Assembly: GCA_015179125.1 (NCBI GenBank)
Contig: WHVA01000021.1
Span: forward strand, 420,777-484,776
DNA from: Gautieria morchelliformis
Taxonomy: Eukaryota; Basidiomycota; Agaricomycetes; Gomphales; Gomphaceae
Direction of reading: 5' to 3'
Length of the DNA: 64,000 nt
The position numbers were made by a program, and so were the translations under genes. Below are positions 1-64,000 of this stretch, piece after piece (position 1 is the stretch's first letter; each line of letters starts with the position of its first letter). The notes beneath the pieces were generated by a model. The model made no database searches and was not told the origin of the DNA. It worked only from the letters and a program-made list of their open reading frames with translations.

Positions 1-812
1 TGAACTGAGGAATATACATGTGAATGTAAACTACTTATATCAAATGCTCGTAAGCTATCAGTGAATAGGAAAGAGGCCGTCGTGAGTCAGGGTTGGATAG
101 GGGTGCACAGCCATGATACAACATAGATGAAATAAACATACGATAGAGTGAAGGAAGAGTGCGAACATGAAATGACAGAGAGTAAAAGTGGCGAAGGCAC
201 TTATGTACGAAACCATGTCTTGGGACCTGCATACATGCCACCCTGCACGGACTCTTCGTCTACTGGGTTGATCCCACACGACCTGCGGACACATCCTGGC
301 CATATGAACACCCAAAGGGGTTGGATGAGAAGTTGATGGAGCAGTAATGAACCATCATACCGGGTAGGGGGGGTCGATCGTGTTTTGATGGCATGCCTGC
401 TGGCGAATGATGCGAGCAGCAAATAGTCGTTCAGCAAAATGCGAGGAAGGGCGAATGGAGATGACATAGGGGAGGAGTGGTCGAAGTGGGGGGCGAAGCC
501 GAGCGAACATGGGGGAGGAGTGGCGAAAGGGGAACGGGGATAACTAGGTGCAGGAAATACACGAGTCGTGACAATCCGGTCATAGGAACAACATCAAAAG
601 AGGGTTGAGCAGAGGAGGTGATAGGACCAGTAATGAATCACCAAGTCGGTCCAAAGACGTTGATCGTGCTTTGATGGCGTGGCTATGGTGAATGGCGCGA
701 ACAGCGAAGATTGGTCGCCGAACACGGCAAGGGTGATCGGAGCGAACACGGAGGTGGACTGGAGAATGGGAGGACAGATCATCTGAGTATGGGAAATAAA
801 CACGTCATGACA
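1..812 (-). repeat. LTR-A long terminal repeat, partial at window edge
   Basis: This is the LTR of the Gypsy-3 family in minus orientation. Its 5' terminus, read on the minus strand as TGTCATGAC, lies at 812, and the 3' part runs off the left edge. It matches the LTRs at 33234-34445 and 42732-43831 along its length, including the TTTATTTCCC start and a second TGTCACGAC start at 573, so it shares the duplicated 5' module of those LTRs. Short ORFs inside it are not genes. Confidence 0.85.
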
Positions 813-864
813 GATAGATTGAAGTGTTAGCAATAACACCAAAGTCTTGAAGGGTTCCAAAACA
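813..864 (-). repeat. LTR-B remnant (first about 52 bp)
   Basis: The reverse complement begins TGTTTTGGAACCC and matches the starts of the LTR-B copies at 55558 and 57008 for about 50 bp. It is cut by the LTR-A insertion ending at 812 and joins Gypsy-1 sequence at 865. Confidence 0.7.
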
Positions 865-3068
865 AGCTCCCCCTACAACTGTAGGGAGAGGCGCTCTCAC
901 CTGACGGTGAAAGTGATGGGGAAAAGAAAGGCGGTCCCATGCACCGTGGGACCTAATAGACACACACAGCACCTAATGGGTTCAAAGCCAACCACCACCA
1001 TCATCCTCACGGATGACAACATTCCTCACCTCCACGAGGAATGGATGGAAAGAATCACTGACCTAGTCAGTGGAATCCCATTGGAACTCCCGCCGCTGCG
1101 GGAGATCAACCATGAGACCAATCTCATTGATCCCAACAAACACATGGGGTATCGACTACCGAAGTTCCCCAAACATTTCTGAGAGGAACTGTCAGCGAAG
1201 ATAGAACGCTACACCACTGCAAAGTGGTGGATCCCAGCAGTTGCACAGCAGGCCGTACCCATGCTGTGCGTGCTGAAGAAGAATGGTACATTACAGACCG
1301 TTTTTGATCGGCGCCAGCAGAACGAGAACACTGTGAAGGACGTTACTCCCTTCCCAGATCAGGATATCATCCCCAGTGACATGGCTCGCTGTCAGTATCG
1401 TACGAAACTCGATATGTCTGAAGCATACGAGCAGATCTGGATCCATCTGGATCACGTAGCAAAGACTGCCTTTGCCACGATCCTTGGCACGTTTAGGAGC
1501 CAAGTGTTACAGATGGGAGACTGCAACGCCCCATTGACATTGCAATGGCTGATGACAGCCATTTTCCACGACTGCATAGGTCGCTTTGTCCATGTCTACA
1601 TGGACGACATCTTCATTTTCTCGCTCTCGATACAAGAGCACGAGGAGCACCTCTATATTGTCTTTGACAGACTGAGGAAGAACCACCTTTTTCTGAGCAA
1701 GAAGAAGGTTGATCTCTATTCCATCCGAATGGAGTGCCTCGGCCACATCATCGATGGCCAAGGTGTACACGCCGACAAGGACAAGATGCAATGCATTCGC
1801 AAGTGGAAAAGGCCATGGACGTTCAACGACGTCCAGCGTTTCCTCGGGCTAGTACAATACCTGGCACACTACATGCCAGATATTAGCGCATACATGACCC
1901 CGTTATCAGGCTGTGCGCATAACAACCGTCCATTCGAATGGACTCCACTACTAGACAAATGCTGGCAAAGCATTAAGGTGTTGGCCTGTAAGGCCCCAAT
2001 CCAGCGTCCAATCGATGCACGGTGCCCAGAACCAATCTGGGTCATCACTGACGGGTCAAAAGCCAGTGGCGGTGCGGTCTATGGCCAAGGCCCCAACTGG
2101 AAAACCTGTCGGCCAGCCGGCTTCTTGTCAAAGAAGTTCAGTGTAGCAACACTACCAGACTCATGAGCACGAGACAATCACAGTGCTCGAGGCTCTGATG
2201 AAATGGGAGGATAAACTTCTGGGACGAAGGTTCACCCTCATCACAGACCACAAAGGGCTTGAATACTTAGAGACCCAGACGAGCTTATCTGACCGCCAGG
2301 TCAGATGGTGGGAGTTTCTATCCCATTTCAACTTGAACACCGTACATGCCCAATGGTTGAGGTCTCCCTCAACAGCAACATCAGCGCAACCACAGGGTTC
2401 ACGCCCTTTGAGCTGAACCACAGCTATATGCCGCGGATAGATCTCCCCATAGCTGTGGACACCCTGTTTAAAGGGGTAGCCCGGTTCACACATCAGGCCA
2501 GATGGAACCTGATGGCGGCACACGATGCAATCATCGAGCATCGAGTGACCCAAACATTTCATGCGAACAAGAAACGTACGGCAAGTGACAGGTATGTGGC
2601 CAACGACCGCGTCTACCTCTCGACCCAAAACCTGACTCTGCCAAAAGGAAGAGCCAGAAAACTTGTCGCGCAGTACATCGGACCATACCGGGTCGTCGAG
2701 GCGCATAATGGTGCCTCGACAGTGACCCTTGAGCTCCCCAACAAGCTGAAAAGCCGTCGTACATCACCGGTCTTCCATTCAAGCCTCATACAACGATACA
2801 AGGCTAACAACGACGAATTGTTCCCTTGTCGTGAGGCCAAGTCATTTTATGACTTTGGAGCGAATGATGAAGAGGAGTGGCTCGTCGATGAGATTATTGC
2901 ACATCAATGGATAAACTCGACAGACCTAGAGTTCCAGGTCTGCTGGACCCTAGGCGACATGACATGGGAGCCCATGTCGTGTCGTTGTGCAAGGATCTTG
3001 AAGCTCTGGATAGCTATCTAGAGCTCCAGGGGGTGGGAAAGCCACGCGACCTCCCCAAGCGCCGCTAG
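865..3068 (+). pseudogene. Gypsy-1 pol fragment: RT, RNase H, integrase tail, chromodomain
   Basis: This is the pol of a Ty3/Gypsy chromovirus, 5'-truncated. A protease-RT linker (865-1260, stop near 1180) precedes the RT (1261-2166), which holds the fingers/palm motif KLDMSEAYEQ and an intact YMDD catalytic box. RNase H continues in another frame (2183-2340, with TDHKGLEYLE). The frame then jumps directly into the integrase C-terminus (from about 2343, SATTGFTPFELNH) and a chromodomain (2876-3000, WLVDEII...WEPMS). The H2C2 zinc finger and DDE integrase core, present in the minus-strand copy at 52929-53617, are missing, so this copy cannot integrate by itself. A frameshift near 2980 precedes the ancestral stop at 3066-3068. 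Family assignment is secure; the copy is non-functional. Confidence 0.88.
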
Positions 3069-3148
3069 ATGCGTCTGCCACGTACACACCACGTGACGTG
3101 ATGTGCCGGCCTCGGCACGGTTAAATTTTCACCTCGGATCTTTCCGAG

Positions 3149-5112
3149 GTGCATCGCTTCTTGGAAGCAAACCACCATCATCTCCCCACAAAGATGATTC
3201 CACCCAAAGATGGGATGGACGTTGATCCATCAACGTCCGTGACACGCTCAACGGCCCCAAGACAAGGGGCCGCTGACATCCTACGAGCTCCAGTAGATCA
3301 TGAAAACTGGATGATCATAGGATGTGAAGATGCTCTGGCAGTCGTCCACCCAGACGACTGCGATACCTGCGCGGCTTATGCCATGCACTTCCGGGCCACG
3401 ACAGGCACCGGCAAGGTGAAGCTGAGGGATGAGGACATCGGCAACACCGTCGACGCAGCCTGGGGATGGCTCCCGAGGGGCATCGCAGGTGATGCGCGAC
3501 TGGAGCCCCTGCGGGACGTCCATGACCTCAAAAAGGAGGTCAAGGACTTGGAACACGCGGTCTAAGACCGTGACGACGTGCTCGAAGTCGAGCACGCCAA
3601 AGTAAAAGAGCTCGAGGAGCAGCTGAAGGCACTCCAGCTCACACACACAGCCTCACAAAGGCCGCGCCATGACCCGGCCACAGACCCAGTGGCCTGCCCC
3701 TCATCACCTCGCGTGATGGCACCCTTGCCAGTGTGCACAGCCTCAGGACTGGCTTCCCGAATATCGGCGCCCACCCCAACGTCAACAGAGGGGCAGAGCG
3801 CGCCGTCTGACGTGGCATACAACATCCTGGATGGATGGGAATCCGACTCCTCCATCTGGAAGACGTACGATACGGACAGGGCTCAGCGTAAAGCTGAGCA
3901 ACCGAAAAACAAGCGCAAGAAAGTGCGCGGCACCCCCAACACGCACAATGGCCTGGCCATTGTGAGGGACAGCGCTATCAGCACATACCTGGCGGCATCA
4001 CCGTCGCACACAATCAACGACCCTGCCGTACAACAGCAGGTAGCATTGGTCAAGGCCCAGTACATCGGGCCTCACATGGACCTGCCGCCACCGGTGGGGA
4101 CAGTTCACCCTCCCTACCTGGGGGAGGGAGTGAGTGATCATACCACTCAGAGACCCGCCGATCTCCGAGACAGGCCTCCTACCAGGACCAGTAGGAAAAG
4201 CACACCAACAGCATACTCAATGGTACGACGTCTGCCCGCTCAACAACGCACGCTTCGTCGAGCTCCTAGTGCACGCGAAGGACACGCCGCAGTTCCTGTG
4301 CACATGCGAGATGATCAGCGCATTCAAGCGCATCGAGCGTGAGGAACGTGCTTGCAATCCCAAACGGGATTGCTTCATGATAGCGAGCGGCACCCCGCTC
4401 GACCTTGCGGCCATCCTGAAGGGTTGGATACACAACCCCGAAGGAATTCCTTCTGCCATCCGCGTCAACGCAGATGGAACCCTCAACCTCGAAGACATGG
4501 ATGTCTGGATGTGGTTGAAGGCCCTCACGCCCCGAGTCAAAGGGGTCGCGTCACCTCTCAAGTTGAGACTCCTCCACTTTTTCGGCTCGACCGACCGATG
4601 GTTGAGCTTCGTCGATGCCAGGGAATGCCTGACACTCCAGAGCACCAGTCTGCAGTTGTCCATCATGGGCCCATATCCCATGAGAGGCCAAGCTGGCTCC
4701 GACATGCCGCTCACCGAGATCGTGCAGTGGCTGGCCCGCTACGCCGGCATCACTCGCAAATGAGTGGCTCGCATTGAACATTATGTTCAACACAGTCTCA
4801 CCAGTGTGGCATTCAGTGCCGCCGCATGGGAAGGCCAACAAAAGGACCTCGAGACCAGCCACGTGAGGGCCGTGGTGCCACTACCTGGGAAGGCCAACAA
4901 AAGGACCTCGAGACCAGCCACGTGAGGGCCGTGGTGCCACTACCGCTCAAAGCCCCACCAGTGGTGAAGTAGAGTCACCACACCCAACCACCCCCGTGGA
5001 TGCAGAGGTGCCCCCGGTGGAGTCGTGTGCTCCACCGGCCCCATACGATGACGACCTCATCGTATTGGAATCACTAGAGGACGCCATCATGGATGACCTC
5101 TATGAGTCCTAA
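3149..5112 (+). pseudogene. Gypsy-1 third ORF (ORF3), function unknown
   Basis: A long coding region starts about 80 nt after the pol stop and ends just before the polypurine tract, so it is an extra ORF between the chromodomain and the 3' LTR. It reads MHRFLEANHHHLP at the start, then a heptad-like Glu/Lys region (about 3510-3640), a Ser/Pro linker, a basic patch (KNKRKKVR), a globular region of about 200 residues (4134-4763) and an acidic end (about 4981-5112, finishing MDDLYES). An internal stop at 3563, frame changes near 4140 and 4765, and a 59-bp tandem duplication break it. The minus-strand copy at 43832-44986 preserves the same N-terminal two thirds in the same position after pol. I do not recognise a family. 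Capsid-like, envelope-like or captured host origin are all open. Confidence 0.65.
4827..4944 (+). repeat. 59-bp direct tandem duplication in ORF3
   Basis: Positions 4827-4885 and 4886-4944 are essentially identical and begin TGGGAAGGCCAACAAAAGG. Since 59 is not a multiple of three, the second unit shifts the ORF3 frame. Confidence 0.95.
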
Positions 5113-5132
5113 AGTTATCTATAGTTGTCTAT

Positions 5133-5144
5133 AGAGGGGGAGGG
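5133..5144 (+). other. Gypsy-1 polypurine tract
   Basis: AGAGGGGGAGGG lies immediately before the TGTAAATAAC start of the 3' LTR. It is the expected plus-strand primer of an LTR retrotransposon. Confidence 0.8.
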
Positions 5145-5350
5145 TGTAAATAACCTGTCTATGTACATTAGTTATTGCATAATCCCAGTGGGCCCCTTAG
5201 GGACCCACTGTATAGTTTATGCGTGGGAACTGACCAGCGGTTCCCATGACATCTTACTTCCACCTGTCACTACTAGCATTCAGAATATCACACTTGGTCA
5301 AGTTCTGTTGTGCCCTTGTGATACAAGGTACTAAGATCGACATCTTTACA
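5145..5350 (+). repeat. Gypsy-1 3' LTR (206 bp)
   Basis: It starts TGTAAATAAC and ends CATCTTTACA, giving TG...CA ends with a short TGTAAA/TTTACA inverted repeat. It follows a polypurine tract. The matching 5' LTR is not in the window. The minisatellite begins at the very next base. Confidence 0.75.
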
Positions 5351-6200
5351 GCGTGTCCCCAAGTATAGTGTGCGTAGTGTGTCCCCCATGCAGTGTGTCC
5401 CCCATGCATAGTGTGTCCCTCAAGTATAGTGTGCCTAGTGTGTCCCTGGTTTGTAGCATGTCCCCACACATAACATGTCCCCAAGTATAGTGTGCATAGC
5501 ATGTCCTCCATGCATACTGTGTCTCCATATGTAGCATGTCTCCACATGTAGTGTGTCCCCACATGCAGCGTGTCCCCAAGTACAGTGTGTGTAGCATGTC
5601 CCTCAAGTATTGCGTGTAGCATGTCCCTAAATTATAGCATGTGTGTCCCCCATGCATAGTGTGTCCACATGTGTAGCATGTCCCTACATGTAGTGTGTGT
5701 ACCATCTCCCTCAAGTATAGTGTGCAAAGTGTGTCCCCCATGCATAACATGTCCCCCAAGTATAGTCTGCATAGCATGTCCTTTGTTTGTAGTGTGCCCC
5801 GCAAGTATAGCATGTGTAGAATGTCCCTTGTTTGTAGTGTTTTCCCCACGCATAGTCTTTGTACTGTGTCCCCCAAGCATAGTGTGTCTGTCCCCAAGCA
5901 TAGTGTGTCCCCACATATAGTGTGCACCAAGAATAGTGTGTCCCCACACATAGTATGCATGTCCCTATGCATAGCATGTCTGTCCCCAAGCGTAGTGTGT
6001 CCCCACATATAGTGTGCACATCCCCGCATGTAGCATGCATGTCCCCACATATAGCATGCATGTCCTCACGCATAGCATGTGTGTCCCCACGCATAGTGTG
6101 TGTGTCCCATGCGTGTCCCCATGCATAGTGTGCATAGCATGTCCCAGTGGTGTGTGTGGCAGTCACTTGTTTGTAATGTGTCACCCATGTGTAGCATATC
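5351..6200. repeat. TGTCCCC/CATAGTGTG minisatellite
   Basis: About 850 bp of irregular tandem units built from GTGTCCCC, CATAGTGTG, CATAGCATG and AAGTATAG blocks, most repeats 15-24 nt long. Units are often multiples of three and poor in stops, so several frames on both strands stay open for hundreds of bases. The His/Trp/Cys/Thr-rich translations are an artefact of the repeat. Confidence 0.93.
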
Positions 6201-6224
6201 CCCAAGGGCCTCAAAGTGAAGCAA

Positions 6225-6640
6225 GCAGAGGCTATTACTTATCATTAACTTTTAGCAAACTCAGGGACATATATCAATATCTATTTTGTGACATATACAG
6301 ACATCAATAAAATATTAAAGGAAACCATATTCAAGCAGCTGCTGTCATTAATTGTCCAGTACATTTAAGTTGAAGTTGTTACTAATTTTAGCAAAGTCAG
6401 GATTATCTATTTTTCGAAAAATGTAAAAAAAATGTCCAGTGCATTTAAGCTGAGGCTGTTGTTAATTTTAGCAAAGGTAGGATTATCTATTTTGCAAATC
6501 AAAAAAATGCACTGTACATTTAAGCTGAAGCTGTTGTTAATTTTCACAAAGTCAGGACAATTTATTGACATATATTTGCGAAAAAATGTCAAAAAAGTAC
6601 AGTACATTGAAGGAGAAGCTGTTATTAATTCCCAGCCAAA
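6225..6640. repeat. AT-rich tandem repeat, units of about 75-80 bp
   Basis: Four to five diverged copies share the core TTAATTTTAGCAAAGTCAGG followed by ATTATCTATTTT, an A-run and CAGTACATTTAAGCTGAAG. Copies begin near 6235, 6385, 6460 and 6535. No coding content is seen. Confidence 0.8.
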
Positions 6641-6977
6641 GCCACAGAAGCCCAGAGACTGACAGAGAAACCCAGAGCCTAGCCAAAGCCATAGTAAGCC
6701 AGCCACCAGTATAGCAAGAGAACACCATAGAGGAGTGCCTGGTGAGCGGCTTTACAGCGTTGCTGCATTTATACTTGAGCAAACGTGGTGCACGGACCAC
6801 CCTCGCATATGGACACGAGGAATGCGAACAGGTCATGTGACTGCAAATGCTGCTGTGCAGCGTTTGTAGCTGGCAGCTGCACTGCTCACGTCTGATTGGC
6901 CAGCATACTAAGGCTGAACTAAAACCTGACATCAGCTCGACGCCCACAACCCACAGAGCTCGCTTATATACTACTAA
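6641..6977. other. No feature recognised
   Basis: This 340-bp stretch lies between the AT-rich array and the Helitron 3' end. It has short CCAGAG/AGCCAAAGCC-like repeats near 6640-6710 and no convincing gene. Confidence 0.5.
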
Positions 6978-7009
6978 CTAGGTGGATGGATACCCGCGCT
7001 TTGCGCGGG
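6978..7009 (-). other. Helitron 3' terminus: hairpin plus CTAG
   Basis: On the minus strand CCCGCGC-AAA-GCGCGGG (7009-6993) forms a perfect 7-bp stem. It is followed after 11 nt by the terminal CTAG (CTRR class) and then T in the flanking DNA. This is the canonical Helitron end and fixes the element boundary. Confidence 0.88.
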
Positions 7010-7142
7010 GGTGTAGGTCAAATGCATTGGTAAGTCAAACACATTGGTAAGGTCAAGTGCATTGGGGAAAATCAAAGTAATGAATTTGCATCAAGTAAAA
7101 TAAAGTAAAACACATAAACCATATCAAGAGAAGTGGAAGAAA

Positions 7143-8916
7143 TCAAGGAGCTTTAAGCAATACATCCTTATATACAATGTTGGTTGTGTCCAAACCCTCC
7201 TCAAGCAATACCCTCACTTTGTTCCAGCTTGTTCCCCTTGACACACCAACATACAACTGACTATTTCCAAACACTGGATATCTCATGTCCAGCCCAACCG
7301 TACCCAAAGACTGTCCCTGAGACTTGTTGATGGTCATTGCAAACACCACACGCACTGGAAACTGCCTTCTCTACAGCACAAATGGTAATTGTCCCTCTGA
7401 TAGCTTAATAGTGATCCTGGGGATGAAAGCAGTATTTCCTGCACATGGACCTGAGATGATCCACCTCCAACACTCTATTCCTCATCCTCACCAACCGCAA
7501 CCTTGTCCCATTGCATAGTCCTTGCTTCTTATCCAAATTGCGCAACATCATCAGAGGCACGCCAGGCTTGACTTCCAAGTGAGCAGGAGGGAGACTGCCC
7601 ATCTCTATGGAATTCAGATACTCCACAGCATACTGCTATGAAAGGTTGGTTTCCTTGACAGAATCTGCACAGTGGAAGACCTGAGAATCGCCTGGAAACA
7701 GCCTCAACACCATGGAATTGATCTTATTGACCTCAGTATTTCTGGGACAGAGGACGGCCTGCTCCAAAAAATAATTGTCCTGGGCAGGGACTGCATTGCC
7801 AATGCCAGGGTATATTTCCTAGATCAGCTCTGCAATTCCAGGGCCACAGACCATGTGAGGAGGGAGTGAGAAGATATGATCCAGTGGGAGATCCTTTCCC
7901 TGGCCCACATTCTGCAACCATTCTGCAAACCTGGCTCTGTCAGGGTCATTTCTCACCCACATGTTCTCTGTCAGATGGAGGACATTGATCTTTGGCCACA
8001 GATATAACTTCTGAAGGGTAGCTCCCACAATATCCTCCTTGGAGCCTTTGGGGACAATTGGGAGAGTCTGCTGAAAGTCACCTCCAAATACGACCGTGAT
8101 GCCACCAAAGGGTTGGTCAGGCTGGTCAAGGAAATCCCTCACTGTCCTGTCAATAGCCTCTATGGCATGGCGATGCTGCATTGCAGCCTCATCCCAAATG
8201 ATGAGCCTGGCCAGTCTCAGCATATCATCCTGGTCAGAGTTCTTTTTGATGGAGGTGAGAGAGCCCTCATGGACAGGAATTGGGATTCCAAGCATGCCGT
8301 GAGAGGTTATACCATTAGTGAGGATAAGTGCAGCCATTGAAGATGAGGCTACAGCAAGCACAATGAGATTCTCCCCTATACAGGAGTGGATTAGGTTGTT
8401 CCATGTGAATGATTTCCCAGTGCCATCTGAGCCAGTGACAAAAAACATTTGTCTGTTAGGTTTCTCCTGAGCATCTATGTTCAGTGCTGACCGTAATATC
8501 TGATCATGCGCAGGCCTTTGCCCCTCATTCAGCTTGGGAACCTCCTCAGCAGCCTTCTGCCTCTCTTGAACAGGGTCATAGTCCCTCTGCTCAGCTATGA
8601 ACCTGTTTCCAATCAGAGCCTCCCACTTGCCTACCACCTGAGGCATATCTTCAAAGCTGCTCAAGGACGTTCCATTACGCTGTAGGATTTTATCCAAGAG
8701 AAAGAGGGCAAAATCATAGACCTGATCATCCTGTGGCTCCTGCATATTGTGTCTGGTTCGGAGCTGATGTCTGAGCTCATCACATATGTGCTCCTTGAAG
8801 CTATCCATAGTCTGCCAGGTTGTGAGGGAATGCAATGGCCAAGGCTGTTGACAAGGAGATGTCTGAGCTGAGCGCCTGTTTTCATGCCACTGGCTTCCTG
8901 GAGACACGACCTCCAC
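7143..8916 (-). pseudogene. Helitron Pif1-like helicase domain
   Basis: This is the C-terminal helicase half of the Helitron transposase. The Walker A motif GSDGTGKSFTW (about 8430), the Walker B region RLIIWDEAAMQH (about 8200), and GGDFQQTLPIV (about 8060) are all present. The C-terminal SF1B motif [13 protein letters not shown] and YVGVSRGTS lie in the last piece (7355-7143). At least three breaks are visible: a frame change near 8830, a stop near 7819, and further stops or shifts near 7640 and 7400. The domain would unwind the donor strand during rolling-circle transposition. Family certain, copy dead. Confidence 0.9.
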
Positions 8917-9137
8917 TCCTGATCATCCTCCAGAAGTCCCCTGGCAAGACAGGCCTCCTTGTAAGTAGAACATTGTATGCCATCCACTGACCTAAGCTCC
9001 TCAAAGGATCTGCCCCCCTTGACCACTGTGAGCAGGGTGCACAAATAAAATCTCTCTCCTGATTTTGGGCTTGCAAAGTGAAGGCACCCAATGGTATATC
9101 CCCTTTGACATGGTGTCCATACCTTTTCCTGTGTTTT

Positions 9138-10023
9138 CTAGGTAAAATGCTCAGGAAAATCCACATAGAGCAGATCGCGTGCATGAGGGTAGGCGGCAGC
9201 ATTGGCCTCAAAGTAAGCCATGAGCGCTGTCTTTGACCCCTTGGCCCTGTTCATGATGGTGAGTGGATCAGCATCAGGATTAAAGATGACTGATTGCTGG
9301 TCTTTTTCATGGGCTGGCAGTGCCATGACTGCAGGCACCTGGGTGTGGATTTCCCACTCCAGCAACCTCCAACAGGCCTCATGAGCACTGACATAGTGAG
9401 CGTCCAGGTACTTCTTTATCTCATCATGGTTGACACCAAACTCCATTGTGGTCTGATCATGGCCCTTGTAGAGATACTTGTGGATGTACTTGATGCACCT
9501 CACACTGAAGGTGAATTCAAGGTTGATGTGACACTGGAGTTTGAGCAAGAGCAGAGGAGAGTATGGCACAACCCATCTGTTGTTCAGCATGTCACCTCTG
9601 ACATTGTGCAGCCTTCCATCATCGCGACAACGATACCTTGGATATCCATCCATGTTCACAATGGTCTCCTCACAGAATGGCTTTGGAAAGTTTTTCATAC
9701 ACTTGCCAGTATCCATGCAGGGTGCATTTCGATTTTCTCCACAGGGACCATGTGTCATCAGCTCACAGACCAACCAGTAGAGGACAGGATGTGTCTCTGG
9801 ATCAGGGAACTCTGCCAAAATCATAGAATCCACATCTTGTGCATGTTTGACCTTGGAGTCCCTATCGAACCAGATAAGCAGGTGCATGTGTGGGAGCCCC
9901 CTCTTCTGGAATTCAATAGTGTGAATGTGAGCGACAGTTTCTCCAAAGATCTTGTCCTTGACGATCAAGTCAATGAGGTGTTTCTATTTGAGGTGAAACA
10001 CCTGCAACACCAGGTCAGGTCAG
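9138..10023 (-). pseudogene. Helitron Rep (HUH endonuclease) domain
   Basis: The Rep nuclease nicks and joins single strands. The HUH motif is seen as GLPHMHLLIW (about 9890) and the paired tyrosines as KYIHKYLYKG (about 9475). The long open stretch 9968-9138 is preceded by one in-frame TAG near 9989 and by the solo LTR-A at 10024. It resumes past that LTR at 11281, where the frame reads through once the GTCAG duplication is removed. Confidence 0.9.
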
Positions 10024-11280
10024 TGTCAAGATTGGTTTTTAGGCGTTAATATCGTGTATTAGTGAACACAAACGAATGCCCGAATAACTTGTGCGAATAA
10101 GTATGCCTTTCGGTGAATAGGTGAACCAACAAATGTTCACAAGATAAGAGGGCTGCCCGAACAGAGCTCGCCCTATCTACAGTCGTAGCGAAATAGCCTG
10201 TGGCACTTGATGATGTAACATGCAAGGTGCCATGGAAGGGTTGCCTAAGCGATGACAATCCCTTCACTGGCGAAGGCACTCCTTCAGGGCCCTTCACCGA
10301 CAGCACAGAAAATAGTTTGAAGGCTAAGGTAACAAAGATGAAGTATGAGAACTCACCAGTGATGCCTAAGTCCTCTTCTGGTCGAAGATAGAAATCTACA
10401 GGAGAAGGCTCAAGACGATTATCACAGTGAGGTCAAGTTTGCACAAGATGGATGTATGATAATTGAACTGGGGAATATACATGCGAATGTAAACTACTTA
10501 TATCAAATGCTCGTAAGGTATCAGCAAATAGGAAGGAGGCCGTCACGAGTCAGGGTTGGATAGGGGTGCACAGTCATGATACAACATAGATGAAATAAAC
10601 ATACAATAGAGTGAGAGAAGAGGGTGAACATGAAACGACGGAGAGTAAAGGTGGCGAAGGCACCTATGTACGAAACCATGTCTTGGGACCCGCATATACC
10701 CCACCCTGCACGGACTCTTCATCTACTGGGTTGATCCCACATGACCTACGGGTAGGACGTCCCGCGAACACATCCTGCTCATATGAACACCCAAAAGGGT
10801 TGGATCGAGAAGCTGATGGATCCAGGGACGAGCCATCATGCTGGGTAGGAGATGTCGATCGTGTTTTGATGGTGTGCCTGCTGGCGAATGATGCGAGCAG
10901 CGAATGGTTGTTCGGTGAAATGTGGCAAAGGGTGAAATAGAACGATCATTGAAGAGCTGTGGCCCAAGGGAGGGTGAAGCCATGCGAACATAGAGGAGGA
11001 CTGGGAAAATGGATAATAGGGATAACTGGGTATCGGAAATAAATGAGTTGCGCCATCCGATCAGAGGAGCATCCAACAGGGTGTGAGCCAGGGAGGTGAG
11101 GGGACCCACGGTGGACAATCAAGTCGGGGAGGAGGCGTTGATTGAGTCCAGGTAGCGCTGCTATGTGCGAATGATGTGAAAGCGAATAAACGTTCGGCGC
11201 ATTTGGCGAGGAGCGAACCGGGAGAACGTAAAAGTGGGGTGTCGAAGTTACTGGGTATACAAAATAGATGGGTCATGACA
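10024..11280 (-). repeat. Solo LTR-A with GTCAG target duplication
   Basis: A complete LTR-A runs from TGTCATGAC (minus strand, 11280) to its terminal TGACA (10024). It is flanked by GTCAG at 10019-10023 and 11281-11285. It interrupts the Helitron Rep gene. No internal retroelement sequence remains, so it is a product of LTR-LTR recombination. Confidence 0.93.
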
Positions 11281-11823
11281 GTCAGTCCTGAGCAGTTTGT
11301 CCAGGGAGCAACTCGGCCAATATCTCATCCCACTTTGGATTGGCAGTCATGTAACAAACAAATCAGGGGGACCTTTCTTTGTTGTAATGGCTAGAGAGTT
11401 CTGGCAGTTTTGATTCATGTCCCATGTACTTCCTTGAAATGTCGCAGGCAGAATGACTTTTGTGCCCAAGCTGTTTGCATCTCCAATGTCATTGTCCAAG
11501 CCTCCAAATGAATCCACCATCTGGTTATACTTCTCAGCATGCATAGTGTGTTAATTGGCCCTGATCCACCTCAGTCTGCTTTGTTCTGTGGCGGCCCAGG
11601 AGTCTACAATGTGCTGCTGGAACAATTTGCCACCACGCAGGAGTGTTGTCGGTTCTCTCTCTCTCTGGAACAGACCATACACATGGTACTGTATTTGGGT
11701 GACATGCCCTGGTCTGTCTGGGTTGACCTCCTGAGCACCCTCTGGCTCACAATAGGGAATACCTGGTTCCCACCCTGACTCTCCCCTGGGAAAGAGCAAG
11801 ATATAGTGAAGAGAGGCATAGTT
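11281..11823 (-). pseudogene. Helitron-like N domain, downstream part
   Basis: The minus strand reads YILLFPRGESGWEPGIPY, then a His/Tyr-rich region, KLFQQHIVDSWAATEQSRL, and LFVTWTANPKWDEILAELLPGQ. These are hallmarks of the conserved N-terminal domain of Helitron transposases (Helitron_like_N). One frame change occurs near 11550. The upstream side continues past element F1 at 12893. Confidence 0.88.
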
Positions 11824-11828
11824 TGGAT

Positions 11829-12887
11829 TTTTATGATTAAAATATTAGGTGGTGCCTTTAGCAAACAATTTCTATTGCTTAGCGGTTGGGACCGCTATGT
11901 CTGTCCCTCTCCTGTGTGCTGACTAAACCTCTCGAGACGCGTCCGGCACTGATGGATGGAGGTCACGTGACCATGTCGACGAGAGAATGGTATCAATCTA
12001 AGGAATAACTAAGTCAAAAGGCTTCAATTTTGAGGTAGTCTAGAGTAAACAGTAATAGTGAACTCTCAACGAAGAATTGGAGTAAACTATCGAGATCTAA
12101 GTTCTCTAGCTATCAAACAAGACAACAGCGACTTCAAGGGGTGAAACAGTTGATTCTGGATGATTGATTCATACATTCATAGTAGCTACTTATACTATAC
12201 TAGTGGTAACTACTAGTGTTCGAGATAGTAAGTTGATGGGTCGAAAAACTACTTGTAACTAGAGCGGTGACTAATTATAGTCATAAAGTCATGGGAGTGA
12301 TGGGGATAGTATCAGGGTTGTTTAAGCTTTGGAATAGAGTCTTGTACCTATTATACAAAGCCCCTGTCTACATGGTGTCAAGATAGTAGTCAGCTGGTCG
12401 TGTCATGGAGCTCAATAGAAAATAGAAATTAAATCTCTCCTGCCTAGCATAAATGCTAGGCTTGGTGATGGGGCCACTGTCTCTGTGCCTCTTCTGTGGA
12501 CAGGTGATTGAATACACGTATTAGGAATGACATTCTGAAGTCACTCCACGATGTCCGGTGCTCCTGTGCAGTCTACACTCCTCTGCGGCATTTGGGGCCC
12601 ACACCTCCTCAGTGCCTGTGGCCTGGCACCTGTCGATGTCATGGCCAATGCCATCAGTCGATAGGCGCGCTGTCTCTGATCGACCGCATGTGGTCGACGC
12701 CCGTATCCCTGTATCTTATCTAATCTGTAGATAAGATAGATGTTCGTGATGTCGTGTTTCTGTCATCTGTGTCAATGTCCGTCGTGAGTGTCGTTCCTAT
12801 CTTTTTAGTCGTTTTTCTTCTTTTCTTTTATTAGCTTCTTTGCATACATAGATGACTTAAAATAAAATAGTTGCGTATATCATAACA
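11829..12887 (-). repeat. F element copy 1, TSD TGGAT
   Basis: A 1,059-bp LTR-like unit. Read on the minus strand it starts TGTTATGATA and ends AAAA. It is flanked by TGGAT at 11824-11828 and 12888-12892. It matches 36088-37116, 37133-38168 and 51863-52923. It contains a CATATATGCTGG-like palindrome region and no coding capacity. Confidence 0.88.
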
Positions 12888-12892
12888 TGGAT

Positions 12893-13236
12893 TGGTATCG
12901 AATACCCTTCTGAAAGGTCCACCTTTGAGGTGGACAATAATATCCCTAGGTTCAGGGTTGATGCCATCTCCAGGAAGAACAACCACAATCTCATCCGCAG
13001 TTGGGATATTATATCTCCTAGGAGCCCTGTGTGCCCTGTATGTGAGCCTTGCTGGATGTTACCATTTTGTCCCTGAGCTCTGAGCATCTCAGTTGCTTGT
13101 TTATATGTGGTGACATGAGGAATGCACAGGAGGAGTATTTCCTGCAAGTCTCCCATGATAGTTGGAGACAGACCTGCATTACAACCTATCTTCTGTGCCA
13201 GAGCCAGTGCAGGATCATATATGTAATTCTAGGCGG
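12893..13236 (-). pseudogene. Helitron-like N domain, upstream part
   Basis: After removing F1 the reading frame continues upstream as NIPTADEIVVVLPGDG and RDIIVHLKGG, then MLRAQG and YDPALALAQKIGCNAGL. This is the start of the conserved Helitron N domain. One frame change lies near 13050. The true start codon and 5' TC end are lost where Gypsy-3 sequence begins at about 13237. Confidence 0.85.
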
Positions 13237-13256
13237 ACTACTTCATTAATAGCTTC

Positions 13257-14706
13257 CTAATCATCGCCTGGACCCTCTAATTCTAAGACAATCCCATTTA
13301 ATTCATTCAACTTCACCGACACATTCCTTATCAACTCCTCCAACTTCTCCACCAGCTCCTCCACCCTCTCCTTGGTGAACAGCGTGGATGTTCGAGTACT
13401 TTCGGAGGTATCTGGGAATCAGCCGAAGATAGGCATGAGGAAGATAGAAAGGACATACCAAGAATACCCTTGGAGGAGATCGACGATGGACCCGCAGTCG
13501 ACCCCCTATCCTTCACCTTCACCCTCACCTTGGCCTTCATTCCCCGATCCTTCACCTCAGCCTCCATGGCATCCTTCTCCTCTTTTGCCTTGTAATCTAG
13601 AGAAGGGACCAAAACTCCACATGAGTTCGAAGGATGAAGAGGAGAATTGAGGAGTCAGTTACTTACCCTCTGGCGACACGCAAGCCTGGTGATCACAAAT
13701 ACATTGCCCACACATCTTCCCGGCCTGGCCGCTACATGTGTGGTTGTAGCAGAGGCATTGCCCGCAATTCACTGGCTTCATAACCATCTCGGGCTACATA
13801 TAAGACTATTGTCAGCTTTGTGAATATCTGCGAGGACAAAGGAACACTTACCCCAATGAAGATCTTCCATCCTAGGAGGAAGGCATGCTCAGGGTAATCC
13901 TGCTTCACCACTGATTGCGGGACCTTGTCCACTTCAGCGACTTGCGTGTTCACTCAGCCTGTTGTGACGCAGTGCAGGAGGCTGCTCGACTGCTACAAGT
14001 TTGGGTGAGGGACTCCGAGCCACCTCCAAATGGGGTTGTTGTGAACCTTGCTCTATCCTAGCCTTCTTCGGTGTCGGAGCATCCTCCCCTTCTTCTTCTG
14101 ACGAGAGGAACATTGGTTGCCATTTCGTGCGCACAGGCTGGACTGTGCCTGATGGTTCAGGTGATTCGGGTGACACAGCAATGGGCTCAACCACAGGAGC
14201 GGAATCTTCGCCGAAATTCAAGTTAGATGGGTTAGCAGGCAAAAACTTGTCACGTACCTCTGGGCTCCTTCACAGTGCTCCCCTCGACCTCAGGCTCCTT
14301 CACAGTGCTCCCCCCCACCTTGGGCTCCTTCGATGGATGTCACAATGCTGTGGAACCACGCACCGGGTTCATCTTGATAACGAGGAACACTGGGTTGACT
14401 GTAAAAACCAAACTTCACAGCCAATCCTTCGCTTCCTTCACCTCCTTCACCAGGTCGTTCACATCCAACAGACATTTGAACTCATGGTCCGTGATTTCCT
14501 CCACCTATAATGTAGTCCGAAGCTCAGCCTGCGACAGAGAGGTCAGCGAACACTCTACATGGGAACCATCTTACCTGGATCCCCTCGGCCTCGACTACCC
14601 ATTGCTCCACCTCCTCACATAAATTTGTCCGAAGGTCAGGACGAACCTTCACCGACGTCTGCATTTGCTTGAGGAGTGAGGAGAGGGAAGACCTGTTAGT
14701 TGCCAT
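13257..14706 (-). pseudogene. Gypsy-3 antisense spliced gene, copy II (Zn2Cys6-like, coiled coil)
   Basis: The gene is antisense to the retroelement, with ATG at 14706 (MATNRSSLSSLL) and stop at 13257. Predicted exons include 13793-13667, 13596-13459 and 13411-13257, separated by introns of 47-70 nt with GTAAGT/GTATGT donors and CAG/TAG acceptors. The product has a helical N-terminus, an acidic stretch followed by basic PKKAR (a possible nuclear signal), a Cys-rich module (C-x2-C-x-C-x4-C-x7-C-x2-C-x-C-x4-C), a Lys-rich linker and a C-terminal coiled coil (RVEELVEKLEELI). The coiled-coil exon is in frame here, unlike copy I. A frame change near 13940 and a stop near 14490 suggest decay. Function unknown; a regulatory DNA-binding role is inference. 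Confidence 0.7.
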
Positions 14707-14889
14707 TAGGAGTTGAATGGCTAAAATGACCCCGTCACCCCACGCTGCGATGCCTTTTAAGCAGAGGGCGGAGCTGTGCACAGACCACGCAGCGAGATAG
14801 GGCCCAGGCCTCAGAGATCTCATCGGGGGACCCATTACGTCCTTATGCCTTTCCCCCACACTTGAACACTGCGTCGTTGGACTCTGAAG

Positions 14890-14904
14890 CTAGGATGGGG
14901 ATAC
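14890..14904 (+). other. Gypsy-3 polypurine tract (copy II)
   Basis: CTAGGATGGGGATAC immediately precedes the TGTCATGAC start of the LTR at 14905, in the same position as the tract at 42719-42731. Confidence 0.65.
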
Positions 14905-16391
14905 TGTCATGACCCATTTATTCCTGTATCCAGTTACCTCCATTTTCCCTTTTATCGCTCCACCTCTATGTTTGCTCCATTCGCTCTTCGCTGAATTCGC
15001 TGAACGGTTATTCGCTGCCCGCATCATTCGCCAGTAGGCACGCCATCAAACACAATTGACATCCTTTACCCGGACTGATGGTTCATCACTGGTCCCATCA
15101 TCTTCCCGACTCAACGCCCTTTAGGTGTTCCTATGGCCGGGATGCATTCGCGGGACATACCACCCATAGATCATGTGGGATCAACCCAGCAGAACAAGAG
15201 TCTGTGCAGGGTAACATGTATTCAGGTCTCAAGGTGTGTTTTCATACATAGGTACTTCGTCCTCTCTCCCTCCATTGTTTCATGTTCGCACTCCTCCCAT
15301 CCTCCATTGTATATGTGTTTCATCTATTTGTATCTTGACTGCGCACCCCTATCCAACCCTGACTCAAGACGGCCTCTTTCCTATTCGCTAACATCATATG
15401 AGCATTCGGTATAAGTAGTTTACATTCACATGTATATTCCCCAGTTCAATTTTCATATGTCTATCTTGTGCAAAAGCTCAACCTCACCATGGTCATCGTC
15501 TTGAGCCCTCTTCTATAGACTCCTATCTTAGACCAGAGGAGGACTTAAGCACCACTGGTGAGTTTGTGTACTTCACCTTCATTACCTTAGCCTTCATATT
15601 ATTATCGGTGCTGTCAGCGAAGGGCTCCGAAGGAGCACCTTCGCCGGCAAAAGGGTTGTTACTGCTAGACAACCTTTCCGTGAGACCCTGCACATTACAT
15701 CGTCGAGTGTCACAGGCTATTTCACTATGACTGTAGATAGGGCGAGCCCTGTTCGGGCAGCCCTCTTACCTTCTGAACAATTATCGGTTCATCTTATTTG
15801 CCGAACTACATATTTCGTTGCACAAGCTATTCCTGTTGGGTGCATTTATGCTCCTGCACCAAAATCAAGCATAATATATTCGATTTATTGTATGGTGTTT
15901 CAATCTCTTCTCACATTGTTCTTGTACCATGCATCCATTTCTCTGATTATTTTCGAAATTTTCCTGTCACTCCCTACCTCTCCATTTCATTTTGTTATTT
16001 CTATTTTCACAAGCGGCTGCACCCAGTGGAGTCTGAAATGACTTCGGCGCGCGAGCTCTTGGGCGCTAAAGAGCCGGGTAGTAGTACATGCACAGGAGAC
16101 AGATTTCCCCCTCTCTCAGTGACAACTAAATTCACTGAGAGAGGCAAGTAAATTAGTCTAGTGTTCTTTCGATTTATTGACCTAGAAATCCTCTGTAGTG
16201 AATTAATTTCTAGGTAGTGTATAATATATTTATAGTGACAACTAAATTCACTGAGAGAGTGAATTAATTTCTAGTCTATTCTTTTGAGCAACAAGTCCAA
16301 ACCTACTGCCTATAATTCCTGTCCTCTACAATTCCGGCATTCGTTGTGTTCACTAATACACGGTATTAATGCCTAAAAACCAATCTTTACA
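14905..16391 (+). repeat. Gypsy-3 3' LTR (LTR-A), carrying a nested copia solo LTR
   Basis: It begins TGTCATGACCC and ends CCAATCTTTACA, and matches the other LTR-A copies on both sides of a 497-bp insertion. It has only one TGTCATGAC start and lacks the duplicated 5' module seen at 33234 and 42732. Confidence 0.88.
15834..16330 (+). repeat. Copia-1 type solo LTR, TSD ATTCC
   Basis: It runs from TGTTGGGTGC to CTCTACA and is flanked by ATTCC at 15829-15833 and 16331-16335. The first about 230 bp match the 3' LTR of the copia element at 59819-60068 (reverse strand). It is longer (497 versus 250 bp), with an internal repeat of the TCACTGAGAGAG segment. Confidence 0.93.
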
Positions 16392-16712
16392 GGTGGCAAC
16401 TTGGGCCTGCGTCATGCAGCAGGCACATGTGGATATGATGCCAATGGTGAACCATGTGGGGAGGAGCAACACTCTGCGACAAGGTCATATAAGGTCCATT
16501 GAAACTGTCTTGAAGATCCTATAGGTGACAATTAGAAGTTTTTCACAAGCTCCAGGCCCATGCAGTGTTCCCTTCGAGAGTATCTTTCAATATCCCACAG
16601 TGAATCCCTTTGCTTTGATGAAGGGGATGACAATCATAAGGAAGGAGAAGCTTTAGCCAGAGCTTGGTTTCCAAAAGACATTGAACTCAAAGAGAGGGTG
16701 TCAGTAGGCTTT
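16392..16712. other. No feature recognised
   Basis: About 320 bp between two LTR-A copies. No open frame of note and no similarity to other parts of the window were seen. Confidence 0.5.
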
Positions 16713-17662
16713 TGTCATGATTCATTTATTCTACGAACCAGCCATTGACATCCAGCGAACGAACATCCCTGCTGTCAGACCTTCTAACTCTTCACTGAAG
16801 TATCCTTTGCAGTACCCCATTCGCATTTGCTAACTCCATCAATCCTGTCAGGCTCTTGGTCTATGGAGCCATCATCGATCATAGAACCCATCACCTGTGA
16901 AACTCCCACTCCATGGATGACCCTCATGCTCAGGACACATTCGGACAGTGTCGGTTGCAGCCTCCATGCAGGTTAGGATCAATGGGCTTAGTACCGCGGC
17001 AGAACAGGATGGTAGTAGCTGCCAAGGTTCAAAATCTCTATTCATGTTTTGGAAACCCCTCTTTCTTGTTAGAATTAGCTTTGCTACAGGTTCCACTCCA
17101 CACAGTATGTTTCCCCTTTGTTTGTAAAAGTGACTGTGCATTCTTTGTAATATTCCAAATCATTCAGCCTGTTTCTCATTCACCAGTATCATACATGTAT
17201 TCTCTATAAAAAGGACTCGTCCATCATGTATGCTGCTCAGTTCAATTATCATACGTCTTCCTTGCCCATTACCTTACCCACATGTGAAAAACCAACTCTT
17301 GAGCTCTACCCTTCTATTGTATCCCTTGTTCGTATCAAGAAGAGGAACATCACTAGTGAGTTGACACTACCAATTCTCCTTACTCCAAACCCTTGGGATT
17401 ACCCTGTGCCTGTTGGTGAAGGCCTCTAGAGGAGTGCCTTCGCCGATGAAGGGGTCGTCTGTCTCAGATAACCCTTCTTCATCACTTTGGACAATTTCGC
17501 CAAGTATTGTAAAGGCTTCACTTCGACTGTAGACTTAGGGTCCACCCATTGTATACCCCATCATAGTACTAGTAGTAGTCCAGTACTCTTTGCCAACTAC
17601 GTAGTCAATTCGCACAAGGACCTCTTGGCTCACTGCATCCAGGTGCCTCAGATTCCTTGACA
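16713..17662 (+). repeat. Diverged LTR-A-like repeat
   Basis: It starts TGTCATGATTCATTTATTC and ends GATTCCTTGACA. It shares scattered blocks with LTR-A: TCAATTATCATACGTC, ACATCACTAGTGAGTT and the GAAGGC...GTGCCTTCGCCG block. Large parts differ, so it is an old copy or a sister family. No flanking duplication is visible. Confidence 0.65.
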
Positions 17663-17961
17663 CCCGCTATTAGACCTTAAAAGAACCAATTCTGACAGCT
17701 TTGTTCCGCAGTAGGTAGTCCTCCACTGAGCTTAGGGCGCTACAGTCGACACTCGTTATCACGATCGCACTCAAGATCGCTGGTTGAATTACACTGCCTA
17801 CCCAGAGTTCTCGGAATTCACTGGTAAGTGTTGACTGTCATGTCTGCATGGGATTCCAGACACCTCTCCTCAGATACAACATGTCCACCAATCTACGATA
17901 CCATTCTGGTGGGAGAGGTGAGCTGGATGAACCTCAGATCAGAGGATTCTTGTGAATTAGT
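17663..17961. other. No feature recognised
   Basis: About 300 bp, possibly old genic sequence, since the duplication that flanks the next element interrupts an otherwise continuous stretch. No product can be named. Confidence 0.4.
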
Positions 17962-17964
17962 ACT

Positions 17965-18539
17965 CATTGGAGATATGGCAAAATGTCCTGACTTTGGAAA
18001 TCTACTGGAAATCCTAAGGATATTCAATGTTTCTTCAACATTCCCAGTTTATGAAATTGGATGAAAATGTATTGTTTTATCAGAGCTTTTTGAATTCAGG
18101 AAATCCTGCAAAAATTGCAAAATTATCACCTCAAAATCTTCAAAAAACTCTCAGGAAACATTGAATTTCCTCTTCCATGAAACTAAATATTTAATAAAAT
18201 TTCCCCAGTTATGAAATTCTACAGAAACACTGATTTCTACAAAGTTTCACTGTCAAATATTCAGGAAACCAACATTTTCATTGAATTTCTACACTGAGGA
18301 AAATTTATTAAATATTTAGTTTCATGGAGGATGAAATTCAATGTTTCCTGAGTGTTTCTTGAAGATTTTTTAGGTGATAATTTTACAATTTTTTAGGGAT
18401 TTCCTGCAGCCAAAAAAGTTTGACAAAACATTAAATTCTCATCCAATTTCTTGAACTGGGAAATTTTGAAGAAATGTGGAATATCCTCAGATTTTCCAGT
18501 TGATTTTCAAAGTCAGGAAATTTTGCCATGTCCCTAGTG
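17965..18539. mobile_element. Palindromic MITE with CACTA-like end, TSD ACT
   Basis: A 575-bp near-perfect inverted repeat with two arms of about 280 bp. The right end reads CACTAGGGACATGGCAAAAT on the reverse strand, and the left end CATTGGAGATATGGCAAAAT. It is flanked by ACT at 17962-17964 and 18540-18542. A CACTA end with a 3-bp duplication fits the CACTA/EnSpm superfamily. No transposase is present. Confidence 0.82.
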
Positions 18540-18542
18540 ACT

Positions 18543-19100
18543 CATTGCGCACAGACTCACCCATCACGTGTGATTCATGGTCAGTATAGCTTCCATGGCC
18601 ACATCTGGGCTAGAGATGGAACAGTAGCTCTCATCAGAATGCTGGTAATCAATATTATATTCTCATGCATCAAAGGATCGATTCTGGGTTGACCTCACAT
18701 GATCGAAGCATGTTTGAGAGCAAGCACTCGACCAATTGGTACTAAAGCTTGTCATCAAGGATGGAGGGTGAGCAGAATCCGATATCTTTGAGGTGGGACA
18801 CATGGTCGATTAGATTTGATGTCACTCCCGGGTATTTGGACGTTCACCCTTGCCAGGATCATCGTGGAATCTGATTACTAACTAGTACCTTGGTTTATGT
18901 AGCCCTGTCTCAAACCATATCGGATCAGGATACATATTTCGACCACAAACACCAAGCCCTAAAACGCGGTGAACCACAGCAAAATTTTGTAACGCCAAAA
19001 GGCAATCTGGTCCGTCTTGTAAACAGACACACCCGTATAGGCTCGTCACGTAACGTCACGTGTGACCACAGGCATGTATCACGTGGTCTCATCTGCAAAG
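18543..19100. other. No gene assigned; possible 5' region of the PCI gene
   Basis: About 560 bp upstream of the Csn12/PCID2-like gene. It holds a CACGTGTGAC-type repeat (19037-19085) close to the start codon but no recognisable coding segment. Confidence 0.4.
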
Positions 19101-20895
19101 ATGAGTGCTACAGCTGAATTCCTGTCCAAGGCGGCTACAGCCTTTCAACACACGCAAGGAGACGCACTCTCTCAGCTAGTGCTACAAGATCTTAATGACC
19201 CAGATGTCGAACTGATCTCAGAGGAGTTGTTGCCGGTACGCCAAGACATGATGACACAAAGGACTCACAAATAGGTCAAGCAACGATTGCATCTACCATA
19301 GGAGGATGTCAATATACGGATTATCGTGCTCAAGTCACTTTCAAATGACAATCAGACACGACTGGCAGATCTCATGGGCACAGTGCTGCAATACGTGCGA
19401 GATGCAACATTACTCGACCAGGTTGCCCATGTGACTTTGCTGAGATCCCTACGGATTTCAAAAATCTATGAGTAATACACCCACGAAATTCCCGACTGAA
19501 ATTCCCAGAACATTTCTGTAGGTCAGCAACTAAAATGTTCACACTGCCTGATTCAGGATGGTTCAATCCATGTATCCAACAACTGACTATACAGCTATTA
19601 GAACGCGCCCTAGAAGTATTATTTCTGACGCGACAATCTGGTTATTTGACTGATCCCATCAATAGGCTGATGAGGCGCAAAATGACAAACAGCAGATATC
19701 GCCTTGCGGCAGCCATCGCAATGGTGACTAATGGACCTCTCAAGACAGCTGCAGCCGACAACCGGTATGCTCGACGGTTACAATTATGCAACTTGTGCCT
19801 GACTTGTTGCAGAGCATCGGATGCTCTACACGTTATCGCTCCCCAATCTTCTTCTCCAGAATTCTTTCGAGGTGTGCAATCCGTCCCTGTGATTGAAAGA
19901 TTCTTTACTATCTTCGCTGTTGTAGTTACGAGACACCCTGGCATCTTCCGAACCAATCCTCGGATTCCTTGGGCCACAAATGGACAACTTACACTTTTTT
20001 ACTAAAGCTGAACAAGTCACGTTTCATTACTATGCCGGCTCGGTTTTGCTTGTGAAAGAGGAGTTGCGACCTGTGAGTACGTATTTTGCCTTTGCCCTCA
20101 CGGAGTAACGATTCACGGCTTTATAGGCCCGTGATCATCTACAGCTCGCCTTCGAACTATGCACAAACCACAGCCTGAAGAATAAGCGGTATGGCAAATT
20201 TATTACCTTGCGGTGGTCCTATTTACAGTAATCGTCCCACGTAACAGGCTGATTGTCATAAATCTTGTCACAGTCTCAAATTTACTAGGGATCTTTCCCC
20301 ACCCGCATCTACTCGCCATGTTCGGTCTCTCCGATTATTTCCTATCCTTAATACGAGCGATCAAATTGGGTGACCGCTCTGCTTTCCGACACTATCTCGA
20401 CAGCAACATAGAGTGGTTTCGAGAGCGGTACATTTACCTCATCTTGCGTGCCAAAGGTGAAGTGTTAGTAATACGCAGCTTGTTTCGGCGAGCGTATGTT
20501 TCCTCCCCTTTCCTCAATGTCCGCAACCTCACGTAGAGGCATCACAGCATTGTACTTTCGCGAAACCTATGGCCTCCAGAGAAAATCGGCCAGCCTCCAA
20601 AAATCCAATTCGAACAGCTGCTCATAGCTATCCGACTTACTTACCGATATTCTGCGATCGGAGATATGGATGTCTCGACGTGGGACCAAGTCGACATGGA
20701 GGGTTTATGCGCGAGCCTCGTTGACCAGGTAACAGTTTTTAATACTTATATTTGTAGCGCTCACCAGGCCTCCGTGGTAGGGATATATATATTCAATGTT
20801 ACCTGCTTCATTCTCGATCTTGCCTTGTCGTCCAGAACGGACCTACCCTTGGCTTCCCGCCTGTGTCGTCAATAGCTGTTCGCAACGAGGAGTGA
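19101..20895 (+). pseudogene. PCI-domain protein, Csn12/PCID2 (Thp1) family, host gene or relic
   Basis: This is a likely host gene with several introns. The start is MSATAEFLSKAATAF at 19101, and exon 1 ends at a GTACGC donor (19236). A middle segment reads QLCNLCLTCCRASDAL (about 19785). The best match is the C-terminal PCI region: EQVTFHYYAG and ELRP (20010-20070), AFELCTNHSLKNKR (20148-20190), VPVNLLLGIFPHPHLL-like text in two frames (20225-20310), and AIKLGDRSAFRHYLD with YIYLILRAKGE (20355-20465). The end is VVQNGPTLGFPPVSSI with stop TGA at 20895. In this family the protein pairs with Sem1-type proteins in mRNA export (TREX-2) or resembles COP9 subunit 12. Frame joins near 19978 and 20730 do not resolve cleanly, so it may be decayed. 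The family call rests on the PCI half. Confidence 0.6.
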
Positions 20896-21048
20896 GAAGG
20901 AAATTTGAATGTTGTTATTTTATTGTTCTTTTACGTATCTCTGGCAAGTCTGGGAAAAGGATACACAAGGGCAGCACAGCGAAGAAGATAAGGACAAAGT
21001 AAAATGATACAGAAACTGGCGAAAACATTGGCAAGCGCTCATTGAGAA

Positions 21049-21300
21049 TTAGAACCCGAGGTGGTTTGTATGTCTATTTTCGACATGGTCAGAAATACGA
21101 AGCCAGTTCGGATACCACTCACTACTGTAAAGCGAGAGTTCACCGAGGAAGGGCGGCGCTTGACCTTGCATTGGTCCCGAATTGACAGGCAACCCGTATA
21201 ATGAGGAAGTAATCAGAGACGGGTCAGCAAACTGTTGTAGGTCGTCCTCATACTCATCCTGGTCGAGCACAGCGTTCCAAGTGTTGATTGGATGGCTGGC
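21049..21300 (-). CDS. Terminal exon of an unrecognised host gene
   Basis: A minus-strand open segment follows a possible CAG acceptor near 21297. It begins NTWNAVLDQDEYEDDLQQF, continues with a Pro/Gly/Ser-rich part (SSLYGLPVNSGPMQG) and ends at a stop at 21049 after a Trp/Tyr-containing tail (SSEWYPNWLRI). It is convergent with the PCI gene, about 150 bp away. Upstream exons are not identifiable, and a foldback element starts at 21414. I do not recognise the family, and the exon call is tentative. Confidence 0.35.
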   Translation of the reverse strand, partial: ASHPINTWNAVLDQDEYEDDLQQFADPSLITSSLYGLPVNSGPMQGQAPPFLGELSLYSSEWYPNWLRISDHVENRHTNHLGF

Positions 21301-21413
21301 AATGGTACGAGGGGTCTGGGAACAATTCCACGCGTACTTATAGGGCTGCGAGTTATGGAAATTTGAGGTTCCTACGTGTCACAATTGAAACGTGACTAGG
21401 TCTAAGATCTAAA

Positions 21414-21766
21414 CACTGGAGGCATATAAAGATTTTCTGGTCTGAAAAACTGTTCAAAAAATTGTAAAGATATTCCAAATTTTTTTAGTGTTTTTAATGT
21501 AAAAAAACTTTGACAAAAGTTTGTGTTTTTGTTAGAATTTGTTGAGCAAGAAAATTGTAAAAAAAATTTAAAGTTTTTTGCAGGGTTTTTTATGTCTTTT
21601 TATAAGTTTCTTTGTGAAAACACAAAGAAGCTTATAAAAAACCCTGAAAAAAACTTTGAATTTTTTTACAACTTTCTTGCTCAACAAATTCTAATAAAAA
21701 CACAAAATTTTATTACAGTTTTTTCAACAGTTTTTCAGACAAGAAAACTTTTATATGCCTGCAGTG
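21414..21766. mobile_element. Foldback MITE copy A (CACTG ends)
   Basis: A 353-bp AT-rich palindrome beginning CACTGGAGGCATATAAAG and ending CTTTTATATGCCTGCAGTG, with AAA on both sides. Arms repeat GTCTGAAAAACTGTT and CAAGAAAATTGTAAAAAA in inverted orientation around a centre near 21615. The right arm lacks about 60 bp that the left arm retains. A second copy is at 59057-59326. Confidence 0.8.
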
Positions 21767-21933
21767 AAAGGCGGAAATGCATAGGGTTACCGCTAGGCGC
21801 TCTTGTGCGCCAGCCACAAGACGTAACCACTACTGGGGGATGTGTCTATGTGGCTGGCTCATAGGCATTTTCTTCTTTCCAATGACATGGCTGCAACCCT
21901 AGCAGACATTGGTAAGTGTTAATGCATCTACTA

Positions 21934-22097
21934 GATCAAGTTAACTAATGTTGCACCCAGCTGCCATGATCAACATAATACAATTCTGTCTCTCTACGAT
22001 CAAAGCAGTGGCATGTTGGTGTAAAGTTATATCGTAGAGAGACAGAATTGTATTATGTTGATCATGGCAGCTGGATGCAACGTTAGTTAACTTGATC
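21934..22097. repeat. Perfect-arm palindrome, 164 bp
   Basis: Two arms of about 68 bp (GATCAAGTTAACTAATGTTG at the left, its near-exact complement ending GTTAACTTGATC at the right) flank a loop of about 30 bp. It lies 21 bp after a GTAAGT donor-like site that follows a short ATG-led segment (MAATLADI, 21883), so it may sit in an intron. Confidence 0.85.
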
Positions 22098-22267
22098 ATA
22101 TTCCTTTGTTCTTCGCTGGATTGCAGTTTGCACTTATTTCATCAGTCAGCATAGACCACCTGTAAGTAGTACTAAGTACTTTTCTTCATTAATTTTGCTT
22201 CACTGACTATCTATCCTTCACAGGCATGTAATTGAAGCCATTCATTACAAAGTCACAGAACTGGAAC

Positions 22268-23367
22268 TAGTGATGGGCACAGCCTGGCTTGGCCTGAAAG
22301 CCATGGCTTTGGCCTGGCTAGCGCTGGCTTTGGCTTGGATCATCCTGAGCCAGGCCGTTGGCACTTGGCCTGGCTTGGCTCCAGCTTGGCCTTGGCTTGG
22401 GCCATGGCCAGTTGGTTGGGGAATGGCTTGAATCCCATTGTAGACACAGATATAATTTTTTTGTATGTAGTGCAAAAGAGATTAAAATTCTTCATTAAAA
22501 TTCTTCCTTGTGATGTCATCGCAAATCACTATCCAACTCGAAGCCTGAGTCAGGCTTGCCCTCGCTGGTTGATACCTCCATGCCATCCTCTTCACATAAC
22601 AGCTCTATTTCTACCTTCAAACTCGGGCTAGCTTCACATACTAGAATGTCATTGTGCAGGGCGCATTTGACTACTTGAAGTGCCTCCACCACATCGCCTC
22701 TCAAGCGGTTACGGCGTTTTGTAATGGTGGTGCCTGAGCTAGAAAAGGTGCATTTGGAGGATACAGATGACGCGATTATAGCCAGGTAGTCGAAGGCCAA
22801 TGATTCCCAAATGGGGTATCGCCACCCGTTGGCCTTTTTTGCAGTTAGCTCATGTGTATCCTGTGTTCAAAGGCCGTAGGATTTACCCCCCACCACTGCA
22901 TCAATGTCATTCCTTGCGATATACGGTCAGGTGACCGAAGGAAGATGTTGAAGTTGGGATCACGTAACGCCGCACTGGGTTTCACCACGCGTCCAGTGCT
23001 TGTGATTGTTCGCGCTTTAACTAACTCAATTTCAGGATCAGAAGAATCATCGGAATCATCAATACGATGACGACGCATGGCAAGTGGGTAGAGAGTAAGG
23101 TTTAAGGCCACTGTAACTACACTACATATCATGAAAAACCTTTTATGTACGTGCCAGTATCAGAGCAAAGATGTCCTTTTTGGCGACCGAAGATCCTGGA
23201 TTTAAGCGCCTGCAGGCCCTGGCTTCCCTGGCTCGGCTCTGGCCTGTCAAAACCTGAGCCAGGCCCTGGAGCCGGATGTGCCAGCGGCTTGGGCCTGGTT
23301 TGGCTCGGCCTATTGGCGGCTTGGCTTAGCCCGGCAGACGGCCTGGGCCGAGCCGTGCCCATCACTA
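22268..23367 (-). mobile_element. hAT element, deletion derivative, TSD ACTGGAAC
   Basis: A 1,100-bp element with terminal inverted repeats TAGTGATGGGCAC (left, 22268) and the same sequence on the opposite strand at the right end (23367). It is flanked by the 8-bp duplication ACTGGAAC at 22260-22267 and 23368-23375. Both ends are followed by subterminal GGCTTGGCCTGG-type repeats. Only the C-terminal part of the transposase remains, so movement would need a full-length relative. Confidence 0.96.
22516..23132 (-). pseudogene. hAT transposase C-terminal (dimerisation) fragment
   Basis: The minus strand reads WGVNPTAF (about 22880). After a one-base frame change near 22855 it continues with NGWRYPIWESLAFDYLAI, SSVSSKCTFSSSG and TKRRNRL...VEALQVVKCAL, ending at a stop at 22516. 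This is the classic hAT C-terminal dimerisation domain: the YP..., LA.DYLAI, S..CTFSS and RRNRL blocks are in order. An Asp/Ser-rich segment lies upstream (23060). The catalytic RNase-H-like core and zinc finger are absent. Confidence 0.92.
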
Positions 23368-23381
23368 ACTGGAACGTTCAG

Positions 23382-23505
23382 TGGAAAACCTAAACCAGCG
23401 TGTTTTTCTGATTTTCTCAACGATCTGGTCGGTTTCTTGTTCAACTTGAACAAGAAACCGACCAGATCGTCGAGAAAATAAAAAACACACGCTGGCTGTT
23501 TTCCA
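23382..23505. repeat. 124-bp hairpin (TGGAAAAC ends)
   Basis: Two inverted arms of about 60 bp meet at GTTCAACTTGAAC with almost no loop. Ends are TGGAAAACC and GTTTTCCA. It begins 6 bp after the right hAT duplication. A tiny MITE is likely, but no duplication is evident. Confidence 0.8.
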
Positions 23506-23579
23506 ACAATACCATCGTCTTGCTGGACAGATTCCAGCTTCACCGTGCGTCTGGTAAACTAAGGGCCGTAGCTATGCCC

Positions 23580-24146
23580 GTAGCCGGAATTATGATGCCA
23601 CAGGAGATGTGCCATTGCCGTGTCGTCCACCCTGTTACTAGGGCCAAACGTCGGCCGGGTTTCCATTGAGGCAACGAAAGCTTTCGCTGTCTCCTCATCA
23701 TCTCCAGTGAGATCAATGACAGAGTTTGGCCGTGCAGCTATAAAAGTCGCATAAGTAATGCTCTATCAGCTCATGCATAACGTACGGCTTGGACTAGCGG
23801 CATTGAGCGCACCACTAGGTATCCAGTTCGATGGTACCTCCTGGCGTGGCACTGGTCCATACTTCTTTGTTTGCTCAGCCGCCTATGTGCTACCGGTTAC
23901 GGCCTCTGGAATTGGCCACAGGTCAAATTTACTCACAGTCGCGCCGTCTAACAGCGCAGCGGCAACGTGATCTGCATTCCAGTCATACTTCTGCAAAACC
24001 TCTATCATAATGGAGTGCTGGTCTGCTGCTTCAATGGGTGAGAATTATTGTGTTTACTGGCGTCGCGCGTGTTGTTCATCGCATCCTGTTTGCAGTCCTA
24101 GTAACATCTGACCAAGCGTTTCTCGCTCCTGATCTGTTGTTACCAT
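23580..24146 (-). pseudogene. N-terminal fragment of a USP25/28-like ubiquitin hydrolase
   Basis: The minus strand starts MVTTDQERETLGQMLLGLQ at 24146. After an intron-like gap it continues IEVLQKYDWNADHVAAALLDG (about 24010-23950), a UBA/CUE-like helical motif, with a GTGAGT donor after it. A later segment reads VIDLTGDDEETAKAFVASME (about 23720-23660) and TFGPSNRVDD. In fungal members of this deubiquitinase family a UBA-like helix, the IDLTGDD...A...S ubiquitin-interacting segment and FGPSNR occur in this order before the catalytic domain. The catalytic domain is not in the window; hairpin and hAT insertions occupy the downstream side. The family call is inference from these motifs. Confidence 0.5.
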
Positions 24147-24397
24147 GTTCAGCAATGCGGTGGTTCACTGTATAATTGTCAGGATGTCAATCGTTAATTG
24201 CAGACGAAATCGCAAATTCAAAGGGGGTGCCACGCAACCGTCACTGGGAGATGTAACATTTTCCAAGGCGCACCGAAACCATCGATTCTCGATCCTGAAT
24301 GTCAGAGTTCGTGGAAAGCATGAGGTTCATTGCTGAGCCTGAGCTCGAGCTTCAAGCTTCAAGCTTCAAGGTTCAAGGCAGCCAAGGAAGAATGCTC
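24147..24397. other. Spacer with short AAGCTTC repeat
   Basis: No gene seen. Positions 24350-24376 contain three to four AAGCTTC/AAGGTTC units just before the MULE-like element. Confidence 0.5.
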
Positions 24398-24406
24398 CAT
24401 TCCGCG

Positions 24407-25093
24407 GGGTGACCTTAAATCCCCACCCCGAGGCTTCTCCGAGGCTTCAAACTCCGACGCACCCCTCACCACCCACAAGGCTTCGTGTACATCAGTAATT
24501 AGAAATATACCAATTAAGAGATTAAAAAAATTGTTGAGTGTAAATTTTACTGTTTCTCCCGGGCGCACGAAGAGGACCGACCATTCACCGACCCGACCCT
24601 CCCTCGCTACGCTCGGGGGGTCCCCCGAACCGGGTCGGTTCAGGTCGGCACGCTAAAGCCTCGTTCGTGCATCCAAAATAGTATATGTGTATCGTGAATT
24701 TCATATACCAACAATTAACATGCCACATTGAGGTATAGAAAGAAACTAGAGAAAAAGCAAATACGGCCAGTGAACCATTTACAAAAAAAATGCAAGTGCC
24801 AAGAATATTTTTGCGCTCAGCAGAGCTCGAACCCACACCCAGCCCCACGCATACTTAACAACTTAACCACTGCACGAAGCAGACTGCATACAGCAATATA
24901 CCCTTTAAATATTATATATTCAGATCTGAGACGCTTATATTTACGTAACATGTTTTACTCTTTCAGAATGTTTCTAACGCATTTTATTGCCATTATATTA
25001 AGTTTTTCTTTATAAATAAATTTCATTGCGATGTGGAGAACTTACGCGAGCGTGTGCGTCGGAGTCCGAAGCGTCGGGGATTTAAGGCTTTCC
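24407..25093. mobile_element. MULE-like non-autonomous element, TSD CATTCCGCG
   Basis: A 687-bp element with imperfect terminal inverted repeats: the left end GGGTGACCTTAAATCCCC matches GGAAAGCCTTAAATCCCC on the reverse strand at the right end, and further inside both ends share ACTCCGACGCAC. It is flanked by a 9-bp duplication, CATTCCGCG, at 24398-24406 and 25094-25102. A 9-bp duplication points to the Mutator superfamily. The interior is AT-rich without a transposase. Confidence 0.82.
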
Positions 25094-25102
25094 CATTCCG
25101 CG

Positions 25103-25677
25103 AGATCACAAGCTGGTATCCTCGACTGTGTGTTGTCATCCAATGACTCTTGGGAGACGGTCATTCACTGAGATTGACCTGTGCATCAGTGCACCATCCG
25201 CCAGTAGTAGCAAGTCGCCACTTTCAAGCACTACTGTAGCCGCACAATGGCTCAATAACACGTCACGGCGCCCTTTGAGCCAAGCCATTTTGGGCGCTTG
25301 TAACACGTCACTGTGGCTTCTGAGCCTTCATCCAGTCGATTGTGTCACAGTAAGATATACAAGCGTCGCCTGCGCTTCGCTTCGGCAAATGGGTAAGAGG
25401 AGGCAACAACTGGGATAAGTTGGCAAGAGTAGTAGGTGTACATTACAAAGGGAAGTAGAAGGGGAGACATTTTTAGTAGTATGTGTACATTAGAGCAACG
25501 CTCATGAAGAAGAGATGGTTTTATACAATGCAAGTAGAGAAAAGGGTTCTACATTTCATGTTGAGACCAAAGCACGTGAAGCTATGGAAGATATCAAACA
25601 GGCTTCTAAATTAGAGTGACAGTGAAAACGTACGTGTGGGAAACCTTTTCTTTGAAATTCAACCTGTGTTGAAAAAT
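25103..25677. other. No feature recognised
   Basis: About 575 bp between the MULE-like element and the next gene fragment. A purine-rich repeat-like stretch (GTAGTAGGTGTACATT near 25430 and GTAGTATGTGTACATT near 25475) is the only structure noticed. Confidence 0.45.
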
Positions 25678-26515
25678 TCATGGGGATAAAACGGTGAGAG
25701 TCTGTGAATTAAAAGTCGCGTGGAGTGAGGGTGAAAACAAAAAGGAGAGAGGCTTACCGGATAGGGGGGAAAGGTCATGCAGATGTAATTCAGAAGGACT
25801 ATTGTTAAGGGAGATTTCGTCCAGCGTCAGTTGGTCATTAGCCAGAGCGAGGGGAAATTCTCCATGGCGTGGGGGAAGAGCTGGGTCCATGGGTGAAGGG
25901 TGATTGTTGTGGTGGTGAGGGAGTAGAGGACCCATGAAGCCAGGTGCAATGATAAGGGAGATGTCGTTCAGGGCAATATTGAGGTCTCCGAAGGCATTCA
26001 TGCCATGGAGAGTTCCATAGACGTAAACAGACGCGCCGATGTCAAGGGTAGCTGTTTGATTGTGGAGGAGAGAGTGATGGTGACAGACGCATCTAAGAAA
26101 GGACAGGTGGGGTTAGAGTGGCCATGGAAGGAAGGGAGACATACTCCAAGAGGAAACTGTTGGTGGGATCTCTGACATAGTCAGCGACGGCAAGATTGAA
26201 GGTGTGAGTGCCGGAATGCAAGTCATATTTGGCATCCACAATAGCACCCATAGCGGAAACAGCGGTGGAGTCATGAAGGGAGGGGGAAGGTTCGGATTTG
26301 TCGTAAGTGGAAAGGGAAATAACGTCCATGAAAATGGGGGCAAACCGAGGGGCGAAGATGTGGCCTAGCACGTGCACGGGGGTGCCATCAGGAAGGTGAG
26401 GGCTTTCTGGCAGACTGTAAACCTTCATTTGCCGAGACAGGGTACGCTTAGGTACGGCTTCAAGGATAGCATCATAAAAAGAATATTTAGTGGAATATGA
26501 TGATGAGAAAATGAA
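25678..26515 (-). pseudogene. Unrecognised fungal protein gene, 5'-truncated
   Basis: Two minus-strand open segments read as one protein. The upstream one (26515-26093) contains YSFYDAILEAVPKRTLSRQ, LPDGTPVHVLGHIFAPRF and DAKYDLHSGTHTFNLAVADY; the downstream one (26060-25678) contains VYVYGTLHG and GDLNIALNDISLI. Alternating beta-strand-like text with VHVLGHI and VYVYGTLHG suggests a small repeated beta-barrel, possibly OB-like, but that is a guess. The upstream end is cut at about 26518, where plus-strand Gypsy-2 begins. Stops separate the two segments, either an intron or decay. Confidence 0.4.
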
Positions 26516-26518
26516 AGT

Positions 26519-27839
26519 AATCAAATTTTGCCAAGGGCTAGACCCGAGCCTGCAGAACAAAGTGGCACTGCTCGGAGATAGTGCCCCAGACTTTGACGAC
26601 CCCGAAGAATGGTACGAGGCTTCCCGAAGAGTTTCCCAAAACTGAGACGCGAATGAGGCATTCCTTGAAACAAGCCGAGGCTTCGGCAGGCCCACCCGAG
26701 GCACTAGATCCTTCCCAAAGGCTGCCATAATCCCTGTGTTCAATCCTGAGCCCCTGTACCGTGGGCCGAGGCAAACTACCGCCTCAGCCCTGCCAAGAGA
26801 TGGCCCGGCCCCAATGGATGTAGATACTACACACCGAGGCGGCCGCCCCTCGGTAACTTGCTACCGATGCTGCAAGTCGGGACACTATGCCTGAGAGTGC
26901 CCCCAAGCCTTCGACATTCAAACCATGACCCTCGAAGAAAAACTAGAGATGGTCCCGGAGCTCCTTGCCCTAGCTGATGCAAGCCGAATGGCCTCCAAGT
27001 GGGGAAAGGAACACGCAACTCAAGAGGTGATGAAGGATGCGGAAGGGCCGATGTGGGTGAGGAGTGTGCCCCCGTTGCCTGTACATAACCGGTTCTCTTG
27101 CCTTGAAGTTGAGAATGAAATGCCCCCATTCGCCTCACCTTTGCAAGAGAACTCGGTGGAAGCCACACAAAAAACCTGCCGGTTGTACATGCCCCATCTT
27201 CAGGCCTTCGAGAAAAGAATTCCAAGACAGTGCATGATCAGCTCAACCAGCACCACAAAATCCCTAGTGGTCAAGGTGGAAATTCAAACCACTGACACTG
27301 GGGAGGTTAAGTCCAGAGCCACCCTGATTGACAGTGGGGCCACCGGGATGTTCATGGACCGAGCATACGTGGAAAGGAACCGTCTCAGTATGCAGAAACT
27401 CCAAAGGCCGATCTACATATGCAATGTGGACAGGAGTCCAAACACCTCGGGAGCCGTTACCGAAGTCATAGACGCCATCCTCCGGTTCAATGGGCATTCA
27501 GAGAGAACTACATTTGTAGTCGCCTCCCTTGGGGTGCAAGACATCATCATCGGCTTCCCCTGGCTCCGCGATCATAACCCAGAGATCGACTGGCAATCCA
27601 GCAAGATTTCCATGAGTCGCTGCCCAGATAGGTGCCACACATGCCGAGCTGAGGAGCATGGAGAGCCAAAGGAACTAAGACAGGCTGAGAGGAAGCTGCG
27701 GAAGTGCCACTCAGGCCCGCACCTGGCAATCGTCGATGAGAGTGACGGCTCTGACGACGAAGCCGAGGAGGGCCCCTCGGAAGCCACAGCTCCAAGAGGG
27801 GGACCACTTACTCTATGTGGACTTACCCCCCGAGCCTGA
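26519..27839 (+). pseudogene. Gypsy-2 gag C-terminus and protease
   Basis: The element begins inside gag (FCQGLDPSLQNKVALLGD). A zinc knuckle of the form C-x2-C-x4-H-x4-C lies near 26860-26905, broken by an in-frame TGA between its His and last Cys. The protease region follows in the frame opened at 26925, with the active-site motif LIDSGATGMFMD near 27330 and the flap/tail IIGFPWLRDHNPEIDW near 27550. One further stop lies near 26645. Pol continues in another frame from about 27736, overlapping the end of this segment. Confidence 0.88.
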
Positions 27840-30222
27840 ACCCAAGGTTATCCAAGCAGCAACCACGACATCTCAACGGCTTGCCGAGGCTTCCCAGAAG
27901 TACACCAAAGCCAAGGCCCAGATCCTGGAGTGCCTGCAGGAATTTGAAGAGGTCTTCACCAAAGAATCCTTTGATACCCTGCCGACTTGCAAGGTCTGGG
28001 ACCATGCGATTGAGCTCAAGCCCGGATGCAAGCCAACGAACTGCAAGGTGTACCCGCTCTCCCCCTCGGAGCAGATTGAATTGGACGACTTCCTGCGGGA
28101 AAACCTCTGTACTGGGAGGATCACCCCATCTAAGTCCCCTATGGCATCCCCGGTCTTCTTCATCAAGAAGAAGGATGGATCCCTCCGGCTTGTACAGGAT
28201 TACCGAGCCTTGAATGCAATCACAATCAAGAATCAGTACCCGAATCCCCTCATCTCCGAGCTCATCAACCAACTCCGAGGGGCGAAGTACTTTACGAAGC
28301 TGGATGTTCAATGGGGGTTTAACAACGTCCAGATTCGGCAAGGGGACGAGTGGAAGGCTGCCTTCCGGACGAACCGAGGCCTGTTCGAACCTTGGGTCAT
28401 GTTCTTCGGCCTTACAAACAGCCCAGCAACCTTCCAGACCATGATGAATGATGTTTTCCGAGATATGATTATGGAAGGTGTCATCTGTGTGTACCTCAAC
28501 GACATCGTTATATTCACAAAACACTCTCGGAACATCGGAAGGTTGTGCGAAGGGTCTTGGAGAGGCTTCGGGAGTACAAGCTGTTCCTCAAACCCAAGAA
28601 ATGCGAGTTTGAGAAAACCTGGATTGAGTACCTTGGGCTCATTGTCTCGGAAGGAGCAGTAGAGGTGGACCCGGTGAAGGTGACAGGTGTCTCCGAGTGG
28701 CTGACGCCTTGGAACCGACGCGAAGTGCAGTCCTTCGTCGGCTTCATAAACTTCTACCGCCGGTTCATCCAGGGCTTCTTTCATCACGCTCCACCCCTCT
28801 TCGACCTGACCAAGAAGGATGTCCCCTGGGTTTGGGCCGAGGTCGAGCAAGCCGCCTTCGACAAGCTCAAGCAGTTGATCACCTCGGCCCCAATCCTGGT
28901 ATTCCCAGATGACCTCCGCCCTTTCCGGGTAGAAGCCGACGTGTCCAATGCGGCTACCGGGGCTGTCCTGTCCCAGCAATCCCAGCAAGATGAGAAGTGG
29001 CACCCGATCGCCTACTTCTCCAAGCGTCTGAGCCCCATCAAATGGAATTATGAGATCCACAACAAAGAGATGCTGGCGATCATCCAGGCATTAGAAAAGT
29101 GGCGACACTTCCTTGAAGGAGCTCACAGCCAAGTCGAGATCTGGACAGACCACAAAAACTTGGAGTATTTCTGCACGTCTAAGAAGCTCAACTGGAGACA
29201 TGCCCGGTGGTCCCTCTACTTGTCTCAGTTCGACTTCGAGTTGCACCACCGGCCAGGAAGGTCCATTGGTAAACCCGACGCCCTGTCCCAACGTGCAGAC
29301 CATGATTCTGGGAGTGGAGACAACACTGACCTGACACTGCTCCATCCTGAGCTCTTTGCGGTCCAGGTGCTTGAAGGAGTGACAGCTGGTGGCGAAGAAG
29401 CCAACATCCTCCGAGACATCCGCAGGGGTTTCTGAGATGGGGGAAGCGAGGAGTTGGTTGTGAAGGCAGTGGAAGAACTTCGGAAGGGGCACTCCAGCTC
29501 AGTACGAAGTGCCGAGTGGTCGGAGAGAGGCGGGCTGTTGCAATTCCGGGGAAAGATCTACATCCCAGATACGCATGACCTCCGGTGCCAAATCGTGTCC
29601 CAGCACCATGACACTCGAGTAGCTGGACATGCCGGGAGGTGGAAGACATTGGAACTGGTAGCACGGAACTATTGGTGGCCACAGATGCATCGGCCAGTAT
29701 GTAAGATCCTGTGACCTCTGCCTACACACCAAGGCCCAATGCCGACCCCCGATGGGTGAGCTGGTTCTGCTCCCAGTTCCCGAATCCCAGTGGGATACGG
29801 TTAGCGTAGACTTCATCGTCGAACTACCGGAATCCCATGGGTAAGACGCAGTCATGTGTGTAGTGGACCTAGTGAGCAAAAGGTCCCACTTCATCCCGAC
29901 CATGACCACAGTAACAGCCCTCGGGGCAGCCCGACTGTTCCTCAGGAATGTCTGGAAACTGCACGGGCTCCCGCGCCAGGTAGTTTCTGATCAAGGCCCC
30001 CAATTCGTGGCCGAGCTTACCTGAGAACTGTACCCTATGCTCGGGATTGGACTGGCCACGACGACCGCGTATCACCCGCAAGGGGACCGCCAGACAGAAC
30101 GCGTCAACCAAGAGCTCGAACAGTACCTTCGGCTCTTTGTGAACAAGAGGCAAGATGACTGGGATGAACTCCTCCCGCTCGCAGAGTTCCAGTACAACAA
30201 CCATGGCCACTCTTCAACCCGA
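27736..30222 (+). pseudogene. Gypsy-2 pol: RT, RNase H, integrase core
   Basis: RT begins in the frame 27736-28545, with SPVFFIKKKDGSLRLVQDYR and FTKLDVQWGFNNV. The catalytic box reads YLND instead of YLDD (about 28495), losing one metal-binding Asp. A frame change near 28545 leads to the thumb and RNase H (28545-29435; EIWTDHKNLEYF, RPGRSIGKPDALSQR). The H2C2 finger (about 29590-29730) is cut by a frameshift near 29705. The integrase core follows with VDFIVELPES, VVSDQGPQF and [10 protein letters not shown] supplying D, D and E. Stops at about 29840 and 30022 interrupt it. It ends abruptly at about 30222 at an LTR-A. Confidence 0.92.
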
Positions 30223-31591
30223 GAATGCCCAAGCGGAGCTCGCCCTATCTACAGTCGTAGCGAAATAGCCCGTGGCACTTGATGATGTAGCGTACAAGGT
30301 GTCACGGAAGGGTTGTCTGTAGCGACAATCCCTTCGCCATCAGCACAGAAAATAGTTCGAAGGCTAAGGTAACGACGATGAAGTATGAGAACTCACCAGT
30401 GATGCCTAAGTCCTCTTCTGGTCGAAGATAGAAATCTTCAGGAGAAGGCTCAAGACGATGATCACAGCGAGGTCAAGTTTGCACAAGATGGACGACGTAT
30501 GATAATTGAACTGGAGAATATACATGCGAATGTAAACTACTTATATCGAATGCTTGGAAGGCATCAGCGAATAGGAAAGAGGACGTCGTGAGTCAGGGTT
30601 GGATAGGGGTGCGCAGTCATGATACTAAGTAGATGGAATAAACATACAATAGAGTGAGGGGAAGAGTGCGAACATGAAACGACGGAGAGTAAAGGTGGCG
30701 AAGGCACTTATGTACAAAACCATGTCTTGGGACCCACATACATGCTACCCTGCACAGACTCTTCGTCTACTGGGTTGATCCCGCACGACCTACGGAAGGG
30801 ACGTCCCGCGAACACACTTTGGCCTTACGAACACCCAAAGGGGTTGGATTAAGAAGATGATGGGGTTAGTGATGAACCATCATGCCGGGTAAATGGTATT
30901 GATCGTATTTGATGGCATGCCTGCTGTCAGGGGACACCCTGTTTTCCATTTCCAATTCCGACACCACACCCAGTTCCGACTCCATTTCCGACTCCGCTTC
31001 CAGTTCCGATCCCATCTCCGCTTCCGCTTTCGGAAATGACTCCGCTTCTGGGAGAACTTCCACCAGTTCTGTTCGCCTTGCCAGTTCCACTCCAATTTCC
31101 GACTTCCGCTCTCGGAACAGTGTCGGAAATCAAGCGACTCGCATAATAGGTGGCATCAAGGGTCGATCAAGGGTCAGGGAGGTCAGGAGGATGCAGGGTT
31201 GATGGCGGGTGCCAAGTGTTGTCCATGGCTGCGCAGCATAGTATAATACGGGCTCGCTGACATTGGGGGTCCTTAGACTTTTCTCTTTGGATTTCCCCTT
31301 GTCAGGTGAGAATCCCCTCTCTTGTATACTCTGTTCATTTATACATACTTTGGATTTCCCCTTGTCAGTTGTGTGGTAGTGTGATCTCCACAATCAGCCA
31401 GGGTTGCCCTTACACCTGCTGGTGAAATGCACGAGCAGTGAATAGTGGTTCGGAGAATGGGGCGAACAGCGGATAGAGTGGACGTAGAGGAGGAGTGGTC
31501 GGAGGGTGAGGCGAACTCTGGCGAAGATGCTAGGGAGTGACGAGGGGGAACATAGAGGCAGTGGGGTAAGAGAAATAGACAGGTCATGACA
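30223..31591 (-). repeat. LTR-A, 3'-truncated, with nested LTR-C
   Basis: On the minus strand it starts TGTCATGACCTG at 31591 and follows LTR-A to within about 130 bp of its end. It then breaks at a junction with Gypsy-2 near 30222. The nested LTR-C occupies 30925-31414. Confidence 0.85.
30925..31414 (+). repeat. Solo LTR-C (Gypsy-2 LTR), TSD CCTGC
   Basis: A 490-bp LTR from TGTCAGGGGACACCC to GTTGCCCTTACA, flanked by CCTGC at 30920-30924 and 31415-31419. The first 200 bp are a TTCCGAC/TTCCAGT hexamer-like array that gives spurious Ser/Asp-rich ORFs. It contains a tandem of TTTGGATTTCCCCTTGTCAG. Confidence 0.94.
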
Positions 31592-32762
31592 GTGAACACA
31601 TGCGATGACCTTTGTCTCCGGACCAAAGCACAGTGATATCCGCCCATCAGAGAGCTCATTCCACTCCCGATTCCAGAATCCCGCTGGGACACCATCAGTG
31701 TCGACTTCATCGTTGAACTCCCAGAGTCTCATGGCTACGATGCAATTATGAACGTCGTGGACTCGGTAAGCAAGGTGTCCCACTTCATTCCGACGCACAC
31801 GACGATCACAGCCCTCGGAGCGGCCCGCCTGTTCCTTGCACATGTCTGGAAGTTGCATGGGCTCCAGAAGCAAGTCGTTTCTGACCGAGGTCCACAGTTC
31901 GTCGCAGAACTGACTCGGGAGCTCTACCGCCTGCTCGGCATAAAGCTGGCTGCCACCACAGCATACCATCCACAGGGTGACGGACAGATGGAACGGGTCA
32001 ATCAGGAGCTGGAGCAATATCTCCACCTCTTTGTCAATGAGAGGCAGGATGACTGGGACGAGTTACTTCCACTGGCGGAATTCCAATACAACAACCATGT
32101 ACATTCTGCCACACAACAGACTCCCTTCATGCTTGACTCCGGAAGACACCCGCGGATGGGCTTTCAACCACACCAGGCAGAGTCCCGACTCGAGACAGTC
32201 AATGAGTTCCGAGACCGCATGGACTCACCCTTTCGGAAGCCAAGCCTGCCCTTGTGAAGGCCAAGGATGACATGGCAAGGTACTACAACCAACACCGGGT
32301 TCCTGCCCCGGAGTACCAAGTTGGAGACAAGGTGTATCTAGATGCAAGTGACATTCGCACCACATGCCCTTCGCAGAAGCTTGCCCACCGCTACGTGTCT
32401 GACTTCCGAACTCCATGTCCCACCTACACCCCATCTTCAATGTAGTGAAGTTGCTCCCTGCGTTTGAGGACCCAATTCCAGGGCGGAAGGCTCATCTGCG
32501 ACCTCCAACAGAAATTGTAGATGTGGAAGAGCACTATGTGGTGGAATGGATCCTGGACAGCCGGTTTGTGTGAGGACGACTCCAATTCCTCGTGAAATGG
32601 GAAGGGTATGGGTATGAGGAGGATTCATGGTCCCAGAGCAAGATGTGTCCGCTCTGGACAAACTCCGCGAGTTCTATAGGACACACCCTGGGGCCCCTCA
32701 CCGAATCCGCTCGCTGGCCTTTCAATCCCTCATGTCCCGTGCTTCGAGGACGTAGCAGGTTA
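31592..32762 (+). pseudogene. Gypsy-2 second copy: integrase and chromodomain
   Basis: The copy starts at the last finger Cys pair region (CDDLCLRTKAQ) and carries an integrase core with VDFIVELPESHGYDA, VVSDRGPQF and [10 protein letters not shown]. An insertion-site-like C-terminus (NNHVHSATQQTPFML) and an SH3-like tail (YQVGDKVYLDASDI) follow. The chromodomain near 32520-32640 reads VEWILDSRF, a stop, then LQFLVKWEGYGYEEDSW. Frame changes near 32235 and 32560 disable it. The end runs directly into a polypurine tract and LTR-C, which assigns LTR-C to this family. Confidence 0.9.
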
Positions 32763-32774
32763 GAGGGGGGGTGA
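32763..32774 (+). other. Gypsy-2 polypurine tract
   Basis: GAGGGGGGGTGA directly precedes TGTCAGGGGACACCC at 32775. Confidence 0.75.
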
Positions 32775-33017
32775 TGTCAGGGGACACCCTGTGTTCGATT
32801 TACAGTTCCGACACCACACCAAGTTCCGACTCCATTTCTGAGTCCGGTTCCGGTTCCGATTCCATCTCCGACTCCGCTTTCGGAAATGATTCTCCTTCTG
32901 GCAGAGCTTCCACCAGTTCTGTTCGCCTTGCCAATCCCACTCCAATTTCTGACTTCCGCTCTCAGAACAGTGTCAGAAGTCAAGCGACTCACGTAATAGG
33001 TGGCATCAAGGGTCAAT
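32775..33017 (+). repeat. Gypsy-2 3' LTR (LTR-C), truncated
   Basis: The first about 240 bp of LTR-C, including its hexamer array, joined abruptly near 33017 to Gypsy-2 integrase tail sequence of another copy. Confidence 0.85.
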
Positions 33018-33233
33018 CAATTCATGCTAGACACTGGCCGGCGCCCTCATATGGGCTTCAAACCTGACCAGCCAAACTCTCAGATGGAAGCTGTGAACAA
33101 ATTCCAGGACCGAATGGAAGCCTCACTCATGGAAGCGCAGTCAGCACTGGTCAAAGTGAAGGACGACATGGCTTGGTATTATAACCAACGCCGAATCCCT
33201 GCCCCCGAGTACACTGTCGGAGACCGAGTCTTC
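33018..33233 (+). pseudogene. Gypsy-2 third fragment: integrase C-terminal tail
   Basis: The reading frame FMLDTGRRPHMGFKPDQP ... YYNQRRIPAPEYTVGDRVF matches 32125-32335 of the second copy but differs in sequence, so it derives from a separate copy. It is cut at 33233 by the 5' LTR of Gypsy-3. Confidence 0.88.
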
Positions 33234-34445
33234 TGTCATGACACGTTTATTTCCCATACTCAGATGCTCAGTTCTCCTATTTTCTCACTCCACCTTCGTG
33301 TTCGTTCCGACTGCCCTTGCCATGTTCGGCAACCGATCCTCGCTGTTCGCGCCATTTACCATGGCCACGCCGTCGAAGCACGATCGACGTCCCTGAACTA
33401 ACTTAGCAGTCATTGCTGGGCCTATGACCTCCTCTGCTCAACCCTCTTTCGATGGTGTTCCTATGATCAGACTGTCATGACTTGTATTTCCTGGACCTTG
33501 TTATCCCCATTTCCCCTTTCGCCACTCCACTTCAACCACTTCTCCCCTATGTCATTCCCATTCGCCATTCCTCGCATTTCTCCGAACCGCTATTTGCTGC
33601 TTGTGCATTTCTCCACCAGGCACGCCATCAAAAAACAATCAATACCATTTACCCGTCAAGATGGTTCATCACTAACCCCATCACCTTCTTAATCCAACCC
33701 CTTTGGGTGTTCATATGGCCAAAGTGTGTTCGCAGGACGTCCCTTTCGTAGGTCGTGCGGGATCAACCCAGTAGACGAAGAGTCCATGCAGGGTAGCATG
33801 TATGCGGGTCCCAAGACATGGTTTTGTACATGAATGCCTTCGCCACCTTTACTCTCCGTCGTTTCATGTTCGCACCCTTCCCTCACTCTATTGTATGTTT
33901 ATTCCATCTACTTAGTATCATGACTGCGCACCCCTATCCAACCCTGACTCGCAACGTCCTCTTTCCTATTCGCTGATGCCTTCCAAGCATTCGATATAAG
34001 TAGTTTACATTCGCATGTATATTCTCCAGTTCAATTATCATACGTCGTCCATCTTGTGCAAACTTGACCTCGCTGTGATCATTGCCTTGAGCCTTCTCTT
34101 GGAGATTTCTATCTTCGACCAGCAGAGGACTTAGACATCACTGGTGAGTTCTCATACTTCATCTTCCTTACCTTAGCCTTCAAACTATTCTCTGTGCTAT
34201 TGGCGAAGGGATTGTCGCTACTTAGACAGCCCTTCCGTGACACCTTGCACGTTACATCGTCAAGTACCACAGGCTATTTCGCTACAACTGTAGATAGGGT
34301 GAGCCCCGTTCAGGCAACCCTCTTACCTTGTGAACATTCATTGGTTCACCTATTCGCCGAACAGCATACTTATTCGCACAAGTTATTCGGGCATTCGCTG
34401 TGTTCACTAATACACGATATTAACGCCTAAAAACCAATCTTGACA
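33234..34445 (+). repeat. Gypsy-3 5' LTR (LTR-A, 1,212 bp)
   Basis: It starts TGTCATGACACG, has a second TGTCATGAC start at 33473, and ends CCAATCTTGACA. The two 5' modules (33234-33472 and from 33473) are diverged copies of one another, both leading to a GCACGCCATCAAA-like block. It is 112 bp longer than its partner, mainly because of a deletion in the 3' LTR near 42980. Confidence 0.92.
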
Positions 34446-34648
34446 GTATAATTGAACTAACAGCTACAGTCAAAAGCATTCCCCTATTTTTCATGTCTTC
34501 TACACAACAAGAAAACCCTGTTTCCCATAGAACTCACTCCACAGGTCCAGTTCCTACTCCAGCACCATTTCAGAGGTGAACAGCTTCCACCTCATTCCCT
34601 TCGCAAAACCCCACAGAGGACATCATCCCTTTTTCCCGCCTCGTCGCC
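34446..34648 (+). other. Gypsy-3 leader between 5' LTR and gag
   Basis: About 200 bp starting GTATAATTGAAC. The primer-binding site would lie at its start but cannot be matched to a tRNA by eye. Confidence 0.4.
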
Positions 34649-35165
34649 ATGTCTGCATCTCGGCCTACACCTCACCATCTGGTCCCCAAACACGCATCAC
34701 CTCCTCTCTTCGACATTCAATGGCAGCTGACTCCAGGCGAACAGCACTTCTCCCCTCAGCGACTACTTTCAGCCAGCACTCCAATACCTAGTCACAGGCC
34801 CAGTGCCGATTCTTTACGCCGCTTATTGGCCCCTAATTCGCCTAGCGGTCACCCACAGAACCCTAGTACATTTCAAGAACCTTATCCCTCTAGGCTTCCT
34901 CGGATTGTCGGTGCTTCAGGACTCCGATTACAATCGGCCTTCGCACGACCCCATTTGCCACCTGCTTCACCTAGTCATACTCCGAACCCTTTCCTCGATG
35001 TGCACTATGCCCAGCGTCCTCCTAACCCCCAGCCTACATATCCTCTCAATTCTAGGCATACCACCCCTGCACATGCAGCTCACACCCGCTTCGCACAATT
35101 CTTCATCTCATTCGCATCACTCACATACTGTTTTGGAACCCGTTGAACTAAACGTAAAACTGTGG
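34649..35165 (+). pseudogene. Gypsy-3 gag, N-terminal Pro/Ser/His-rich part
   Basis: This starts MSASRPTPHHLVPKHA and runs as a low-complexity Pro/Ser/His-rich segment (165 residues to a stop at 35146), typical of the N-terminus of fungal Tf-like Gypsy gag proteins. An overlapping frame continues to ELNVKLW at 35165, where element G is inserted. Once G and one TGTGG are removed, the text continues at 38668 (TIPNTYFFALFAG), showing that the two pieces were one gene. At least one frame change lies upstream of the insertion. Confidence 0.6.
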
Positions 35166-36087
35166 TGTTAAACACAATTCTAAAGTTCAATCAGAGATTT
35201 GACTTTACAAGCACATGCAAGCTTCGAAACTATTTTAACAGAGAACCCAATTAAGAAATTATACTCCGGTGAACAATCAGAATCAGTATTGGTACAGGAA
35301 GTGTAGCAATAGAGATTTAACTGAACACGTGTAGTTCTTATATTGTGCAATACTTTGTGAGGTCAAAGAATGTTTATAGGCGTCCAAGGGTCCAGATACT
35401 TTAAGGGGGAAAGCTACCTAGAGTCTTAGGACCGTGGGTCGAGTGAATTAAAGACAACAATAATCCCCAAGATGTGAAAAGATAGTTCTGCGCTTGAACT
35501 CTTCCTCAGTTCAAGTATGTCACTATTTTTGTGGCTTTTCTGGTTTTCCAACTCAACAAACGTAGGATATTAACTCACTTACCCTGAGTTAGGTTAATAT
35601 CTGCAGTGCGTTGATTGATCAAGAAAGATCAATTACTCAAAAGGCTATTAACCCACTTAAGTCAGAGTTAAGTGACTAATCTATTGCGTGAATTGAATAA
35701 CTAGTAACCAAGTCTATTAGATCACTGCTCAGAGTGGCGTCTAATGGTACAGGATTACTAATCAGTTACTCTTAGTAATGTTGCTGTTCGCAGCACGATT
35801 ATTCAGAGCCTGCTGCAATTAAAATAGAGCACTCTTGTACCAGAGCCAATCAGAGTTGCTGCAATCTTAGACTGTAGCCAAGTAAGTGAGCCAGTACTTC
35901 GGTACAAGGCTGTGTTGAAGTCACACTTCAGTTACTCAAGGTATGAGTGGTTTGGGTGAAAGATGATTGATTGCTTCACTGCTAAAACTGCAGGCTATTT
36001 ATACTGCATCTATCTAGCTTATGTAACTACTGCTAGGAACCTTGTAGAGGCTTCTACTACTGTGAAGAACCTTGTGGAAGCTTAGAG

Positions 36088-37116
36088 TTTTGGATTAAGA
36101 TGTTAATTAGTGCCTTTCAACGAATAGAATCTATTGCTCAGTGACTGGAACCACTGTGTTCGCCCCTCTTCTGTGTGCTGACTAAGCCTTTCGAGGCGCG
36201 TCCAGTACTGATGAATGAGAGTCACGTGACCGTGTCCACAGAAGAACGGTATCAATCCAAGGGATAACCAAATCAAAAGCGTTCGCTTTTAAGGTAGTAT
36301 AGAGTAAACAGTGATAGTAGACCCTCGACGAAGATTTGGAATAAACTATCAAGATCTGAGCTCTGTAGCTATCAAACAAGACTACAGTAATTTCAGGAGG
36401 CAGAATAATCGATTCTGGATGATTTCGTTCATACATTTGTACTAGCTATTTATACTATGTTGATAGTAACTACTAGTGTTCAAGGTATTAGACAGATGGG
36501 TCGAAAAGCTGTTTGTAGCTAAGGGGTGACTAATTTATAGTCATAAAGTCATGGGGTGATGGGGATGGTGTCAGGATTGTCTGGGCTTTGGAATAGAGAT
36601 CTGTACCTAGTATACAAAGCCCCTGTCCACATGATGTTAAGATAGTAATCAGTCAGATGTGTCATGGGGTTCAAATAGAAAAAATGAGGCTGAGTCTACC
36701 CTGCCCAGCATATATGCTGGGCTTGGAGATGGGGCCGCTGATTGAGTATGGATACTGCAGGTGACATTCTCAGGTCGCTCCACAGCACCCTATACTCCTG
36801 CACAGTCTATTGTTCTCTGCGGCGTTTGGTGCCCGCACCCCTCCGTGCCTATGGCCTGGCGCCTGTCGACGTCATGGCCAATGCCATCACTTGATAGGCG
36901 CGCTGTCCCTGTTCGACCGCACGTGGTCGATGCTCGAACTTCTGTACATTACCTGATCTATGGGTAATATAGCATGTCGTAAATTCGTGTGATCGTCGTC
37001 TGCGCCGATGTCTATCATAAATGTCATTTCTGTTTCTTTTTGATCTTTTTTTCTTTTCTTTTCTTTCTTTATTAGTTTAAATGATTTGAAATGGGATAGT
37101 TGCGTTTATCACAACA
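36088..37116 (-). repeat. F element copy 2, TSD TAGAG
   Basis: A 1,029-bp unit, read on the minus strand TGTTGTGATAAACGC ... AAAA. It is flanked by TAGAG at 36083-36087 and 37117-37121. Nearly identical to copy 3, including a CAGCATATATGCTGGGC palindrome. Confidence 0.92.
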
Positions 37117-37132
37117 TAGAGAAGCTTCAGGA

Positions 37133-38168
37133 TTTTGGATTAAGGTGTCAATTAGTGCCTTTCAACGAATAGGATCTATTGCTTAGTGATTGGAACCACT
37201 ATGTTCGCCCCTCTTCTGTGTGCTGACTAAGCCTCTCGAGGCGCATCCAGCACTGATGAATGAGGGTCACGTGACTGTGTCGACAGAAGAACGGTGTCGA
37301 TCCGAAGAACAGTCAGGTCAAAAGCGTTCGCTTTTGAGATAGTATAGAGTAAACAGTGATAGTAGACCCTCGACGAAGATTTGGAATAAACTATCAAGAT
37401 CTGAGCTCTGTAGCTATCAAACAAGACTACAGCAATTTCAGGAGGCAGAATAATCGATTCTGGATAATCTCGTTCATACATGTGTACTAGCTATTTATAC
37501 TATGTTGATAGTAACTACTAGTGTTCAAGATATTGGATGGATGGGTCGAAAAACTACTTGTAACTAAGGGGTGACTAGTTTATAGTCATAAAGTCATGGG
37601 GTGATGGGGATGGTGTCAGGATTGTCTGGGCTTTGGAATAGAGATCTGTACCTAGTATACAAAGCCCCTGTCCACATGATGTTAAGATAGTAATCAGTCA
37701 GATGTGTCATGGGGTTCAAATAGAAAAAATGAGGCTGAGTCTACCCTGCCCAGCATATATGCTGGGCTTGGAGATGGGGCCGCTGATTGAGTATGGATAC
37801 TGCAGGTGACATTCTCAGGTCGCTCCACAGCACCCTATACTCCTGCACAGTCTATTGTTCTCTGCGGCGTTTGGTGCCCGCACCCCTCCGTGCCTATGGC
37901 CTGGCGCCTGTCGACGTCATGGCCAATGCCATCACTCGATAGGCGCGCCGTCCCTGATCGACCGCACGTGGTCGATGCTCGAACTCCTGTACATTACCCG
38001 ATCTATGGGTAATATAGCGTGTCGTAAAATTCGTGTGATCGTCGTCTGCGTCGACGTCTATTATAAATGTCATTTTTGTTTCTTTTTAATCTTTTTCTTT
38101 TCTTTTCTTTATTAGCTTCTTTTTATATATAGATGATTAAAAATAGGATAGTTGCGTTTATCACAACA
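37133..38168 (-). repeat. F element copy 3, TSD CAGGA
   Basis: A 1,036-bp unit inserted 11 bp beyond the right duplication of copy 2 in the same orientation. It is flanked by CAGGA at 37128-37132 and 38169-38173. The distinct duplications show two separate insertions rather than a tandem duplication. Confidence 0.92.
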
Positions 38169-38299
38169 CAGGAAAGGCTTGGAAACTATTGGAAGGCTGT
38201 GGAAGGTTCTATTGCTATATTGGGTTAAAGTCACAGCTCTGTGACAGTAAAGCTAAGAGTATGTAAGAAACTCCCACACTCATGTGATTATCATGTGAC

Positions 38300-38525
38300 G
38301 AAGGAAAGTCATGTGACTTCAAGCTGGATTGAGGTCATGTGACTGTGTCATGTGATTGTCAGGTGACCGTAGATAATCAAGTGACTTTGAGGTCAGGTGA
38401 TTGTCAGGTGACTGTAGATAATCAGGTGACTTTGAGGTCAGGTGATTGTCAGGTGACTGTGGATGATCAGGTGACTTTGAGCTGTTTTTGAGGTCATGTG
38501 ATAGTCATGTGACCGTGGGTGATTC
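38300..38525. repeat. GTCATGTGA/GTCAGGTGA short tandem array in element G
   Basis: Repeated blocks GTCAGGTGACTGTAGATAATC and CAGGTGACTTTGAGGTCAGG alternate with a longer period of about 55 bp. Non-coding. Confidence 0.8.
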
Positions 38526-38667
38526 TTAGCTAAACTATCCAGAGATTGTTGTACCTTGTGGACCCAATGTGAGTGTAGCATAGAAATATTAATATAACCT
38601 TTCTTGAGGACATTTGAAACTAATTAACTACCTAGTAAATGTTCATAAATAGGTAGCTACTTTGTGG

Positions 38668-40170
38668 ACTATCCCTAACACATACTTCTTTGCACTCTTC
38701 GCAGGCCCTTTGCAGTCTTCACCGTTCGGTACATAGTGACCATACTCGAGTCAGTTCTCAACAGACTCCCCCTCGCGAGGTACCTTTGGCGGGCCAGGGA
38801 CACAATGTTGACCTTGCACCTGAACCACATCTTGGCTATCCCGTTAGTAGCGTGCCTTATTATGATCCGAATGCTTTGCCATTCAGAGGTGCCCTGCCTC
38901 CGTTCGCAGGGCAACCTCACCCGTTTGTGGGACAACCTCCCCTGTACCAACCTCCAGCCCAGATTCCTGCCCCACCTGGCGGGCCTGCACCTCTTCCATT
39001 CGCGGGACAACCTCTCCCCTTCGCAGGACAACCTCTCCCACAGCAGCCTCTGGCACAGATTCCTGCCACACCTGGCGGGCCTGTACCGCCTCCTCCACAG
39101 CCTCTCGGGCCACCATTTCCCCATTTCGGAGTGCCTCTGATTGGGCCTCCCAGGCCACCCGGGCCCCCGGGCCTCCTGGCCCACCTCCACCCCCTGGTGG
39201 AGGGCCTTGGCCGCAACCAGGGTTCCCACGGAACCCATACTATCCTTTTCCTTTCGCCTACCCTCAGGCCGCCCTGATGGTGACTCCGATGCTGCAAAGC
39301 CTGACAAATTCACAGGGAAAGAACCTTGCCTTCTCCGAACATTCATCGCTAGTTGTATTATGGTCTTCGACAACAAACCCCGAAAGTTCCAGCAGGAGCG
39401 ACAGCAAGTCTCCTACGCAGCATCCTACCTCAGCAACATTGCCTTGATCTGGTGGCAACCTTTTCTCATTCAGGTCCCAGAGCCTCCCATTCGGAGCAAC
39501 TGGCTTATCTTTGTCGACGAACTTAATCGTCTTTTTGGTCAGGCCGACATCATCCAGGTGTCCAAGCGAGCTATTCGCAGGCTCAAGATGCTCGACACCC
39601 ATCCTGTCAATCGCCACATGACCACATTTGCTGAGTTGTCCTCTTACGTCGAGTGGAACGATGCTGCCCTTTACGACACTTTCTACAACAGCCTCGTCCC
39701 GAAAGCCTCGACGATCTCAAACGTCAGGCTCTTCGCATTGACAATCACTACTGGGAGCGCCAAGGCGAAAAGCAGCTTACAACCTCTATTCGTCCCCCTT
39801 CCTCTTCCGAACCCTCTTCTACACCATGTGCTAACGCTCGACCCAGACCCTCGACTGCAGCCAAGCCCGAAAAACAGAAAGATCTTTCTGGTATCCTCGA
39901 TGCCACCGGACATCTGACTGAAGCTGAGAAAGAGCAACAAAAAACCAAAGGCCTTGCCCTTATTGCAGCGAACCCCCCACACATCATGCAAAGGGGTGTC
40001 GCTTTCAGGAGCCTGCCTCAACCACTGGCAGGGCTATCTTCACCCTTGAAGGCGACCCTCAGGTTGCGATTCTTGAAGAGGTTCCCGAAGATAGCGAAAG
40101 CTCTCCTGCAGAAGATTAGCTTGCGATCCCTCTGTGGTGTTAAGAATGAATCGTTTCATTCCTTTGAACA
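38668..40170 (+). pseudogene. Gypsy-3 gag, capsid and nucleocapsid part
   Basis: The segment opens with Pro/Gly-rich repeats (PFAGQP, PLPFAGQ, about 38880-39150). The capsid region follows (39290-39700; PDKFTGKEPCLLRTFI, YLSNIALIWWQPFL, WLIFVDELNRLFGQ), typical of the Retrotrans_gag domain of Tf-like Gypsy elements. It continues in the next frame with DDLKRQALRIDNHYWER (about 39690) and DATGHLTEAEKEQQK (about 39900), the usual lead-in to the zinc knuckle, whose Cys are only partly readable near 39965. Three frames are needed in total. Gag would form the virus-like particle. Confidence 0.85.
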
Positions 40171-40229
40171 ATGACCCTACTCACTCTGTACAATCCATGT
40201 ACCTGTTCGCTTTGACTATCCTGTACCCC

Positions 40230-40400
40230 CTTCATCTCTCCCCATCTATTTACACCTTCCCAGTCTCTAATTCCTTCCTACCCTCATCGACTCTGGTGCC
40301 ACTCTGAATTTCATTAATAACCCGTTCCTCTCTCATCCTAGTCCTAAAATCCATCGCCCCAACTCCCGAACAATTTCTCCTTTTCCTTCTCCTTGTTAGC
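40230..40400 (+). pseudogene. Gypsy-3 protease fragment
   Basis: The frame PTLIDSGATLNFINNPFLSH near 40275-40335 carries the aspartic protease DSG motif and hydrophobic flanks of retropepsins. It is cut soon after, and RT is not found downstream. Confidence 0.7.
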
Positions 40401-41117
40401 ACACTAGCTACTACTTGTCTCATTCGCCGAACACGTAGATATTCGTCTCATTCAGCAGCTCCACTTCAACAGATATTTTCAACACTTGGAAAAAAAGTAA
40501 CACTCTTCGGTTACATTCACCACACATTCCGAATCCTCGTCCCCGCTATCCTTGGGTTACGTCCCGAACATGGCGATTGGACCACTCTATCCCACCTCGG
40601 TCCTTCCACCAGGTGTCTTTTCTTTTCTTCGCCCTTTCCTATCCCAAATCTTTCTGTTTTCGTGCAGAGGTTCGCCATGGATGGCAAACTATTCACTACC
40701 CCTGTACAGCCTATCAAGCATCACTCTGCCGAGTCCTCCATATCGCTGTTCGCTATTCGTCCCCGCTATCCTTGGGCCACGCCCCAAACACGGCGATTGG
40801 ACCATTCTATTACCCTTCGACGTCTGACATGGATAGCGACCCATTCTGTCCTCCAACAGCGTCCCGAACCACCCCCACACATTTTACCTGTCGGGGCGAC
40901 GTGTACCATAAAGGGGGGGATGAGTGCTTAGGCATTATACAAACCCTCACAACCCCTACATTCGGAAAACTTGGTGATCACTTCAGCGCTCTTCGCACAA
41001 CTTCGCGAACACCTCCTCCAGTTGGATTCACTTATAGCCACTTTCACCTACTTTCACGTAGTGCTTCAAGAGAAACAATGCTTCTATGTTCACACAAAAA
41101 ATATCACAAACTCTACT
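40401..41117 (+). repeat. Gypsy-3 remnant with an internal direct repeat
   Basis: The segment GTCCCCGCTATCCTTGGG through GGCGATTGGACCA (from 40542) recurs from 40761, about 220 bp later, at roughly 90% identity. No protein family is recognisable, so this may be the collapsed remainder of pol. Confidence 0.6.
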
Positions 41118-42551
41118 CTATTTCGTTAACTTCCTGATCATCGCCTGGACCCCCTCTAGTTCTAACACCTCTCCGCTTAAATCGTTCAACTTCCAGGACA
41201 CACTCCTCATCAGCTCCTCCAACCTCTCCACCAGCTCCTCCATTCTCTCCTCGCCGGCCAGCGTAGACGTTCGGGTGCCTTCAGGGGTATCTGGGAATCA
41301 GCCGAGGATACTCGGGAGGGGGATTCAAGAAGCTTACCAAGGACACCCTTCGACGAAATTGAGGTCGGACCTGTTGTCAATCCCTTATCCTTCACTTTCC
41401 CCTTACTCTTTCCCTTCGACCCTCGCTCCTTCACCTCTGGCTCTCCACCATCCTTCTTGTCCTTCCCCACATACTCTAGAGGAGGGACAAGGACCCCACA
41501 TGAGTTCAAACAGTGTAGGAGGAATGGAAAAGGTGGAAACTTACCCTCTTCCGCGACACAGCCCTGGCGATCGCAAATGCATCGCCCACACATCTTTCCC
41601 GCCTCGCCGCTGCAGGTGTGACCATAGCGAAGGCATCGCCCACACTTTGCAGGTCTCTGCAGTACCTCGTGCTATGGAGAAGCACACAGTCAGCGGGCGA
41701 ATTACTTCGACAGCACGATGCTGCTTACCCCATTATACATCAGCCAGCCAAGAAAATATGCATGCTCGGGGTAACCATGCTTCACTACCGATTGTGGAAC
41801 CTTCTCCGATTCAGTAACCAGCGCATTCGCCCGACCCTTGCGATGGTGGGTAGGAGTCGGCTCGACTGTGACAATCTATGGCGAAAGACTCTGAGCGCGT
41901 TCCTTCCGAGCCTTCTTCGGAGTCCGGGTATTTTTGCCTTCGTCTTCGGACAACAGGAACATGGGTCGCCGTTTCGTGCACACGGGCTGGACTGTGGCCG
42001 ATTGTCCAGGTGATCCAGCGATAGGCTCAGCTGCGCGAGCGGGATCTTTGAGAGAACTTCGAGTCAGGATGGCCAGCGAACAAACAAGTGTCACGTACTT
42101 TCAGACTCCCGCATACTGTCCCCCTCGACTCCGGGCTCCTTCGCAGCACCCCCCACTACCTTGGGTTCCTTCGACGGACCTTGCGATGCTATCAGCTCTG
42201 ACGCCGCGTTCATCCCAGCATCAAGGAACTCTGGGCTAACTAAGAAACCCACACTCCCGGGCCACTCTTTCGCTTCCTTCACCTCCCTCACCAGGTCGTC
42301 CACTTCCGACGGACATTCGAAGTTGGGATCCGCGATTGCTTTGACACGCAATGTGGTACGAAGCTCGGCCTGTGATGGGGTGGTCAGCGAAATCCTTGAT
42401 AAGGGAGCTCTCTTACCTGGAGTTCTTCAACCTCGGCAACCCACTGCTCCACCTCTTCACGCAAGGCTCCCCGAAGGTCAGGAAGAACCTTCAGCTTGAC
42501 CCGCGTTCGCTCGATGAGCACAGAGAGAGAGGAGGACTCGTTAGGGGCCAT
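41118..42551 (-). pseudogene. Gypsy-3 antisense spliced gene, copy I (Zn2Cys6-like, coiled coil)
   Basis: The gene reads against the retroelement. Predicted exons are 42551-42417, 42369-42099, 42056-41729, 41671-41545, 41475-41338 and 41290-41118, with introns of 42-69 nt that have GT...AG ends. Protein order: helical Glu/Leu-rich N-terminus (MAPNESSSLSVLIERTR), acidic then basic segment (SEDEG...PKKARKER, possible nuclear signal), PQSVVKHGYPEHAYFLGW, a Cys module with spacing C-x2-C-x6-C-x7-C-x2-C-x6-C (that of fungal Zn(II)2Cys6 clusters), a Lys-rich stretch and a C-terminal coiled coil (ERMEELVERLEELMR). A stop near 41877 and one-base insertions in the last exon break this copy. A DNA-binding or self-regulatory role is inference; Zn2Cys6-type basic contacts are sparse. 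Confidence 0.7.
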
Positions 42552-42718
42552 AAGGAATCGAATAGTGTAATGAACCCATTGCCTCACGTCGCAATGCCTT
42601 TTAAAGCCCAGGGCTGAGCCGTGCACGGACCAAGCGGCGAGAGATCGTATTGGGGGCACTATTACGTCCTCAGACTCGTCCCCCACCCCAGAGCACTACG
42701 TCGTTGGACTCCGAAGCT

Positions 42719-42731
42719 ATAAGGGGGGTAC
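42719..42731 (+). other. Gypsy-3 polypurine tract
   Basis: ATAAGGGGGGTAC ends exactly at the TGTCATGAC start of the 3' LTR. Confidence 0.75.
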
Positions 42732-43831
42732 TGTCATGACGCGTTTATTTCCCATACTCAGATGCTCAGTTCTCCTATTTTCTCACTCCACCTTCGTGTT
42801 CGTTCCGACCGCCCTTTCCGTGTTCGGCAACCGACCCTCGCTGTTCACGCCATTTACCATGGCCACGCCGTCGAAGCACGATCGACATCCCTGAACTAAC
42901 TTAGCAGTCATTGCTGGGCCTATGACCTCCTCTGCTCAACCCTCTTTCGATGGTGTTCCTATGATCGGACTGTCATGACTTGTCCATCAAAACACGATCG
43001 ACATCCCTACTCGGAATGATGGCTCGTCAGTAGCTCCATCAGCTTCTCGATCCAACCCCCTTTGGTGTTCATATGAGCAGGGTGCGTTCACAGGATGTCT
43101 TACCCGTAGGTCATGTGGGATCAACCCAGTAAATGAAGAACCCGTGCAGGGGGTGTATATGCGGGTGCCAAGACATGGTTTTGTACATGAATGCCTTCAC
43201 CACCTTTACTCTCCGTCATTTCATGTTCGCACCCTTCCCTCACTCTATTGTATGTTTATTCCATCTACTTAGTATCATGACTGCGCACCCCTATCCAACC
43301 CTGACTCGCGACGGCCTCTTTCCTATTCGCTGATGCCTTACGAGCATTCGATATAAGTAGTTTACATTCGCATGTATATTCTCCAGTTCAATTATCATAC
43401 TTCGTCCATCTTGTGCAAACTTGACCTCGCTGTGATCATTGCCTTGAGCCTTCTCTTGGAGATTTCTATCTTCGACCAGCAGAGGACTTAGGCATCACTG
43501 GTGAGTTCTCATACTTCATCTTCCTTACCTTAGCCTTCGAACTATTCTCTGTGCTGTTGGCGAAGGGCTCCGAAGGAGCACCTTCGCCGGCGAAGGGATT
43601 GTCGCTACTTAGACAGCCCTTCCGTGACACCTTGCACGTTATACGTCAAGTGCCATGGGCTCTTTCGCTACGACTGTAGATAGGGAAAGCTCCGTTCGGG
43701 AAACCCTCTTATCTTGTGAACATTTGTTGGTTCACCTATTCGCCGAATGGCATACTTATTCGCACAAGTTATCCAGGCATTTGCTGTGTTCACTAATACA
43801 CGATATTAACGCCTGAAAACCAATCTTGACA
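42732..43831 (+). repeat. Gypsy-3 3' LTR (LTR-A, 1,100 bp)
   Basis: It starts TGTCATGACGCG, repeats TGTCATGAC at 42971, and ends CCAATCTTGACA. The first 240 bp differ from the 5' LTR at only a handful of bases. A deletion of about 130 bp follows the second start. Confidence 0.92.
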
Positions 43832-44986
43832 GCCGATCATCTCACGCATGTGTGCGAGTTGCGGCATGTCTGTTGCATGCACTAGGAGCTCAACGAAGCG
43901 TGGGTTGTTGAGCGGGCAGACGTCGTACCATTGAGTACAATGCTGCTGCACCTTTCCTACTGGTCATGGTAGGAGGCCCGTCTTGGAGGCCGGCAGGTCT
44001 CCAAGTGGTATTATCACTCCCTCCCCCGGGTAGGGAGGGTGAACTGTCCCTGCCAGTGGCGGTAGGTCCACGTGAGGCCTGATGTACTGGGCCTCAACCA
44101 ATGCTACCTGCTGTTGTAGGGCGGGGTCATTGATTGTGTGCGACGGTGATGCCGCCAGGTAGCGCTGATCATGCTTTCCCTCACAATGGCTAGAGCATTG
44201 ATGGTGTTGGGGGTGCCATGCAATTTCTTGCGCTTCTTTTTTGGCTGCTCAGCTATATGCTGAGCTCTGTCCGGGTCGTACGTCTTCCAGACGGAGGAGT
44301 CAGACTCCCATCCCTATGGGACACCATACGCTGTGTCGGATGGCGCGCTCTGCCCCCTGTCATCGTTGGGGTGGGGGCCGATAATCAGGACGCTAGCCCC
44401 GATGATGCAACTGCTGGCAAGGGTGCCGTTGCGCGAGGTGATGAGGGCCCGGCCACCGGGTCTGTGTCCGGGTCATGGTGCGGCCTTTTTGAGGCTGCAT
44501 GGGCGAACTTGAGCTGGAGCTGGAGTGCACTCAGCTGCTCCTTGAGCTCTTTTACTTTGGCACACTCGACTTCGAGCGTGTCGTCGCGGTCTTTGACCGC
44601 ACGTTCCAAGTCCTTGACATCCTGCAGGGGCTCCTCCCGCACGTCACACACAATGCCCCTCGGGAGCCATCCCCAGGCTGCATCGATGGCATCGCCGATG
44701 TCTTCATCCCACAGTTTTACTTTGCGGGTGCCTGTGTGGCCCATAAGTGCGTGGCGTAGTCCACGCAGGTGGCGCAATCGTCCGGGTGGATGATTGCCAA
44801 GGTGTCTTCCCATCCTACAATCATCGAGTTTTCCTGGTCGACTGGGGCTCGTAGGATGTCTGTGGCCCCCTGTCTTGGGGCCGTTGCGCGTCTCGTGGAC
44901 GTTGATGGATCAACATCCATCCCATCTTTGGGGGGCATCATCTTCGTGGGGAGATGATGGTGGTTTGCTTCCAAGAAGCGATGCAC
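43832..44986 (-). pseudogene. Gypsy-1 ORF3, minus-strand copy, 3'-truncated
   Basis: This is the second copy of the ORF described at 3149-5112. It starts MHRFLEANHHHLPTKMMPP at 44986, about 76 nt after the pol stop of its element. It shares the Pro/Asp N-terminus (PPKDGMDVDPST), the Glu/Lys coiled-coil-like part (about 44630-44520) and the Ser/Ala linker, and continues to the start of the globular region, where Gypsy-3 begins at 43831. A frame change lies near 44720 and others below 44385. Two independent copies with this ORF in the same place argue that it belongs to the element. Confidence 0.68.
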
Positions 44987-45062
44987 CCTCGGAAAGATCC
45001 GAGGTGAAGCTTTAACTGCGCCATGGCCAGTGCGTCACATGGTGTGCACGTGACAGATGTGT

Positions 45063-45257
45063 CTAGCGGCATCTGGGGAGGTTGCGTGGCTTGCCCACTC
45101 CCCAGAGCTCTAGATAGCTATCTAGGGCTTCAGGATCCTTGCACGATGACATGGGTTCCCATGTCACGTCGCCAAGGGTCCAGCGGACCTGGAACTCCAG
45201 GTCCGTTGAGTGTATCGATTGATGTGTGATAATCTCATCGACGAGCCACTCCTCGTC

Positions 45258-45258
<1 letters not shown>
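45063..45258 (-). pseudogene. Gypsy-1 chromodomain end, minus-strand copy
   Basis: The minus strand reads EWLVDEIITHQS, LEFQVRWTLGDVTWEPMSS and ALDSYLELWGVGKPRNLPR, then TAG at 45063. It is the chromodomain of the Gypsy-1 copy whose upstream part resumes at 51354 beyond the LINE. Chromodomains direct integration to modified chromatin in this clade. Confidence 0.85.
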
Positions 45259-45288
<30 letters not shown>

Positions 45289-45457
45289 CATCCAATTTTA
45301 CGTCTTTTGGGGCCGCACCCTATGTAAGACGAAGTATACAGATTCCTTCTTGTGACTGTTGCTTCCCACCTTTCGACCTCTTTCCCTGCTTGAACTCATT
45401 GGGCGTAGCCTCGAGTGTGTCCGTGCCTATGTGGGCGGGGTATGTGATTCGCTCCTC

Positions 45458-48400
45458 CTATCCTCTGCGCCTGTCCTCTTTTCTTTTGCCCGCTCCTGCC
45501 TTTCCTTTCGACGTCGTTACATCTCTGTATTGCTCCTCCAATCGCTTGGTGTCGTGTATGTACCTGAACAAATGTTCCATCGCCTTATGCCCCCCCAATA
45601 ACGTCTTGACCGATTTGGCTCCTCTCTTGAGTTTTCTCTCTAGTCTCCCTCTCTGCTCTCTGTATGCTGGGCAGCGGAATAGGAAATGATGTACTGTCTC
45701 TGGAGCCCTCCTGCACGCTGGGCAGAGGGGTGACGCTGTTTTCCCGATTTTGTGTAAGTGTTTGTTCAGCGCGATATGTCCCGTTCTCAGTTGTACCAGC
45801 AGGCTCGCTTGTTTGCGCGGCATATTTCTTGTGATCTTCGAGAATGCTGCTGACGGCATAGTGGGGTCAATCTCATGCGCATGAAGCGCTCTGGGGACTT
45901 AGCAAATTTTTCCTTCGCTTCCCGGTTCAGCTTTGCATTGTGCCTCTGGATCTCTGCCGCTCTGCTCACTGGTAGCTTCCCTCGACACTCGGTCGGTATG
46001 TACCGCACACTGCTATTCCGTCCTTCCGCTGCTCTTTTCGCCTCTTTGTCAGCTCTCTCATTTCCTTCTACCCCTTCGTGCCCTGGCACCCATCTCACAA
46101 TTACTTCGGCTCCTGCTTGTTTCTCCACCACTCCCTGTATCTGCCTGTGTAGAGCATTTACCATGTATTGACCTGGTATGGCTCGTTCTTGTCTAGTAGC
46201 TTGGATGGCGGCCTGGCTGTCCATTGCTATTGTGTAGCTCCCACCCCTCTCGTCGTTCAGCATCCTTGCTCCCATCGCCGCCGCTGCCAGCTCCGCTTCG
46301 ACCACTGTATGCTTGCTTTCTGGGCCCAGGTGTAGCCTCGCCATCTTCTTCTCTCTCCCGTTCCTAAATAGCACCGCCGCTGCCCCCACTCCCCCATTTA
46401 TGCTCGACCCGTCGGTATACACCGTGGTCCCGGCCTCTTGCTCGCTCATCTCACTCTTCGCTTGTTCCTTGTTGAGGGGGATCCTCATGCTGAAGGCTGG
46501 CGTCCACTTTGGACCGAACACCACTGTATGTATTTTCTCCATCGCATCTGGCTGTAGACTGAAGGTGTGCATTATCTCGTGTAGGGGGGATCTGTGCCGC
46601 TTTACGTATCTTTTCGCTGCTTTCCTCACTTTTCCCACGATCGGGTGGCTCTGGGGGAGGCATGCAAGTCGAACTGCCACTCTGTGCACTATTTTGAATA
46701 CCATCAGCGGGAAAGGGAGGAGGTTCGCGTGTGCATCGAGAATGTCGTTGGCCGTTGTCATGAGGGCTCCTGTAATGTCTATCGCCGCCCGCCTCTGAAT
46801 TCTTGCGAGTTTATTAATAAACCCCTTTGTTCCCTTGCTTGTGGCCGTTTCTGGAACTAGGAAGACGTCAGCTGCGTACAACATTCTCGGGACTGCTACC
46901 GTCATGTAGTACGTCCTCATGTACTTAGCTGTTACTCCCTTGGACGGTTTCGCGAGTCTTCTGTACTGGTTTATGTACGCCTCTCCTTTCTTCAGCGCGT
47001 AGTTGACGTGCTCCCGGAATCTCAGTTCTTGGTCCATCATTACCCCCAGGAACTTGTGCGCTGTTGTGGGTTTTATGATGTGCTGCCCTATTCTTATCTC
47101 CGGTCTCGCTACTGGTCTGGTTTTGCCCGGCTTGGCAGGGTCTTTTTCTCTGCGTCTGGTGAGTCCCATCAAACCAAACTTTTCTACCGCGAACTGGCAG
47201 TAGTGTTTTCGGCCCAGTCGTTCACCCCATCTGGTCTAACCATTATATCCAATAGCTTACTGAACGCCTTCTCGAGGTCCGGACCTTCGGCTATTATAGT
47301 GGTGTCGTCCACGAATCCTATGCTCCCTTCTCCGTTGTTGTGCCGCACCACGTCTATCAGGTCACCGTTGTAAAACTGGTAAGCGATTGCCAATAGCGGA
47401 CAACCTTGGTCCATTCCTCGCCCAATGGGTCTGGTCGCGGAAAAGTAATCATCAAAGCTTACCGTGGTAAGCCTGTTTTGGACCTTCCTGCGTATCCAAT
47501 CGGTGTATTCACGTGGTACTCCCCTTCTTCGCATGTTATGAGCCAGCCGGTCTAGCACTATGCTTGGAAACGCTCCCTTGATGTCCAGATATAGCACCCG
47601 AGTACGTTTCCTCTCCTCCACGCGTCCTTCGCCTCTGACACCACGTAGTGTACGGCGTCGGTTGTCATTCTTCTGGGTCTGCATCCAAAGTGGTTGTCGG
47701 GTAACAATTGGTATTTTTCCGTCATCTTTACCAGATCCTCCACCACGCACGCGGACAGCACTTTTCCCATCGTGTCCAGTAGTGCGATCGGCCGGTAGGC
47801 ACCTGGAGCCGTGTAGTCTGCCTTACCTGGCTTACGGAGGACCTTTGTTATTGAATCCCTCCACTCTGCCGGGTATACTTTGAGGTCGAACGTTGCGCGG
47901 AAGAGAGGTCCTATGTACGGTAGAAGGGTGTCAATGCACTGTTTTATGAGTTCATTAGGGATACCATTTTCTCCCGGCGCCTTGAACCGGTTGAGTTTGT
48001 CCACGGCTCTTCTGATCTGCTCGTCTGAGATTGGCTGATACTCGAACTCCGGCGGGGGATACTCGTAGTCCTCCAGTATTTGTTCAACCACTTCTCCTGG
48101 CTCTGGGAAAAAGGTGTCGAAGAGTAGGTCTGACTTTTGTTCGTTTGTCTCTGCTATCTGCTTCGCGCCGTTTGCCTTTTTTGTCACTAGCGTCGGTACC
48201 CGCGTCTGACCCCCGTCTCCCACGTCCGCCGAAGCATATCCGTGGGCTGCCCATATCGTATTTTGGTCTATACCGTCGAGGAAGTCTTTCCAATGCTCTC
48301 TTTTTGACCTCTCTATGTCTTCCGCGTAGCGATTCCGAGAGGCTCTGTATTCTTCGTGTGCTGCGTGTGTCAGGTCGTCTCTTAGCGCATATGCTTTCCT

Positions 48401-49431
48401 TGCGAGCCGCCTGGTCTCTGTTCTGGTGCACGACAGCTGTAAGGACCACCATCGCTTCATGTATACCGACGGCCTGTTTTTGGCACTAGTTCTTCTGTGG
48501 TATCCAAGATGGCCGTTGTCATCTCTCGCAAGTTTTGATGGAACTGTTGAGCAGTGAGTGGTATGGGTTCTTTGCTTCTGTCTTTTAACTCAGCTTCGAG
48601 CATCTTTCTGTATTCCTTCCAGTCCACCTGTCTGTAATTGGGCTTCGGCGGCTGGATGCTTGCCTTGATGGATACGTCGATCATGGTGTCTACGGGCAGG
48701 TGGTCGCTTTTTGGTGGTAGATCTTCTGGCACTGTGCTGCAGCTAATCATGTTTTCAATGACTGAAGGCGATGCAAAGACATTATCTGTTCGCGTGTAAT
48801 TCCCTGTGGCCATCAATCTTAGCGTTGGTACATCCTTAGGTAGCGCCATGTGTAGTCCGTGATCTGCTATTGCGTCCAATAGTATTTGCGCCTCATCTAA
48901 ATTTGCCCTTGTGAACAAGTGTGCGTTGCGCAGCTCGTCCCAGACCGGGTGATGCCTATTGAAATCCCCGAGCCACACCATGCCCTCTATCTCCCTTTCT
49001 TGCATGGTCCCTTCCGCCGCTCTGTGTTGCATATATTTCTGTATGGCTCTTATACTGTTAGAATGGGCGCAGTCCACGTATGAATTAACTATCAGGACGT
49101 CACCCATGTTGGTTTTTATCTTTGCTGCCGTGACATCTGGCGATCCCATATCAATTGCTCCCCACGCGCTCGTCGCCATCTTTTTGTTTATCAGCAGCAT
49201 CGATCTCGTTCGCTTCTCTTTATCGTTGAAGTGTGTTCTGGGGTACACTGAGTACCAGTTTGGTGTTGCTCTGGCGTTGCCTAGGAAGTCAATATATGGC
49301 TCTTGGATTGCGAGGACGTCATATTTTTCGGGTGAGCACTTAGCTAGCATTTCTACCGTTGCCGTTAGCGATTTGTTGACGTTCTGTTGTCTGATTCTCA
49401 ATTTTCGCATTTGTTGGTTTTCTTCGTTCAT
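45458..49431 (-). pseudogene. LINE ORF2: endonuclease, reverse transcriptase, RNase H
   Basis: ORF2 starts at ATG 49431, overlapping the ORF1 stop as ATGA. The APE-type endonuclease (49431-48460) shows AIQEPY, WLGDFNRHHPVWD and SDHLPV. RT (about 48100-47200) shows YRPIALLDTMGKVLS, LYLDIKGAFPS and the catalytic GFVDDTTI. RNase H (about 46430-45990) has YTDGSS, AELAAAAMG, AMDSQAA and GNERADKEA, giving the D-E-D-D set. A C-terminal Cys/His knuckle follows (CPACRRAPETVHHFLFRC, about 45730). Frame changes near 48465, 47600, 47190 and 45860 inactivate it. RNase H plus APE endonuclease and a CCHC ORF1 fit the I/Tad group known in fungi. Confidence 0.93.
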
Positions 49432-51197
49432 CCTTGGCACGTATTGTTATCGCTTCCGTTTTGCTGTACTGTTTGTGTCCTCTCGCGGCTGACCCCTATT
49501 CCGTAGTCGTCCAGTCTGCTCTGTCGCCCTTCGCCCTGTTCTCTGTCTTGCCACCCTTGGTCCATGTGCCCGATTCTTGGATTCGCTCCTCTTCCTCTCC
49601 CTCGCACGTTTCCTCTGCTTTCAATCCTTCCTCTATTCCTTGGGTTATCTGGTTCCACTTGGTGCCTCTCCCTGCTTCTGCTGTCCGCCAGTCTCGCCAT
49701 CCTTCTTTCCATTTCCGCCGTTTTCCATCTTCTGTCCTCCTGTTCCCTGAGTTTCCTTATGAGATCCCCCACGTCGTCTGTTTCCTCCGCCTCTTGGTGC
49801 TGTTCCCATGTCCACGGGTCGTCATTGGGAAAGAATTTGTACGTATGTTCTGGATCGCTCTTTTCTGCCGCTGCGCATTCCGATTTGAATACCGGGCATG
49901 TCCTATCCCATGACGTGTGGCCTTTTGCGTCGCAATTCGTGCATTTGTATTTGCTTGGGTCGTCCTCCTGGCATTCGGCTGTTCTGTGCTCTTCTCCGCA
50001 TGTCCCGCACGTGTCTCTGCCGCTGCACTCTGCTGCCATGTGTCGAGCGTTATAGCGCTGACATTTTAGGCATCTTCGCGGTTCTTTTTTCATTCTCCTG
50101 GCCCAGGTTCGCTTTCCCGCTATTATTATCCCGTCTCTTATGCTTTGATTTGCCGCTTCTGTAGATGTGAACTTGGTGATAATGTGTGCTGATCTCTGTC
50201 CTGCCGTCCTCCTGTGGACCGGCTTTATCCACCGGGTTGAGAGCAGGGATCCGTCGGGGAGTTTAGAGTCCCTCTCGATCTTTCTCATCTCCGCCATGGC
50301 GTCGGGTGAGTGGTTCAGCGGCACGTACTCCACTATCACTGACAGCGTTCTTTCTTTTATCGTGGCCGTCCCGCTGAACTTGCTCAAGAACGTCCTCTTG
50401 TTCGTCTGCACCCATTTTGCCGCCTCCTCTGTTTCCATGTCCAGCACTACTCCTCCATTCGCCAGCTTCTTGGCTCCCACAAAGCTTATGTCTATTCTTT
50501 CTGGGTCCGGCTCGAGGTTACTTATTGCTTCGTTAGCTTTCGCTACCAGCTCCTGCTCCGTTAGCTTGCCTAACTCGTCCTGTTCTCGTGACATGTCTCC
50601 GTCGATCAGTATTTGTCTCGCTTTCATTTTCGCTTTTGCCAGGTTGTTTAGGTGTGACAAGGGGACGTTACCTTTCAATGCGGCCACGTATGTTGCCCCT
50701 CTCGTGTTGTCTTCCCCTTGCCGTTCCCTCTGTCCTCCCATGCTGTTCAAATGTTCTATGACATTTCTGGCTCCTTCTGTTGCTTCTTCTGCCACCTCAG
50801 CCGCCTCTTTGGCCCTGTCAGCTGCTGCTTCCAACTTGGCCAGGGTCGTCTTGATGTGCTTTTTGATGTGTCGCGAGACTGCTGCTCCCGCTGCTCTCGT
50901 GGCATCCTCCATCATTAGAATGGCCACCGCCCGAACTCCTTCCTGTAGTGTTTTGCCGCTAACGTTGTGTGCAAGTGACAATAACACGTAACTTAGCTGT
51001 TCTGTCGACAACGGATCATCCTTCGTGTAATACCCATGTTTGTCTAGGAACTGCCTCGCTTGCTCTCTGGTTCTGACCGACGTGTTTGGCTCCAACAACA
51101 AATCAGATCTAGTTTTGTTGCTGGCTTGTTGTGTGGCGCCTGCCCTTGTGCGAGCTTGTGACGTGGCAGGCGCCTGGGGTTCGACGCTTTGTGGCAT
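49428..51197 (-). CDS. LINE ORF1 (gag-like RNA-binding protein)
   Basis: An intact 589-residue ORF, starting MPQSVEPQAPATSQART. The N-terminal part is Ala/Thr-rich, then an Ala/Glu coiled-coil-like stretch (residues about 120-165) leads into a folded middle region (about 215-350). Three zinc knuckles follow: CLKCQRYNARHMAAEC, CGTCGEEHRTAEC and CTNCDAKGHTSWDRTC. The C-terminus is Arg/Gly/Glu-rich (RGNVRGRGRG). It would package the LINE RNA. The stop TGA overlaps the ORF2 start, suggesting coupled re-initiation. This is the only long retroelement ORF in the window without a visible break. Confidence 0.93.
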   Translation of the reverse strand: MPQSVEPQAPATSQARTRAGATQQASNKTRSDLLLEPNTSVRTREQARQFLDKHGYYTKDDPLSTEQLSYVLLSLAHNVSGKTLQEGVRAVAILMMEDATRAAGAAVSRHIKKHIKTTLAKLEAAADRAKEAAEVAEEATEGARNVIEHLNSMGGQRERQGEDNTRGATYVAALKGNVPLSHLNNLAKAKMKARQILIDGDMSREQDELGKLTEQELVAKANEAISNLEPDPERIDISFVGAKKLANGGVVLDMETEEAAKWVQTNKRTFLSKFSGTATIKERTLSVIVEYVPLNHSPDAMAEMRKIERDSKLPDGSLLSTRWIKPVHRRTAGQRSAHIITKFTSTEAANQSIRDGIIIAGKRTWARRMKKEPRRCLKCQRYNARHMAAECSGRDTCGTCGEEHRTAECQEDDPSKYKCTNCDAKGHTSWDRTCPVFKSECAAAEKSDPEHTYKFFPNDDPWTWEQHQEAEETDDVGDLIRKLREQEDRRWKTAEMERRMARLADSRSRERHQVEPDNPRNRGRIESRGNVRGRGRGANPRIGHMDQGWQDREQGEGRQSRLDDYGIGVSRERTQTVQQNGSDNNTCQG

Positions 51198-51353
51198 CGT
51201 TTTGACAGCTTCTTTTCAGGGAAGCTCGTTTTCGCCGCTAGCTGTATTCAGCGATGCACTGGTGTGCGGTTTAGCAAGCATGTGTGTGTGAAGTGCGATT
51301 TTGGGTATTTTGGTGGTGGTGGTAAGCGTGAGAAAAGTCCTCCCTCCTCGTCG

Positions 51354-51857
51354 TTATTCGCTCCCAAGTCATAAAATGACTTGGCCTCACGACGCAGGAA
51401 CAATTCGTCGCTGTTAGCCTCATATTGTCATACGAGGCTTGAATGAAAGACCGGTGATATGCGACGGCTTTTCAGCTCGTTGGGAAGCTAAAGGGTCACC
51501 GTCGAGGCACATAACGACACCTTGATGATGTGGTATGGTCCGATGTACCGCAGAACAAGTTTTCTGGCTCTTCCTTTCAGGAGAGTTGGGTTTTGGCTCA
51601 AGAGGTAGATGTGGTCCTTGGCCGCATATCTGTCGCTCGCCGTACGTTTCTTGTTTGCATGAAACGTTTGCGTCACTTGATGCTCGATGATTGTATCCTG
51701 TGCCACCATCAGGTTCCATCTGGCCTGATGTGCGAACCGGGCTACCCCCTTAAACAGGGTGTCCGTGGCTATGGGGAGATCTATCCGCGGCATATAGCCG
51801 TGGTTCAGCTCGAAGGGTGCGAACCCTGTGGTTGCACTGACGCTGCTGTTGAGGGCG
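51354..51857 (-). pseudogene. Gypsy-1 integrase C-terminal part
   Basis: The minus strand reads SVSATTGFAPFELNHGYMP, GVARFAHQARWNLMVAQD, HANKKRTASDRYAAKDHIYL and ARKLVLRYIGPYHIIK, then a frame change near 51488 and SPVFHSSLI. It is the integrase tail and linker before the chromodomain. It is cut on the downstream side by the LINE and on the upstream side by F4. Confidence 0.9.
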
Positions 51858-51862
51858 ACCTC

Positions 51863-52923
51863 TGTTATGATAGATGCAATTATTTTATTCCAAGTCATCT
51901 ATGTACAAAGAAGCTAATAAAAGCAAAGAAAGAAAAAACGACTAAAAAGGAATAGGAATGACACTTACGACGGACGTCGACACAGACGACAGATACACAA
52001 CATCACAAATAGCTATCTTATCTATATATTAGATAAGATACAGGAATATGGGTGTCGACAACGTGCGGCTGATCAGAGACAGTGCACCTATCAACTGATG
52101 GCATTGGCCATGACATCGACAGGCGGCAGGCCACAGGCACCGAGGAGGTGCGGGCACCAAACGCCGCAGAGGAATGCAGACTGCGCAGGAGCACCGGACA
52201 TTGTGGAGTGACTTCAGAATGTCATCCATAATACGTGTACTCAATCAGCTGCCCCACAGAAGAGGCACAGAGACAGCAGCCCCATCACCAAGCCTAGCAT
52301 TTATGCTAGGCAGGACAGATTTATTTTCTATTTTCTATTGAACTCCATGACACGACCAGCTGACTACTATCTTGACACCATGTAGACAGGGGCTTTGTAT
52401 AATAGGTACAAGACTCTATTCCAAAGCTTAAAAAACCCTGCTACTATCCCCATCTCTCCCATGACTTTATGACTATAATTAGTCACCCCTCTAGTTACAA
52501 GTAGTTTTTCGACCCATCAACTCACTATCTCGAACACTAATAGTTACCACTAGTATAGTATAAGTAGCTACTACGAATGTATGAATCAATCATCCAGAAT
52601 CCACTGTTTCACCCCTTGAAGTCACTGTAGTCTTGTTTGATAGCTACAGAACTTAGATCTCGATAGTTCACTCCAATTCTTCGTTGAGAGTTCACTATTA
52701 CTGTTTACTCTAGACTACCTCAAAAGCGAAGCCTTTTGACTTAGTTATTTCTTAGATAGACACCATTTTCTGGTCGACATGGTCACATGACTTCCATCCA
52801 TCAGTGCCGGACACGCCTCAAGGGGCTTAGTCAGCACACAGGGGAGGGACGAACATAGCGGTCCCAACTGCTAAGCAATAGTATTCGTTTGCTAAAGGCA
52901 TCACTTAATATTTTTATCTAAAA
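51863..52923 (+). repeat. F element copy 4, TSD ACCTC (GAGGT)
   Basis: A 1,061-bp unit in the opposite orientation to copies 1-3, starting TGTTATGATAG and ending TATCTAAAA. It is flanked by ACCTC at 51858-51862 and 52924-52928. Inserted in Gypsy-1 integrase; the frame MVEV rejoins once it is removed. Confidence 0.92.
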
Positions 52924-52928
52924 ACCTC

Positions 52929-53617
52929 AACCATTGGGCATTTCAACGCCCAATCCTTCTGGTCGTCCCTGACGACCATGCGCAGTATCTGTCCGATCGA
53001 GCGGTTTGTGCACTCAGTCACTCCATCCGTTTGGGGATGGAAGGCAGTCGACATGAGGAGCTTGGTCCCCATGAGTCGCTATAGTTCACACCAGAAGATC
53101 GATGTGAACTTCGAGTCTCTATCCGAGACGATGGAGTCAGGAACTCCATGGAGGTGAATGATTTCTTTCAGAAACAGCCAGGCTACTCCCTTGGCTGACA
53201 CGCTCGTTGTTGTTGGGACGAGGTGGATGTGTGACGTTAGTCGGTCGATGACTACCATCAGGTAGTCACGGTCATTAGATTTGGGCAGGGGCCCCATGAA
53301 GTCGATGCCAATCGACTGCCACGGCCTATCTGGAATGGGTAGGCTGTGTAGTAAGCCTTTGGGCCATTGTGGCCCGGTTTTCGTCATCTGGCACTTCGCG
53401 CACGATGTGCAGAATGACTCGATGTCTGGGCTCATGCCTGGCCAACAGTATGACCTTCGAACATAGTTCCATGTCTTCAGATGGCCGTAGTGACCGACTA
53501 TCTGGTGTGCTCGATCAATGATTATTTCGATCAGCCTCCTTCCTCCCTGAGGAACAGATTGGGGGACGGCGATGACATCTCTTTTGAGCTGATTCTTTGT
53601 CCAGATCAGCCCATTCC
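52929..53617 (-). pseudogene. Gypsy-1 integrase zinc finger and DDE core
   Basis: The minus strand reads GLIWTKNQLKRDVIAVPQ, then the H2C2 finger (H...H...CTSCAKCQ, about 53480-53390), IGIDFMGPLPKS (first D), DSIVSDRDSKFTS (second D) and, after a stop near 53079, STAFHPQTDGVTECTNRS (Glu region), ending WALKCPMVE at the F4 duplication. This supplies the integrase core missing from the plus-strand copy. A stop and a frame change separate the core from its last Glu. Confidence 0.92.
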
Positions 53618-54088
53618 TGTCAGGGGACACCCTGTTTTCCATTTCCAGTTCCGACTCCATTTCCGACTCCGCTTACGGTTCCGATTCCATCTCCGCCTCC
53701 GCTTTCAGAAATGATTCCGCTTCTGGGAGACCTTCCACCAGTTCTGTTTGCTTTGCCAGTTCCACTCCAATTTCCGACTTCCGCTCTCAGAACAGTGTCG
53801 GAAATCAAGCGACTTGTGTAATAGGTGGTATCAAGGGTCGATCAAGGGTCAGGGAGGTCAGGGGGATGCAAGGTTGATGGCGGGTACCAAGTGTTGTCCC
53901 TGGCTGCGCAGCATAGTATAATACAGGCTCGCTGACATTGGGGGTCCTTAGACTTTTCTCTTTGGATTTCCCCTTGTCAGATGAGAATCCCTCTCTTGTA
54001 TACTCTGTTCATTTATACATACTTTGGATTTCCCCTTGTCAGTTGTGTGGTAGTGCGATCTCCACAACCAGCCAGGGTTGCCCTTACA
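53618..54088 (+). repeat. Solo LTR-C (Gypsy-2 LTR), TSD ATTCC
   Basis: A 471-bp LTR from TGTCAGGGGACACCC to TTGCCCTTACA, flanked by ATTCC at 53613-53617 and 54089-54093. It carries the TTCCGAC hexamer array. Removing it rejoins FGIRN-GLIWT in Gypsy-1. Confidence 0.95.
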
Positions 54089-54093
54089 ATTCC

Positions 54094-55557
54094 GGATACC
54101 GAATATCGGGTGCGCGTCCAGGTGCTCCATGATCTTAGCAAACATGGGGTACAGATGGTACACATCTCCTAAGACCTTGGACAGGTCTATGCCTTGTTCG
54201 ACAGTCCAGCACAGAGGTGTGCCGTCACTGCCTGCACCGATGACTCGGATACCATCGTCGTTGTCGTTGGGTGATGCAGTGCCGTTCGTGGGCTTTTGTG
54301 AGCCCTCATTTAATGCGGCAGATTCCAATATTCATGCCTCTGTCTTCTCTGCGAGGAGGTTGCACTGTCTCATTGCCGCTGTCCCCAGCTCGATATACCG
54401 GTCAGTGGGAAGTAGCTCACCTTCCGGGTCTAAACGCGCGTCTGCATTTACGAAGACGTGGTCCGGGTGATTGTCATCACTCGTGTCATTTTCGTAGTAG
54501 TGCGACAAGCAGTCCGCTACCTTGTTCTCTACACCGTCAACATGTAGGGTGTTGAAGTTGAACCGGGATAGAAACTACCACCATCTGACCTGGCGGTCAG
54601 ATAGGCTCTTCTGGGTCTTGAAGTATTTGAGCCCTTTGTGGTCTGTGACAAGGGTGAACCTTCGTCCCAGTAGTTTATCCTCCCATTTCATGAGAGCCTC
54701 GAGCACCACGATTGTCTCGTGCTCGTGGGTCCAGTAGTGTTGCTGAGCAACACTGAACTTCTTTGACAAGAAGCCGGCTGGCCGACAGGTTTTCCAGTTG
54801 GGGCCTTGGCCGTAGACCGCACCGACGCCGGCTTTTGACCCGTCGGTGATCATCCAGATCGGCTCTGGGCACCATGCATGTATTGGACGCAGGATAGGGG
54901 CCTTACAGGCCAATGCCTTAATGCTTTGCCAGCATTTGTCCAGTAGTGGGGTCCATTCGAATGGATGATTGTTACGCGTGCAGTCCGATAGTGGGGTCGT
55001 GTACGCACTAACATCTGGCATGTAATGTGCCAGGTATTGTACTAGCCCAAGGAAACATTGGACGTCGTTGAACGTCCACGGCCTACGCCACTCACGGATG
55101 CATTGCATCTTATCCTCATCAGCATGTACTCCTTGGCCATCGATGATGTGGATGAGGCACTCCATTCCGATGGAATAGAGGTCAACCTTTTTCTTGCTCA
55201 GAAAAAGGTGGTTCTTCCTCAGTCTGTCAAAGACAATATAGAGGTGCTCATCATGCTCTTGTATCAAGAGCGAGAAAATGAAGATGTCGTCCATGTAGAC
55301 ATGGACAAAGCGACCTATGCAGTCGCAGAAAATGGCTGTCATCAGCCATTGGAACGTCGATGGGGCGTTGCAGTCTCCCATCTGTATCACTTGGCTTCTA
55401 AACGTGCCAAGGATCGTGGCAAAGGCAGTCTTTGCTATGTGATCCGGATGAATCCGGATCTGCTCGTATGCTTTGGACATATCGAGTTTTGTGCGATACC
55501 GACAGCGAGCCATGTCGCTGCGGATGATGTCCTGATCCGGGTAGGGCGTAACATCCT
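54094..55557 (-). pseudogene. Gypsy-1 RT, RNase H and connection
   Basis: RT runs from 55557 downward with MARCRYRTKLDMSKAYEQI, GDCNAPSTFQWLMTAIF and the intact catalytic VHVYMDDIFIFS. RNase H follows with ITDGSKAGVGAVYGQG, HYWTHEHETIVVLEALMKW and LVTDHKGLKYFKTQKS. A stop in the WW* context lies near 54575. A connection region (54560-54094) follows, Asp/Glu-rich, with NKVADCLSHYYEND and ESAALNEGSQKP, and one stop near 54330. The RT to RNase H frame is open over 312 codons, the best preserved RT here. The upstream linker is lost at the LTR-B junction (55558). Confidence 0.93.
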
Positions 55558-56890
55558 GTTTTGGAACCCTTCAAGACTTTGGTGTTATTGCTAACACTTC
55601 AATCTATCAGAACGTGTCGTTTACGAGACTCAAAGAATTTTAAACAATGCTGCAGCACAACTCCGGAAATAATTTAATATTTGTACCTTGGTTGCAATCC
55701 GCGTAAAAACTAGTCCAAGTTAATACGGATGGAAGGCAATGCGTTTCTTAGCAGCACTGAACAATAAACTAAAAGAATGTAGGTTCAAGGACACTATCAG
55801 GGTCCAAGCGTATTCCAAAATATAAAGGAATGTACTTAGCAGGCAAGTTTATAAATGGACTGCCCTGATAATCTACCAGCACACAGCAATAAAACGAGGG
55901 ACGAGTGTTGTGAACAAAGCAACTTGTGAAAGTCTCTAATCAGGAAAATTGATTGACTAGATCGTCTCGGGTATTGGAGTGCGAATGGCAAGACTTTCAA
56001 TTGACAGACTCACTCTGTAGAATTACACCCGGAGGATTAGTCCAAGTGGCTAAGCAGTAAAGTAACTACTTAACAAGGAATTAGACACTAAAGTAAGTGA
56101 ATAACCTTAGCTGGGATTAGCAGCTTAGTAAGATGCAAATCACATGAGGTCACATGTAGGATAGAAGATGGGTAGATTGGCTGATGAAAGGCAGGCAAAA
56201 AGGGCCTCCTTTTATATCGTATTGTACAGGCGCTTAACTAAGCGGTAGGACCTTCTATCTATTAATGGAATGGGGGAATGAGTCACGAAGAAGCTCTCGG
56301 AATGTGTGGGAAGGTTCTGTCTGACTCATAATGACTCACAGTGACTTGAAATGACTCCTACTAGTGACTCCACTAGCTTTTCCACCATTCAGGGCTTGAT
56401 TTGTCAGGAATGAGTCATTAATTGGACTCATGTGATTTATGACAGCCTGGGTGAGTCATGGGCATGTGACTCACCAAGGTGTGCATGAGTCAGTTGAGTC
56501 ATTGAGGCTGTACAAGCAAATGACTAGGCTTTTCAAACTCAGAGGCTGAGTCTGAAGGAGCCACCTGACCGGATTTGTGGGTGACCGCGGGTGCACAAGC
56601 CGCGAGCGACGCGAGCGTCCGGTCGGAGTTTGAAATCGGAAGTCCGAAACAGAGTTGTGGGGACATGTGTATCCACAACTCTGCTGCACAGAAATAAATG
56701 AGTTTGAGTGAAGACAGCCTCGGAAAAATAGGCAGAATTCATAGATAATTAGAGGGATGTTTGAATAGGCCTTAAGAGGATAGTAGACATTATTATGATG
56801 GCGAAATTGGTTATTTTAAAGGCCTCTGATGCAGACTACAAAGTTACAGAAAAGAGACATTTGAGGGCTGGTTGAACAGCCTGATCCAAG
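55558..56890 (+). repeat. LTR-B copy 1
   Basis: It starts TGTTTTGGAACCC and is nearly identical to 57008 onward for about 480 bp, diverging afterwards. Its second half has a TGACTC/GAGTCA-rich stretch (56270-56500) and a GGAGTTTGAAA block shared with copy 2. The right boundary is approximate. No ORFs of note. Confidence 0.75.
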
Positions 56891-56898
56891 ACCATATA

Positions 56899-57007
56899 GT
56901 ATGCTGGTTGCACAGCAGTTCCCATGCCGTTTCCAGGCACTATTCGGCAAGAAGCCGAACATAGCACGTCTAGAAGAATTCGGGACAAACTGCTGGGTCA
57001 TGGTGCC
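56899..57007 (+). pseudogene. Copia integrase fragment
   Basis: A short plus-strand frame reads CRFQALFGKKPNIARLEEFG, then TNCWVMVP, and is cut by LTR-B copy 2. The pattern E/Q-A-L-F-G-K-K-P ... L-x-x-F-G is the conserved end of the Ty1/copia integrase region. It belongs to a different copia family from the element at 59819-64000. Confidence 0.75.
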
Positions 57008-58321
57008 TGTTTTGGAACCCTTCAAGACTTTGGTGTTATTGCTAACACTTCAATCTATCAGAACGTGTCGTTTACGAGACTCAAAGAATATTAAACAATG
57101 CTGCAGCACAACTCCAGAAATAATTTAATATTTGTACCTTGGTTGCAATCCGCGTAAAAACTAGTCCAAGTTAATACGGATGGAAGGCAATGCGTTTCTT
57201 AGCAGCACTGAACAATAAACTAAAAGACTGTAGGTTCAAGGACACTATCGGGGTCCAAGTGTATTCCAAAATATAAAGGAATGTACTTAGCAGGCGAGTT
57301 TATAAATGGACTGCCCTGATAATCTACCAGTGCACAGCAATAAAACGAGGGATGAATGAGTTTTAGAAGTGACTTGTGAAAGTCTCTAATCAGGAAAATC
57401 AACTGATCAGATCATCTCGGGTATTGGAGTGCGAATGGCAAGACTATCAATTGACAGACTCACTCTGTAGAATTACACCGGGATTAGCAGCTTAGTAAGA
57501 TGCAAGTCACATGAGGTCACGTGGATAGAAGATGTTAGATTGCTAGAATGATGATTCAAGGAGGTCAGAATGGCCTCCTTTTATATTGTAAAATACACAG
57601 GATTACGTAAAATGGGGTTCTTCTATCTATTAGGTGAGTGATGTCATATATAAATATTTGCACTGCTGAAACACACCCTCGTAACTATTGCAATGTGTTT
57701 GTGCAAAGAAATTTGAAATTGATAGCCAATCACCTTCCCTGGTTTGCACAGCCTTTCACAGCCATACACAGCCTTGCACTGCCCTACACAGCCCTACACA
57801 GCCACTATGACATCAAGGGCCCTATTTGGTGTTGTAGCATTGCATTTGGAGGATCCATTCATCCAATAGGCTTTATCAAACCTGCACCCTAGTTTTGGCT
57901 TTGTACATCTTTGTGTGACTTTGTACGCAGCCTTGCACAGGCCTGTGTAAGCGGTAGAGCACACATTCAGTCTCAGTGGCTGAGTTTGAGTGAGCCAAGG
58001 TACCAGAGTTGTAGGTGCTTGAGTGCCTGCAACTCCGAGTTTACGGTTCGTGGGAAGCTCCGCTCGGAGTTTGAAACTGAGCGGCTATGGCAGAGTTGTG
58101 GACGTGCGTGGGTTCATAACTCTGCCTGACAGAATAAGGAGTTTTTGAGCCAGGGAAGCCAAGTTAAATGGCGAAAAAATAAGAGGAAATTCAAGGAATA
58201 TTTGAATAGAGTTCTCCCAACAATAGCCATGTGTATTAGCTACTATCAGCTGGGAAAACAGGGTTTTAAAGCGATTTTAATCCTTTTTTCGCGAGGCTTT
58301 TCATTAGCAACGGTTCCCACA
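57008..58321 (+). repeat. LTR-B copy 2
   Basis: It starts TGTTTTGGAACCC directly after the copia fragment. Differences from copy 1 include a CACAGCC-rich segment (57750-57810). Near 57940-58100 it holds GTAAGCGGTAGAGCAC and GGAGTTTGAAACTGAGC, resembling RNA polymerase III A and B boxes. The right edge meets an LTR-A fragment. Confidence 0.7.
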
Positions 58322-58457
58322 CAGCGTGGCTATGGTGAGTGGCACGAACAGCGAAGATCAGTTGCCAAACAGGGCAAGGGCGATCGGAGTGAACACGGAA
58401 GTGGAGTGAGAAATGGGAGGATAGAGTATGCAAGTATGGGAAATAAACACGTCATGC
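58322..58457 (-). repeat. LTR-A 5' fragment
   Basis: About 135 bp matching the first part of LTR-A (compare 675-812), ending in ACACGTCATG on the plus strand. It is truncated at both sides. Confidence 0.8.
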
Positions 58458-58459
58458 CA

Positions 58460-59053
58460 TGCCTCTCCCTATGATTGTAGGCGAGCTCGAGGATGATCAT
58501 TATTCGACTTGTCCTCCTGGCTTCAGTGAGCCAGGTTTGGCTTCGGCACTGGGGTGACCCTGCTCACCCTTGGCCCCTTGCCCTCATTCGTCAACTCAGT
58601 ATCGTCGAACGAGACCTTGCCCGTGGGGATTATTTCATTCCCCTTACGGATTGCCCCTGGGCTTGAGAAGTCCAGGGTGATGCCAAATCTCCTTAGGAAG
58701 GGTGTCCCTAAGATCGTGTCGTAATATTCGATGTTCGCTACGTTGAAATATTCGTTGTATGTTTCATGACCAAATTTGATGGTCGTGTTCATTCCATAAT
58801 TGATCGTGGAACAGCTGCCTATGCAGGCTAGCTGCAGCACAATTGACTGCTCCAGGGTGAATGTTTTCATCCCTGTAGCTCGCGTGAATTCAGGGGACAG
58901 TAGTACCCCTTCGCTCCCATTATCCAGCAGGCAGTGGGCTTTTACGCCATTTATTTCCCAGTACCCCGAGAGGGTATGGTTTTCACTGCACGGGCGCGTT
59001 GGCTGCGTCCTATGCTTGCTTCGGTGGTGATACACCGGTTCGGCCGCCTTGTC
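58460..59053 (-). pseudogene. Gypsy-1 aspartic protease
   Basis: The minus strand reads HCLLDNGSEGVLLSPEF near 58930, a retropepsin-like active site with D-N-G instead of D-T/S-G. LGTPFLRRFGITLDFSS follows near 58700, the usual second half with its hydrophobic-G-x2-F pattern. The frame is open for about 170 codons (59035-58523). The region then continues to CCTACAATCATAGGGAGAGG, which matches the start of the plus-strand copy at 872, so gag-protease and pol belong to one element. DNG occurs in some Gypsy/DUF-type retropepsins, so loss of activity is not certain. Confidence 0.8.
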
Positions 59054-59056
59054 AAA

Positions 59057-59326
59057 GCAAGAAAATTGTAAAAAAGTTTAAAGTTTTTTGCAGGGTTTTT
59101 TATGTCTTTTTATAAGTTTCTTTGTCAAAACACAAAGAAACCCATAAAAAACCCTGAAAAAAACTTTGAATTTTTTTACAATTTTCTTGCTCAACAAATT
59201 CTAATAAAAACACAAAATTTTATTATAGTTTTTTTTTACATAAAAAAAACACTAAAAATATTTGGAAAATCTTTACAGTTTTTCCAACAGTTTTTCAGAC
59301 AAGAAAACCTTTATATGCCTGCGGTG
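59057..59326. mobile_element. Foldback MITE copy B, left-truncated
   Basis: It matches 21414-21766 but lacks the first about 125 bp of the left arm. It keeps the right-arm segment (TTTTACATAAAAAAAACAC...) that copy A lacks. The right end is CTTTATATGCCTGCGGTG. It separates Gypsy-1 gag from the protease. Confidence 0.85.
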
Positions 59327-59818
59327 CTTGACAGAGGGCCCACATATGGCGGCGTGCGGCTGCGGCCTCTTTTTGCTGCCAGTGCTCGACTTCGAGCTCT
59401 AAGCTCTCAGCCGTGATCTCAGAGTCAGGCTCTGAGGCGACTTGTTCCCTGACGATCTGTTGGATCGTCTTGCGGCTGTCCTTTGGGGCAGCCGGTGTCT
59501 CTTGTGGTTCATTTCTCAACCACACGTCCTGTTCAACCGGGACGGCTGGCAGCGGCATTCGCTGCCTGTCCAGTTCCTTTTGTCGTATGTCTTCTGCATC
59601 GTGACCACGTCCATTAGCTGCGGACTGTCGTGAGCTTTGACGTGGCGCATCACGTTCCCCACATGGGCAGAGGGCCATCTGGACGTTCTCCAGCATGGCC
59701 ACGTCTTGCAGCCCGATCTCCTCAGCTTGGTGGAGTTCCTTGCCAATATCTATGATGGCAGCGGCAATGTTGTCAAGCTGCGAAGCTAGCTGATCGTGCT
59801 TGTGGCGCGTGAGGGCAC
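59327..59818 (-). pseudogene. Gypsy-1 gag fragment
   Basis: The minus strand reads LTRHKHDQLASQLDNIAAAI, LHQAEEIGLQDVAMLENVQ and MALCPCGERDAPRQ, followed by Gln/Glu/Arg-rich text to HWQQKEAAAARRHMWALCQ. Helical, polar and with a CPCGER motif, it lies upstream of the protease and reads into it once the foldback element is removed. This fits a gag, but no capsid domain is recognised in the part present. The N-terminal remainder is beyond the copia element inserted at 59819. Confidence 0.55.
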
Positions 59819-60068
59819 TGTTAGCAACTCGGGGTTATGGCAGGGAAGGTTTGGTAGAGCTCTTAGAAAGCTAGAATCAAATTCACTCTCTCAGTGAATT
59901 TATTGTCACTGTTATATTAATACAATACCTAGAAAAGTCATTTCAAACTCCGCTGGGTGCAGCCGCTTGTGAAAATAGAGATAACAAAATGAAATGGAGA
60001 CGCAGGGAGTGAAATAAATCGAATATATTATGCTAGATTTTGGTGCAGGAGCATAAATGCACCCAACA
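59819..60068 (-). repeat. Copia-1 3' LTR (250 bp)
   Basis: On the minus strand it starts TGTTGGGTGCATTTATGC and ends GAGTTGCTAACA. It matches the solo LTR at 15834-16330 over most of its length. Confidence 0.92.
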
Positions 60069-60083
60069 CGCCCCCTCAAGCTT
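60069..60083 (-). other. Copia-1 polypurine tract
   Basis: The minus strand AAGCTTGAGGGGGCG abuts the LTR start. It follows the pol end motif MLADLLNKGLPS. Confidence 0.75.
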
Positions 60084-60129
60084 AATATATTCTGATTCTC
60101 TCGTTGAGGATTCTCACTCTAGGACTAGG

Positions 60130-61534
60130 AAGTCCTTTATTGAGAAGATCAGCTAGCATGTGTTCCGTTGGTAGGTACACAAGCTTAATTTCTCCATCTT
60201 CGACTATATCTCAAATGAAATATAATCTAATGTCAAAATGCTTGGTTCTCGTGTGCTGTTGAGTGCCATAGACGATGGCAATGGCTGATTGATTGTCTGA
60301 ATAAAGTTTGATGGGATAATTCAGCGGTTGGAATACTTCAGAAATAAAGTGGTGTATCCATAAGGCTTCTTTGCTCGCATGAGTCAGGGCAACGAATTCG
60401 GCTTCAGTTGATGATAGGGCTACTATGGATTGTTTTTGACAACTCCATGATACTGTCCCTCCATCAATCTGAAAAATATAAGCCGAGTATGAGTGCCTGT
60501 GCTCTTGTGAAGCCCAATCTGCATCTGAATACCCAATGAGGCCATCTTGATTTTTCCCAAGTGTCAATTTGTAGTCCATCGTTCCTTTTAGATATTTAAA
60601 GACACGTTTGACTGCATTCCAATGAGTTGGACCTGGGTTTTCGAGGAATTGAGAAAGTAATGACACTGCGAATGCAATGTCTGGTCGAGTGGCTACAGCT
60701 GCCCACATCAATGATCCTATCTTGTCTGTATGGAACTCTTGACATCTTCTGTTTGACTTCGTCTGTGGAAGGGCATTGGTCCCTGGATAATTTAACAGCT
60801 AGGTCAAGAGGCGTGGAAAATGTTTTGGCATCATCCAGATTGAATTTCTTGATGATTTTCTGGATGTACGCACTTTGGGATATTGCAATCGATTTTTTTT
60901 TTCCAATCTCTTTCAATTTTGAGGTTCAAAAGCCAGTGGATCTCGCCTAGGTCTTTCATACTAAAACCTGGGCAAAGTCGTGCTTCACCCCATCAAGGAC
61001 TGGTTGATTTTCAGCTGTGATGGTAAGGTCGTCTACAGCTGTTGCAATGATTGCATATCCCTTCGGTCCACGTCTGCAAAATACAGCTCCATCCGAAGCT
61101 GATTTAGTGAATCCTAACTTGAGAAATTCACCACTCAGACATTTATACCATTCCCTTCCAGACTGTTTGAGGCCGTAAAGTGCTTTCTTCAACAGGAGGA
61201 CATCATCTTTGTCTCTGGTCTCATATCCATATGGCTGTCTCATGTAAATAGGTTCTGGCAGTGTAGCATTCAAATCCGCACTGTCCACATCCATTTGGTG
61301 AATAGGCCAATTGTTCCTGGCAGCAATGGCACATATAATCCGTAAGGAAGTCATCCGAGCAACGGGTGCATAGGTTTCATTGTAGTCGACTCCAAAACTT
61401 TGTGTAAAGCCTTGGGCGACCATCCTCGATCTAGGTGTAATGGGTTCACCTTCTGGATTGTGTTTCCAGAGGAATACCCATCTATTTCCGACAATATTTG
61501 CTCCAGGAGGTGGTTTAACACACTTCCCATACAC
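60130..61534 (-). pseudogene. Copia-1 RT and RNase H
   Basis: RT (61534-60956) has NRWVFLWKHNPEGEP, MVAQGFTQSFGVDYNETYAP, QMDVDSADLNATLPEPIYM and the catalytic AVDDLTI. The RNase H segment (60916-60130) has MMWAAVATRPDIAFAVSLL, GYSDADWASQE, LSSTEAEFVALTHASKEA and LYSDNQSAI, providing D, E and D. It ends HTRTKHFDIRLYFI, a stop, then MLADLLNKGLPS. A gap with a stop and frame change lies near 60950, and another near 60710. The usual polymerase YVDD reads AVDD here. Confidence 0.93.
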
Positions 61535-61907
61535 CTTTGTGGAGTAGCACCTTGTACTCTTTATCCATCAATGCTTTCCACATAGGATCATTTAAGGCTT
61601 CATCTGCATTGCTAGGCTCAGTCTGATTCAAATCCGGCAGCACCTTATCTTTGTTTTGATCGAAGGTCGAAAGTGTACTGATGGCAAGGTTATAATCACT
61701 GATGCCGTCAGTTTCAGAGGATAAATCTTGTTCAAATAATTTGTCTTGATGGTCCTCAATGTCCTCGTAAGCTAGTGTAGTGTTCGCTTTCTCCTTATTG
61801 GAGCAGCTTCTTTAGGTCTGACATCAACAGTCTGACTGGGTTGCAGCTCTTTCAGACGTTCCTCTGGTTCATTATCATCAATTTCCTCGATCTTTGCCTC
61901 CTGCTGA
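61535..61907 (-). pseudogene. Copia-1 connection between integrase and RT
   Basis: An Asp/Glu/Ser-rich linker of the kind that lies between the integrase tail and RT in Ty1/copia pol. It is broken by stops, with only short open pieces such as EALNDPMWKALMDKEYKVL near 61560-61610. Confidence 0.6.
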
Positions 61908-62880
61908 CTAAGCGACTAGGCATAGGTGCTGGCGCCGAATGGCCTGTATCACTTTTCTGGACGTAGGTAGCTGTGACTCTTCAATAGAAATGATTGGAGC
62001 TTTGCCCCCCTTCATCTCTGAGTCAAATATAACATTCCGCTCGACAGAAACCTTCTGAGAGTCAGGCCAGTAGATGCAGTGACCATGGCTCTGTCCAGAG
62101 ATTCCTATCCACCGAGCTCTTTTGGCACGGGCTGCTAGTTTGTTTCCCTCTTTGACTTTAACGTAGACTTCAATTCCCCACACGTGTATGTCTTTCAGGT
62201 TCGGTTTCTCGTGATGGATCATTTCAAAAGGGGTTTTGTCTGGCAAAGCTCTTGTATGTGTCCATTCCTAAGATAGTTGGCGTGCAAAATTGCATGCCCC
62301 CATGAGTCTTAGGAAGACTTGATTCCAATAGCATGGCACGAGCTCTTTCAACTAGAGTTCGGTTTAAACGTTCAGCAACACCATTTGACTCTGGGGTGTC
62401 GTGACGGTTAACCGATGCTTCGTGCCTTGCTTGGCTAAATGCTGTTCAAATTCTGAGCTTGTGTATTCGCCCCCTCTGTCGGAAACAAGTGCTTTGATGT
62501 GCACGTTCCTCTGTCGAAGCATCAAGGCCTCGTAGAGTTTGTATTTTGAAAATGCTTCCGATTTGTTTGCCATCAAATAGATAACCGATTCCTTGAGTAG
62601 TCGTCGATGAAAGACACATAATAGGATTTCTTGTCAATTGTGGAGTGTCTCGCTGGTCCCCAGACATCAGAATAAATTCTGTCACCGAATTTTGATGATC
62701 GGCTTCTGGGTTCCTGAGGAAGTGATTTACGTGCAATCTTCGCTGAATGCACGCATCGCAAACAACCTTGTCACCTTTTGAGCTCAATTCAATGCCTAAT
62801 ATCATGCCACGGTTGAGCAAATGCTGTAGGGACTTTTGTGAAATGTGCCCCATTTTCTGATGTATCTCCATGGCTGATGC
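61908..62880 (-). pseudogene. Copia-1 integrase
   Basis: The pre-integrase finger shows HQKMGHISQKSLQHLL and CDACIQRR (62860-62750). The core shows IYSDVWGPARHSTIDKKSYY (first D), ALVSDRGGEYTSSEFEQHL (second D) and, across a frame change near 62400, an ESNGVAERLNRT-type segment supplying Glu. The tail 62246-61908 begins PDKTPFEMIHHEKPNL and shows HVWGIEVYVKV and ARWIGISGQSHGHCIYWPDS. At least three frame changes are needed. Confidence 0.92.
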
Positions 62881-62999
62881 GCATCATATGCGCTTCGGCA
62901 CTTGTGTGTTGTAAATCAAATCGATATAAGCCATTCAGCTTCGGTGCTTGCATCAATATCCTGCCTTTACGATTGGATATTGTGCATTTCTGATCGCTA

Positions 63000-64000
63000 T
63001 TTGTGTGTTATAGCCTGCATCATCGCACCGGCCGATCGAGATCAGGGTAACAGCCATTTTGGGCCGTAGAACGTATCCTTCAATGTAATGTTCACAGTCT
63101 TATCTCCAACCTTGTTAGATAGCACGAGTGAGCCTGAACCGAAGGCATCAAAAGTGCCTTTGTTGGCTGCACGAATTGTGCGCGGTGTGAGAATGGACTG
63201 TAATCCCTCAATAAATTCTTGTGAGGGGTCATATGTGCGGTCGTTCCAGTGTCGAGGATAACAACATGTCCGAGTAAACTACTCAAATTAGAGCAGTCGA
63301 AGTTGGCGAAAGCGGCTGGACTGCCACTCTCATCCTCCTCAGAGGACACTTCTTCGGCAACATTCGCCTTGGCTTTGCCCTTCTTCTTTTTGGCTTTCGT
63401 TTCTTTTCTGACGTGGCCCCTGGCCTTCTTTACCACCTCCTTTAGCCCAGCAACTCTCATAGCATGTCCAGGCTTGTGGCAATTAGTGCATGTAGGCACC
63501 TTCGGGTCTTTCCGGCCCTTCTGCCCTTTCGTAGATGAACCAATAAATGCCTGCTCTTCTTGTGAAATATTGAAGGGTCTTTCTCCTGTCTATTGAGCCT
63601 TTAGTACTCTGATAATATCATCAGGCACTAAGGGCATTCCACATTCTTCGAGCGACGTGGTAAGGGCATTCATAACTGCCTCATAGGAGGGTGGAAGTGA
63701 TGCAAGGATGTATCGTGAACTCTCCTTCAGAAATTCTGGCTCCCATCTCATTGAGACGAGCATAGAGGTCTTGGGCCTTGTCCAAGTGATCTCTCAAGTC
63801 TCCATCCTCAGGACACCTCATACTGCGAAGCTGTCTCTGTAGGTTGGTGAGGACCATCTTGGGCTTTTTGGTCATCTCATTGACCAATGCATCCCAGACT
63901 TCTTTTGCTGTATGTCTCTTCTGTAGCATCAGAGCTAGTGACTCTGACACTGAGACGATTATTTGGGTTTTGCCTGTCCTTCTCTGGCAAGATACTTCTC
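63000..64000 (-). pseudogene. Copia-1 gag and protease
   Basis: The gag part (64000-63660) contains LALMLQKRHTAKEVWDALVN and LQRQLRSMRCPEDGDLRDHL, typical of the UBN2/Retrotran_gag-type copia gag. A zinc knuckle CTNCHKPGHAMRV follows at about 63490, where the expected last Cys is replaced. A Lys-rich stretch (KAKKKKGKAK) leads to the protease with VVILDTGTTAHMTPHKNLL near 63260. Stops at 63590 and a frame change near 63715 interrupt the reading. Confidence 0.88.

Follow-up and report, generated by a model that had tools for sequence, protein, structure and literature searches.

The stretch of Gautieria morchelliformis DNA analysed here (64,000 nucleotides; the window) carries on its minus strand, at 41118–42551, a gene of six exons and five introns that lies antisense to the gag gene of an LTR retrotransposon, between a collapsed pol and the 3′ LTR (Table 1). 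The spliced model was defined from the sequence; the arrangement, first proposed in a sequence-only reading of the window, is confirmed and has copies at 40 loci. Comparison of these copies shows that the predicted gene is coding, that its five introns are conserved and that purifying selection acted on it during the multiplication of the lineage. That selection acted apparently mostly after the lineage had lost its pol. The reading we favour, at a little better than an even chance, is that of an antisense accessory protein gene of a Ty3/Gypsy lineage, the product being a nuclear zinc-cluster protein that tunes the element's expression or its escape from silencing.

Table 1. Features of the element, the antisense gene and its second copy (window positions).
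Feature	Position	Strand	Remarks
Second, diverged antisense gene copy	13238..14706	-	69% nucleotide identity; adjoins LTR sequence 14903–15832
5′ LTR	33234..34445	+	same LTR family
gag open frame	39141..39914	+	Retrotrans_gag PF03732, 32 bits, cut-off 24.1
Collapsed pol remnant	40141..41117	+	about 1 kb, with repeats; no domain recognised by Pfam
Exon 6	41118..41290	-	predicted C-terminal helix; stop 41120–41118
Intron 5	41291..41337	-	47 nt
Exon 5	41338..41475	-	basic KGKSKGK segment
Intron 4	41476..41544	-	69 nt
Exon 4	41545..41671	-	C-x2-C-x6-C-x7-C-x2-C-x6-C
Intron 3	41672..41728	-	57 nt
Exon 3	41729..42045	-	encodes PKKARKER; premature TAG in window copy, 41878–41876
Intron 2	42046..42098	-	53 nt
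Exon 2	42099..42369	-	
Intron 1	42370..42416	-	47 nt
Exon 1	42417..42551	-	ATG 42551–42549; donor GT kept in 36/37 copies
TATA-like TTTAAAAGG	42597..42605	-	about 50 nt before ATG; candidate promoter
Polypurine tract AAGGGGGG	42721..42728	+	precedes 3′ LTR; read from sequence
3′ LTR	42732..43831	+	TGTCATGAC...TTGACA

The exons sum to 1161 nt, equal to 386 codons and a stop, and all five introns of the window copy have the GT..AG ends claimed for them. This copy is itself broken by an in-frame TAG at codon 192 (41878–41876), which corrects the earlier description; among the copies displayed, the stop is shared by one other (L027). A database protein of 386 residues (P0002) is identical to the spliced model of locus L013, an independent annotation that agrees in one case. 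Apart from P0002, none of the 52 database proteins compared is identical to any spliced copy, and P0003 reads intron 1 as coding; the public models therefore lend splicing no uniform support.

A DNA search of the genome of G. morchelliformis (Gomphales; 122 Mb in 1113 contigs) returned at least 42 matches, which were kept as 40 loci, the window's own included; the antisense frame that was to be sought in related elements is thus repeated across this genome. Among copies with letters at the respective sites, the donor GT is found in 36/37, 38/38, 38/38, 35/37 and 36/37 for introns 1 to 5, the two non-GT donors of intron 4 being GC, and the acceptor AG in 37/37, 37/38, 38/38, 37/37 and 37/37. 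All six cysteines are retained in 36 of the 37 readable copies. Pairwise differences per site over 33 copies are 0.107, 0.094 and 0.207 at codon positions 1, 2 and 3, while the introns, at 0.181, are near the third codon positions and the GT/AG letters differ at 0.012. A dN/dS near 1 was among the conditions that the sequence-only reading had named for abandoning the gene. The ratio is 0.28 in the predicted frame vs 0.95 and 1.07 in the shifted frames (33 near-complete copies, 527 pairs), so coding constraint is present.

On a tree of these copies, 319 synonymous changes, 244 non-synonymous changes and 4 stops fall on internal branches, vs 485, 696 and 29 on terminal branches; the shifted frames collect 32–35 stops on internal and 91–94 on terminal branches. 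Per site, the branch counts give about 0.24 for internal vs 0.45 for terminal branches, and the gene was therefore maintained during the element's multiplication, with more decay after insertion. A premature stop is absent from just 14 of 34 copies (in window-anchored codons), and seven of the 40 copies (L003, L011, L013, L022, L026, L028 and L034) read undamaged from ATG to stop by inspection, L022 among them with a GC donor at intron 4. No enrichment of in-frame indels was found in the exons, where 11 of 44 distinct types are multiples of three (1 of 18 in the introns). The claim that introns antisense to the genomic RNA survive reverse transcription agrees with their persistence here: at intron 3, the junction tested, the genome contains 45 matches to the unspliced form and 0 to the spliced one (with up to three mismatches each). 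Therefore, no copy seems to derive from RNA spliced at intron 3, as expected where the sense RNA alone is copied.

For the anatomy of the element, 14 stretches of 10 kb were fetched around copies. At least the end of gag is present in 13 of them (L045 has neither gag nor LTR), and in nine (L041–L044, L046, L047, L049, L053 and L054) an LTR of the family precedes gag in the same orientation. The distance from the end of gag to the antisense gene is 876–1236 bp in 14 loci, namely 13 of the 14 stretches and the window, and these intervals gave no match to pol at E ≤ 1e-4; faint matches (E 0.11–0.21) to one short pol piece occur in four of 13 intervals. In L042, L043, L046, L048, L050 and L054, pol matches lie upstream of the gag-to-gene interval, as judged by reading, and therefore belong elsewhere. 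Across the 14 loci examined, the collapse of pol is family-wide and not private to the window copy, and gag and the antisense gene remain. Non-autonomous LTR elements that keep gag are a recognised kind, and the pol-less window type fits it in having kept LTRs and gag and lost pol, with copies that form one tree group and apparently multiplied after the loss. The dN/dS of gag (second part; 14 sequences, 77 pairs) is 0.25–0.38 by divergence bin, the 0.38 bin being one pair, with 0.93–1.54 in shifted frames; that of the antisense gene in the same loci is 0.22–0.37 by divergence bin. Purifying selection on the antisense gene is about as strict as on the capsid gene gag.

Identity between the two LTRs of the window (33234–34445 and 42732–43831) is 97% over 253 aligned bases and 87.5% over 856, and no matching target-site duplication flanks this pair; the two may therefore not stem from a single undisturbed insertion. 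A 63-base repeat is found in the pol remnant (40537–40599 and 40757–40819, 84% alike). Several other copies have two or more matches to the repeat region, which recalls the tandem repeats of Retand.

At three diverged loci (L056–L058) the antisense gene is adjoined, on the opposite strand, by sequence that matches most of a comparison pol. The comparison pol (L060) has protease, reverse transcriptase, RNase H, integrase zinc-binding and chromo domains above their cut-offs, and an integrase core 0.1 bit under. L057 also carries gag and LTR sequence of the window's family. The gag-to-gene distance is 4.5 kb in L057 and 5.1 kb in L058, both pol-bearing, vs the 876–1236 bp of pol-less loci. In these two loci the pol beside the gene has decayed into short open frames, and no intact element with both pol and the antisense gene was seen among the three. 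They share five introns at the same places with L059 and with the second window copy, annotated as JB92DRAFT_3106766 (P0034); donors are GT in 24/25 cases and acceptors AG in 24/25. A tree of 36 sequences separates 32 window-type copies from L056–L058 and the second window copy with a support of 0.999 (an unrooted split, midpoint-rooted). Within the 32, the deepest split has pol-less copies on either side (L049, which is the stretch around copy L020, vs the others). Loss of pol, checked in 14 loci, therefore seems to have happened once and long ago, and most of the measured selection would be later. Elsewhere, the genome holds at least 150 reverse-transcriptase matches, many in open frames of 1249–1257 codons, which are possible helpers for pol-less elements.

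The predicted protein, of about 380 residues, comprises N-terminal helices, a variable linker, PKKARKER, the conserved block HGYPEHAYxLGW, the Cys cluster, KGKSKGK and a C-terminal helix, in that order. The mean identity of 20-residue blocks is highest in the Cys cluster (0.92–0.95) and the C-terminal part (0.92–0.96). The neighbours originally described for the cluster are borne out, with the NLS-like PKKARKER upstream and a predicted C-terminal helix downstream. Zn(II)2Cys6 proteins follow the spacing rule C-x2-C-x6-C-x5-12-C-x2-C-x6-8-C, and the spacing of the six cysteines in Gal4-type factors (PF00172) is of the same class as in the Gautieria protein. The sequence-only reading had equated the cluster with this type: the spacing (x2, x6, x7, x2, x6) does match, but membership of the family is supported only in part, Zn_clus being below its cut-off. 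In the PF00172 profile search that had been suggested, Zn_clus reached 12.5 bits vs a cut-off of 21 in the first member scanned. It was listed for four of nine members at E ≤ 10 (best 0.11) and gave no match among 26 full proteins at E ≤ 0.1.

Profile comparison with Gal4/Lac9 gave a weak probability of 15.6 over 15 columns. The full-length AlphaFold model is poor (mean pLDDT 47.8, about 50 in the Cys region), and a PDB search with it returned 13 matches, all at E > 4 and mostly helical bundles. Basic residues between Cys2 and Cys3 of Gal4 contact DNA; where Gal4 has RLKKLK, the Gautieria protein has LRYGHT and lacks the Lys pair. A conserved CGG/CCG pair was not found in 18 LTR pieces, where there is one CGG and no CCG, which counts against a Gal4-like target, other sites being possible. 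Also unlike Gal4, the protein matched no other fungal transcription-factor domain in the Pfam scans, which gave no match to TRP28 (PF04195) or bZIP either. Neither the whole protein nor its Cys region had a match above cut-off or otherwise convincing in searches of Pfam, NCBIfam and solved-structure sequences. Because of the sub-cut-off Zn_clus score, the weak Gal4/Lac9 match, the poor model and the lack of the basic pair, the predicted protein is here termed zinc-cluster-like and not a Zn(II)2Cys6 protein. No relatives outside Gautieria are found among 52, 36 and 59 protein-database matches; two of these searches scored the best 8000 and the best 7998 candidates by word sharing, and a short-word search may miss distant ones.

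The start codon and the 3′ LTR are separated by 180 bases, which include the TATA-like box. Its sequence is TTTAAAAGG in 27 of 34 aligned copies, TTAAAAAGG in five and TATAAAAGG in one, the remaining copy being gapped with TTAAAAGG; AAAAGG is invariant in 34/34, the diverged second window copy included. This conserved box suggests that the antisense gene has a promoter of its own. RNA polymerase II would start near it and transcribe back towards pol, and the host would splice the five introns out of the antisense transcript. The protein of ~380 residues would then enter the nucleus via PKKARKER, pair through helices at its N- and C-terminal ends and, with its six-cysteine, putatively zinc-binding cluster, bind DNA or RNA of the element, and this binding would tune how strongly the element is expressed or how it escapes silencing. 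Since the genomic RNA is the sense strand, where the introns are no splice signals, they would be retained. Analogy and the make-up of the protein are what suggest the regulator role. More tentatively, the gene could encode a multi-exon nuclear zinc-cluster regulator, a fungal counterpart of HBZ, that together with Gag forms what a pol-less derivative must carry, reverse transcriptase and integrase being borrowed.

An antisense accessory protein could instead act in the replication cycle, as a chaperone, in packaging or as a nuclear-import partner of Gag, and not in transcription. Pol-less elements hold gag and the antisense gene under similar constraint, and the basic KGKSKGK together with the Cys cluster would suit RNA binding too; the NLS-like segment and the zinc-cluster spacing, however, resemble nuclear DNA-binding proteins, and we regard a role in replication as less likely than the favoured reading. 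It is also conceivable that the antisense RNA alone matters, as a non-coding regulator or a source of siRNA, and that the open frame is incidental. The position and the splice sites are equally suited to an RNA, which may act beside the protein, and spliced antisense non-coding RNAs from transposons are described in the fungus Blumeria hordei (PMC10648671). As the sole function, non-coding RNA is contradicted by the codon-position-specific constraint, with a dN/dS of 0.28 in the predicted frame only, and by the rarity of stops on internal branches, and we give it very little credence.

Recent capture of a host gene, carried as a passenger, would account for introns, which are usual in host genes. 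Against this, the gene occupies the same position with the same introns in the window's family and in the diverged pol-bearing loci, no host homologue is recognised in the protein-database searches, and its constraint resembles that of gag; recent capture as a passenger is accordingly highly improbable. Finally, the constraint might come from a sense-strand protein of which the antisense signal is a shadow. A sense frame of 251 codons is open in the window copy (41062–41814), and ratios of 0.39 over exon columns and 0.57 over the whole region were obtained for one sense frame each. Yet the four longest sense frames are stop-free in just 9/37, 4/38, 0/38 and 1/37 copies, and the splice signals suit the antisense strand alone. 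Sense-strand coding, hardly credible on these figures, is contradicted by stops in most copies and by the antisense frame having the lowest dN/dS (0.28).

An antisense accessory protein gene would place the Gautieria element beside several known systems. Antisense ORFs between pol and the 3′ LTR are described in the plant Ty3/Gypsy elements Grande of maize (gene23), RIRE2 of rice and Retand of Silene (PMC11963269, PMC7264820). The defining features of an aORF-3R recur in Gautieria: the gene is coding antisense to gag-pol, lies past the pol remnant or decayed pol and before the 3′ LTR, and is kept in copies with a dN/dS like that of gag (0.22–0.37 vs 0.25–0.38). As presented in the available sections of these papers, the plant ORFs share with it position, orientation, presence in most copies and conservation like that of other element proteins; they are likewise suspected to be nuclear or DNA-binding regulators, and some Retand elements are non-autonomous. 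The TATA-like box parallels the own promoter reported for Grande gene23 (PMC7264820). Among the differences, Retand elements carry TRP28 (PF04195), for which Pfam scans of the Gautieria protein gave no match, introns go unmentioned in the available sections of PMC11963269 and PMC7264820, and the hosts are plants and not a fungus. A fungal LTR retrotransposon with an antisense gene is the Boty-like element of Botrytis cinerea, with a chromodomain-bearing gag-pol and the additional antisense gene brtn (Zhao et al. 2011, as cited in PMC7264820, PMC8365987 and PMC4227169); the likeness is drawn from the description in the citing papers alone.

The antisense proteins of HTLV (HBZ of HTLV-1 and APH of HTLV-2/3/4) are nuclear regulators, and APH-3 and APH-4 suppress transcription from the 5′ LTR, according to the accessible part of PMC10186651. 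They resemble the Gautieria case in that the antisense gene lies at the 3′ end; for HBZ/APH the transcript is known to be spliced, vs splice sites alone here. HBZ is of the bZIP type and its expression starts from the 3′ LTR, whereas the Gautieria gene has five introns, a TATA-like box that separates it from the 3′ LTR, and a product without bZIP in Pfam scans. Among the titles and abstract openings listed by searches of open-licence literature (at most 20 per search), none pointed to a basidiomycete LTR element with a coding antisense gene that is spliced. What stands out here is the combination of five conserved introns, a cysteine cluster, a basidiomycete host and survival with gag after the loss of pol. 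Although accessory genes on the antisense strand of LTR elements were first described years ago, their function is not known (PMC7264820, in the text available). The strand logic of the present gene is unusually clear, as the RNA that is copied does not come from the coding strand and five introns can hence persist, and dozens of copies in one genome allow selection to be measured. Loss of pol, together with continued constraint on gag and the antisense gene, suggests that the antisense protein, unlike the enzymes, is not simply borrowable, or is needed for the copy's own success. The family thus offers a fungal system, beyond retroviruses and plants, for asking whether antisense proteins regulate their element.

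Several other repeats are found in the window. Open frames on the minus strand at 45790–51215 encode RNase H and endonuclease domains as well as a reverse transcriptase domain that scores below cut-off; with a T-run near 45261, they are probably a broken non-LTR (LINE-type) retrotransposon. Two tandem repeats of ~1.05 kb at 36077–38171, 93% alike, are possibly solo LTRs of another family, and are about 75–76% alike to stretches near 11820–12891 and 51859–52930. A PIF1-like helicase fragment (7822–8922, minus strand; 206 bits) possibly comes from a Helitron, and a Copia-type reverse transcriptase (RVT_2, 169 bits) lies at 60959–61567 on the minus strand.
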